From: Datisca glomerata
Lineage: Eukaryota; Streptophyta; Magnoliopsida; Cucurbitales; Datiscaceae
Assembly: GCA_003255025.1 (NCBI GenBank)
Contig: QANY01013250.1
Location: 1,845,023-1,909,022, forward strand
DNA length: 64,000 bases
Direction of reading: 5' to 3'
Shown: positions 1 through 64,000 of the stretch, piece by piece
Layout: every line of letters starts with the position of its first letter
Position numbering within the stretch: the stretch's first letter is position 1
Made by a program: the position numbers and the translations under genes
Notes under the pieces: generated by a model
The model's database searches: none
Told to the model about the DNA's origin: nothing
Seen by the model: only the letters and a program-made list of their open reading frames with translations

Positions 1-1243
1 TGCTTTTTGTCCAGCAGTTATAGTTCCTGGAATCCATTATTCAGATGATAAATTGCTCCAAACCCGAATCTTTTCGTACGCTGATACTCAGAGACACCGT
101 CTTGGACCAAACTATCTGCAGCTCCCAGCTAATGCACCGAAATGTGCTCACCACAACAATCATCACGAGGGTTTCATGAATTTCATGCATAGGGATGAGG
201 AGGTGCTTGACAATAACTTTTTAATTATACCCTTTACATGTAAAGAGTAGTAGGCAAATATCTTAAATTGTTCTGATCAGAAAATTCGATGTTAATTTCA
301 GATCAATTACTTCCCTTCAAGACACACTCCTGTGCGTCATGCAGAGAGGTTCCCTGGTCCACCTGCTATCTGCAGTGGAAGACGTGAGAAGGTCAGCTTC
401 CGTCAATCGCTCTCCTTATATTGTTCCAATTGAGGCTTTTGCACAGCATAGTTTATTGAACTTCCTTATTGAGGATTGTCAAGTCATATTATGTTCCTCT
501 CAACTGATGTATTTTGAACTATACAAGCCACACATAAAAAAGCAATAATCGGTTCTCTTTTGCCGTTCTCTCTGTATATGATGGCTTTGATCTACCATGT
601 TATATTACGCATCATCAGAGAGACTTTTGAAATACTGCTTCATTTGAGACTGTCCCTTCTTTCTTGGGTGGAGGGATATTTGGGAATTCTTTGAATACCG
701 GTAGAACAAATGGCATGATAATTAAATCTGAAAATAAGTTCGCTTACTGATATGCATGTACTCTGGATTATGTGGTTATTGCAGACTATCATTGAGAAGG
801 AGAACAACTTCAAGCAACCTGGTGATAGATACCGATCCTGGGCATCAGACAGGTATGTTCATTTTTCGGCTGGTATTAACACCCTTATTGATGCATGCAT
901 GCCTAATAGAGTTTAAAAATGAATTCTTTTTTTTTTTCCCTGATATTTTCTCAGGCAAGAGCGATTCATCTGCCGCTGGGTTGATGCTTTATCTGACCCA
1001 CGGGTGACTCATGAAATTCGCAGCATCTGGATCTCATACTGGTCTCAGGTTAGTCTACTTCAATTCATTAAAAACAATAGTTTAACTTGAATTATCAAGA
1101 GTAGTTCTCAAAAGAAAATTTAACGATTAACAATACTTTAAAATGAGGAAATAATGGTGCTCTGTGCTGATGTTGTGGGACAGGCTGACCAATCTCTTGG
1201 TCAGAAGCTAGCATCTCGTCTCAATGTAAAGCCAAGCATTTGA
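1..1243 (+). CDS. CAT: Catalase, 3' part (five exons; begins before the window)
   Basis: Haem catalase, which breaks hydrogen peroxide into water and oxygen in peroxisomes. Exons read as 1-202, 302-391, 785-852, 955-1048 and 1184-1243, all with GT/AG introns; they join in one frame to about 170 residues ending at TGA. The first exon carries the proximal haem-ligand signature RIFSYADTQ (the Tyr binds haem iron) followed by RHRLGPNY and a His/Asn-rich stretch ([11 protein letters not shown]). Later exons give [17 protein letters not shown], the [16 protein letters not shown] block and the end [12 protein letters not shown] tripeptide about ten residues before the C-terminus fits the internal peroxisome-targeting signal known from plant catalases. 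Plant catalases are about 492 residues, so roughly the last third is here. No stop or frameshift is visible. Which paralogue (CAT1, CAT2 or CAT3) cannot be told from this part. Confidence 0.96.
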
Positions 1244-1865
1244 GGATCACCAGCCAGTCAAGTGCTTAAAAGTTAAAAAGGTGAGCTAGAAACAGCAAGT
1301 ACAATGAGATACATTTCCTTTGAGAAAATTTCTCATGTAATAATCCTTCTACTTGTATATTTTGTCGCTCTGACTGGATTTGGGATAAATGTATTGTTCT
1401 GTACATGCTTTGATTATGGGTTTTTAAGCTATTTTTGGATCTGAAGATATTGAAAGAAAAAAAAACGAGAAAAATGCTGCATGAAACATAAGCTAGATGA
1501 AGGAACTGGAAGGCTTAAATGAGTGATTTGGCAGATTTGGATTCTTACATATCCATTCATGTGGAACTTCATTTTACGATATATATATATATAAGAATAA
1601 TATGAGACATATCATATCATGTGTGTCCAGAAAGCCTTATGTTTTTGTTTTGAAAGAAGCTTGTACAGAGGGTTTTGATTGACAAAAAAGGTAGAAGGAA
1701 CAAAAAGGAAAAATGAAGAATTTAAAGAAATAATATGAATTGTATCATCTCTGTTTTACCGTGCTAAGTGTCCATAGTTCAATGAAACGGAATAACGAAA
1801 ATAAAAATCTGTGTACTCTTCCTTTTCTCAGCAACTTAAAAAAGTATATTGCCCAGAACTAAACC
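1244..1865 (+). other. Catalase 3' UTR and downstream flank
   Basis: Non-coding AT-rich DNA after the catalase stop. The first 200 bases or so, with T-rich stretches and a GGGATAAATG motif near 1380, are probably the 3' UTR and polyadenylation region, but I see no single clear AATAAA signal. Nothing else recognisable up to the transposon at 1869. Confidence 0.5.
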
Positions 1866-1868
1866 TAA

Positions 1869-2119
1869 GGCTGCTTTTGGTACGAGGGTATGTATATCTA
1901 AATGCTTGGAATGTAAAGGGAAATGAGAAATGCTTTTGTTTAGTATGAAAAATATGTATGTTTTGGGACGAGGGTATGTATATCTAAATATATGTTTTGG
2001 TACGAGGGAATGTAAGGGGAAATGAGAAATGATTTTGTTTAGTATGAAAAATATGCATGTCCAAATACCTGGAATGCAAGGAGATATGAGAAATGCTTTT
2101 GTTTAGTATGAAGAATTGT
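1869..2119 (+). repeat. Short tandem array, about 3 units of 60-100 bp
   Basis: The blocks TACGAGGGTATGTATATC, GGGAAATGAGAAATGCTTTT and GTTTAGTATGAAAAATATG recur three times with small differences at about 1880-1959, 1966-2059 and 2066-2119. The array lies just inside the left end of the Harbinger-like element. Confidence 0.6.
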
Positions 2120-2226
2120 GATAAGTTTTGGAAACCTGAAATGTGAAAACATCCTCATTTATACCCTAGAATTGAAGGATATTTTGATGGCTGACATTCT
2201 CAAATATTTTTTTTCTTTCATTTATG

Positions 2227-2611
2227 GTTGTTAAATTCTCGATTTGGATTATAGGATCTTACGATCTTATCTAACCCACACGATCTGATTTATAGGTAGA
2301 ATATTAAATTGGTAGAATCTTACGATCCTAATACGATCTTACTATCTCAATAGTCATAATTTTGTAAAGTATTCACAAGAAAATAATATAAAATTTATTT
2401 AATATGTTCAATTTTTAAAATGTTATTTATTTACTTAAATTGTAATTGGTACATTACTGAAATTTATCATTGATTAATTAATTATATTCAAAGAATTTTA
2501 ATTTTTAGTTTGGTAAATTGTACTTTTTTCATAATATTACTAGTATGTAGTAGGATCTTACGATTCAAGATTCGATTCTACGATCTGATTTAGGATCACG
2601 ATTCTGACAAC
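2227..2611. mobile_element. Candidate MITE nested in the Harbinger-like element
   Basis: The left end begins GTTGTTAAATTCTCGAT and the right end, reverse-complemented, begins GTTGTCAGAATCGTGAT. Both ends carry many GATCTTACGATC-like motifs pointing inward. The pattern resembles plant MITEs with GTTGTCA ends. I found no clean target duplication, so this is only a candidate. Confidence 0.35.
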
Positions 2612-2801
2612 TTTGTTTTCATTGATAACATTTTTTGCTCATTCAATTAAAACAAATAATGTAATTTAATATTTTCATAATTATATTATCACATTCTCAA
2701 TTGTTATCAAATAAAATAATCGTAACTTTTTAAATCTTTACTCTCTCACGATCTTATTCTGAAAATTATTTATTCTCGATTTCATACCAAACCACCCCTA
2801 A

Positions 2802-4897
2802 TCCTATAAAATCCATAGAATTCCAAATTCTGGAATTTGGCATTTTTTTTGCCTGTGCAATAGAAGTGCATCCCTCAATAACAATCAATCTGGTCATGAG
2901 CTTTTATTGACTTCAAGATCATATCGTGTTTAACCAAACGGTTTAGCTACAGTAGTGTGACTTTGAGATTTTTTTTATTTAAAATAATATTTATTTAACA
3001 AAAGTTATTAATTAAAACATAAAGCACCACTAACTATGAGAAACATGTGTTAATGTTTCTTAAAATGCTTTTAAATATAAATAAATATACTTTTAAAGTA
3101 TATTTAAATATTAATGCAAAATGAGATATGAAGTAATTATTAACAAAAATGAAAATGTTAGTGCATGAGCGGCTCATTTTAATGTTTACATGCACGTATG
3201 AACTTTATATTTTTTTATATATAATAGTGACCATTTTTATTATAGAAAGCTTTAAACTTAGTTGTAGAGGTATTGGACTACTAGTTATTTCAGTTAGTAT
3301 ATAGTATTAGTTATTGGTTATATTTGCATCTACTATTTTTTAGGAGATATTTTTACTAATTATTTCTTTAACAGAGTGACTCTGGTCAAAATCCCTAACA
3401 AATAATAGTGTTGTTCCAATATATGAAAAATGGAAGGGGTTTTGTCTCGAAGATATTTACTTTTAAATATCTATTGTATGCGTGAGTGGACTTGTAGCAA
3501 AATATTTTTAATAGCTTGAAAGCTCTTAAGACAGCTTGTTTACTATCCTGTTAAGGGTCTGACTATTTATATATCATCTCAGAGGTTTCATAACAAAGAT
3601 CATGTTAGAGAGATCCATGTCGTTGAACTCATATCTAAATGGCCCAAGGGAGCTTGGTACAAACACTAAGGTCTATACTTTTTTTTCTTTTTTTGCCTTT
3701 TTCTCTTAGCTACAACATATTTGAGTGTCCATATTTAACAGGAACTATCCAAATCTAATATAGAGAATCTCTATCCATTTAAATACTTTTAGTTATAAAC
3801 ATGTTCAATGTTCAATCACATCATAATTCTTATATGGTGAAATTTGAACATACATGATTCAAATATGATTTTCTTTAATATGGAATCAATGACTCTAAAG
3901 CTTTTTAAAACTAATAAGAAGATGGATGGAATTGCATAAATATTATGTCTCAGCTCTTTCAGCTGTAGTGAACTTGACAAAATATATTTTGACAAGGAAG
4001 ACAAAAAATTAATTAAGATAACATAATATAATAGGATTAAAATTTCTATTAAGAATGAAATTTAAATTGAATGTTAAGATTTAAATTTGTTTAATAAAGC
4101 GTACAATAGTCAACTAGCTTCTTCGCCATTAACAAACTTCTTAGCAAGTACAAAACCTTAAAAAATCATCATTACATCATTACAAGCTTGTATATTTCCA
4201 TCATCAATGTTTTTAAATGATATTATGATTAATAAATTATTAGCTAATTATTTTAGCTATTTTATATTTTCATAGTATTTGTCTACCATAATATTTCATT
4301 TTCAAATTCAAACTATTAACTATTGTTGGATTCAGGGCGGAGGCCATCTATTAGTGAAGGGAGGCTTGCCCCAGCTTTCATCATGTAATTTTTATGTATG
4401 CATATATGATGATGTGTATAATTATATATCAATCTGCTATTTGCTCTTCTTTTAATTTATAAAATTATAAAAGTTTATACTATTTGTCTTTTTAAATTTA
4501 GAAAATTACCAAAATATTTTTTATTTGTCCCCTTTAAATTTGTACAATTACCAAACAATATATTATTTATCTTATTTAAATTTTTAAAATTACCAAATTT
4601 TATAAATATGTTTTATTTATTATTATATTAAATAGCATGAGATTCGAAAATAAAATTGCCCCTCTTCTATAAAACTTCTAACCTTGCCCCTGGGACTATA
4701 CCCATCAAAAATCAAATGAAAATGAAAATGCCATAAAACTTAACGCTGATGTAATGCATTTTCAATTAGCTTTTTAGTGCACTTTTATTATCTTTTTTTA
4801 TGTATATTATGTAATATGCTATGTGATTCATATAATAAATTATTTTAAATGTATTCCTCTATTAAAAAATAAGTAGTTCTATGTCGATCAAATAATT
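2802..4897. other. AT-rich intergenic DNA, no gene seen
   Basis: No credible coding frame on either strand. The piece around 4330-4700 has GC-richer phrases (GGCGGAGGCC..., CTTGCCCC and, at the far end, TTGCCCCTGGGAC) resembling the ends of decayed plant transposons, but I could not define borders. Confidence 0.4.
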
Positions 4898-5026
4898 GAT
4901 CAAGTTTTAAATGATCAAGTGATGCGCGCCAACCATTTATATGTTTTCTTGTCAAATCATTTTAATGAATCATCAAAATCAACTTATAAATGATTGACAC
5001 ATCACTTGATCACTTAAAATTTGATC
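4898..5026. repeat. Hairpin-forming inverted repeat (possible foldback MITE)
   Basis: Arms at 4898-4947 and 4981-5026 are inverted copies: the left arm reads GATCAAGTTTTAAATGATCA and onward, and the reverse complement of the right arm reads GATCAAATTTTAAGTGATCA and onward, with a spacer of about 33 bp. This would fold into a long stem. No target duplication is evident. Confidence 0.5.
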
Positions 5027-5811
5027 ACTCTAAAATTATTTTTAAAAAAGGGACCATTCATTTATACCATGTTTTCTCCTTGAATTTATTATCTTTTAGA
5101 AATTAAAATTAATCACTAGAGAATCTTAATGTCAATAGAATAATCTAGAGAATGAAGTGAAGGTATGTTTGAGAGTGTTGTTTATGAATAAAACACTTTT
5201 ATATATTGAAATAATAGTATTTTAATAAAACTTATTCCATATTCATTTTTATTAATCATTTGAGGATATATTTATTTATACTTTAAATATTTTAAAAAAA
5301 CTTAAATATATATATATATATATATNTTTAAGAATATGATAACATAATTCAAATAATAACATTTTAAAAGTATAAGAAACGTAATGAGCTCTAACTTCAA
5401 GAGATTTTATTTGCTTTTTTTTAAGATGACTTTATATGCTTTGATCATCAACTTTAAGATTTATTTTATAGTGAAAGTGGGTGACGTCTGAAGCTTAAAG
5501 TAGTTGCTATTTGTAATAGAAATAGCAAAATGGATTTATAATGGATGTGAGTAGTGATACCAAATTCATTAAATATAAGCCAATGGATTGGCCTGTGCCC
5601 ACTACGAGGTGTTGAGTCATGTCTTACATCGAATAACAAAGTTTTGCTTTTACCCATAATATCAAAATATTAGTTTGGTCATTAGCTATAAATATTTATA
5701 GTTAGTCAAATATATAAGTATATTCTTCACTTAATACTATGGTTTTATATTCGTATATTTGAAGAAAATATAAAGTAAGTAAATTTAAATTGTGAAGTCA
5801 ACGTGTAGTCA
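5027..5811. other. AT-rich spacer with a (TA)n tract and one N
   Basis: Non-coding. An alternating TA run at about 5305-5325 ends at an undetermined base (5326). The last bases, AGTCA at 5807-5811, are the target duplication of the following retrotransposon. Confidence 0.5.
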
Positions 5812-7951
5812 TGTAATGCCCCGATTCTCGAGGGTTAAACATGCTTGAAATTTCAAGATTTAAAAATTTTCCAATTCAATTAAAACCCTAATTTGAGAAA
5901 ATCCCCAAATTAGAAACCCTAATCTTGCCCTAATTTTTAACTTTAAATAGCGGAAGCATAAAAATTATTTTAAAATAATATTAACTCATTAAACTGAAAT
6001 AAATGATTCATTAAACTGTAATAAAGTGAAGCACGAAAATTCATATGACATGAAAGATTAAACATAAATATTCATAAATATATGAAATAATTGAAGTCAT
6101 AATTAAACTTAGAAATCATAATCGTGCTTGCTATGGCAGTCCCTCACTCCTGCTGCTCATCATCATCTGCAACACAATCATCTATGGTGGGTGAGTATGA
6201 AAAATACTCAGTAAGTAAATTCACATACTAATGAGTTTCACATGACATAAATGTAAACAAATAACTCATGTAAATTTATTTCACACGTTCACAGGTCGCA
6301 TAAAATACTTGTAACAATACATCGATTTCATGATTAACATATAACTTGAACTTGTACTTATACATGCCAATACTTATACTTTCTTGATCATAATTCGACT
6401 AGGCATATCCCTCGATTAACAACCTAACCAAAACTATTTCACAACTTGAAGAACTTGTAACATGAACGTGAACATGACAGATTGAGTGTCCTGAAACTTG
6501 ATGTCACTTAAGGTTATCTGAACCTCAAGGACACTAACATGAACATGGTGACACCCAACTGTACAACTTGATAACATGACGTGAACAATCTGGTTACTTG
6601 ATAACCAATGGACATGACTAAATCTACTTCTTGTTTACTTATCATTTTTTTACTTGAGTTAATATTCATATTGCACGTTATCACATATACATAAGTAAAC
6701 ATACAACTTGTTCATGAACATAAACACATAACTACTACATGTATAACTCAAAATATAATCATACATAAGATGGTAAATAATTTCATCATAATATGGAAAA
6801 CAAATAAAATACTTGATCATAAAATTGAACATAAAGAAATAATAAAACAATTATATATTCTACACTTATAACATATAAACTGAATTATTATGTAAATCCA
6901 CTTACCTTGATTCGCTACGAATTAAATTTAGCAACTAATGACCTGAAATCCAAGGATCCCAGATCACAACAAATTCATATAATATCTACAATTATTAAAA
7001 TAACTAAGCGATGTTAGAAACAGATGAAAACCACAACGGGTGAAATTATCAAATGGTTTAAAACGGTTCAACAAGGTTCGGGTGGTCTGAATTGGTTCAG
7101 TTCTGCTATTTTGGGCCGGTTCAGTCTGATCGGGTTGAACTGGTCTAGTTTGACCGAGTTGGTTCAATCCGGCCCGGTCTGACTGAACCAGTTCAGCCTG
7201 GTCTGGTCTGATTGAACCAGTTTAGTTCAGGTGAACCCGTTCAAAAGAAGGGAAAAAATAGAAAAGGAAGACGAAGAAGAGGGGGGGGAGAGAGAGACGC
7301 AACAGGGGGACGGAGGAGAGAGAGAAACAGAACAAAGAGGGGGGAGGGAGACGAAGAAGAGGGAGAGAGAGAGACGCACAGAGGGGGGAGAGAGAGACAG
7401 AACAGAAAGGGGGGAGAGAGAGACAGAACAGAGAGGGGGGACGAAGGAGAGAGATATAATAGAGAGGGGAATGAGACGAAGAAGAGGGAGAGACAGACGC
7501 ACAGAGAGACCCTAAACCCTAAACCGAAGAGAGAGAGAGAGAGAGAGAGAACATAGAGGGGGAAAAGAGAGAGAGAGAGAGAGAGACAGAACAGAGAGGG
7601 GGAAAAGAGAGAGAGACAGAACAGAGAGGGGGAGAGAGACGAAGAAGAGGAAGAGAGAGACACACAGAGAGGGGGAAGAGAGAGAGACAGAAATCATACC
7701 TTGATTAATGGAGGATAATTGATGAAGAAGAAACTAGATGAAGTAGAGATGTGCAATCATATAAAAATGGGAGAGAGAGTTGTAGGTGGTTACAAGGATT
7801 AGCTTGAGATAACAAAAGAGAGATTTGGGGGAAAATGGTTTAGAGAGAACACAAAAGAAACAAATAGGGTGGTTCAGGGTGTAAGTGCATATATGGTGTG
7901 AGTGAGTTCTAAATTATAAAAATACCCTTTATTAAAAACTTGGGTATTACA
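5812..7951 (-). repeat. 3' LTR of the Tekay-like element
   Basis: About 2.14 kb, matching 12503-14597 along its length. It starts TGTAATGCCCCGATTCTCGA and ends GGGTATTACA. It contains a cluster of GGTTCA/TGAACC motifs (7065-7225) and a long purine-rich tract. The copies differ by scattered substitutions and small indels. Confidence 0.92.
7259..7690 (+). repeat. Purine-rich GAGAG/GGGG tract in the LTR
   Basis: About 430 bp of nearly pure purine on the plus strand, built from GAGAGAGA runs and GAGGGGG phrases. It opens frames of Arg/Glu/Gly or Ser/Leu/Pro on both strands, which are compositional artefacts. It holds two telomere-type CCCTAAA units at about 7510-7523 that I do not see in the matching tract of the other LTR. 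Confidence 0.85.
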
Positions 7952-7966
7952 TTCTCCCCTTCTTAA
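7952..7966 (-). other. Polypurine tract of the Tekay-like element
   Basis: Read on the minus strand, AAGAAGGGGAGAA lies directly against the 3' LTR. This is the expected primer for plus-strand DNA synthesis during reverse transcription. Confidence 0.75.
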
Positions 7967-7994
7967 GAACTTTCATCCCCAAAAGGAAAATACC

Positions 7995-9360
7995 TTACAG
8001 AAATAACTCTAGATACTTGATACGTATCTCAGCTTCTCGTTCCCATGTTGTTTCCTCGATTCGATGATTTTTCCGAAGAATCTTGACTAGTTGAACCAGT
8101 CTATTATGAAGCGTTTGTTTCCTGTGCTCTAGAACTCTGATTCGCTTCTCCTCATAAGTGAGATCATCACGAACTTGCAGAGGTTCAAAATCAATGACAT
8201 GCGTTGGGTCAGACACGTATTTGCGAAGCATTGAGACGTGAAACACATTATGAACACCTGAAAGAGCTGTGGTAAAGCGAGTCGGTATGCCAAAGGATCG
8301 ATACGATCCAAAATCTCAAACGGGCCAATAAATCTGGGACTCAGCTTCCCCTTGCGACCAAAGCGCATAACGCCTTTCAATGGGGCAACTTTGAGAAACA
8401 CATGATCACCCACTTCAAATTCGAGATCCTTCCTCCTAACATCTGCGTAACACTTTTGCCTACTCTGAGCAGTCTTCATTCTATCTCTGATTTTCTGAAT
8501 AGATTCATTCATGGACTGAACCAAGTCAAAGCCCAAAAGCTTTCGTTCGCCAACTTCATCCCAATGAACCGACGACTGACATTTCTTTCTATAAAGTGCC
8601 TCAAACGGAGCCATACCGATCGTCGCCTGATAACTGTTATTATTAGCAAACTCCACGAGTGCCAAGTGTGCGTCCCAACTACCAGAGAAATCCAAGACAC
8701 AAGCTCAAAGCATATCTTCTAACGTCTGAATTGTTCGCTCAGATTTCCCATCAGATTGCGAATGAAAAGCTGTACTGAAATTCAATTGTGTTCCCAAAGC
8801 TTTTTGTAGGCTCCGTCAAAAGTTTAACGTGAACCATGGATCTCGATCTGCTACTATAGACACTGGAACCCTATGAAGTCGAACAATCTCGCGAACATAT
8901 AACCGAGCCCAATCCTCAACTGAAAATGTAGTCTTACCAGGCAAAAAGTATGCAAACTTGGTAAGACGATCCACCATAACCCAAATGGAGTTAAAACCCT
9001 TTACCGTTCTCGGTAGCCCGAAATGAAATCCATAGTTACGTGTTCCCACTTCCATTCAGGAATACTTAAAGGTTGTAACACCCCAGATGGTCGCTGTCTT
9101 TGAGCCTTGATCTGTTGACACACCAAACACTTACTAACAAATTCAGTAATGTCACGCTTCATACCATTCCACCAATAATGTAACTTTAACGTGATACATC
9201 TTAGTACTACCAGGGTGGACAGTGTATGGTGAACTATGAGCCTCCGTGAGCAATTCCTGCCTAATGAGTGCATGTTAAGGAACACACAGTCTCCCATGAA
9301 AGCGAAGAGATGAATCGTCACTAATTTCAAACCCTTGTCTTTTGTCTGAACCCACTTCAC
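7995..9360 (-). pseudogene. Tekay-like integrase with C-terminal chromodomain-like tail
   Basis: From the 9360 side: a zinc-binding part with CLVCQQIKAQRQRPSG, then MDFI (first catalytic Asp), [12 protein letters not shown], the second Asp in VADRDPWFT, and a region at about 8720-8815 with DGKSERTIQTLEDML (catalytic Glu). After a stop follows the GPFEILDRI...AYRLALP segment and a last part with HVSMLRKYV, DFEPLQV and TWEREAEIR, which resembles a chromodomain tail that directs insertion to marked chromatin. The frame breaks between 9001 and 9055, near 8816 and near 8695, so no full product can be made. Confidence 0.85.
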
Positions 9361-9409
9361 TATGAGTTAGAAGCAACTCCGAGTCTGAGTTCTGTGCATC
9401 AATAATACG

Positions 9410-10192
9410 CTACTGTAACGATGGTTGAACTGTGAGCTGGGCTAGTTGTGTTGTAGTATCCTTCAGCAACACTTGAATCTCAGCACGTTTCAAATCCTCC
9501 AAGATATGTCCTTGAGAAGTAATAAGAGCTGCTGAATGAGCTGATTTTTGACTTAAGGCATCAGCCACTACATTTGCCTTTCCTGGGTGATAAATGATCT
9601 CGCAGTCATAACCCTTCACCAATTCCAACCAACGAGGCTGCCTCATGTTAAGTTCTTTCTGAGTGAAAAGGTACTTAAGGCTCTTATGATCTGTGTAAAT
9701 CTGACATTTATAGCCATACAAATAATGTCTCCAGATCTTGAGGGCAAAAATAATTGCAGCCAACTCCAAATCATGAGTAGGATAATTCTGTTCATAGGGC
9801 TTGAGCTGGCGAGATGCATATGCTATGACATTTCCTTGTTGCATCAAAACGCAATCCAAACCTCTTTTAGAAGCATCACTGTATATCACAAAGTCACTCT
9901 TACTATCTGGAATGGTCAACACTGGTGCTGTCACTAATTTTTATTTAAGGCTCTGAAAACATTTCTCACACTCGGCCGTCCAAGAAAAGGTGGCATTCTT
10001 CCTGGTCAACTGAGTAAGTGGGATAGAAATCTTTGAAAAAAATTCAACAAAACTTCTATAATAACCTGCTAAACCTAGAAAACTGTGAACTTCCCCAACA
10101 TTTGTCAGTTGAAGCCAGTTAAGCACTGCTTCAATCTTAGACGGGTCAACCAAGATTCCATCTTGAGATACCACATGACCAAGGAATGACAC
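9410..10192 (-). pseudogene. Tekay-like RNase H and RT thumb region
   Basis: Two frames. The upper one (10192-9941) has [22 protein letters not shown] and [14 protein letters not shown], the RT connection of Ty3/gypsy polyproteins. The lower one (9934-9410) is RNase [16 protein letters not shown] (first catalytic Asp), [18 protein letters not shown] (Glu), [13 protein letters not shown] (Asp) and [12 protein letters not shown]. The two are separated by a stop near 9938. The catalytic residues are present. Confidence 0.88.
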
Positions 10193-10269
10193 TTGCTGAA
10201 GCCAAAACTCACACTTCTGGAATTTGGCATATAACTGGTGTCTTTAATGTTTGCAAAACAATCCTGAGA

Positions 10270-10876
10270 TGATTCATATGTTCGGCCTCCGATCTAGAGT
10301 ACACCAGAATATCATCACTACAAACTCGTAATGGCCGTAACGAGTGCGAAATGTTGTCTTAGAAATATCCTCATTTTGAATCCTGAGCTGATGGTATCCT
10401 GATCTTAAATCAATCTTAGAGAATACTGATACTCCCTGAAGTTGATCGAACAAATCCTTAATGCGCGGTAACAGATACTTATTCTTGATAGTGACTTTAT
10501 TCAATTCACTGTAGTCAATGCATAGCCTCATTGATCCATCCTTCTTTTTAACAAATAACACTGGAGCACCCCAAGGCGAAATACTGGGTCTTTTGAAATC
10601 CTTATCCAGTAATTCTTGAAGTTGATCTTTAAGTTCTTTCAATTCTGCAGGAGCCATACGATACGGAGCTTTAGATATAGGGGCAGTTCCTGGTACCAAC
10701 TCAATATGAAAATTCATCTCTCGAGGAGGAGGAAGTCCCGACAAATTATCAGGAAAAACATCCAAGAATTCAGAAACGACCAGGACCAATCCAATATCAA
10801 CATGTGTTTTAGTTGTATCCACAACAGAAGCTAAGTAACCCCAGTTACCACGATCAAGTAGGCGCTGTGCCCGCAA
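10270..10876 (-). pseudogene. Tekay-like reverse transcriptase with a core deletion
   Basis: Contains [62 protein letters not shown] (motif A, catalytic Asp present) and [14 protein letters not shown]. Right after YEFVV the expected MPFG...NAP segment and the first half of the YxDD loop are missing. DDILVYS follows at once in another frame, at about 10312-10332. About 100 bases are therefore lost across the palm domain. Confidence 0.88.
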
Positions 10877-10903
10877 AGCAGATATAACCTTCGGTATTGA
10901 GCA

Positions 10904-12277
10904 TTACTTGGATCCCCTGAACTTGAAGCTAGGCCTACCAGGAGGTAAGAATCGAACTTCTTTTCGATAACAATCTATGTTGGCATAATTTGCAGCCAAC
11001 CAATCCATCCCTAGGATTACATCAAAATCATGCATCCCTAGGACTATAAGTCTAGCACACATAACATTATCTGCAATCATCACTGAACAACTCTCTATCA
11101 CCTTATTAGCTAGGAGGGTAGCTCCAGAAGACGTAGAAACACATAATTCAAAACCCAAAGGCACAACAGGCAATGATGCATGAGTTACAAATGAAGTAGA
11201 AATGAAAGAATGCGTGGATCCGGAATCAATCAATGTGAAAGCTGAATGTCCTAATACAAGTAATGTACCTGCCACAACTGCATCCGACTGCTCAGCTTCC
11301 TGGCGAGTTAATGCAAAAACGTTTCCTTTAGCTCTACCACCAACAACATCACTGGTGTGTCCATGAGCAAGCAGAGGGCACTGTCTAAGGTAATGTCCAG
11401 TCTTTTCACACTTAAAGCAAGCATTGATCGCCTTAAAACATTGACCAACATGATGCTTGTTACATGTAGCACATAAGGGATTTGATTTGATCATTTACCT
11501 TTTTGCATTGTGAGGACCCTGATGAGAATTCTATGATTTTCTCTTTCCATGAAATGATTGCTCTGACCGAGGTGGTGCACGTGGTGGAAGATTCTGTTCC
11601 ATCAGTAAAGATGCCTCGACCACCGCTGCGTAGGTGGTATGCTTAAGAAGTGATACTGAACCCTTAATCTCTGGACGCAGTCCTCTTTCAAAAGTTCGAG
11701 CCTTTCTTATCTCGTTATTCACATAGTGCATGGCGTACTTAGACAATTCTTCAAACTTCCGCTTGTATTCAGTTACACTCATAGCTCCTTGCGCAAGTCT
11801 GAGAAATTTGGCCTCCTTCTCTGTTCTGACCGTGATCGGAAAATATTTCTCAAGGAAAAGTTCCTTGAAACGATCCCATGCCACTAGATTACTGTCGATG
11901 TCATGAGTTCTCCGTATGAGCTCCCACCATTTCCAAGCCTCCCGTGTCAGCATAAATGTTGCGCAAACAACCATCTGAATCTCAGAACATGACATAAACT
12001 GGAAAATCTGCTCTAGTCTTGCGATCCATTCATTAGCTAGCAGTGGATAAGATGAATGGCCATCAAATTTAGGTGGATTTAGCCTCCTGAAGGCCTGTAT
12101 CAACTGTATGTCCACTGGTGTTTGCTGTGGTTGTTGTGCTTGTTGTGTCGGGCGAGCTGTCGCCGTCTGCCTTAACAATTCCAAGAACTCTTAAAACATC
12201 TCCACCATAGTTGCTGGAGGGTCAACAATAGGATTAATTGGTGCGTGACTGTTGTTGTTCCTTGTAGGGGGCGCCAT
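10904..12277 (-). pseudogene. Tekay-like gag and aspartic protease
   Basis: Probable gag start ATG at 12277 (MAPPTRNNN), followed by an early stop near 12192 and then a long frame (12184-11531) with the capsid signature WKWWELIRR, WDRFKELFLEKYFP and VTEYKRKFEELSKYA. Next, at about 11440-11395, is a zinc knuckle CFKCEKTGHYLRQCP (CX2CX4HX4C, complete). The aspartic protease active site TLIDSGSTHSFIS lies at about 11225, followed by VILGMDWLAANYANIDC. A stop and frame change near 11500 separate gag from the knuckle. Confidence 0.88.
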
Positions 12278-12482
12278 CGTACTGGTAACCATACAACCGA
12301 AGACTTACCAAAAGTCTAATTTTAACGCACAAAATAACATAAACGTAATCGAACGTGTCATAATGAATGTAAAGCATATCAACTGATTCTATAGTTAAAA
12401 CATATATATAACATGCGTACCTGACTTGTAAGATGATGGAGGAGCATACTTTTTACGTAGAAAAAGTCTACAGAATCTAAAA

Positions 12483-12499
12483 CCTTGGCTTTGATACCA
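12483..12499 (-). other. Primer-binding site (initiator-Met tRNA type)
   Basis: On the minus strand, just past the 5' LTR, TGGTATCAAAGCCAAGG closely matches the TGGTATCAGAGC motif complementary to the 3' end of plant initiator-Met tRNA, with two or three changes. Confidence 0.75.
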
Positions 12500-12502
12500 A
12501 AC

Positions 12503-13941
12503 TGTAACGCCCCGATTCCCGAGAATTAAACATGCTTGGAATTTCAAGATTTAAAAATTCTCCAATTCAATTAAAACCCTAATTTGAGAAAATCCTCAAA
12601 TTGGAAACCCTAATCTTGCCCTAATTTTTAACTTTAAATAGCGGAGCATAAAAATTATTTTAAAATAATATTAACTCATTAAACTGAAATAAATAATTTA
12701 TTAAACTTTAATAAGTGAAGCACGAAAATCTATATGACATGAAAGATTAAACATAAATATTAATAAATATATGAAATAACTGAAGTCAACTGAAGTCATA
12801 ATTAAACTTAGAAATTATAATCGTGCTTGCTATGACAGTCCCTTACTCCTGCTGCTCATTATCTTCTGCAACACAATCATCTATGTGGGGTGAGTATTAA
12901 AAATACTCAGTAAGTAAATTCACATACTAATGAGTTTCACATGACATAAATGTAAACATATAACTCATGCAAATTTATTTCACACGTTCACTGGTCACAT
13001 AAAATGCTTGTAACAACACATCGATTTCATGATTAACATGTAACTTGAACTTGTACTTATACTTGCTTGATCATAATCCAACTAGACATATCACTCGATT
13101 AACAACCTAACCAGAACTGTTTCACAATTTGAACTTGAACTTGTAACATGAACGTGATTATGACAGATTGAGTGTCCTGAAACTTGATGTCACTTAAGGT
13201 TATCTGAACCTCAAGGACGTTAACATGAACATAGTGACACCCAACTGTATAACTTGATAACATGACGTGAACAATCTGGTTATTTGATAACCAAGGGACA
13301 TGACTAAATCTACTTCTTGTTTACTTGTCACTTTTTTACTTGAATTAGTATTCATATTTCACGTTATCACATATACATAAGTAAGCATATAACTTGTTCA
13401 TGAACATAAACACATAACTACTATATGTATAACTCAAAATATAATCATACATAACATGGTAAATAATTTTATCATAATATGGAAAACAAATAAAATACTT
13501 GATCATAAGATTGAACATAAAGAAATAATAAAATAATTATATATTCTACACTTATAACATATGAACCAAATTATTATGTAAATCCACTTACCTGGATTCG
13601 CTACGAATTAAATTCAGCAACTAATGACCTGAAATCCAAGGATCCTAGATCACAACAAATTCATATAATATCTACAATTATTAAAATAACTAAGCGAGGT
13701 TGGAAACAGATGGAAACCACAACGGGTGAAATTATCAAATGGTTTAAAATGGTTCAACAAGGTTCGGGTGGTCTGAATTGGTTCGGTTCTGCTATTTTAG
13801 GCCGATTCGGTCTGGTCGGGTTGAACTGGTCTAGTCTGACCGAGTCGGTTCAATCCGGTCCTGTTTGACTGAACTGGTTCAGTCTGGTCTGGTCTGACTG
13901 AATCGGTTCAAAAGAAGGGAAAAAATAGAAAAGGAAGATGA

Positions 13942-13976
<35 letters not shown>

Positions 13977-14597
13977 GCAACAGGGGGACGGAGGAGAGAG
14001 AGAAATAGAACAGAGAGGGGGGAGGGAGACGGAGAAGAAGGAGAGAGAGAGACGCACAGAGAGGGGGAAGAGAGAGACAGAACAAGAGGGGAGAGAGAGA
14101 TAAAACAGAGAGGGGGGACGAAGGAGAGAGATAGAACAGAGAGGGGAAGGAGACGAAGAAGAGGGAGAGAGAGAGAGAGACACACCAAAAGGGGGAAAGG
14201 AGAGACAAAATAGAGAGGGGGAAAAGAGAGAGAGATAGAATAGAGAGGGGAAAAGAGAGAGAGACAGAACAGAGCGGGGAAGGAGATGAAGAAGAGGAAG
14301 AGAGAGACACACAAAGAGGGGAAGATAGAGAGACATAAATCATACCTTGATTAATGGAGAATAATTGATGAAGAAAAAACTAGATAAAGTAGAGATGTGA
14401 AATCATATAAAAAATGGAGAGAGTGTTGTAGGTGGTTACAAGGATTAACTTGAGATAACAAAAGAGAGATTTGGGGGAAAATGGTTAAGAGAGAACACAA
14501 ATGAAACAAATAGTGTGGCTCAGGGTGTAAGTGCATATATGGTGTGAGTGAGTTCTAAATTATAAAAATACCCTTTATTAAAAACTTGGGTATTACA
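12503..14597 (-). repeat. 5' LTR of the Tekay-like element
   Basis: About 2.1 kb, starting TGTAACGCCCCGATTCCCGA and ending GGGTATTACA. It is collinear with 5812-7951. It holds the promoter side of the element, but I could not pick a convincing TATA box. Confidence 0.92.
13939..14336 (+). repeat. Purine-rich GAGAG/GGGG tract in the LTR
   Basis: Counterpart of the tract in the other LTR; nearly all purine on the plus strand. Lengths of GA runs differ between the two copies, as expected for slippage after insertion. Confidence 0.85.
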
Positions 14598-16453
14598 AAT
14601 CATATGTTACATTTATTGTCAACAGAGAAAACATATATAATTAAGTGTATAGTATTTTTTAATTAGGTAAATCTTTTGACTATCATAATTCAAAAATATT
14701 CTCAATGTTAAGAGTAACACTTCTACTTTTTCCTACATCAACAAAAAAAAAATTTGACGTACGTGATTGTTTCCTAGTCTTTTATTATTAATTATAGTTC
14801 TGATTTCCTTAGTTTTTCTGTCTCTTCATGAATAAATAGCATTTATATCTATCACTTTGCATGGTCATTCCCTTACTATCAGTTAGCACACATGGTGTGT
14901 GCGGGACCAGTGGATTACATTGTTCCTTATTCACACTAGCATGAAGAACCATCTCAAGTTCATGAGAAATCAGGTCTTCTTGCGTCAATTTTTTGAATCA
15001 GATAAGTTTGTTCATACAATGTTAGCTTAGAAAAGCTATACCTGGCAGAAATTCTTGATATCCAAACTCTTGGCCTCCAATGCCTGGTGTGAATGACCTC
15101 TACTGCTGGACCCTACTAATAATGGGTAGTTTAATTAGTACTAGATGTGCTTAACAAGGCACTTATAATGCTGAGATAGTCTTGCAAGAGGTTAGTGTGT
15201 GGTTCCCCTAAATGTTCCTAAATGGAGTTTCATTACTTGGTTAGCCTTCGATAACAGACCTCCCACCATGGATAAAATAGCCGAATATAATCCTTACGTA
15301 AACAAAAACTGTGTTTTCTGCATAGATAATGCTGAGATAGTCTAGAAACTATTCTTGCAGAAGTTGTCAACAAGGGAGATATTGCATAATATCATCTATT
15401 TGAGTGGAATGTCCTTGCAAGGGGACTGATGGGGATAATATACATGTTGGTTGCTGTCAGTCACGAGTCTTAAAAACTATATTTAATTTAACATTTGTAT
15501 GTTTTGTGTACCTCATATGGATTGAAAGGAATTGTAGAGTGTGATCAAGGGGAAATATAGGGACATGCGGAATGTATCTTCCCTTATTATTACAGTGATT
15601 AGGGAACGATTATGGAACTTACACAACACAGTAAACCACACTAGAAAATTCTTTTTTGTTGGAAAATTGATCCCCACCTGTTTCTATATATTTTTGTGAG
15701 GAGGTAATCAGTGCACATTTTATCATGTAGATTGCCTGAAGGCTTGTTGCCTCCGGCTAATAAATCTCATTTTCTTTTATATCATTGGGGTATGCCCCTT
15801 GGATATACTTAAAACTTAAGTTTAGTTAACATATATATTTCTTTACCCCCCCCCAAAAAGAGAAAAGTTATACATTTGACATCTTTGGATGTCTGGAGTA
15901 TACTTTTTGTATTTTTCATAAAATTGGTATGAATATATTTCTTATATATATGGTTATGAGTGCCAAATGAAATTAAGCCTTTTTATTTACGTCCAACATG
16001 AAGAAGACAATAGTTGCATTATGTGGTTACTATGTGATACCATACAATATAGTAAAGAGGATGAAATAAAATATACGATTTTTTTTTTCATTTTTTATCT
16101 CTTCCCCATCTCTTTCTTTCTCTAGATACTAGTGATGTAATAGAAATGTTTTCAAGAATGGTTGAAAAAAATGGATTCTAGAAAGACTAATCTAAGATGT
16201 GAGAACTGAGAATCATACCAGCTAGTGTGAGAGGTGAGGGCGAAGCAAATCTGTTTTGTAGATCTTAATTGTTGAATGTAAAAACAACTATCATATATCT
16301 AATATACATTAAAACCAAAAAATAAAATAAGTCTTTCTTTTTAGTTTTTTGTTTGATCTAAGCCTTTAAAAATAAAAGAAACATCAGATGATCCATATAA
16401 GAGGAATAGTTTCACAGTACAACTCTTATATTATACATAGACTATTTTTATTT
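14598..16453. other. Spacer between the two gypsy elements
   Basis: About 1.86 kb, mostly AT-rich with no intact gene. A LINE fragment lies at about 15100-15290. The last bases, ACATG at 16454-16458, are the target duplication of the Tat element. Confidence 0.5.
15100..15290 (+). pseudogene. LINE reverse-transcriptase zinc-binding (zf-RVT) remnant
   Basis: At about 15214-15286 the plus strand reads VPKWSFITWLAFDNRPPTMD, which matches the plant L1-type zf-RVT pattern (P-K-x-x-x-F-x-W-L-A ... R-L-P-T-x-D). Upstream VWFP fits the usual lead-in. The rest of the LINE is not recognisable. Confidence 0.5.
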
Positions 16454-16458
16454 ACATG

Positions 16459-17489
16459 TGCAAATACAAGGTGTGACGTGGGTGAGTGCGAGAGTGGTCT
16501 AATATTTATCAAGTGACCGAAACAACGCCTGAGAACTTCGGACAAGACGCTGAGAGATGAAGAGGGAGCACTCCAAGCACTTAAGGGTTGTGACAAAATG
16601 CTTTCTCTCTAGAAATGAGTCTGTCTCTCTAAGATTTCTTTCTTCCTCTCTCAAATGAAGGAGAGGCCCTCCTTTTATAGGTGACAAAAAGGAGGGGAGA
16701 CCATTGCAACTAATCCCTTGATTAGTTACAAGTTCACCTATCCAAGCGCGTCACCTTAACTAATTAATCACGCTGAGGTGGACAAGAGGAGGATCTCACG
16801 TGTACCAATCAGATGACGCCATGCGGGTCTTTATGGAGTGACCATGATATAGGGAGAATACGCATAACCGATGGGGCTCAATGGCGATATTCACCCAAAG
16901 CCTCCTCTCAAAGGGACTTCTCAGGACCAAACCCCCTCCCCAAGGTGGGAGGGTAGCACATCCTCAATGTTCAAAGGGGCCATATTGAAAGAGGTATGCC
17001 CTCTCCAATATGACGTAACCTTGCCCCTAATCCTACCAGTCCACAGCCTCTCAAGCATTCCTAGGCAACCATACATCCACCCAAATCTTTGTCACTTAAC
17101 TCGGTGGTTTGTGATGTGATGACACGTTGTAATAGCATAGCGATACGTCTTGTTTGAAGTACGCCGTTGATGTCTTCGAGTTGTATTACGAAAGGGTAAT
17201 CTAGGTACCTCCATTGTACACTCATGAGGTGACATCCAATGGTGCTACCATGAGGGTAACACCTCATGGTGATGCCATGGGGACGACACCCCCATGGGTA
17301 CCTTAGTGGCGGCACCCCAAGGGGTGCACCTCAGCAGTGGCACCTCATAGTGCACCTCAGCAGCGACACTCTATGGTGCATCTCAGCGGCGACACTCCAT
17401 GGTGCATCCTTGGGGGAGACACTCTCGATACGCTGTAACAATTATATTTTGTAGGGAGTCAACGTTGAGGTCATCAACCCTCATGTACA
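16459..17489 (-). repeat. 3' LTR of the Tat element (uninterrupted copy)
   Basis: About 1.03 kb. It matches 30342-30908 plus 44267-44616. Relative to that copy it has about 25 extra bases near 16473-16498 and about 90 extra near 16567-16660. It includes the motif CCTCCTTTTATAGGTGACAA (TATA-like on the plus strand) and GC-rich short repeats near its end. Confidence 0.9.
17270..17425 (+). repeat. Short tandem repeats in the Tat LTR
   Basis: Units of about 28-32 bp built on GGCGACACTCCATGGTGCA, repeated about five times with drift. The other LTR shows the same array at about 44390-44540. Confidence 0.7.
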
Positions 17490-17503
17490 TTTAGTCCCCT
17501 GTG
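17490..17503 (-). other. Polypurine tract of the Tat element
   Basis: Minus strand reads ACAGGGGACTAAA directly against the LTR start TGTACATGAGGG, as expected for plus-strand priming. Confidence 0.65.
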
Positions 17504-17754
17504 CAAGCATAATGCAGAGAAATCATGATTGTACATAATCTCTTCAATGTAGCAATCATCGTATTATTAAGTCCTCGATCCTTTGATCGCCTCCACTACA
17601 TGATGTATGTGGGATGCATCGAGCCGATATGCCCAATGCGCCTTCTTTATATGATGTCTCTTTGTCCTTACGTTCGACGAACCTAGAAGAATTCCATGGG
17701 GGTCAAATTTTAAAAAAATTCAAATTTTTGGAATGTCGGTAGTCCCCTCTACAT

Positions 17755-17790
17755 TCTCCCCCTTTATAAATTCTCCCCCTTTATAAAGGG
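17755..17790 (+). promoter_or_regulatory. Twin TATA boxes for the antisense gene
   Basis: TTCTCCCCCTTTATAAA occurs twice in tandem (TATA at about 17764-17770 and 17782-17788) on the plus strand, opposite to gag-pol and just inside the 3' LTR. A possible 5' UTR intron (GTAACTTCCC... to ...TTTTCTAG, about 17935-18011) follows. The position suits a promoter driving the antisense reading frame downstream. Confidence 0.5.
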
Positions 17791-18159
17791 TTTCAACCCA
17801 TTTTAATCACCTCTTTATCCCCCTTTTATTAAAAGAGATCAAGGCTCATCCTTTTTACCCCTACAAATTTTGGCACTTTATCAAAGGAAGCAAGCTTTTT
17901 CAACGATTCTTCCTCTTCCTCATTGGATCTTAAGGTAACTTCCCCTCTCTCTTTTGTTCTTCTTTTGTGCTTCAATCTAGTTTGCTGTGATTTTTTCTTT
18001 TATTTTTCTAGAGTGACACCTTGACGGCGATCGAGTGCAGAGGGAGAGGGGAAGACCCACGAAGTTTTTTGAGCAAGTAAGAGAGGGGGTGTGAGATTGC
18101 AAGGGAGAGGGGCTTCAGAGAGTGTTTCAGATACTCGGGGGGAGAGAGACGTGGTGGGT

Positions 18160-18345
18160 CAGTGGTGGTGGGGAAGGGCTAGGTTAAGCGCGAGATGGGA
18201 TGGGTTCAGTGGCGGTTTGCTTGGGTGGGGGGAAGCACGACTGGACTTCACAGGTGTGGGCGGCTAGACTTCGTGGGTGTGGTGGGGCTACTCCAGTGGC
18301 GTTGAAGGGTGGGGGGGGGGGGGGTTNNGGGGGGGAGTTCAGCTG
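18160..18345 (+). other. G-rich stretch with unresolved bases
   Basis: Plus strand is very G-rich, ending in a run of about 14 G, TT, two N (18327-18328) and more G. Several G-runs are close enough for a G-quadruplex. The Ns show that sequencing failed here, so its true length is uncertain. Confidence 0.6.
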
Positions 18346-18800
18346 CATGTTCATCATGTCTCCCCTATAGGATGTTTGTAGTATGTTTCCCCCATAGGAA
18401 AGTTTTGAATTTTTTTGCCTTCGTTGATCATGTCTCTGCTATAGGATATTTGTAATGTGCTTCTCCCTCAGTAAAATTTTGAAATTTTGTTTGCCTCCGT
18501 CAGACATGCCTCCATTGAACGTGCCTCCCTATAGGGTGCTTGTAATGTTGTTCCCCCTTTAGGAAAATTTTGAAAATTTTACCTTCGTTGAACATGTCTC
18601 CGCTATAGGGTATTTGTAATGTGCTTCCCCCTTAGTAAAATTCTGATTTTTTTGCCTCTGTCAAACATGTCTCCATTGAACGTGCCTCCCCTATAGGGTG
18701 TTTGTAATGTACGTCCCCCTTTAGGAATTTTTTTCCGTCAGACATGCCTCCATTGAACATGCCTCCTCTGTAGGGTGTTTGTAATGTACTTCCCCCCTTT
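18345..18800 (+). repeat. Tandem array, about 80-90 bp units
   Basis: Five to six units share CATGTCTCC...TATAGG, GTGTTTGTAATGT, TTCCCCCTTTAGGAAAATTT and a TTTTGCCT(C/T)CGTC link. Units alternate between two variants. It sits in the presumed leader of the antisense gene. Confidence 0.75.
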
Positions 18801-18860
18801 ATTAAAATTTTGTATGTATCCATGTCTTTCGCTTGTAACATGTGTTCCTCTATTTTGCAG

Positions 18861-19960
18861 GTTTTTATTCATATCTGTGGTTTCTTCAAAGGTTGAGCTT
18901 ACTACGGGCAAAGGTGAGCCAGCTCCCCTAGTTCCACCCAAGCCATGGTCTTTGATGAAGCCTATAGCTGACCATATAATTAATGGCATATAGCAATTGA
19001 TTGAGAGACAGGTTAATTCTGGAGCCTTGATGGAGGAGGAGAATGAGCAGGTTGAGTTCCTTAAGCTTGAGCAAGTGCCATTCCTTGTGAATGCTCGTGG
19101 TATTTTGTGATCCCCCCCTATTGACTTGGGGAGTCATTGCATACTGGGGATTGGCTGGGAGGATTGGTATGCATACATACTTTCTGACTTTTAGTATGTC
19201 ACCTTGCTAAAGAGAGCTGAAGTTTTTGAAGCATTGGAGGTTGCGTCCAAAGTGTCGATCCAACGTGACACTACTCTAGTTCATACACTCATTCACCATT
19301 GGTGCATCTACTCACACAATTTCATTACTACTTGAAGGGACTTTTCCCCTACACTAAAGGATGTACATGTGTTGTTACGTCTTCCTATGTTGGTGATTAC
19401 AGTGTCCTCTTCAACACTATGGGGGCCTGAGATGCACATGGTGATTGATATTTTGAGGATGGTTTGCAGAATTCTTACAAGCCTTCTTCTGGCGGTAAAC
19501 GAGGGAAGAAGACCAACTTTTCTGGTTAGATGAGTCATTTCTTCAAGGACTATGATTCAAATATTAAGAAATCAGCAAGACATTTTCCAACGATGGCATG
19601 ATGTGTAAGAATATGGAGGTGGAGTTGACCGCATTCATATCGATGTGGCTGTTGAGATACATTTTCCTAGGTAAGAGACTAGTGATGATTTTTGAAACTA
19701 TCTTTTGCATTCGTTGTTATTCTATGCCTACTTAGTCAAACATTGTTCTCCTCAAACGTTGTAGGTACGTCGAGGAGATGATGAGTAAGCGTGTACTCCC
19801 AATGGCAGCCTTGTTGGAAATAGGGCAGAGGATTGTGCTCGGGCTCTTCGACAATCTTTACTACTTGCTCGATCGCTTCCACAATGATATAAAGAGGTCC
19901 ATGGGCAGGTATGAGGTCATGACCTATGTGGACTGCTCATTCTTGTAACTGTGTTGGAGG
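18861..19960 (+). pseudogene. Antisense gene of the Tat element: plant-mobile-domain-like N-terminal half
   Basis: Plus strand, opposite to gag-pol. After an acceptor (TATTTTGCAG, 18851-18860) come VEFLKLEQVPFLVNARGIL, LLKRAEVFEALEVASKVS, IQRDTTLVHTLIHHW and, past an in-frame TGA near 19335, DFSPTLKDVHVLLRLPML. This fits the plant mobile domain pattern (short W-containing lead, then TLxDVxxLxxLP). A clean intron at 19671-19764 (GTAAGAG...TTGTAG) joins IHFPR to YVEEMM, followed by VLPMAALLEIGQRI, LFDNLYYLLDRFHN and SMGRYEVMTYVDCSFL. The frame then ends without the rest of the domain. Several stops mean no product now. Extra antisense frames are known in Tat elements; the family call rests on remembered motifs. 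Confidence 0.55.
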
Positions 19961-20363
19961 CCACGAGAGTCACATCCAAGGAGCGTGCTGCCGCATCATC
20001 ACCTCCATCGTCTAACCAGCGGGGAAACCCCTTGTCGTCGTAATCAACCTACGCTCATTCATGTCAGTAGACCCCTGCATGGTGAAACGCAACATGTTTC
20101 CGATATGAAGTATTTCTCCACAATAACCAAACAAACGTATATTGGCAAGACATTTACAAATAAGCTAGACTACACTAACAAAGCATGCAATAAAGGTGTT
20201 ACCTCTACCCTAGCGTGGCAATCTTCCATGAGAGGAGACTCCTCTTCCTCTTTCAGTTGCATGATATCAAGAGGGGAAGTCGTAGAATTAGCTATGTCAT
20301 TTTCTGCCACTACAATGGTAGGAATGGCCCCTCGCTCGCTAGACGGAGACGAAAGGGGATAGT

Positions 20364-21690
20364 TACGCTAGCATCGGTGCTATGAAATCCTGCATATGGA
20401 AACATCAGTTTCAACTTAAACCAAGGGGAAATGTGCAAACATGGCACGAATGAACCAAGATAAATTTTGCACACACCTCGAGATATGCCTCCATGCTCTT
20501 TGAAACAACTGGTCGTTCCTTTCAGTCATTTCTACCACGGGATGAACCTCCCCGGTTGGGCCACGATGGAAGAAGGAAAATAACAATGTTATGAGAGTTA
20601 GATAGCAAAAAAATGAGAGAGAAGAATGAGAGGAAGATATGTATATACTAACGCCCTCGCCTTCTTGCCTTAGAATAACCCAGTTGAGGATGTTCCCTTC
20701 AATGTTGGCGCTGCCCTCTTCCTTTGTTACACTAATCGTGGGAGCTCATCCTCGCCACTAACTTGTCCTGAATTCCCTAGGGAACGCTGAAGCAATTACA
20801 AGTATCAATCATCTAGTTCATTATAAAGGTGCACAATGAATGGTAAATAAGAAAATATAAGTCTTCATAAAAAATGGACATACCGTCGAAGGTGACGACG
20901 GAGCACCGTAAGGAGGGTCTCTACTAAAGGCACTGGTGAGCCACCCCGTGGTTATCCCCTCGGCTACAGGCTTAGAATTTAGAGAAGTGCCAGCTTCAGG
21001 ATTGGTCTTCTTGCGAATGGTTCTGGCCGTCTCACTCTTAGTAGTAGGGCAACCTCGGCTGTAATAAAGACTCTAGACGTGCCTCCCTTATGCATCGCAC
21101 TTGAGGCCCAATGTGATGTCGCCCCTATAAACCATTGGGACATCTAACCTCTTTGGAGGAGACACTGAACTTCTGGTCCATCTCGACTTTTGACTCAGCC
21201 AAATACTTTGAGCTTTATTATTCGACGAGGCATGCGAGAAGCACGGGGGACGAGTAGATTTTGAGGATCAACATCCCATTAATCCCTATCACCTGTCCAT
21301 AGCGTCAATGCTTCCTTGCCCCGCACCCGCTCCAAGTTAAGAATGACGGTACCCTGGTCATAGGGGAACTAATGGGCAACCCGGTTACATTGATAGTGTG
21401 TCGACGTGAAATGGTTCCCATCCTGCCCATCCTCTAACTCCACCATTATGGGAAGAGTTAAAGGCGTCATGGTCGCCACCCGAAGCCTGTCAACACTAGA
21501 CCAACCAAGCACGTCCTCCCTGCTAAGTGTAATATGCATGTCCACCGTTCCCCAAAACATAGTACGGGCATAATCGATGCAACCATCCAAATAAGGATGA
21601 GGTTGGAAGTAGTTGTACACGACAATGTCTCGTGAAAAGTCAACACGAGTGGGTGTCTTGATCCCACACCAGGACTATGCGCGAGGTTGT
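20364..21690 (-). pseudogene. Antisense gene of the Tat element: central part, now in opposite orientation
   Basis: Minus strand. From about 21685 down: PRA, a stop, then SWCGIKTPTRVDF, YNYFQPHPYLDGCIDYARTM, VDRLRVATMTPLTLPIM and YQCNRVAHQFPYDQG (a stop replaces Q in one copy position), which looks like the HRVARQFG-DQ block that follows the mobile domain in transposon-borne proteins. Lower down are possible introns: 20787-20883 (GTATGTCC...GCTTCAG) and 20390-20476 (GTGTGTGC...TATGCAG). It lies opposite to the N-terminal half and to the C-terminal piece on either side, so an internal inversion is the simplest reading. The function cannot be stated. Confidence 0.42.
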
Positions 21691-22540
21691 TCAGAAGGTT
21701 GCTCTCACTTCTTGTAATCAACCTTCTGAGGAGCGCAGTGGACAAACATTTGCTAGCTCTCGTAATCAGCCTACTACAATGGTAACAACTGATGCTAGCT
21801 CCCGCGATGATGCGGTCGTGAGAGCGGAGCTTGAGACTAGGGTAGCGACATCTACACCCCGTCGAGATTCTGTTGATGAAGATCCTTCATTGGATGATGA
21901 TGATCATCCTGCGACCCCCCTTCAAAACCTAAATAAGGAGAGATCGGACGGTGACAACTCCGGGAGCGACATCATGAGCTACGAAGCATACGATGCACAC
22001 GAATGCAAGCTGGAGCTTTCTCGATAGATGGTTGAGTATCACTAGGTGTTAGTGGATAAGACGTTGATCATGCATCTTCATATGGCCGTCAAAACTCATT
22101 CTGATCACGACATTCAGTTCCTGAACTTTACCAGGTATATTCGACAATCCTGCATCACTATGGTTGGTGAGACATTGTTCATTTTGTCCCACCTTCACTA
22201 CAAGGATGCGCACCTGGAGATGGTATCTTATGTGTTGAACATGTGGAAGGAGATGAAGCTGTTGCATATAAAGTTGGACTGGTTGAGACCTATCATTTAT
22301 AACCTTCGACGGTTAGACCACCGATTGGCGAGGGAGGTGTACATAGAGCATTTTAAAGAGCGGCGTCTTGGTCAACAAGAGCAAGCGCTTGCGGCGTAAG
22401 CGAAGATAACAGACTTAAACGCGGAGATCAACGAGCATCGTCAGCTCCAAACGAAGAGCATCGCCGTTAGGCTCGACTTTAAGGAGCTTCTAGTGGGTGA
22501 TGTTTTCTGGAACTACAGTTATATTACTTGTGTTTCTTCC
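21677..22540 (+). pseudogene. Antisense gene of the Tat element: C-terminal charged region
   Basis: Plus strand frames 21677-22027 and 22046-22399 are one frame separated by two stops near 22025-22045. The first part is Ser/Thr/Asp-rich (DASSRDDAVVRAELETR, DPSLDDDDHPATP). The second is helical and Leu/His-rich (LHMAVKTHSDHDIQFL, LDHRLAREVYIEHFKERR), ending in a stretch likely to form a coiled coil (IADLNAEINEHRQ-like). No known domain recognised. AT-rich sequence after 22540 resembles a 3' UTR. Confidence 0.4.
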
Positions 22541-22984
22541 TGTACCCCTTATGACTTTGATGTAATAATAACTCATACTATTATGAATTTTTATTCGTGA
22601 ATGAGATGTCATCTTCTTATCTTCACATGTGGAATGTTGGCTCGTTATATCTCTCTTTTTGTATGTATCATTTATTTACTTGTTGCCTTGTAATCTTTAT
22701 ACAGTAACACATTGCGAGTGTCCTTGGCGAGATTGTGTGAGGTCATTAGAGTATACTATACTTTGTTTTCCTACCAACTCACCTAGCGAATGATCCTCCT
22801 AAGGAAATGAGAGCCTTACTCACGACACCTGGTGTGTCAAGGGGGCGTGTGGGTTTCATCGTGATGAGATCGGGCTCAATGAGGTGACATGTGAGTCTGG
22901 GTGATACATCAAACACGTGTACTTGAGTGATGCATTACAAGTATTCTTAATGTTAAGCATGAATATCTATCATATGTAATCTTT

Positions 22985-23785
22985 AAGTAGAAATGTGGAA
23001 GACTACGCGTCTCACCAAACATGAAGCCTATCATGGTTGTTTTCAATTAAAAAGGCATGAAAGTCTACGCACTCACCAAGCATGAAGTTATCATGGATGT
23101 TCTCAATTTAAAAGGCGTGAAAGTTTACGCATCTCACCAAGCATGATAATTATCATGGGTATTCTCAAGTAGTAGCGTAAAAGCCTGTGCATCTTACCAA
23201 GCATGACATTTATAATGAGCGTTCTTAAGTAGAGGAGTGAAAGCCTGTGCATCTCACCAAGCATGACGTTTACCATGGGTGTTCTTAAGTAAAGGCGTGA
23301 AAGTCTGTCAATCTCACCAAGCATGATGTTTGTCATAAGTGTTCTCAAATAAAGGCGTGAAAGCCTATGTATCTCACCAAGCATGACGTTTATCATATAT
23401 GTCTTCAAGTAGAGGCGTGAAATCCTAGGTAACTCACCAAGCATGAAGTTTATCATGGGTGTTCTTAAGTAGAGGTGTGAAAGTCTATGCATCTCACCAA
23501 GTATGACGTTTATCATGGGTGTTCTTAAGTAGAGGTGTGAAAGCCTATGCATCTCACAAACATGACGTTTATCATGGGTGTTCTCAAATAGAGGCGTGAA
23601 AGCCTATGCAACTCACCAAGCATGACATTTATCATGAGTGTTTTCAAGTAGTGGCATGAAAGTCTATGCATCTCACCAAGCATGATGTTTAGCATCGACG
23701 TTCTCAAATAGAGGTGTAAAAGCCTATGCATCTTGCCAAACATGACATTTATCATTGGTGTTCTTAAGAAAGTCGGGATACCCAT
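22985..23785. repeat. 60-bp tandem array, about 13 units
   Basis: Unit core AGGCGTGAAAGCCTATGCAT followed by CTCACCAAGCATGACGTTTA and TCATGGGTGTTCTCAAGTAG. The period is 60 bp, or 59 in a few units. Because 60 is a multiple of three, the minus strand stays open and reads a 20-residue repeat of MHRLSHLYLRTPMINVMLGE type. It lies between integrase and the antisense gene, a region known to carry satellite-seeding repeats in Tat elements. Confidence 0.92.
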
Positions 23786-23970
23786 TAAGTAGCAATATTT
23801 CCTAGCACATCCTTAGAGTCAAAATTGTCTGAAGTTCCTCCGTTCATTCCAAGTTTGAGTATCGAAGAGCGGGCCAACTGGCTTATATCATGCCTAGTTG
23901 CCTCGGTTGCTATTGTTTCAAGCAATGACAACATATTTTAATGTACAAAAAGAAACAACTGACAAAATGC

Positions 23971-24960
23971 CTATGCACAATATTTCTTGATAAACTTGAA
24001 GTTGATAGGTGGTGGTAATGGGCGTCTTGTTTGGGGATCGACTAAATGACAATATCCACTTTCCGCTAAAGATGTTATCTTATAGGGGCTTTCCCATTTA
24101 GGTGTGAACGTTTGAGCGTACATACCCTGCATGACATGATCAGTCACCTTCAATATCAAGTCACCTTCGTGGAACACCCACAGACATACCATTACCTCGT
24201 AGGTTTTGATCATTCTCTCCTTATAGGCTTGGATGCTTTCCTTGGCCTTATCTCTCATTTCATCTATGACTTCTAGATCACCAAAATGGGTGGGGCATTC
24301 AACTCCTGCTGAAGATGCTAGCTTAGTCGATGGTACCATTACTCTGCAGGTATGACTTTTTGACAACCATAAACTAAAGCAAAGGGGGTTTCTTGCATCA
24401 GAGCAACTTTACTGTTCGGTATGCCCATAATGCTAAAGGAAGTAACTCATGCCATGTATTCTTGGCGTCGTGGACCATACGACTAAATAACCTCAGTAAT
24501 GTCTTGTTAGTTGCCCTGGTTTGACCTTTCCCCTTAGGAAAATAGGGTGTGGACCTATTATGGTGGATGTTGTATTCTTCCAACAGTTCAACCACTACCT
24601 TGCTTGTGAATGTCGTTCCATTGTCCGAGATGATTCGTCTTAGCCCAAATCGACATATGATGTTCTCCTTGATAAAGTTATATACATGTTTGCTTATCCC
24701 CTTCTTGAAAGCTATGGCCTCTTCCCACTTAGTGTAAAAATCTGTAGTGTTAATGATCCATATGTAACCTTTTAGCGCAGGCGAGATGGATCCAACGAAG
24801 TCCAAAGCCCAGGTATGAAACGGCCAAGGGACCTGCGTTGGGTGGAAGGAAACAGATGGGCGTGTATAACATTTATGAGGACTTGGCAAGCGTGACATTT
24901 TCGTGCATAGTCCAATGTATCAGCTTCCATAGTGGGCCAATAGTACCCTATCTTGAGTAA
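23971..24960 (-). pseudogene. Tat integrase core and C-terminal domain
   Basis: From high to low coordinates: YARKCHACQ zinc-binding end, PWPFHTWALDFVGSISPALK (first catalytic Asp), TDFYTKWEEA, FGLRRIISDNGTTFTS (second Asp), then YFPKGKGQTRATNKTLLR, where the usual Glu of the GNGQAEATNK motif is Arg, and HELLPLALWAYRT. The following frame (24366-23971) has WVFHEGDLILKV, GPYKITSL-type and GYCHLVDPQTRR blocks of the C-terminal domain. The lost Glu and a frame break at about 24370-24400 make it inactive. Confidence 0.85.
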
Positions 24961-25604
24961 TTCCTCGTATAGCCTCCTGCCTCCTTGATATTTGCCACAT
25001 GCCCCTTTACGTACTTCCTCTATGATAGTTCATTGATCATCAATATCCAAACACTTAAGAGGATGACCTTCCATACTAACACTACATAACTCTCCATTGA
25101 ACATAAAGAGATGAGGAATTCGCCTCTTAATAATGGAGGCATCGAATGTGCTTGATGTGAGAGTATCATCATTCAAATACGAGATGTAAGGTTGTCGACA
25201 ATCTGTCGTAAATTCCACTAGATGAACTTCCTTGGGATCGAGGATCAATTGACACTTAAAATAATTTTTTTGCATAGTCGTCGCCTCCATGGTCATGTTA
25301 GGCCAATAGAAACCCATCTTTTAAAGATGACGATGTAGGAGCGGCCCTTCCTAGCGCAATAGACCTCATGTAAGCACTTGAGGTGGCTGTGGCCTTCCTC
25401 CAAGCTCCCACCTCGTGAAAGTACTCCATCATCCCCCCTATAGAAGAAAACTCCACTCAAATTTACAAAGTTCCTCAACTCCTTAGTCATAGCATCTTCC
25501 CCTTGAGGTAATTGCACTTTATTCTTGCATCTCCAATCCTGGGATGGTTGCTCATTGTTACCCTCGGCTACGATGCTCGTGGCTTGAACAACAACTTCGA
25601 CCAT
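24890..25604 (-). pseudogene. RNase H-integrase linker with duplicated zinc finger
   Basis: Two successive copies of a linker plus HHCC-type finger. Copy one: DDGVLSRGGSLEEGHSHLKC, HEVYCARKGRSY, then in a shifted frame MGFYWPNMTMEATTMQKNYF-KCQ. Copy two: QPYISYLNDDTLTSS, IIKRRIPHLFMFNGELC, LKCLDIDDQ, stop, EEVRKGACGKYQGGRRLYEE, IGYYWPTMEADTLDYARKC. Both share LKCL, a G/CA-x-x-GR basic stretch and (F/Y)YWP-M. The normal element has one such module. Confidence 0.55.
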
Positions 25605-25689
25605 TGGAATAGGGTTGGTGAGAGGGAGTTTGGTGGCTAGAGTTTCCGAGGCATCAGCTTGGTGTTGTTAGATCTGAGGGTTTGTTAAA

Positions 25690-26390
25690 AAATAACATCA
25701 TCAAATGTGGCAATAAGTTTTTTAACCTCATGGAGGTATTGTGCGAGAGCAGGTTCCTTCACAGAAAAATATCCTCTAACGTGGTTGGTGCTCAAGTTGG
25801 AGTCCCATTTGACCTTGATAGTGGTGGCACCCTTATCCTTTTCATATCGAAGTCTCAATATAAGAGCTTAATACTCAGCCTCGTTGTTTGTACATGGAAA
25901 TGTCAACTTTTATGCCATTGAATAAATGTTCCCCAAGGGATCTTTCAAGACAAGTCATGCTCTACCACTAGAATGGGTCGATGACCCATCAAATGTCAGA
26001 GCCCATGGTGAACCCTCACAACTATTGACTTCATGTAGGTCCCCAGGTATGGTCTCATCTAGAGGTTCTAGTTCACCACTTGAAAATTGGGCCAGCAAAT
26101 CGGCCAACGTTTGACTCCTTTGCGTCTTCGGGATGAGGGGTGTAATGTCAAAATCACTCAACAACATTGTCCATCGGGTTAGTCTCTCATTCAATGCAAA
26201 CCTGGTTAAGAGAAAATGAATATGATTGGACTTAGCCATTAAATGAACTAGATTACCCAACATGTAGTGCCGAAATTTTTACGTGGACAATACAAGAGCA
26301 AGACAATGTCTTTCACAAGATGTATATCTAAGCTTGGAATCCCTTAAGACCCTACTCAAATAATACACTAGGTGTTACGTCCCTCCCTTT
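25690..26390 (-). pseudogene. Tat RNase H
   Basis: Frame 26263-25955 reads FALNERLTRWTMLLSDFDI, QTLADLLAQF and WALTFDGSSTHSSGRA (first catalytic Asp of the archaeal-type RNase H of Tat elements). Past a stop the frames continue with FPCTNNEAEY (Glu) and, near 25800, KWDSNLS (Asp). Stops and shifts between these blocks show decay. Confidence 0.75.
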
Positions 26391-26604
26391 CTTGCGCCAA
26401 CAAGGCTCCAATGGACTTGGAGGTTGAGGTGATGTAAAGCAACAATGGTACGTCACTACATGGTGGCACCATGATGGCTAGTGCGAGGAGCACATCCTTT
26501 ATGACATCATACTTCCGTTGGTGCTCTTGTGTTCGTGAAAAGATGTGATCTCCATTTAAGAGTGGTTGTATATTAGCGATGGACTCTGCTAGGGCGGGTA
26601 TGAA

Positions 26605-27450
26605 CTAGCGGACGTTGGATACCTTCCCCAAGAATGTCTTTAACTCCTTTATGGATCGTGGTGGGGGAATGTCCCTGATAGCCTTTACCTTGGATTGATC
26701 GATGTCTATTCCCCGCTTGTGTACACAAATGACTAGGAACATCCCCCATGAAACACCAAAAGGGCACTTCAATGGATTCATCTTAAGCTTGTACACCCTG
26801 CACCTTTCAAAGACACTCCTTAAGTGCTTCAAATGTGAATACACACTCTTAGACTTGACTAATAAATCATCCATATAGTCCTCAACATAGTCATGGATCA
26901 TGTCATGGAAAATTGATGTCATAGCCCGTTGGTAAGAAGCTCTCGCGTTCTTCAATCGGAAAGGCATCATTACATAGTAAAAGTTTCCAAAAGGTGTCCT
27001 GAAGGTTGTCTTCTCATCATCTCCAATTGCCATCCTAATTTGATTGTATCCACTAAACCTGGCCATGAAAGAGAACATCTCATGTTCTATCGTAGCATCG
27101 ACCAATGTGTCTACATTAGGTAGCGAGAAGTCATCTTTGGGGCATGCCTTGTTCAAGTCTCTAAGATCAACATAACAATGGATCTGACCATTTTTCTTCT
27201 TTAACGGAGCAATGTTCGCTAACCATGTGGGGTGCTTGATAGGCTTGATAAATCCCGCCTCTATGAGCTTTGAAACTTTAGACTTGAATTGGAGCTCCAC
27301 CTCAAGGCTAAAATGGTGAGGGTGTTCCTTGAAAAGTGTACAGTGTTCGGAGACCCTTAGTTTATGCTTCACTAAGGTAGAATCCAACCCCAGCATCTCA
27401 GAGTACGACCATGCAAAGACATCCTCAAACTCATTCAAAAGTTTTATCAA
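26605..27450 (-). pseudogene. Tat reverse transcriptase
   Basis: One open stretch of 281 codons. FEDVFAWSYSEMLGLDSTLV, LIEAGFIKPIKHPTWLANI, CYVDLRDLNKACPKDDFSLP, motif A as FSFMARFSGYNQIRMAIGDD (the catalytic Asp is Ala), TTFRTPFGNFYYVMMPF and the YMDDLLVKS loop (intact). It ends in PPPRSIKELKTFLGKVSNVR. The Tat-type wording (KACPKDDFSLP, FSGYNQI) supports the lineage. The Asp to Ala change alone would abolish polymerase activity. Confidence 0.9.
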
Positions 27451-27883
27451 GTCATCCCGTTGTTACTCTCCAAATCCTTTTCTAGGAACACCGGCCTATT
27501 TATGTTCCCCTCCCCAATATGGACATCATCTAGCTCCTCCTGTAGTGGTAATGGGTTGGTTGGTAGAGGCACCTCTAATGGTTCACAATTCAACGCTTAG
27601 ATCCATTGCATAAGTCATTGTGTCTTAGCGAATGCCTTCTCTGTCATTATATCCTCATTTTCTCCATCATCAAGGGGATCAGGCTGTACGTATGATCCCG
27701 CGCACCATCATAAGCAATATACCCTCTTTCCATTTGGCAAAGTCACGCGAGTTACCAACACTGTCCCGGGTGGAAACACTTCCTTTCCCTTCTCCATCTC
27801 CCACCTTGGCAAAGGGTGTCCGTAATCCTCCTGGGTGTTGCTGCACATGTTGTTGCAAAGTTCATTAAGAAGAGTTGCCTCTA

Positions 27884-28506
27884 TCAAGTGAGCCTTAGTC
27901 TATCAAATGGCGCTTTGATAGCTGCCACCGTAATATTCCTGCCATGCCAATGCGATTTCAGACACTGATGTAAGGTTGAAGGGACACATTCATGATCGTG
28001 AATCCATGGCCTCCCAAATAGTACGTGATAGACTATATTATACTCATTCACATGAAAGCAATTGATGGTTCTTATCGATCCAACCTGCAACTCGACATTA
28101 ACATAGCACATCGTCGTCACACTCGTTGATGAGAAACCCGTTACATTAATTGATTGTCTCACCAGTCACTTCTCTAAAATGCCAACTACGTTGAAGGTAG
28201 CATATGACATGACTTTCACTCCCGATCCACTGTCTAATAGGGCATGCCTCGCACGCCATTGACAGTTGCCTCCACAAAAAAAGGGCGAGCATGCCCCGTC
28301 GTCTTGACATGTCGATCAACATTGGTGAATGTGATGAAATTCTCCTCATTCCACCTCATCTTGCCCAAAGACGGCTGTGAAAAATAGCAATTAATTTGAG
28401 CATAATTTTGTTGAGTGACATCTATTAGCGTTTTGGAGACTTGAAGCCGTGCAATATCATCCAACCCAAACGTATAAAAAAAGATCTTACAAGTCCTTGT
28501 GTTCAA
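27884..28506 (-). pseudogene. Tat aspartic-protease region, frameshifted
   Basis: Frame 28506-28234 holds MRWNEENFITFTNVDRHVK and HARPFFVEATVNGVRGMPY, the lead-in to the protease. The active site itself falls in a frameshifted, stop-containing stretch at about 28200-28240 where LIDSGS is not readable in one frame. Frame 28162-27884 gives MCYVNVELQVGSIRTINCF, YHVLFGRPWIHDHECVPSTL and CLKSHWHGRNITV, the conserved C-terminal protease region of Tat polyproteins. Confidence 0.75.
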
Positions 28507-28579
28507 GAATTTATCTATGAAAGTGGAGCCTCCCCCTTAGGTTGTTCCTCATCCACCTCTTCTACTATGGTAACATATG

Positions 28580-30292
28580 AGGTATACCTTATTGCACCGG
28601 CGCTAATCATGTTGACATTGGCATGTTGGGGAAAATAGGGTGGATCTGCGGACCCGACACCTTCTGTAATGATCTCTCCCTTCTTTAACTTCTCATCAAA
28701 GAACCTTCTTAAAAATTTACACTCTTGGGTAGGGTGTGATGTAGTACGCTGATATCAATAAAATTTTGGGAAACTTCTTTGCTCCCTTGTAGGTAGCACA
28801 GTGACCCAAGGTAAAATAATTTCGTTGTCCTTTATCCATACATCCACTAATGCTTCCACCTTTTTCCATGGTGCAAGGGAAAGGTGGCGGGTCATTCATC
28901 TCATCCATTCCTCTCTTACGACCGCGCCCTTGTGGTTGTGTAGCCGCTACTTGAGGGTGGCAGCCTGATATGGTGGGTCTCCAAGGGCAGTTAAGACGGT
29001 CAATCCTTTTGGGTTGTCGTGGATAACATACTAAAGCGTTTGTCCTCTTGGACGCTTCTATCAAGCGGGAAAAAGTGACAATCCCCAAGTTCTCAAGTTA
29101 GACCTTGTAATCATCCAACATCCCTCCAATGCACATCTTCACAAGGATATCCTCTTTGCAATCCATGGCCTTCTTCTTGAACCTACACGTATGACATAAG
29201 GTCATCACTGATCTTTTGCCTCTCTAGATCTAATATGCAACTCTTCTCCTCTATGATAAAGAACTACGCTAAGAAGATTGGTACCATTTACGTCCATGTT
29301 AAGATCAACTCGGGTGCTAAGCTTGCATACCAAATGTAAGCGCGCTCCATCAAAGACTTGGAGAATTCCCTTAAACGCATAACTCATCATAACCATAGGG
29401 TCCCATATCATCAATGAAACATATCAAATGTTCTTTGGGACACCCCTTTTGGCCATTGTACTTTTTGAACTTTGGGGGAACATAATCTGCCAGGTATGGT
29501 CTCAAGGTTATGTCAGCTGAATATGGTGGCCTGAGGTAGACAAAAGACTCATTCAATGATAAGCTTACTCTCACCTCTTCGAGTACCTTTTGGAGGGCTT
29601 CATGGGTAATGAAATGACTACTTTCAATAAGACTGTTCACGCTTGAGGTGAGGTTGGTCTGCTATTGTAGTAGTCAGGGTAGTGAGGTTGTCCAGAGGTG
29701 TTTGTGTAACATTTGCTCGTGCAAGAGTCTGAGTGTTGGTTTGAACGTTCGATTGAACATGGTTCTAGGAGAATGCTTATGATTGAACACCTACAATGGA
29801 GGATGGTTGGACGCCCATGGGATAGGTCAGTGGCGCGCTTATGGTGGAGGTTGGTTGCACTCCCATGATGGAAGCTGGTTGTACGCCCATGGTGGAGGTT
29901 GGCTACATGCCCATGATGGAGGTGGGTTGCGCGCCCATGGTGGAGATTGTTTGCGTGCCCATGATAGAGGTGGTCGGTTGCGCGCCCATGAGGGAGGTAG
30001 TCGGTCGTGCACCTATGATGGAGGCTTGTTGCACCTGTGGTGGAGGTTGGCGGCGGGTGTTGTGGTGTAGTGCACTGATGTATGCGTTCAATGTATCAAT
30101 GAGTCTCATCATCTCAGTGTTAGAAGCATGGAATTCTCGTATGGCTTCGGCTTTCTCTTTCATTTGTGTAGGTACGCTTGGTTGTAACTAAAGAGAGGTG
30201 TTCTTCTCTTCTTGTTCACGTTCATCGTTAAGTATGGGTCCATATCCCTCCATGTACGACAGAGCTACTCTTCCCTTTGCATGTCCGGCCAT
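28580..30292 (-). pseudogene. Tat gag
   Basis: Likely ATG at 30292 (MAGHAKGRVALSYMEGYG), stop at about 30190, then MKEKAEAIREFHASNTEMMR, a repeat-rich Gln/Pro/Thr/Met region, and, in frame 29640-29371, PYLADYVPPKFKKYNGQKG, PKEHLICFIDDMGPYGYDE, the entry to the capsid-like fold. Later frames (29414-29205, 29088-28717) are degraded. The 28717-28750 end has HPTQECKFLRRFF-type wording in a shifted frame. Several stops and shifts. Confidence 0.8.
29830..30060. repeat. 30-bp tandem repeats in gag
   Basis: About seven units of GGTTGCGCGCCCATGATGGA-type sequence (period 30, some 33). On the minus strand they code a 10-residue repeat of the form SIMGAQPTST in the N-terminal gag region. The period keeps the frame, so it expanded as coding sequence. 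Confidence 0.85.
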
Positions 30293-30323
30293 GGTGTTCC
30301 TTTGCTAGAGTGACAGACCACTC

Positions 30324-30341
30324 TCCAGTGGAGTCGCTAAA
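30324..30341 (-). other. Primer-binding site of the Tat element
   Basis: Minus strand reads TAGCGACTCCACTGGAGA, 2 bases past the 5' LTR. It resembles the TGGCGACTCCACTGGGGA primer site common in Tat/Ogre elements, with three changes. I do not assign the tRNA. Confidence 0.6.
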
Positions 30342-30908
30342 TGTAGATGCAAGGTTAATTCTTAGCAAATGACCAGAGCAATGCCTGAGAACGTTGGAGA
30401 GGACGCCGGGAGGTCAATGGGGAGGGAGAGGCCCTCCTTTTATAGGTGACGAAAAAGAGGGGGGACCATTGCAACTAATCCATTGATTAGTTGCAAGCTC
30501 ACCTATCCAAGCGTGCCACCTCAACTAATTAATCACGTTGAGCTGGACAAGAGGAGGATCTCATGTGTGTCAATCAGATGACGCCACGTAGGTCTTTGTG
30601 GAGTGACCATGATCTAGGGGGAATACGCCTAACCAATGGTCACTCAATAGCGGTATTCACCTAAAGCCTCCTCTCAAAGAGACTTCTCAGGACCAAACCC
30701 CCTCCCCAAGGTGGGAGAGTAGCACACCCTCAATGTTCAAAGTGGTCATATTGAAAGAGGTATGTCCTCTCCAATATGGTGTGGCCTAGCCCCTAATCCT
30801 ATCAGTCCACAGCCTTCCAAGCATTCTCAGGCAACCATACGTCCCCCCAAGTCTTTGTCACTTGACTTTGTACTTTGTGATGTGATGACACGTTGTAATA
30901 GCATAGCG
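30342..30908 (-). repeat. 5' LTR of the Tat element, first part
   Basis: Starts TGTAGATGCAAGG and aligns with 16459-17132 up to the point ...GTTGTAATAGCATAGCG where the copia element cut in. The last five bases TAGCG (30904-30908) are repeated at 44267-44271. Confidence 0.92.
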
Positions 30909-32194
30909 TGTTGGTCGTTGCGGCGCGTGCGTGGCAAAAGCATATGGCGCGAGACCATTTTAAAAATTAAATTTTTAATAAAAATTGAATATTTTAATAA
31001 AATAAAATCGTGCAACGCTACGATAACAAAAGTTTTTTTTATTGAAAACTATTTTCAATTAGTCAGGATCCATGATATATTTATATAATAAATTTACAAC
31101 ATACAAGGTTATGAATCATATACCTTTTTAGTCTAAATCAAGCGTCCTCGTGAAACCAATCGATTCTTCATTCTCACGAAATCGTTTCGACGATCAGTAG
31201 ACTCACAGATCTACATCAAGATTTTTCAAGTCAATCCTCAACGCACTAGGATGTGTGTGGGCATATAGAATATAACGAATACACTTTTCTCTCTCTAGAT
31301 GTACTCAACACATGAGATCTAAAGATTTTACTAAGAATGACTTTTTTGTAAGAAGATTCTCTAAAAAAAATGTGATGATGATTCTTTTAGAGATTTGATT
31401 AACTTTTAATCGTAGAAAAATCATTTTTTCGAGAATTGTGTTATTCTCTCAACTCTTGATTGATGAATTGATGCTCTAATTTAACTGATTGATTCATTCA
31501 TCATCTTAGGCTATCATAATAATATCTGTATATTTTTCTTGATAATGACATATCAGATCTTTTGGGATAATTGAAATAATATTTAATTATAAAATTATCA
31601 ATAGTAGTGGGACCCACTGCTATTGTACACAACTGTAGTGCCGCATGGCACTGCAGTATTGCACACCCACATGGCACTACAGTAGTTCACGTCAATATCT
31701 GATACTCAATCAGTGATTGACAAGTGACAATTAGTGAGTATTAAATATTTATTTTAATCAAATTAAATATCTAGATATTAGTTAATTCAAAATTAACATA
31801 TTTGATTATCTCTATCAATTAAATTATCTGTTATTTCATAAATAACATATTTAGTGGATCTAAATTATTATGTAATAATAATTTAATTACCTAATTTCAT
31901 AAATGAGATATTTTATCTCACTTATCGATAATTAAAAAAATCAATAATTATATATATATTAAGTCCAAAAACTATATTAATATATATTTAAATAATTTAA
32001 TTAATTAATCACCTATAATTATCTCATAATTATGTACTTGCCCTAGAATAAAATTTATTTTGCAAGTAAGTCGTTCACGTCTTGGTATATTCACACCATA
32101 GACTGCGTAGTATATATGTGACTTGTGGACTATAGACCAATAATCCTGAGCTTCAATAAACTAAATTATTAATTAAACTATTTAATCAAATAAT

Positions 32195-33821
32195 GGCTAA
32201 AATATAAAATACACCCCTGTACTTTGATGAAGCTGTAAACTATACACTTACACTTTTTTTTGAGCCATACCGCTCCGTGACTTTTTTGGGTTAAATTTAA
32301 TAGAAAAATTAACTTCATCCATTTCCATCAATTTCCCTCAATTTCCTCCATTATTTCCCTCAATTTTCTCTCATTTTAAGCCCTCATCTTTACTTTCAAC
32401 ACATTTTCTAGATCTGATTTTTTCGTTTTCCTTTAATGATTTTTTTGCTTTATTCTTAAAAAAAATCTTCTTTATTCTTAAAAAATCTGCTTCATTCATA
32501 TTGTAATGAATTTTTTTTTGCTTTATTCTTAAAAAATCTACTTCATTCATATGCTTAAAAATATAATCCCTATTACTTGGAGGTTTTTTGGTGGGTAGTT
32601 CTACATACAAGTTACTTCTATTTTGGATCGTTGCAATCCTAGAGAATTTTGTGAGAGTGTTTTTGTATTTTTAATTCATTTTACTATAATTTTATAATTT
32701 CTTCATCGTCTCTCCAAAATTTATTTTTCTTTTCAAATTATGTAAAAAGACTCTTCAAAATTTTAATGACATTTTCTATAGGATTTGACGGAACTCGACT
32801 CTCTAAAAAATTCATGATAGGTAGTGGAGATTGTTACATGGTCGCAGGGTGGACATCAGATTAGCAGGTATATAATTGTCGGGATGCCCCAAAACATTAG
32901 GAGCATAAAAAATCCAAATGGAAAAAAAGATAGCAAAAGCTACCCAACCTACTAGATCCTTTACATAAAAATAAGGGTAAAAAGCAATTTTATCCATCTC
33001 TGAATGTACACCCAATGGATTATTTGATCCATATTGATGCAATGCGGCCAGACGAAGAAGACTGGCGCCTACTAAAAGAAAAGGGAGTAAATGATGAAGA
33101 CTAAAAAAATGATTTAAGGTGGCATTGTCCACGGAGAAACCACCCCAAAGCCAAGTCACTATGGTATCTCCTACTACAGGTATGGCGCTAGCTAAGCTTG
33201 TAATTACTGTAGCTCCCCAAAAGCTCATTTGACCTTAATTCAAACTTTTTATTCATTCTTTAAATTTTTTTATTGAACTAAAGCTAAAGTCTCAATGATT
33301 TCCTATTAAAAATCAATTACAAAAGTATTATTCATATGATTGAAACAAATAAAAAATATAACTTAGTTTATTGAAATTTTATAATGAAAAATTTTTTAGT
33401 AGCAGATTTTTTTTATGATGAACCATTTATTGAGTAGCAGATTTTTTATAGAATGAAGCAAAATTCGTTACAGTATGAATGAATATGATTTTTTTTAAGA
33501 ATAAAGAAGTTTTTTTTTAAGAATAAAGCAAAAAAAATCATTAAAGGAAAGAAAAAAATCAAATCTGAAAAATGTATTGAAAGTGAACATGATGGCTTAA
33601 AATGAGGGGAAATTGATGAAAATGGAGGGAAATAATGGAGGAAATTGGGGGAAATGGATGAAAATGGATGAAGTTAATTTTTCTGTTAAATTTAACCAAA
33701 AATGTCACAAAATGGTATATTTTACAGTTTAGTTAAAGTGGAAAGATATAAAAATATGAAAAAGTGTAGGGTATAGTTTGTAGTTTCATCAAATTACATG
33801 GATGTATTTTGCATTTTAGCC
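32195..33821. mobile_element. Mutator-like element (Pack-MULE type) carrying mitochondrial cob
   Basis: Long terminal inverted repeats of about 360-420 bp: left 32195-32560, right 33400-33821. The outer ends are GGCTAAAATATAAAATACAC and, reverse-complemented, GGCTAAAATGCAAAATACAT. The flanks TCAAATAAT (32186-32194) and TTAAATAAT (33822-33830) form a 9-bp target duplication with one change, the Mutator signature. The matching place in the other copia LTR (about 43396-43420) reads straight through, giving the empty site. The interior has no transposase but holds a cob fragment at 32845-33236. Confidence 0.87.
32845..33236 (-). pseudogene. cob: Mitochondrial cytochrome b (cob) fragment
   Basis: About 390 bp on the minus strand that translate to the middle of plant mitochondrial apocytochrome b (about residues 144-271): [91 protein letters not shown]. 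This is cob, not chloroplast petB. It is open throughout but has neither start nor end of the gene. Identity breaks sharply at both edges, in GGTCAAATGAG on one side and in ATGTCCACCCTGC on the other. Missense differences (for example NHFF for NRFF and LLRL for LLHL) show drift after capture. Not functional in the nucleus as it stands. Confidence 0.95.
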
Positions 33822-34724
33822 TTAAATAATCTTATTTATTAATTTCATGATTATTCCACTATAAATATGAAATTGCACTCTTAGAGATTATAGATTGTAT
33901 TTACAGAGTATTCTCATGTAGTCCACTGATATAATAATTTCACGTAATTTTGTACTCCAATTATTGGTTTGTAAATTTGAACCCGTCAAAATTACCGTTT
34001 TACCCTTCTAATTATCTCTTGAGCCTTAAGTACCATTAATCCACCAGTAAATGGCTAATTTAAAATCTTATTATAAATTTAAGTTCAATAATCATTCAGC
34101 TGCAGAATTAACACTTAAGAGAACTAATATATGATCCGTTAAGAAAGTTTGGATGCCAAATCTTATAAGATCATGTTCCCACCCATCCATATCACTAAAT
34201 CGCCAAAACAAAAGTCACTAGCCTGTTTTACAAACAAACCTTAACGATTGAATCAAAAGATCTATTAAACATGCATAAGAGTTCACGACTACTCAAGATT
34301 CAGACTGATCTACATATGATCATCTAATTGTTGTGTTTTAAATTTTTTATGATAAACGACACGTTGATAAAGATATTAATTCACATCGATCCAATCATAT
34401 ATAATCTCATTATATAAAGTAGCTTCACTAAGATGTCTATCCACATCAATGATCCAGATCTAGATTACATGCATTCATAATGCTTAGTGAACCGTACTAG
34501 CAACCATTCATTAAAGATTTCATACTTTAATATGTTGCTGATAATTTTATTCATTATCTATGATCTTAATCCTCTCATACTAATACAAGATCATAGTCTC
34601 ATTAATGAATATGAAATTTGATATTTATATAAATTATTCAACAATAATTTAAAAAAATAATTATAAGAAAATGTAACGCTCATTAAATTTCATATAAAAA
34701 TGTCAAAGGGCATAACCCCTAACA

Positions 34725-34738
34725 ATCTTCCACTTGTC
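34725..34738 (-). other. Polypurine tract of the copia element
   Basis: Minus strand GACAAGTGGAAGAT directly against the LTR start TGTTAG, close to the CAAGTGGGAGATTGTTGG junction usual in plant copia elements. Confidence 0.8.
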
Positions 34739-34761
34739 TTAAAGAAAATGTGACATCTCTC

Positions 34762-35172
34762 TTAATCCCATGTTACACACGTCACCCTTAAAATGACTTC
34801 ATAGGAAGTGTCTTTGTAAAAAGGATCAGCCAGGTTCTGTTCCAACGCTATCTTCATAACACTCACATCCATTCGATGCACGATCTCTCTTACAATATGA
34901 TATTTCCTCTCCACATGCTTGCCCCTCTTATGACTCCTCGATTCCTTAGAATTCGCTACCATCCCACCGTTGTCACAGTAAAGGATCAGTGGCTTGTCCA
35001 TATGTGAAACTACTTCTAGATAAGTATAGAGCTTTCTGAGCCATACCGCTTCTTTTACACCTTCACAAGCCGCTATATATTTGGCTTCCATAGTGAAATC
35101 TGCAATGTTAAATTGTTTAATATTTCTCCAGACAACTCCTCCACTTAGGATGAATATTGATCCAGATGTCAA
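34762..35172 (-). pseudogene. Copia RNase H
   Basis: Contains GGVVWRNIKQFNIADFTMEA (S/T-T-x-E-A motif, Glu present), KYIAACEGVKEAVWLRKLY, LYCDNGGMVANSKE (Asp) and KHVERKYHIVREIV, then QNLADPFYKDT. It ends near the polypurine tract. The start is cut by a frameshift from the RT part at about 35175-35400, so only this block is readable. Confidence 0.88.
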
Positions 35173-35174
35173 CT

Positions 35175-36330
35175 TTCACTATCTCTGTCTGATTGAAAAT
35201 CAGAATTAGTATATCCAGTGGAGTTCAGGTTTCTACCTGAATAAACAAGCATATAGTTTCTCATTCTCTCAAGATACTTGAGAATGTGCTTTTCTACAAT
35301 CTATTGTTCCAAACCTGGATTTAATTGATAACGACTGACAATTCCCACTGTATAATATATGTCTGGTCTCGTACATAACATGGGATACATGAGACTTTCA
35401 ACTGAGGTGTCTTAAGGAACATTTCTCATATCCTCTTCCTCCTTAGGTGTCTTAGGACATTGTTCCTTGGAGAATACAATTTCATGTCTGGTCGATAGTT
35501 GACCTTTCTTGAAATTTTCCATAGAGAATCTCTCCAGCACCTTATCAATAGAAGATGTCTGAGAAAGTGCCAAGAGATTATTATTTCTATCTCTTAGGAT
35601 TTGGATGCCCAGAATATAGCTCGCTTCTCCTAAATTTTTCATTTAGAATTTCTCAGCCTACTACTTTTTTAGTTTTGACAACATCATTCTCAATGAGTAG
35701 AATATCGTTAACATAAATAACTAAGAAAATTACTATCTTATCTTTGATGTATTTATAAACACAAGCTTCGTCAACATTTTTCTCGAATTCATAAGACTTT
35801 ATAATCTCATCAAAAGTAAGATTCCAAGATCTAGATGCTTGCTTTAATCCATAAATGGATTTAAACAACTTGCATAATTTCTGATCTTGCCCCTTTTGTA
35901 CGAACCCTTCTAATTGCATCATATAGATGCTTTCTTCAAGAGAGCCATTAAAAAAAGCTGTCTTGACGTCCATTTGTCATATCTCATAGTCAAAACTAGT
36001 GGCTATGGACAAAAAGGATACGAATGGATTTTAGCACGGTCACATGAGAGAATGTCTCTTCATAATCGACTACATCCCTTTGTGTATAGCCCTTGGCTAC
36101 TAACCATGTCTTAAAAGTCTTTACTTTCCCATATGCACCTTTTTTTATTTTTGAAGATTCATTTATATCCAATGAGCCTGACATTTTCAGGTGGATTTAC
36201 AAGTTCCCAGACAAAATTGGAATACATAGATTCCATTTACTGGTTCATGGCCCTTGCCATTTCTTCTTTTTAGGATCATTCATTGCTTCTTCATAAGATA
36301 ATGGACCGTCCTTATCAGTGTCTGACACTA
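35175..36330 (-). pseudogene. Copia reverse transcriptase
   Basis: Frames 36184-35996, 35973-35653 and 35642-35412 hold TWLVAKGYTQRDVVDYEETF, MDVKTAFFNGSLEESIYM, LCKLFKSIYGLKQASRSWN, and the active loop as IYVNDILLI: the first Asp of YVDD is Asn. Then MKNLGEASYILGIQILRDR. Further decayed sequence with KYMLVYSGRNLNS-type wording lies near 35200. Stops between frames and the Asn make it inactive. Confidence 0.9.
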
Positions 36331-37600
36331 GGAAATATGCTTCTAGTTCATAGCAAACTGGTTATCTCACAACCCTCACACTACGGCGTTGCATTGGGGT
36401 TTCCTTTACACGAACTGTGGTTTCTCTAGTTTTTCATTTATCAATAGAAATTGACGGCGGTCTGATCTCATCAACCTCTAATTCCTCGAGAATTACTTTG
36501 CTACGAGATTTGTAATTTTGTATATACTCACGCTTAAGGAAGGTTGAATTTTTCAACTCAAACACCTTTTGATCCTAGTGACTATAAACGTACCCACCTC
36601 TAGTCTTTGGAGTATAGCCTACGAATATTTATACCTCATACCTTGAGTCTAACTTTCCGGTCTTAGTTGTAAGAACGTGAGCTGGACACCCCTATAATAG
36701 AAATGACGCAAATTAGGTTTGGAGCTATTCCATAACTCTAAAAGAGGGCACTGCATTCAAAATATAAGTTATCGTATGTAATGTATATCCCCAAAATGTA
36801 AGTGATAGTGATGAGTACTTTAACAACGACCAAACCATATCCAATAAGGTTCAGTTTCTCATCTCTGCAACACCATTTTGCTGTGGTGTTTCAGGTGTTG
36901 TGAGTTGGGATATGATTCCACAATCCAGCAAATAATCCTTGAGTTCTAAATTCAAGTATTCACCACCTCGATCAGATCAAAGGGTTTTCAATGATTTAAC
37001 TAATTACTTTTTTGCTTCAGTTTTGAAGTCTTTAAACTTTCCAAAAGTTTCGAACTTTATTTGCATTAAGTAAGTATAACCATATCTTGAGTAATCATCA
37101 ATAAAAGTGACAAAGTACTCAAACCCACCTTTAGCTTATACATTGATCGGTCCACAGACATCATTATGTACTAGTTCAAGTGGTTCCTTGGCTTTTTGGC
37201 CCTTTCAACAGAAAGGTCTCTTAGTCATTTTACTCTCTAGATATGATTCACAAACAGGAAGAGTTCTAACTTTTAGTTCTCTCAAAACACCATGCTTTGT
37301 TAACATGTTTTACCTATCTAGATTAATATGTCTCAACCTAAGATGCCAAGGATATGTGTTATCATTATCGTGAGAAACTCTTTTCCGTTTGTTACTTTTA
37401 AGTTTTGCTACTTTAAATAATCCAGAATGATTTAACGCGCGTTCAGTCAGTTTAAGCATATAGAGTCCGTTTATAACTTTTGCATGACAAATATCGAATT
37501 CATTATTAGAAATAATAAACTCTTTATTAATAAAAAAAACTTCGAATAGTCCGTCTAAGTGTTTAACCAACGCATCGGCTTTAAGAAATGTATCGCCTCA
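36331..37600 (-). pseudogene. Copia integrase
   Basis: Zinc-binding lead-in at 37570-37310 (GLYMLKLTERALNHSGLF and YPWHLRLRHINLDR), then, broken by stops, EYFVTFIDDYSRYGYTYL (first Asp), SDRGGEYLNLELKDYL (second Asp), TPQQNGVAEMRN-like wording (Glu) and ILNAVPF. The catalytic triad can be read but many stops interrupt it. Confidence 0.85.
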
Positions 37601-38187
37601 CCACTTCCTTTACAAGCTTTAGTTTCTTAAGCAACTCGATGACTCAAAGTGGTATGATTCCCACTGAAGAGAGGACCACTAGGGCAGCTCTAAATCATTC
37701 CTCGTGCCACGATCAAGTTTGCGTTAGAGACCTTGTGAACATTTTAACGTAAGCGACCCTCTCACTTAGTTTTTGAAAAAATGAATTTTATTTTTCAATT
37801 ATAACTCCTTATTAATTTAAAGTTTCAAAAATTATAAAATTTTATAAAATTTAAATAATAATTTAAGATTTATACATTTATAAAATTCATATTATATTTA
37901 AATTATAACCCATTAAAAATTTAAACTACAATGATATGTGTACATGCTACATGACAAATTGATATTGGCATATCCCTATTCTATATGACATGTTATATGA
38001 GGATGCATGATTAATAATAAATCATACATTCAAAATTAACCTCTCTATGACTCATTTCTAATTACAACTCATAAAAAATAATTAAATTATAATAATTTAA
38101 ATATTAGTCTTCATAGCATCTGTAATTATCTCATTCGGGAAGTTTTACTCTCGAAAATCTAAGAAATATAATAAACATCTTTCAAAA

Positions 38188-39177
38188 CTAAATAATTATA
38201 TCCAAAAAATAAACAAACTGTCTGAATGCTTTAGCTAACACGAGCGTACCACTACCAACTCTCAAAATGACCTCGTCATTAGCCATCTCCCTTGACGAAT
38301 CACGCGTCAGCAAAGAAGAATATACATGGTTAGTGGCCTCTGAATCCAGTATTCGGGATGACAAATCATATTCCACTAAGCAAGCTTCAAGTACAAGTAA
38401 ATATTATTTACCTTTTTTTTTCAACTCGAAGAAATACTTGTTACAGTTTCTCTTCCAATGACCTTCAGCCCCACAATGGAAATATTTTTCGTTGGACTTG
38501 CTGTCTTTCTTGTTCTTTTTGAATTTTGGCGATGTCTTGACTTTCTCGCCTTTGTTCTTACCTTTGCCCTTTCCATTAATCTTCTTCCTCTTGTTACTTT
38601 TAACAGTGGAAGAAGGTTTTTTCTCCACAATATTTATCTCGCCCTCTTTGGTCATTCTCAGGTTGAGTGATTCAAAGTTCTGCAGTTCATTCAACAATTG
38701 GGTCATGTTGAATTACAACTTATTCATAATATAGTTGATCGTGAACGTACTTCTGCCTTATGTATTATGTTGATCATGTTCAAAACATGTTCTCGCACAG
38801 AAGTACTCTTTCTCATCTTAGTGTCATATAGCTCCTAGTAGCCTCATAATGACTTTGATTAAACTGCTGCCCAAACATCACCTGTAAGGATTCCATAATC
38901 TCATAGGCAATCTCCATACTTTCATGCTTGATTCTCAGACATCATTCATGCTTACAAGCACGTAGCACTTCACCTTATTGTTTGATATTATCCAAATATC
39001 ATATTTGTCCCTAAAATTCTTAGGGGCATTAGCAGTATGCTCTTCAGGACATTCCTCAGTAAGAACAAACTTATGGTTCTCACAAATTAGCATGAAATTC
39101 ATATTTGATTTTCAACATACGAAATTATCGCCATTCAATTTCTCAAGAGCAAGTAAAGTAGTAACAAGGTTGCCCAT
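38188..39177 (-). pseudogene. Copia gag, zinc knuckle and protease
   Basis: Gag start ATG at 39177 (MGNLVTTLLALEKLNGDNFV); a TGA stands where Trp is expected. FRDKYDIWIISNNKVKCYVL follows, then shifts. Frame 38706-38404: MTQLLNELQNFESLNLRM, a Lys-rich stretch and a zinc knuckle read as YFHCGAEGHWKRNC, whose first Cys is Tyr. The protease part (38376-38188) has RILDSEATNHV, where the active-site DSG/A motif reads DSE: Asp kept, Gly lost. Confidence 0.86.
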
Positions 39178-40787
39178 GGTAGACATACTAATAATGGTAA
39201 CTGGAATTTAAAACATACAAGATTCAATATAATTGATAAATATCTAGAATTTGAAAAGTAAAATGTGATGCATGAATGCAACATAATAAACATACAAAAT
39301 TTAACATTTACTAATCATGATAAATCAACCCAACGATTAATGTGTTACTTTAAGATCAGTCAAATTAACCTCAGTCTATCTATGAGAAATTCTTATCCTT
39401 ATTAATTAAAACTTAAGATATATCAAATTTTCTCTTTTAACAATAAGGTATCACTTATTTAATTAAGTCATAACTATCCACATAAAAGCTTAATTGTGAC
39501 TTTGTGAGTATAACTCATTATTTCAGATTCCATGACTTGATTTAGATTATGCCACCTTAGGGTAGGTCAAAACTGAACTACATCACTTTCTGCTACCTTC
39601 TTCTTAAGAAGTCCAACGTTGGTATTGGTACAGCTCGGAACCTTCCTTAGGAGGATGAAAACAAAGCCATCTCGAGGCCCTCACTGTACCCCACGATGTT
39701 GTAATAATAATGGAGATCGTAGGTTACATTGACATGTCAACCTTCTTCCTTTCACTATTTTATAATTATGCATTTCTATTTTAACTAATTAATTAATTCT
39801 AAATTAATTACTAGTTAGAATAATAACCCTATGAATATTTAATAATCAGTTATGCCAATCTTATTGGTCTAAGTTCATATAATATTCTAAAGCACCTAAG
39901 TCATAATTAAGTGAATTTAGATTAACTAATTAAGTATATTTATCATACTTTAACAAAACTCTTTTACTAAAGCCGGTTATCTTAAATGTTACTATAACCC
40001 TTAGTGTGGTGTGATTATCAAGTTTTAACTAATTAAAATCTAGCAGTTTACATGCAATTGATTTCATAAAATAATATAAATAAACATATTAGGACAATTC
40101 TAATAAATCATGTTTCTACAGATGATAGGCATGATTAAATAAAACTGTATGATAATTTTATGTATGACATGCGATCGACTAATGCATGGACATGCTATTA
40201 AACATAATAATTAAAATAATTATTTAACAATTACATAAAATACTAATGGGCTGAGTGACTACTGAGTATTTCAAAATTACAAAACTTGAAATTAAAAGAA
40301 TATAATTACAAAGCGGATTTCAAGAATACATATTACTCAAATATTGCATTCTTCTTCTGATGTCCATCTTCATAATTTCCAAGCTTTGAACAAAATTCTA
40401 TTTAATTAAAAAAATTCTTAATTAAAATTAATTTCTATAATTATCTTTTTAAAATAGTTGACTTTGACTTGATCAAATAACACTTTATTTGATTTGGTTA
40501 AATTTGGGTCAAACTCAATCAACTTATTAATATTTAATTTTCATAAAATTTAAAATTACATTAATTTTAAAATTTAAAAAGATAATTGATAGATTGAGGG
40601 ATTCTCATCAAACCCCATGATGATACAGTTGGTTGGTATCAGGGTTTGTAAGAAACTTCCCTAAAAGTGACAATAGTTGCAACCGACGACATGACTCTCC
40701 TATCGTTGTCCCATCATTGCCGGCCACTACTGTCGCCACCAGTCCCACTGCCGGCAGCCACCAACCACCACCGCTGGAATAGTATTT

Positions 40788-40905
40788 TCAGAGTAAACAG
40801 TAAATTCCCGTGAACAGTGAATTTCCGCCGTGAACAGTGAATTTCCATCGTGAATAGTAATTTCTGTGACACGGTAAACTTCCGGCGTGAACAGTATACT
40901 CTGAG
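40788..40905 (+). repeat. Short repeats of about 21-22 bp
   Basis: CGTGAACAGTGAATTTCC and variants (CGTGAATAGTAATTTC, CGGTAAACTTCC) recur four to five times in the copia leader. Confidence 0.75.
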
Positions 40906-41173
40906 ATTTGTCTCGTGCGTTCTTTGCCTTCTCGCGTTCCGAATAATTACGATAATATTTAAAAGAAAATTACAAAAATTCCTACGCCTCAAAATGGCTT
41001 AACAAGATCTAATAAAAAAATAAAAGTTCAAAACCTAACCCAATAATCACCATACAATTAAGGGTTCATTATTTCCATTCATTAAAAAACATTATCATTC
41101 ATTCATTCATATCTCATATTATATGAATAATGCAAGAAAACTCTCATACACATTTAATATATAAATATATAAA

Positions 41174-41191
41174 GACCGCATTGATATCACT
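41174..41191 (-). other. Primer-binding site of the copia element
   Basis: Minus strand after the 5' LTR: AGTGATATCAATGCGGTC, which resembles the AGTGGTATCAGAGC junction (initiator-Met tRNA) of plant copia elements, with several changes. Confidence 0.6.
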
Positions 41192-44100
41192 TGTTAGTCG
41201 TCGCGACGCGTGCGCGGCAGAAGCATGTGGCGCGACACCGTTTTAAAAATAAAATTTGTAATAAAATCAAATATTTTAATAAAACAAAATCGCGCAACGC
41301 TATGATAACAAAAAACCCTTTTATTAAAAATTATTTTCAATAAGTCAGGTTCCATTATTTATTTATATATTAAATTTATAACATACAAGGTTATGAATCA
41401 TATACCTCTTCTAGTCTAAATCAAGAATCTTCACAAAATCAATCTATTCTCCGTTCTCACAAAATCGTTCCAACAATCAGCAGACTCTAAGATCCACATC
41501 AAGATTTTCCAAGTCAATCCTCAACTCACTAGGACATGTGTGGGCATGTAGAATATAACACATACACTTTTCTTACTCTAGATGTACTCAACACAATAGA
41601 TCTAGAGATTTTACTGAGAATGATTTTTTTGTGAGATGATTCGCTAAAAGAAAGTATTGATGATTTTTTAGAGATTTGGTTAACTCTTAATCGTAGAAAA
41701 ATCACTTCTTCAAGAATTGTGTTATTCTCTAAACTCTTGATTGATGAACTGGTGCTCTAATTCAACTGGTTGATTCATTCATCATCTTAGACCATCAAAA
41801 TAATATCTGTATATTTTTCTTGATAATATCATATCAGATATTTTGAGATAATTGAAATAATATTTAATTATAAAATTACTAATTGTTGTGGGACTCACTG
41901 TTATTGTTAAGGGTGTGCAGATTTTCTCCTGACCGAATTGAACCAAACCCAATCGGTTCGATCAGAATCTTTTGTTATGTAGATTGTAATCGGTTCGGGA
42001 GTTTTAATAATCGCAAATTCGGTTTGTTTATATTCCTCATCAATTTTGTAATCGGTTTGAACTTATTACAACCATATAATGTATATAGATATATTATTTT
42101 TAATTATTTAAGTTAAATTAAACCAAAATGAAAGGTATTGACCCAAACCTTAAAAGATTCTTCTTTCCCTAACGCCTCCAGCCTTCTTGCTCTCTCTCCT
42201 CTCTCTCTCTTTGTGAATTATGATTACTCTTCCTCATAGTCGTCTCCTTCAACCTCGTCTCCTAAAGTGTTCCTCATCTCCATCGTCAGTCATCTCCCTC
42301 AACCTCATCTATATTACAGATTACGGTCTTCCTTGTCTCCCTCATCAATCGTCTCCCTCAACCTCGTCAGTCGTCTCCCTCAACCTAACTCGAGCTCATC
42401 TCCCTTAAAGCTTACCTCGTCTCTTTTGAAGGTAAATAAAAGGCTTCAAACTTGCGACTTTAGATATGTAAGACTTCGATTTTAGATATGTTAGTCTCTG
42501 ATGTTTAGATATGTTAGTCTCTGAACTTTTAGATCTATTAGTCTCTAATTTTTAAATCTGTTAAAGGCTTCGATTTTAGATCTGTTACATATTTTTATGT
42601 TGATTCTCTACTGAGCTTAAGAAATTTTGAAGAAATTCTTTACTGAGCTTAAGAAAGCGACTGAAGGCTTAGATGTTAGCTTAATTCTTTATTGAGCTTT
42701 AGAAAGTTTTGAATCTATAGAAGTTTTTAGATTGAATTTTCATGATGTTTTAAGAAATTTTAAAATACAGCCGAATCGAATAAAAGTAACCAAACCGAAC
42801 CGATTACTTTAGTTATATTTGAATCGGCTCATATGGTTACCTCGGTTCGGTTCGGTTACGTATTTAGGTAACTGGTGTATTCAGTTTCGATTACAAATAT
42901 CCATTACTGACCGATGGAACCAAACCGTACACACCTTTAGCTATTGTGCACAACTACAGTGCCACATGACATTGTAGTAGTCCATGTCAATCTATGATAC
43001 CCAATCAGTGATTGACACGTGACGATTATTGCATATTAAAGATTTATTTTAATCAAATTAGATGTCTAGATATTAGTTAATTCAAAATTAATATATCCGA
43101 TTATCCCTATCAATTAAATTATCTGTTATTTCATAAATAACAGATTTAGTTGATTCAAATTATTATCTAATAATAATTTAATATCTAACTTCATAAATTA
43201 GATATTTTGTCTCACTTATCGATAATTAGTNAATCATAAATAATTATGTACTTGCTCTAGAATAAAATTTCTTTTACAAGTAAGTCATTTTCTCATGTTC
43301 TAAAATATTCACACCCTAAACTGTATAGTATAAAAGTGATTTGGAGACCTTGGACCTATAATCCAAAGTTCCAATAAACCAGATTATTAATTAAACTCTT
43401 TAAATAAATAATCTTATTTATTAATTCCATGATTACTCCACTATAAATATGGAATTGCACTCTTAGAGATTATAGATTGTATTTACAGAGTATTCTCATG
43501 TAGTACACTAATATAATATTTTCACGTAGTTATGTCCTTCAATTATTGGTTCGTAAAATAAAACTGGTCAAAATTATCATTTTACCCTTCTAACTACCTT
43601 TTGATCCTTAAGTACCATTAATCCATTAGTGAATGGCTAATTGATAATTTTATTATAAATTTGAGCTCAATAACCATTTAGTTCCAGAATTAACACTTAA
43701 GAAAACCAATATACAATCCGTTAGGAAAGCTTGGATTTCAAAACTTATAAAATCATGTTCCCAGCCATTTGTATCACTGAATCTCCAAAATAAAAGTCAC
43801 TAGCATGTTTTAGAAATAAACCTTAACGAGTGAATCAAAAGATCTAGTAAAAATGCATAGGAGTTCATGACTAATCAAGATTCCGTCTGATCTACATATA
43901 ATCATCGAATTGATGTGTATTAAATCTTTATGATAAATGACACGTTGATAAAAATATTAATTCACATCGGTCTAGTCATATATAATCTCATTATATAAAG
44001 TACTTTAACTGAGATGTCTATCCACATCAATGATCCAGATCTAGATTACATGCATTCATAATGATTAGTGAACCATATTAACAATCATTCATTAAAAAAT

Positions 44101-44266
44101 TTATATTTTAATATGACAATATTCTCATTAATGAATATTTAATTTTCAGATATTTATATAAATTATTCAAAAATAATTTAAAAGAACAATTATAAGAAAA
44201 TGTAATGCTCATTAAATTTCATATCAAAATGCCAATACACATGTTTTGAGGGTATAACTCCTAACA
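41192..44266 (-). repeat. 5' LTR of the copia element (carries a hAT-like insertion)
   Basis: 3075 bp including the 1032-bp insertion and its 8-bp duplication. The rest is collinear with 30909-34724. One N at 43231. It includes the CACTATAAATATGGAATTG block found in both LTRs; the TATAAATA there lies on the plus strand. Confidence 0.92.
41908..42939. mobile_element. hAT-like non-autonomous element
   Basis: The left end TAAGGGTGTGCAGA and the reverse complement of the right end, TAAAGGTGTGTACG, are short inverted repeats of hAT type. The flanks GTTATTGT (41900-41907) and GCTATTGT (42940-42947) form an 8-bp target duplication with one change. The other LTR reads GCTATTGT once (31618-31625), the empty site. 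Both subterminal regions are rich in CGGTTCGG/CCGAACCG motifs, likely transposase-binding sites. No transposase frame. The interior has a CT-rich stretch and CCTCAACCTCGTC repeats at 42180-42430. Confidence 0.85.
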
Positions 44267-44616
44267 TAGCGATATTACGTCTTGTCCAAAGTATGTCATT
44301 ATTGTTTTCGAGTTGCATTATGAAGGTTGATCCAGACACCCCCATGGTAAACCTACGAGGTGACATCAAATGATGATACCATGGAGATAGCACCCCATGG
44401 TGCTGCCATGCGGACGACACCCCACGAGTACCTTAGGGACGGCACCCATGAGTGCTACCTCAGTGGCAAAACCCCATGGTGCACCTCGCTAGTGGCATTC
44501 CATGATGCATTTCAGCGGCGACACTCCATGGTGCATCCTTGAGGAATACACTCCCGATGCCATAAAAATTACATTTTGCAGGGAGTCAATGTTGAGGTCG
44601 TCAACCCTCATGTACA
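44267..44616 (-). repeat. 5' LTR of the Tat element, second part
   Basis: Resumes with TAGCG (duplicated) and aligns with 17132-17489, including the CTCCATGGTGCA short repeats. It ends CCCTCATGTACA, followed by the ACATG duplication. Confidence 0.92.
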
Positions 44617-44634
44617 ACATGCACATATAAACAA

Positions 44635-45549
44635 GAGAAAACTATAAATTACACCATTGAACTATGTAGTTGCCGTCATTCATAAATTTGAACTATAATT
44701 TCCATAATTTATAATCCTAACTTTACGCTTTGCATTGAAAACTAACATTTCATCTATTTCGATGTAAAAGAGCGGTTAATTACCATCAAAACAAAATGGT
44801 GTCATTTTAATTTGAGAAAATTGATGGTAATTTGGGAAGAAGGAGAGGAAGAAGAAAGAGAACATTTACGAAACAAAGCAGATGGAAAAGGTGCGTAGAG
44901 TTTGGTAGCATGGTATGCGAAGGTGGGAAGGCGGCGAGAGTGAGATTGTTGAACTAATCGTCTCGGCATTTTGTGGGCTTTATTTGAAACTAGGTAGTTT
45001 ATTTTAGTCTCTTTTTAATTTGAGAAAATTGAACACTTGGAGGACTACGCAGACCAACCTTCTTCTCCTCCACCGTCCGCTACAATCTCCATCGACCGCT
45101 CCGGCGTTCATCACCCACCTAGTACTCTCATGCCACCTATTCTATTAGTGGAATTTTGATTTTGTATATCAAGCTCTATGAGAATTTGTGATTTTTTTGT
45201 CGGTGAATATCAGTGCATTCCCATAAGCCTTCTTCGGACACCGAGCTGTGATTTTAGCTGAAATTCTTAGCTTTTAATAACCTCTTTAATCTAGAATGAA
45301 ATTTCCATTTTCTGGAATAAGAGGGTGGTTTTGTGGGTTTTGTTTGAAACCGTATTTTTATTGTAGGCCTCTTTTAAATTTCAGAAAATTGAAACGATGA
45401 TGTTTCGATGGTAATTAACGGCTATGTTACATCAAATAGACGGTTTTGAATGTAAAAGATAACATTAGCATTATAAATGACGGAAATTATAGTTCTTGAT
45501 TATAAATGACGAAAACTTCATAATTAAGGGTATAATTTTTAGTTCTCTC
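44635..45549. mobile_element. Second Mutator-like element, non-autonomous
   Basis: Terminal inverted repeats of about 180-200 bp: left end GAGAAAACTATAAATTACAC, right end reverse-complemented GAGAGAACTAAAAATTATAC, sharing the inner block CGGTTAATTACCATC/GCCGTTAATTACCATC. The flanks TATAAACAA (44626-44634) and TATAAATAA (45550-45558) are a 9-bp target duplication with one change. The 500-bp centre is GC-richer than the ends, without a transposase, and may be captured host sequence. Confidence 0.8.
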
Positions 45550-45558
45550 TATAAATAA

Positions 45559-47678
45559 TGTATGTATGTATAAATCTTACGTATATAAATATAAATAACA
45601 ATTCATTTAACATGAATACATAAGAGTTTAAGTGAAGCATAGTTGAGGCTTTGAGAGCCAATATTCACGGACGATGTTGAGAGTGAGCAAAGTGTCACCT
45701 ACTATAATGGCTTCCATTTTATATGATTTCATATTTGAAAAAAAAAAAGATTTTGATTCCTCATGGATTTTCTCCCGGTTGTCGGGACCAGCATAAATAT
45801 ATTATTTACAAATTCCTTACTTAAAAAATATGGAATAATAGATAATATACATAATATATAAACCATAAAATCAGGCGAAGCTCGTCCGTAGTAGTACCGT
45901 TGGGGTGGTCCAAATTTCATTCACTACCAGAAATGTTTCGTTACTTTAAAATCAGGTAAGTTCTTATGTGTATACTCTCATTTAATATGATAAAAATTAT
46001 ATTCTATGTTTTTTTTAAAAAATCCCGAAACTAACTAACTAAGACCACGTGGCCAAACTAAGCATAAGGAGGCAATTGCCCTTATTTAGACCTTATTCAT
46101 GCCGTTCTTCTTATACTCAAGTCGGTATAGTTCGAGTTATTTAAAAATTGATTTGACTTCTAGTTTGTTGTAATCAAGTTCTGATTATTTTCGTATATTT
46201 ATTTTACGTTTAATAACAAGCAAAGTATTCTTTAGTCAATATCTAACCTTGTATTTGCTTTTCGTACTTCAATAAAATTTATTGATTTCTCCTTTTAATT
46301 ACTTTCCTTGAACTTACTTACTCATCTAAAATTTTAGTGACCATAGTATTTTAGAATCTTAGAAAAGATTTGTTCTCTATTCTTTAATATTTAGCTTGCT
46401 GGGTGCTGGAATAGATTAAACAACATACAAGTTGACTTTAGATCGAGAATAACAAGGACTAAGAAGGAGAGTGTTGGTTTGATTAGACAAAGATGTAGGG
46501 TCATTTATCAATGAAGAATCTTCGGGGAATTAGCTTCCTGATCCTAATAAAATCGTCCCTTTAATATAAATTAATATTTATCACAAATTCAATCATCATA
46601 TAATAATTTAAAATACATATTAATACAAATTAATATTTATCACCAACTGCCTCATGGGTAAGAGAGTCGATTTCTCGAGGAGGCCATTTCAAGGGATGTG
46701 GAGCGGTTGGAAATACAATGACAGAGTAGAAGTTACATCTAAACCGCTCAATCAGATCTCAACAGTCCAATCCGCTCTTAAAAATCAGAAAAAGAAGTTC
46801 AGAAACAAAATTTTCTTTTACAATTCGACTTGAACCGTTCAGATCAAATCAAAAGGACTCACGCCCGACCAACTGCTCCTGCGACGTTCAGAGAAATCCG
46901 ATTCCCATTCAAGAGGAACCAAGTTCAGGCGGCCCCCATCTCCACAAAAAGAAATAAAAGAGAAAGGACACAGCTTTAATTGTATGGTCCTTGCTTGCTA
47001 CTGTTTCTGGAACAGTCTTTTCATTCCCTTTTTCGGTACTTCCAGGTACAGTTCGAGATTCTTTTTTTGCCCAACCGACCTTCGTATCTTCTGGAATCTT
47101 TACATATTTGAGTTCTTCTTACTTCTTCGATTTCTTTCTCTCTTTATTTCATGCATTTGTTGACTTTTTTCTTCTCATCTGAGGTCGAAATCAAATTTGT
47201 TCTGTAAAACGAAGTGTAGTTTTTACTTCAATTTAGTCATCGAGTGAAGTGTTTTCGGAATCCATTTCCTTAGTTTCTTTTGGGTAAAGTGGGATCTGAT
47301 TCTGCGATTAGCACTGATGCTTGATGATTAGATTTGTTTATATTACTCTGACTCATAATGTTTTCGTAAATTAATGGGACCCCTAATTTCGATGTTGACA
47401 TTTCTATATTAAATTACTCTTTTTCTTAATGCCAACTTTTGATTGCTGAAAGTTAACCGATTTGGAATCCGGTGGCAATTTGTTTTCTGAAGTATTCAAC
47501 TTCAAGATTCGTATCATTGAAGACGCTTCTTTAGTTTGGTCAGATTAGGGTTCCAAGACGACAGACTAGCGGCCGAGAAACTCTTCTTGCATATTTTTAA
47601 GCCGGCAGAAGTTCGATTTGTAATCTGAAATGTGTAATATTTAGCGGTATAAGATCTGTACTGTGGACTGTGGTAATC
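45559..47678 (+). other. Upstream region and 5' UTR of the NLP gene
   Basis: About 2.1 kb. The part to about 46,900 is AT-rich spacer with no gene seen. From about 46,950 the pyrimidine-rich, GC-moderate sequence resembles a 5' UTR; a possible 5' intron starts at about 47,045 (CTTCCAG/GTACAG), but neither the start of transcription nor the exon edges can be fixed. The frame at 46991-47182 is Phe/Ser-rich and not a gene. Confidence 0.4.
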
Positions 47679-50600
47679 ATGGGCGATGGAATATTGTCAC
47701 CAGCTACAACGACGGGCAATCCATTTGATTTTTTTATGGATTTTGACTACATCGATGAATTACTCTTAGAAGGTTGTTGGTTGGGGACAACAGATGGATC
47801 TGAATTCCCTCGTCAGATTCCATCAAATACAAGCGCCTTGTTTGACCCATCCTTCGGATGGGCTGCTACTGCTATGGAGACGAATGGTAATATGAACATG
47901 AACCCAACTCAGAATGATGATCATGAAGAGGGAGGAAGACCATTTTTAAATGAACCCCATGTGAATAATACTGAAAAGGCTTTGTCATTGAATGAATATA
48001 TGGATGATGTAGCTGGGTGCTCTAGCCAATCAGAGAAGTATACAGTTGAAGGTTTTTCTGATATGGGAAGAAGGTGGTGGATTGGACCAAGGGCATATCC
48101 TGGTCCTGCATCTTCTGTGATTGATAGATTAATTTGGGCAATTGGGTCCGTTAAAGATTCTGAAAGAGATAAAGATATGCTCGTTCAAGTATGGGTCCCT
48201 GAAAATAGAGGAGTTAGACGAGTTCTAGCAACTAGTGACCTACCGTTCTCGGTGAATACCAGTTGTCAAAGGCTTGCAAGGTACAGGGATATATCTGTGA
48301 ACTATCAGTTTTCAGCAGAAGAGGATTGTAAGGAGGCGGTGGGATTACCCAGTCGGGTTTTCTTGGGTAAGGTTCCTGAGTGGACTCCTGATGTTCAATT
48401 CTTTAGAAGCGATGAGTACGCACGAGTTGATTACGCTCAAGAATATGGTGTACGAGGAACTCTTGCTCTCCCTGTCTTTGAGCGAGGCAGTAGAACCTGC
48501 TTGGGTGTCATAGAAGTTGTCCTGACTACTCAGCAGATCAAGTACAATTCAGAGCTTAAAATCATGTGCAAGGCACTTGAGGTTAGCTTCTTTTGGTTAC
48601 AAATTCTTGTTCTTATTCTTCATATTTGGATCCTCCATCCAGGCTTTCTAAATCAGTTTGCTGGTGGTTTTTGACCTGCCCTTTGAAAATCTCATAAAAA
48701 CCACCGAGTTTCACACAGCTTTAATGTTGTTGGTAAGCAACTGAAAGTAGCTGATGGGATTATTTGTCCCATGTCCTCAGGAAGTCTATGTCTGCTTATT
48801 GTAAAACTTCTTGTTATATTAACATCTGACATTGACATAAATGGGATCAACTCTTTTAGACTCCTAATTATTGTAGTATCCCTAGTATGAGATTGTGGTT
48901 TATCATGTACACAATCCCAGCACTCTTTTGCTCATATTTGCTTCTGTGTAGTTGGCAACGCACCACAAGCTTATCGGTAAGGATATTTTCTGAATCGATG
49001 CTTTAAACGAGCTGAAAAACAAAAAGACCATACATTTGTCTCATTTTAAATCTGATATCATAAACCAACTTTGCATATGAATATCTTTTATGACACTAGA
49101 AACATGACTTGTGGAGAGTTAACATTCATTGAATCTAGTCATGCTAAAATGTTCCATCCACATAAAACAGTTTTATCCAGAAATGCTTCTTCTAGTTACA
49201 GATCCTGGTGATTTTTTATGTGAGTCCTCATCATCAATGAAAAACCCAAGAAACTGTGAGGCTTGCGATCTAGCGATGTAGCTTCATCATGAAACTTCCT
49301 GGTCTAGACCCGTACAGGGGATAATTTATTTTAACTTAGTTCAGTTTGAAATCAAGTGGGTCTTGTCTAAATTCTGTCTTCCTGATTGTGATAACACGGT
49401 GCAGGCTGTTGATCTCAGCAGTTCTACCATTTTGAGCTCTCCAAATGTAAAGGTAATGGAATAATAATCAAGAAAAAAACCAACTTATCACTTAACAACT
49501 GTCACTTTTTACATTTGATGTCATACATTCATTTTCAGCAGGCACTTAATAGGTCCTACCAAGCTGTATTACCAGAGATTCTAGAGATTTTGAGGTTTGC
49601 TTGTGAAACACATAAATTGCCCTTAGCGCAAACTTGGGTTTCATGTCTCCAGCAAGGTAGAGAGGGTTGCCGGCATTCTGAGGAGAACTACATTAACTGT
49701 ATATCTACTGTGGATCAGGCATGCTATGTAGCCGATCCTCATTTTCAGAGTTTTCACGAGGTGTGCTCTGAGCATCATTTATTAAAAGGTCAAGGAGTTG
49801 CTGGGGAAGCATTTATGGCAAATGGACCGATCTTCTTAAATGACATTACATCCTTTGGGAACACAGAATATCCATTATCTCACCATGCTAGGATGTTTGA
49901 ATTGCATGCGGCTGTTGCAATTCGTCTTAGAAGTATTCATACCAGTAAAGCTGATTTTGTTTTGGAGTTCTTCTTGCCCGTCGATTGTATAGATCCTGAA
50001 AAACAAAAAAAGATGCTTCAATCACTCTCCATCATTATACAAGAGTCATGCAAGAGCTTGCGTGTCATAACAGATGGGGAGCTTAGGGAAGAAACTAGTT
50101 TGCTACTTGATAGACGAGAACTAGAAGCAAATGTAAATGATGCTCCGTTAGACAAGAATCCTGAGACTGCCTCTGTTATGCACATACAAGAACATGGTGG
50201 CGGTGCTGTACCGTTTTCCCCGGACAAAAAACCAGAAGTCTTGACAGAGGATTCTCCTGGTTTTCAACTACAACAACAAAACACCAACTTTAAAGGATTT
50301 GTCGAGTCCATTGAAGAAGAGTGTTCTACCTTTTGTGAGGGTAGCTTGTCGAATGCGAGTATGGGTAAAACAGGAGAGAAGAAGCGTGTGAAGGCTGAAA
50401 AAACCATCACTTTACAAGTTCTTCGGCAACACTTTGCTGGTAGCCTGAAAGACGCTGCAAAGAGCCTTGGTGGTATGCAATATTTCAAAAATCTCATTTT
50501 CATTTGACATTTGAACCCCGCACTGCGTATAATTACAACAAAAGAGTGCTAATAGATTGTTCATAATTGTGTGTTCATGAAAGTACAATGCACACATATA

Positions 50601-51501
50601 TGTTGTTTTAGTCCTTAATTTGCCTTCTTATTCTTTAGTTTGCCCCACGACATTGAAACGAATATGCCGACAGCACGGGATTACACGCTGGCCTTCAAGA
50701 AAAATCAAGAAGGTTGGTCACTCATTGCAGAAACTCCAACTTGTGATAGATTCAGTTCAAGGTTCCTCTGCTTCTTTTCAAATAGGTTCTTTATATACAA
50801 ATTTCTCAGACCTGGCCTCCCCAAATTTATCACGAACGAGCCCGTTTTCAACTTCAGTGAAGGGTGATCATCAGACAGCATCAAACATTCAGCAAGACGG
50901 TAGTATGATTAATGCTCGAACTGCTGCATCGAAATCTCTATCCTCTTCGGGCAGTCAGAGTTCTAGTTCAAGCCAATGCTGTTCCAGCAGAGCACAGCAA
51001 AACCATCCCCATTGGAATGATATCGAAGATCGAGTGGTTGGAGAAAATTCTGGTGTTGGTCAGTTAAAGAGAGCCAGAAGTGAAGCAGAGCAGAATACCA
51101 CAAATCAAGGACTGGAAAATCGCCTGCTGAGATGCCAGAGCCATAAAGCTCTCTGTGAACGCCCAAGTCCTGAGAACCTTGTTCAGATATCCAAAAGTAG
51201 TGGGAGATTATCTGAAGAAGAGGACGTCCAGAGAGTAAAAGTCATATATGAAGATGAGAAAATCAGATTCCGTATGGCTAACAGCTGGGGATTCAAAGAT
51301 TTGCTAATGGAAATTGCAAGGCGGTTTAGTATACAAGATATAGGCAAATTTGACATCAAATACTTGGATGATGATTCTGAATGGGTGTTATTAACTTGTG
51401 ATGCTGATTTGGAGGAGTGTATTGATGTGTATAGATCATCACTGAGCCAAACGATTAAACTCTCCATCCAGCTTGCTCGTCATCATGCCAGAAGTCTCTA
51501 G
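47679..51501 (+). CDS. NLP4: NIN-like protein (NLP) transcription factor, NLP4/5-like
   Basis: Nuclear transcription factor of the nitrate response: NLPs bind nitrate-responsive elements through RWP-RK. Exons 47679-48581, 49405-49452, 49539-50472 and 50639-51501 join to 915 residues (family usually 850-960). The start is the ATG in CATGGGCGATGG; the frame is open slightly upstream but has no earlier ATG. Residues 1-60 hold FMDFDYIDELLLEGCWLGTT, as in NLP4/NLP5. GAF-like nitrate-response region, about 110-500: RRWWIGPRAYPGPASSVIDR, FLGKVPEWTPDV, FACETHKLPLAQTWVSC. RWP-RK, about 605-665: KTITLQVLRQHFAGSLKDAA, then RWPSRKIKKVGHSLQKL; an intron splits it between exons 3 and 4. PB1, about 827-907: RVKVIYEDEK and the acidic DIKYLDDDSEWVLLTCDAD for partner binding. 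Intact. Paralogue number is from memory. Confidence 0.95.
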
Positions 51502-52218
51502 TCAGTTGATTACTTAAAATGGAATTCAATCCTTCACTCATTTTTTGACTAAGATGCTATGATGAGCAGCTAATGAAACCTTGTAATGGTTGTGAAATGC
51601 GGTAGACAGAGAAGTCAAGGTGAAGATACCAGTAGGTTGATAGTTTGGATCAAAATTATCTCCAGAAAGATGTATGAACACTTCATGCTATTTCCGCAAA
51701 TCATTGTCTTGATGATCTGATACGATATGGAAAAATTAATGTAGCAAGGCTTTTAGATTTGGTTTTTTTTCCAACTCCAATTGCAAGCTGTTCTGTGTAA
51801 CATGGCCTCTAGCTAGCTAATGTAAATTTGTATTCTTATTATTGATTGATATTAAGTCAACCCCTTAATCCTAAAGTTGAGGGGAAAAAGAGATTATATG
51901 CAGATTGTTAGCTACTCGGATATTGTTAACGCGGATTTGTTATTGTTTATAATTCTTTTTGACACACAAATGTGTATTTTTACAAGTCAATGGAAGCTAT
52001 TTAAGGGCAAATATAATATGTAATCAACGCGTAGTGTTATTAGTGACATTATATGCTGTCCTCAATAAAGAGACTTTTTTTTTATCATTTACTTGTACTT
52101 TTAGGAGCTAAAACTTTCATATAATTTATCTCTGTGACATTGTGAATGTAGTTATCGTTATGATACACCTCATTTAAGGGGAAAAAAACAAAAGAGAAAA
52201 AAGATGGACTAGCTAAAG
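51502..52218. other. Tail-to-tail spacer between NLP and NPC1
   Basis: About 717 bp holding both 3' UTRs. A CAATAAAGAG at about 52062 could be a plus-strand polyadenylation signal. No frame of note. Confidence 0.5.
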
Positions 52219-55200
52219 TTATCGAGATGAAACAGATGGTCGATCTTCTTGCTGCTCGATAAGTACACATCTAGAAGGTGGCCCAAACATGCTCAAAACT
52301 ACCTGCAATCAGAAACGTCATCCAATGCTTGAAAGACTCACAACTACTACGTGCACCTTAGAAAAAATCGTAAAATCTCAATGAAGAGGGCATTGCAATC
52401 TACATTAAGTGCGGGAAAGTTCCAACGTACCGGTAAAAACACGAGACCATGCAGGAAACCAAGAAGAACCAGTGCCAAGTACATTTGGAAGTAGTAAACC
52501 TGCAAAACATCAAGCGAAGGTTATAAAAAGACGAAGGACAACCAGTGTCAACGTTAGAGAAAACTACAAAATAGAACAAATACCACAAAAACTTCGGTTC
52601 TTGAGAAGCAAAGCACAATCACCCCAACTAGTTTCGTTAGCGTAATTCCACTGCAATCGACACATATATAAACAGCATTACTACAACTAAATATTGCAGA
52701 AAATCCGGTGTAGAGCATGTATAGGTATAATCCACTTTCCCTAGGGAGAAATTGTTCACCAAACTAATTCAGACGATAATTTTATCTCACTGAATTAGCA
52801 TCACTACTTTAAATCGCTTCCAGCTCCAGGTTGTGTAACTCAATTTTCCAGGATACATACACCAGTTTTATAGGGGAAGAGAACGGGGAGGAAAAAACCT
52901 GAAGACTGATGCTCCCATTGTGCTTAGAGCTGTCTTCGTGCGTTGGTCTCTGTCTCCACTACTTACCTGCGCAAATTAATATGTAAAAAATCATTGATCG
53001 AAAATGATTCAAATGTAACCAACCTAATATAACATCTAGAAAAGGTCCCAAGATTCAGAGGGGAGGCTTGTCAATTGTCACACATGAACTGCATCATTAA
53101 AAAGAGAAAAATTCAAGGATAGACCCTTAGAAAAGAAAAAAAAATGAAATTTAGACCTTAAAATTTTTTTAATTGAACTTGTTGTCTGTTAGATCATGGT
53201 CTAGTTTTGCTAGACAATGGTCTAGCAAATGTTAACCTTAACGTCAAAATGCTGGATGATAAATAGTCTAGAGGAAATTTTTTACTAGACCATGATTTAG
53301 TAAGTAGTAAGTTAGTCTTTTCTCCTATGAAAAATACCACATTTCGTTAAAAAGTCAAAGGCAATTTCATTTTTTTTTTCCATTTCACGGGGGTCCGTCC
53401 AGGGCAAATTTTCTAACAAAGATTTGACTAGAGAATTATTGGTAAGCCAATGACGTAATTCTAACCAAAAGAGGTGTAAAAAACTAAAAGGAGGGTAGTG
53501 AATAATTCAGATAAGATACTGACTGAGAAAGCATGAGTCATATGGACACAGAACTCAACACCAATGCCCACAGACATAACAAGGTTGACAACAGAAATTG
53601 CATTCATTTGGATTCCCAAAATCGCCATCACACCCTGCAGAATACCAACTTTCAGCGAAAAGTTTGGATCACTTACCAAATCAACTTATTCCAAACTACA
53701 TAAATTTTTAATTGTCAAAGAGAAAGGTACCAAGAGATCCACAATGATCATCGCTAGTACCAATAGAATAATTGCTGAACTCCATAAACTACAAGTTATA
53801 AAAGAAGATTGCTCAAACAATCAGTACATGGAGAATAAATAAAGACTTTGATAGTCAATTTATAATGATCCAAAATAGGAAATTGAAATTCGACAAAAAA
53901 TGATACCAACCTACACGTGATAATCAGACAAACAACAAACACAGCACCTGTCAGAACATGATATAGATTTGATTAGTGCTATCTAGAAAATCAATCTCTG
54001 GACAATGGCAATAAACCACTAAAAATGAAAAAGAAGGAAAATATGATATCTTTGAAATATATGCTACCAATCAAAATTTTGTCTCTTAGAAGGATAGCAG
54101 ATAATTGTAAAATATCAGATAGCTTTCACACTAGCTTTTGATTTTCAGATTTCTTCATGCTATACCTCCTTATATATTGAAGTACAGAATGTCATACAAT
54201 AAAATTATTGCATAGTCAGTTCTTCAATAAAAGATCTCTCAAAATTTACTAACCAATAGCTATTGCGAGGTTGATCAATGCTGTCCTCCATATATTGAGG
54301 TATTGTTCAAAAAACATATAAAACACCGAGTACGGGAAAATCTCAATCTGTGCAGAGATGAAATGTCAATTAATGGAAAGAACACACTCAATTCTCCATA
54401 GGTCTAGAAATGATGAGAACTTGATAGTAGCATATTGAGATGAACCATATATCATCCACAATTCTAGGAGGTAAGTCAAATAGACACATATACAACCAAG
54501 GAATAGGCAGAATATACCTTCAAAGAATCAGATACTCTTTCGCTGAACTCTCGAGTAGCCCTCATTGAATTCACATAGTCACCCTTAAAAGAAGAAACGT
54601 AATCAAATCATTTAGAGGACTTCTAAATTACGAAGAAAAAAAGGAGGAGAAATTCATCCTACCTGCTTATTCAATGGAGTGTGATAAGTACGGAAAGAAG
54701 ATGCTTGAATTATACCATTTTCATAACCTGATGACCAAAATTTGGTTATTTGACTCCAACAATTCTTTTTTGTTGTTTTGAAACATCATATTATCACATG
54801 ACCCTCAACAACTGCTGAAAGTAAAGTTTGAATGACAAACAAAAATGTCAATTCTGCAAACCTTGAAGTTCAACACTACTTGTGTACGCTCCATGGCCAC
54901 CTTTAGCACAGTCTGCGGAGGGTAGAGCACTGAGGAACCACGGAAGTTTCTCCCTAAACTGTGTAGTAGACGGCCGGTCATTTTGCAGATCTGAGTAACG
55001 GAAGCACTGAAAAAGTTCCAAGTTGTTAGTGGTTGAGTTAAGACAGCTCAATTGGAAATGAGAAAACTGCTGCCTTGAACTGACTCCCTGAAGGACAATG
55101 AGGCAGCAATTCCACACACCAAGAAAAAATCTTCAATATCAAATACTACCGTTGTACAATCTTTGCATACTCCGCCCAAGCCACAAGTACCATCACTTGA

Positions 55201-58200
55201 AGAGCAGCATGGAGACTGCAAGAAACCAACTTTAGTAAATTAACAGGATCATACCAAGAGAACGGAAAGCAGACATCACAAAACACTAAATGATTTTTGA
55301 GATGATAATATTAAAAAATTTCAGTCGAACTATAAAGACCAGAATTCAAATTTCATAGTACAACTAACTTTTGACCTGATCATTAGGGGGGCAGTAACTT
55401 CCATTCATAAACTTCCGACAGCATCCAAATGCCTCTGGAGATATCCACACGAGAAAATCATCAAGCCATGAAGCAGCTGGCTTAGCAATGTAACTTGATT
55501 CGGGAATTGAGGATGCTCTTGCAATCTACAAATGGAAACAAACACACCGGTCATACAGAAGAGGTTTAGCGAAGAGAACCAAGGGATATACAGTTCCAAA
55601 AGCTAATGATACTAACGAAATTAAATCACCCTCAACAGTATCTAGCTTCCGCTTGAAATTAAGAATCAATGCTAAATAGACATAATACTTCTGTTCATGC
55701 TTTTCTAAACACATATTCTGCATTAAATAGACAGCTTTTTCACCTCAGAAGCATTTCCGAAATGAAGAACAGAAACTAACTGCTTGATGAACGCAAAAAC
55801 AAAACTTTTATGTGTTTAGAAAAGCACAAATTCGCAGTAAAATTTTTACTATTTTGCAGAAAAGCCAGACTTCTTAGAAACCAAACTGCATTAACTTATT
55901 CTGAGACAAAGACCCCTAGATTTAATTGAAACACATACAAATTGCAATAAAGCAACCAGATAGGAATGAAAACCTGTTCAGCCTATCTAATATAAATTAC
56001 CATTGTCAATATTGAAAATACAAATTGACATAGTTCAATTCATGAGAAGCCTCTAGCATAAATGAAATAGTTCAATTCTAAATAAGTTATCTGAGGATTA
56101 AAAACAAGAAAAAGGACGATTTACTTCATTTAAAAGAGAGCCTGAGTCACATTGACTGATGGAGCATAACTGGTTAGTCTGTCTTGATTCTGAGCTGAGA
56201 AGTAGAGCAATATCAGCTTGAAGAACACACCAAATGATTAAGACAAAATCTAGCATGATTTAACTAATACTTCAGCAATTTCCTTCAACAGATTAGAAGT
56301 TCCTGTTACTATAATGCACTATATAATTGACTCAGAAATAGATGGAATTGAAAGTAGCCTGGTAGCATGCCTATGAACACCTCTACGTCCTAATATAATT
56401 GTATATAGTTCTGATATCTCTGCCACGAAAAAGGGCTATAGCTTAAATGCAGTGTAAGACAGTGATTTCCTCTACGTGGCATCTGGCACAAAACCTTGCC
56501 CAATTTTGCATGGAGGAGATTTGTATGATCATCGAAACAAATTATGCAGAATAAATATGGTCATATCGTGAATCAACTTGGAGAAATATGGGTACTTACA
56601 ATAGTTGATAATTAACAAGAATCAAAAGAATGATAATAAACCTTGATACCTATAATTATAGTTCTTTACTACAAAATATAACGGGGGCCCAATTCTGAGA
56701 TGCTCCGAAACATTATTGAAATACCCCTGCAGAGAATTAAAAAGTAAGATTTACATTCCAGATATCACTAATTCTCCAATTACTGAAAAGTTATCTTCGG
56801 GTAAAACCTGAAGATAAGAATCTCGTGGAAGAACAATTTTCTGCTCCAATCCAGGTTCAATCCTAGTGCACAATGCCTATGAGATTTCAACAGAGCTATT
56901 ATGATCATAAATGTAAGAGGTACAAACATAAAGATGGATATTTGATATAAACGCGGAGAATACATAAAATATGTGAACTCACAATGCTTGCCAATGTGAA
57001 TCCTGCAAAGATGGAAATGACAATTATTTTGACTCCCCAACTGCTGAGAACGGGTGCATGGATCTCCTGCAAGTATATTTAAACATGTAAAAGTAGCAAA
57101 GAAGCACTACAAAAAATATAAGATCTCAGCACTAACCAATAGGATTTTGGTACAATTCCCGATGAAAAATAGATTCTTAACAATTCACATATTAGACAAT
57201 ATTACTGCGTGATGTGCTACTGATTGCCAATGCAATCAGAAAACAAGAATTTGTAGCTCCTTAAAATAGTTGAAGGAGGCATATTGTACAGCAATACAAG
57301 TTGCTGACTCAATAGGAACGCTGAATACACACTACAAGAGCATTATTAATTATTTACAAGGTTTTAAATCCTTTGGTATAAAATACCCACTCCAAAATAG
57401 TAGGCACGTTACAGTATTACAATACTAATTGCTCATAGCTAAAATACCCACTCCAAAGGTCATCCATGCTCGCTTTCTTCCTACATTTTCTTTGGCATAT
57501 CATGTAATGAACAAGTTGATGGCATGAAGCAAATAAATTATAATAGCTGTTGTGAGAAACCATTAGAAAATATGATCACGAAGTAAATCATATGAGAAAT
57601 AAAATTACCTCCATATGAGAAATAAAATTACCTCCATATATCGAGTCAACAAGCCTGGATTTCTCGAACCAATGGCTAAAAAAGAGTCGAAAGCAAAATA
57701 ATCATAAGAGGAAAAAATTGAAATTGTAATCCACATAAGTATTCGACCAACATGATAAGACTTTAAAAACTAAAACTCTCAGAAAATGCATCAATTAAGT
57801 ATGAGCAACAAAACTCATAGTGATACCTTTATCTGTGTTAGCATATGATGAAGAGATCTTCATACATGGACAACAATCAATTCTTTTATCCTCAGCCCGC
57901 AAAAAGTCAAAAACAATTAGAGCAACAAAAGCAGAGATTTGCAGAAGGAAGTCCAAGAGAACAGCCAACGCTGCAAAAGAATGTAAAAAACGGTGTTAAG
58001 AAGGTAATTTAATTAAGACCTACATTTTTTTCAGAATAACTAAGACCTACATGACCATGATAAATATAAAATCTATCTACTATGGAGTTAAAAGCTACAA
58101 TTAACAAAGATTTGACCTGCAAACATGGAGAATACACGGCATGCTGGCATAGGAATGAAACTTCCAACTGCAAATGCTAGAACCTCTGATAGACTAGCTA

Positions 58201-61200
58201 GTGTTATGGACGGTCCAACTTCCACAAGTGCACTGCTTATTCGTCCTTCTAAAGGCAACTCCAATGATTGTCGTTTAACAGCATGCACAAGTATACACAT
58301 GTTATCCACCCCAACCTGATATTGGGAGGTCAATGCATTAGAAAGGAATTAAAATGTAGAGACTTGTGAAATATGAGTTAGATATGAATTAGATACAGGC
58401 ATCTAATAACAACTTCAGCCGTGAAGAACAAAAATATCTTAAGACATGATTCGTTAACAAATTTCAAGGTTGAAGCTATTACTATCATCATTTTAGAACT
58501 ACCAATTTAAAACTAGTCCCACTCCAATTTAACAGCATATCATTCGCAATTAAGAATATTTGCATTCTAGACAACTGTCAACAGCAGTCAGTCTCCCTGG
58601 AAAAGAACTTTTCTTTAGCTGTAATTGCACTACCCACACATTAACCATTCCTCACACTCAAATAGCATGCACTATTATCGAAATAATAAGGGTGAAGATG
58701 AAACAATAAAAGGATAATATTGACAAAGAAAAGACCTTCCAAATATGGAGTTTTACCGATGCCTCAATAGAATATTGAAGTTATCCCATAAGTAACGAAC
58801 AAGAAAATTGCAACAACAATAGAAACATCACACAATGTAACTATACAGGACGGAGCTTACAGCAAGAACAAGAAATGGGATGACTTCCATGATTATTAGA
58901 GTAGATTTTACTCCCATAGCACTGAAAAAACCAACTGATCCAAGAACAGACAGCAATACAAGCAAAACTCCAGTGAGACCAAGCAACACCTGGGGAGGGA
59001 GAATCACAAACGTTAATGACAATTTTTTGTAAACCCCAGTTTTATATAGCTAGGCTGAATGTTAAGAGCAAGAAGTCAACAATAACAGAAGCCCTTTCAA
59101 GCAAAAAATTTATAAAGAAAAGGAAAGATGGGAAAAAGAAAAGGGAACAACCATGCGACCTTACCTTAGATGAAAGGTAGAAAGAAGATAAACGAGTTTT
59201 ATCACCCAATGTAAGAGATATGTAAGCAAACATCACCAAATAGCTTACCTGCAGCGGGAAGGTGTCAAGTTAACAACAAAGAGAAGAAAAAGAAAAAAGA
59301 ACAAGCATATTACTAGTACCTGATCGAAAGAGAATTTACCAATCATCAAAGTTACTATCTTATTATGAACTCATAAATAATAAGTGAGGAGGAAATTCTC
59401 ACCAATATAGTAATGGCATCTGCAGTACTCTCTCTTTTTAACTCTTCTTCTATGGAACTTTCTGATGAAAAAGAAAGTGTCAAGTTTTTAGACTGCACCA
59501 CTGTCAACAACTCGTCCTATAAAAAACATGAGACCAAAATAAGAAATTGTACCATAATTAAGAAGCAGCATGACTATGTAGACTACGTTAAATACCTACC
59601 ACATAAGCATGTAGGTACTGACCAGAAAATGATAATAAGGTCAAATTAATGGATCAGTGATAGAATTCTGTTATCTGTAAAGAGAAACGTCTAGAAGTAA
59701 TATAGTTGACGAAAATACATATTTTCACGGCTTAAGTCTATAAATAAATTGTTTCACGAAACACATCAAAATACTGTGAACTACATAATCCATAGAGTTA
59801 GTCTTCTTTCACATAATCCAAGCAAAGGAATTGCTATAACAGAAATTCGATGAACACCATACACTGGTCAACTAGGGAAATGCCGTAATCTCACAAAAGG
59901 AAACAAGAAAGAAGAGAGAGAACCTTCATTAATTGAATAAATTCCTTCTCCCAAGCCACTGCTTTTCCAGATTCATTACCTTCTCTATCGATGGCGTTGT
60001 TTACTGGATAAGTCACTAAAAATGCTGACGCCTGTCTTGAAAATATTGCCGTAACTTGTAAGGTGGTACAACAGCAATTAAATCATATTTAAAAGTGAAA
60101 TGGAAAAGTGAATACCTCTGAATAATTGTTCCCAGAGAAACCTCCTAATGCAGTGCTTGGATCAAGAGGAGCTTTAAATGCGCTCCTACAACTGTCTGCA
60201 GAGGAATAATGCTGAAATAACAAAAAGTGCAAAAAGAACAAAAGAACGTATTACCACTGAAATTAGACACTCATAAAATCCAGAAAAGGTTAATTCCTGG
60301 TTTCTGTTGCTACAAGTCCTGTGTTCTCAAATCTAGATCGGTCTATGACACAATTAAAGGAAAGTAATGTACAAGCTTAATCAAATTATTACCAGTCATA
60401 TGATCAATTTGACTATTTTTATAGCAATCCAATTGACTCAAAAGTGAAAAAGACTCTACTAGCTTTTAATAGACAAAACTGTAGAAACAGGGTGTTCAAT
60501 GTGGAGATTGATAAGAACAAACCTCAAAGCAGTACCTAAGGTGTTCAACTCCTCCATAATTATCGAAATTTCCAGGATCCATTTGGAAATACTGCCACCG
60601 AATATGAATATGGAAAGAGATCAGGTATATAGTCATTAGAGATCAAATATCAAGTTTCAAATATAGAGTTGTTCCATCCGTTGTGTAAAAAACTTATGAG
60701 TAAAAATAAATCAATTCTGCATTAAAAGCAAGTTATTTCAAAACCATCTGATAATAATAAGAGTTGTAGACAGAAGCCTACTTTTTTTAGTAGGAGAGGA
60801 ACTATAGTTCGACTAGAAATATGTGGAGACTAGAACAAGAACACAATAATGGAAGCAAAAATATATCACAGACACCTTTAACAGGATCCTAATGCAATAA
60901 TATAAACTGCAGATCAATATGCAAAAGTGTCAAAGATATTGTCGTAGACTTTCTTTTAGTCTTTTTGTTTATCTCATACACTTCCTTCAAGATCCAACAA
61001 TTCGCAAAAGTATGATAATAGTGAAAAGTTGGCAGGAGACACAAATTTCATTTTTACATTCATGGTAGAAACCAAATAGTTTATCCATCAGTGCAGATAC
61101 AAGGAAACCATGTCAACCTGTAGAATACTTTGTGTGGCACAATCCTGGTCCAATGGCTTCATGCATATATCACTTAGAGCTATCAATGAACTAGAATGAT

Positions 61201-63297
61201 TAGCACGAATGCCATCCACCTGCCAAAATAAGCATATAGTATAAGCTATTGAACATACAAAGTTCAGGAGGAAGAGAAAAGGGAAAAAAATTAACTGTGG
61301 AGAGAATGAAATTAGTCAACTGGAGGTGTTATAATGTAATTGAATCTAGTACCGAAACAACTTTGATTATCAATATCAAAACTACCTTCTTTTGTATTTC
61401 AAAAAGTAACTTAATGTTGTCCTCTGTGATGATGCTTGGTGATCTTCCATGCAAAACATCTGGAATTGTTGCTACTATAACCTGGACACAAATATGTCAA
61501 CATAAGTTGCTCGAAAAAAATCAACAAAACTCTACTATTAATTAAACAAAGTACAGATATTATCTCATTCCACACTCCAATACACTATATTGGCAAAATA
61601 ATTTTCAGAGAAAAATCAACAGTCTATTCTCTAGTGATCCTTTTAAATAAAAGACAAAAAGAAAAGGATAAAATATCACAATATACCATCTGACTAGATC
61701 AAATGTCTACCACCAACTTTGTATAAAGCAAGGAGTTTACCTGTTCAATCCTGTAGAAAGGAGCTAGATGGTTGTCAAAAAATTGTTTCTCCTTCAAAGC
61801 CTTACTCCCCGGCCCAACCCATAGCTATAACAAAGTAAAATAAAAAATGGCAGATATTTAGACCAAACTATGTATGTAAAGTGAGATAACGATTACTAGA
61901 TATAACTTCAATTTATATAGTAATGACTTGCAAGACATCAATAGGAGAACTATTTGAAACAATTTGTCTTCACACTATGTGAGGAGAGCTATTCAAGTGC
62001 AATTATACCTTTTCAGGCCTTGTTTCCACTTTGAAACGGATTAGACCCAGACAAAGTAGAAGCACAATAGTTAGTGATGAACTCAACACTGTAGTGGGAT
62101 TTCTAGCAACCCATCTTCCGTATCTCCTGAACATACATACGACAAAAAATATTTGGAGCTAAAAAATACATTAAAAATCAAACAGAAGTTCAAAATTAAT
62201 GCTGCATGTGGTCACCTGTAAAAATTTGACATGTATCCTTGCACAATTGACAGATGGAGCCCGCCTCTTATTTGAGGAGCATCTTCAAGCATCTATTACC
62301 AGATTCGGTAAAAAAAAATGAGGTTAACCAACAACAAGGTTACACAAAGCATTATACTCAAGAAAAGTGGAAGCAAAAAAATTCTCATTTATGTGGCAGT
62401 TGGTAAGACAGCATGATGAACAACAACTATGACTGCAACGAATGAAAGAGGAAAAAAGTAACAAAATCTTGCAGGAGCATGGGCTGGTGGTTTGAGGCAT
62501 AAGTCTTATACTAGAGATTATAACTAATAATTGTATATCATGGCAAGCAATGAAGCTAGCAAGTACCTGCATGGGCATATTTGCATCCTTTTGCCTATTA
62601 ACTCTATGAAGTCCCCCAACATCCATGACATTTGACAATGGCCTCGTTCTAGAAGCTGGGTTCCTTTGTCTTGTTCGATGAAGCATACCCCACCAGAGAA
62701 ACAGAGAAACAAGGACAATATATAGGATAGAGACAGCAAAGTCAATACACTTAGCCTGAAGTTGTCAAATAATAAACACTATTAGAATATGCCTCCAGTA
62801 AGCAAACAGTTAGTCGTGGATAGGAAAGACTCAAAGCATGATGTTCTCTCTCACCTTGAGAGAACCCATTCTCACTGAACAGGAGCCACCTCCTTCGTGG
62901 AAAACAGGGGGAGCTGTACTAGAGCAGATTGGAGATGAAGGACAATCACCACACGAACAGCCCAGTGAAGTATCCATACATGAATAAGTAGATACATTCA
63001 TAGGTTTCATTCCAGATGACTCGGTTTCACTTGATGAAAATGTAATGGCATATGGTGAACCCGGTAAATTAAGGCTTGCTCGTCTACCGATAAAAGCAAA
63101 CCACTCTGCCAAACGTGAAAATAATAAGCCAACTACCAAAAAAGTGAAGCGAAAACAGAAAGGAATTGCAAATTCAAATCATTAAAAATGCCAAAGCAAA
63201 GAATGATCAAGAAATGTAACAGCGTCAGCTCATAGCAATCCACTATCTAAAATTATAAAGGTCACCATCACTATCATGAACACTGGTTTCATAAAGA

Positions 63298-63376
<79 letters not shown>

Positions 63377-64000
63377 ACATCAGCAAAATGAATTTTCACC
63401 TTTAAAGTTTTGAGCACCAGCACCGATAAATTGAAGAGCTCTGGAGTTCATTGAACCAAATTTGACATCCTTACAGGAAGCATACAACCCTTCACCGAAA
63501 GCATCAGTTATATAATACTCGATTCCATCCACGGTCAAATTGTTATTTACCTGGAAAGTCAAATGGATTAGTACTTTTATACTTCATCAGGACATGCATA
63601 TATCTAATATACCATTGTCACGACACCCGAAGTTATATTATGTTTTCAAATTACAGTCATAACACAACCAGAAAGTTCTAATTCGTAGTCCAAGAGTTGA
63701 AACAAGAAATTACCTAGTGGCATATTACATTGAGTACTGTAAGAAATTGAACCAATACTATCAATTCTGGGAAACGCGTTATGATTCCGAACAAAAACAC
63801 TAGATTTTGAAATCCTTTGATGGAATTTTCACGAAGATCATTTGGAAATGACAAATGCATAATAGATTGCATTCCTGATATAATAAATGCAGCTTCCAGT
63901 GAACAAAGGAAAGCAATATTAAATTGTCATTAGGTTCACGAGAACATAGAGCATTCTCTTAAAAATTGTTCCATGATGTGCTAGCATGGACGCTGACCTT
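52219..64000 (-). CDS. NPC1: NPC1 sterol transporter, C-terminal nine-tenths (gene starts beyond window)
   Basis: Niemann-Pick C1 homologue, a multispanning membrane protein that moves sterols and affects sphingolipid balance in plants. 34 complete exons on the minus strand, all in one frame, 1144 residues to TAA. Exons in order: 63400-63550, 62855-63105, 62567-62755, 62216-62292, 62009-62126, 61741-61824, 61386-61481, 61118-61219, 60523-60591, 60116-60211, 59924-60031, 59403-59516, 59165-59248, 58861-58989, 58117-58315, 57827-57970, 57632-57675, 56983-57066, 56808-56876, 56650-56726, 56125-56194, 55376-55525, 55150-55215, 54862-55006, 54663-54727, 54518-54583, 54254-54347, 53911-53947, 53731-53788, 53524-53634, 52899-52966, 52584-52650, 52431-52499, 52219-52302. 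CTT at 63998-64000 is probably the last codon of the exon before. Sterol-sensing domain at about residues 475-645: [34 protein letters not shown]. Luminal Cys-rich parts: [19 protein letters not shown]-terminal permease half: [20 protein letters not shown]. The N-terminal sterol-binding domain lies outside. Family length is about 1,270. Confidence 0.95.
63298..63372 (+). repeat. (GA)n microsatellite in an NPC1 intron
   Basis: About 37 GA units with one AAAG interruption, ending 28 bases before the exon edge at 63400. On the transcribed strand it is a CT tract placed just past the splice donor of the first visible NPC1 exon. Confidence 0.95.

Follow-up and report, generated by a model that had tools for sequence, protein, structure and literature searches.

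Did a DNA transposon take up a piece of a mitochondrial gene and carry it through the nuclear genome, or did mitochondrial DNA land in a transposon that was already in place? The locus that raises this question lies in the window, the whole 64-kb stretch analysed here (part of contig C1288 in an assembly with 1358 contigs and 678 Mb in all), where a fragment of mitochondrial cob sits within a non-autonomous Mutator-like element that itself sits in an LTR of a copia retrotransposon. In Pack-MULEs the inverted repeats of a MULE enclose part of a foreign gene and a 9-bp duplication borders the whole, and the window element resembles them in both respects. The preliminary description proposed that cob had entered the nucleus as a NUMT, was then taken up between the inverted repeats and moved with the element into the LTR. 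We consider it highly probable that the fragment is a simple single-copy NUMT, formed when mitochondrial DNA filled a double-strand break in a MULE already in place. Since the related elements examined lack cob, this would be an ordinary one-off insertion and not a transposon spreading a mitochondrial gene.

Nested insertions at the locus

The features of the locus, in window coordinates and with the evidence for each, are:

30909..34724, minus strand: LTR1 of the copia retrotransposon, host of the Mutator-like element (partner-LTR alignment, ends, strand from RVT_2)
41192..44266, minus strand: LTR2 of the copia retrotransposon, with an empty site at about 43404-43412 (LTR alignment)
32195..33821, no strand assigned: non-autonomous Mutator-like element, 1627 bp with the cob insert counted (inverted repeats, relatives, duplication)
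32195..32542, plus strand: left terminal inverted repeat (arm alignment)
33436..33821, minus strand: right terminal inverted repeat (arm alignment)
32186..32194, no strand assigned: left target-site duplication TCAAATAAT (flanking 9-mers, empty site)
33822..33830, no strand assigned: right target-site duplication TTAAATAAT (flanking 9-mers, empty site)
32844..33234, minus strand: mitochondrial cob fragment (NUMT), 391 bp, cytochrome b residues 143-271 (protein match, nuclear cob copies)
32842..32843, no strand assigned: left junction, filler TC (alignment with 29 rows of relatives from 26 distinct loci)
33235..33235, no strand assigned: right junction, a single T that is either filler or a point change (alignment with relatives)

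The insertion of the element into a copia LTR, as first described, is borne out by the structure of the host. Its two LTRs are 88.0% identical over 1971 columns and have the termini TGTT...AACA, the sequence TAGCG is found on either outer side (30904-30908 and 44267-44271), and the degraded interior retains an RVT_2 match at 35656-35976 on the minus strand. LTR2 provides the empty site: it runs collinear to 32026-32194 on one side and to 33823-34534 on the other, both matches share 8 bp at one site, and it contains the 9-mer once and no Mutator-like element. This collinearity is the strongest proof of the element ends, as it is independent of the inverted repeats. The sequence 30422-30908 and 44262-44616 on the two sides of the retrotransposon matches 16657-17489, an uninterrupted copy of a repeat that encloses the whole copia retrotransposon, and the locus thus holds three nested insertions. 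LTR2 has a DNA-transposon-like insert of its own (1.0 kb, 41908-42939), which we take to be hAT-like; it has the ends TAAGGGTGTGCA/TGTACACACCTTTA and is flanked by an 8-bp duplication, GTTATTGT/GCTATTGT.

The Mutator-like transposon with its 9-bp duplication is likewise real. The inverted-repeat arms (about 350-390 bp) align at E 1.7e-80 and share 76.7% identity across 394 columns, or 89.9% when 337 ungapped columns are compared. The flanking 9-mers TCAAATAAT and TTAAATAAT match at 8 of 9 positions; two random 9-mers of local composition would match at 8 or more with a probability of 0.0005. Across the family, 27 copies were aligned, 26 of them with usable flanks and one without a right flank, and the 9-mers are alike at 7 or more positions in 14 of the 26, the window copy counted. 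In 2000 random re-pairings the mean match was 1.26 and the maximum 6. The relatives have the same inverted pairing of repeats as the window element. Judged by its sequence, the element is Mutator-like on the grounds of its long terminal inverted repeats and a target-site duplication of about 9 bp. The span of 1627 bp given for it at the outset stands, but this figure counts the cob insert; the family's own length without cob is about 1.24-1.27 kb.

The cob fragment and its insertion site

The fragment codes for cytochrome b residues 143-271 in the numbering of 8bel_C. Its best four PDB chains are 8bel_C, 8zno_C, 7jrg_C and 8e73_C (E 1.4e-80 to 7.6e-80), which are presumably plant proteins, and its named protein matches are from plants, the best ones including Sphenostylis, Capsicum, Papaver and Brassica. 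A second protein query likewise had named matches in plants only, which identifies the host as a plant. With a query that included the flanks, the match starts exactly at 33234 in all five nuclear cob copies compared; at the other edge it stops at 32844 in one copy and at 32847 in four, and two C>T changes lie close to this end. These match edges give a length of 391 bp, in agreement with the roughly 390 bp and sharp edges described earlier. Cytochrome b relatives were also found in IMG/VR, where 47 contigs catalogued as viral (L001-L047) encode proteins 53-66% identical. The plasmid collection gave no match, a word from the inverted repeat had 0 matches in IMG/VR, and Rfam returned nothing in the 64-kb window.

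A working protein segment is ruled out: only a fragment is present, and the His of LLHLAAL, which we take to be a heme ligand, is Arg here. The piece is most likely a passive passenger with no function of its own, and its reading frame is still open, most likely because the fragment is short and young. One codon, presumably an RNA editing site, specifies Tyr in 8bel_C, 7jrg_C and 8e73_C and His in the window fragment and in the majority of nuclear copies. This weakly disfavours an origin from edited cob mRNA, yet 8zno_C also has His at this position.

Comparison with the relatives of the element defines the insertion footprint at both junctions. The intact site reads GTTACATGG-CAAATG-TAATTC, and in the window it reads GTTACATGG-TC-(cob)-T-TAATTC, without duplication. 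The 6 bp CAAATG of the target are thus swapped for TC, cob and T; if the T is a point change, the loss is five bases. Taken at sequence level, this footprint is consistent with end-joining repair in which organelle DNA served as filler, and together with the mitochondrial homology it gives the fragment, in nuclear sequence, the features by which NUMTs are recognized. Measured on the element without cob, the insertion point is about 30 bp off the midpoint, with 647 bp to its left and 586 bp to its right. One can imagine, from this one case, that elements with long inverted repeats tend to break at their centres, where a cruciform would have its tip, and that organelle DNA becomes trapped there.

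An assembly chimera, in which a nuclear contig was misjoined with mitochondrial DNA, would also place the fragment at a single locus, as is found. The piece nevertheless lies inside a 2.6-Mb contig and takes the place of exactly 6 bp at a site known from the family, and it has two changes that are unique among the copies covering them (0/13 and 0/22) in addition to two CpG transitions, which makes such an artefact very improbable.

Relatives of the element and other cob loci

We searched the genome with the whole element and scored 40 of 735 first-look candidates. Rows L072, L076 and L077, second views of L066, L052 and L074, were left out before counting, which gave 26 distinct relatives among the matches listed, and a further 8 were fetched additionally (34 in total). 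One junction was counted per locus, including L091, which has a second, tandem copy of the element. The relatives match element positions 1-647 and 1042-1627, and the intervening stretch that they lack is cob. Among the 40 of 735 candidates scored and the 8 fetched, cob is present in 0 of the 34 distinct relatives. The two halves of the element are separated by 7 bp in 29 of the 34 relatives and by -6, -3, 1, 6 and 6 bp in the other five, where negative values are extrapolations across small indels; in the window copy the gap is 395 bp. Allowing 3 mismatches or fewer, the intact target site GTTACATGGCAAATGTAATTCAAAC occurs at 124 places in the genome (reversed control, 0) and the left cob/element junction at one place, the window itself (control, 0). 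The latter search covers cob-bearing copies that differ by up to 3 mismatches in 25 bases.

These results do not support the picture of a Pack-MULE carrying cob around and of organelle DNA dispersed as a repeat family by the element: further cob-loaded copies with identical junctions, which would have spoken for mobilisation, were absent from the 34 relatives examined, and 124 intact sites stand against one filled left junction. For the relatives and junctions examined, we can reject the idea that the element amplified cob. The window element shares with Pack-MULEs a piece of a foreign gene enclosed by inverted repeats (cob, 32844-33234) but shows no sign of the step that defines them, mobilisation or amplification of the piece, with cob in 0 of 34 relatives, the left junction found once and the element at 0 of 29 cob loci; unlike the cargo of Pack-MULEs, its fragment is organellar and present in one copy only. 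The preliminary description had also listed, as grounds for refuting it, that the repeats never occur as a pair elsewhere and that cob entered later as a separate insertion with a footprint. The repeats are in fact widely paired in copies without cob, and cob does have a footprint of its own.

The fate of cob elsewhere in the genome was followed in a search with the 391-bp fragment, in which 40 of 54 candidates were scored and gave 41 matches. Thirty of these have a locus, the window's own and 29 others; the flank analysis took in the 29, while the other 11 matches, of 66-140 bp, have no locus. At 0 of the 29 loci examined does element sequence lie within 1.5 kb of cob. Several of the loci consist of kilobases of mutually collinear sequence that includes the cob stretch, and one such copy has a frame for ATP synthase subunit C upstream of cob; others are short pieces. 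This collinearity is based on a comparison of five copies and on L098 and L107, since L095-L097 lie in mitochondrial-like references and their full-length matches are matches to themselves. Cob copies flanked by further mitochondrial DNA, which had been named as evidence against the transposon reading, therefore do occur (L098 and L107, for example), and none of the 29 lies in the element. No intact cob gene was present among the five nuclear copies read through. NUMTs abound in this genome, the window cob fragment among them.

Some of these loci have been copied by other means. L110 (G000:C1321:32607-32810) and L113 (G000:C586:2811-3014) both have one and the same cob piece, 204 bp long, bordering a tandem array whose unit is about 166 bp; the two loci are 95% identical over 3.2 kb, so the piece was copied along with satellite-like DNA. 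L104 and L106, about 131 kb apart on G000:C254, have 1566 bp in common at 94.6%, non-mitochondrial flank included, and represent a duplicated NUMT. At L105 (G000:C732:768464-768769) the end of the NUMT is no more than 1-2 bp away from the point in cob at which the window fragment ends, by chance or at a recurrent mitochondrial break point.

Order of events and known systems

The divergence of the nested layers bears on whether cob arrived before or after the element settled in the LTR. The LTR pair has a K2P distance of 0.1326 (1971 columns), which amounts to about 6.6% for each branch. The window element differs from the consensus of its 26 relatives at 59 of 1189 positions (5.0%), and at 38 of 1073 when only strict columns, in which at least 70% of the copies agree, are used. 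Of the 27 aligned copies none is closer to the consensus, the others differing by 5.6-11.2%, and the window copy may thus be younger than these. The cob fragment differs at 4 of 391 positions (1.0%) from the majority of 29 nuclear pieces, a reference distinct from the mitochondrial DNA of the species; two of the changes are private (found in 0 of 13 and 0 of 22 copies covering them) and two are C to T at CpG. The element copy is therefore about five times as diverged as the cob inside it (Fisher P = 0.00016, or 0.008 when strict columns are used, weakening to 0.02 there if five cob changes are counted in place of four). The ranking of LTRs (about 6.6%), MULE copy (5.0%) and cob (1.0%) fits, without proving it, cob as the youngest layer, and hence an insertion into an element that the LTR already contained. 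Some of the divergence of the element may be older than its last jump.

A Pack-MULE with a single copy has to be weighed against this order. Here cob would have been captured elsewhere and the loaded element would have jumped once into the copia LTR, with no other detectable copy. Such a history accommodates the anatomy, cargo between inverted repeats and a 9-bp duplication, as well as the position of the window copy as the one least diverged from the family consensus among the 27 aligned. It does not require a surviving donor after cut-and-paste movement, and gene uptake by Pack-MULEs may be break repair itself. It is nevertheless unlikely: a sister copy made since the arrival of cob should be near 98% identical, whereas the nearest relative, L049, reaches only 90.5%, cob is absent from all 34 relatives examined, the left junction is unique, and the divergence of cob is about a fifth of that of the element enclosing it. 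That cob rode with the element into the LTR by one jump, as originally suggested, is likewise doubtful, as the divergences point the other way. Were cob to have entered before the last jump, a Mutator-type transposase would on at least one occasion have moved part of a mitochondrial gene, a case to which we give little credence. If a loaded element did move, DNA transposons would be a route that spreads organelle genes through the nucleus, which the present data do not indicate.

Under the preferred reading of a NUMT in a resident MULE, the locus would have formed in three steps: (i) a copia retrotransposon inserts and leaves two identical LTRs; (ii) a non-autonomous Mutator-like element, one member of a large family, enters LTR1 with a 9-bp duplication; and (iii) a later double-strand break near the middle of the MULE copy, with the loss of 6 bp, would be repaired by non-homologous end joining of the 391-bp cob fragment and three filler bases (2 + 1). 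The break itself, the involvement of the end-joining machinery and the placing of step (iii) after step (ii) at this locus are what we infer from the observed nested anatomy, empty sites, cob-less relatives examined, deletion and filler footprint, and divergence ranking.

The footprint resembles that of end-joined NUMTs, with a short single fragment, a small target deletion, few untemplated bases and no target-site duplication (PMC2567098 and PMC7037861). Of 90 numts in a primate set, 41 came with deletions, for the most part 1-2 bases long, and untemplated insertions of two and of three bases are described in a figure legend (PMC2567098). Among the points that count against the NUMT reading are that a single locus is at hand and that the 6-bp loss exceeds the usual 0-2 bases of that primate set, from which the window fragment also differs by lying inside a MULE, where it resembles cargo (PMC2567098). 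A plant review places many NUMTs and NUPTs of plants together with transposable elements (PMC7037861). There, a plastid-derived insert of papaya was amplified 23 times beside Ty3-type retrotransposons; the window likewise ties organelle DNA to a transposable element, but its element-borne piece is single (PMC7037861). Among the open-access papers retrieved, none had a title reporting a DNA transposon that amplifies part of a mitochondrial gene. The window locus is a further instance of an already known kind, the NUMT. It illustrates that a NUMT landing in a transposon can mimic a transposon that captured organelle DNA, and that the two can be told apart by the intact site of the family, the insertion footprint and the divergence ranking of the nested layers.

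Elsewhere in the window, a Ty3-type LTR retrotransposon occupies 5812-14597, with LTRs at 5812-7951 and 12503-14597 (90%) and gag, RT and RNase H matches between them. A tandem repeat at 22995-23768 comprises 12.9 copies of a 60-bp unit (81%), and a NIN-like transcription factor gene with GAF_NLP, RWP-RK and PB1 lies at 47601-51498.
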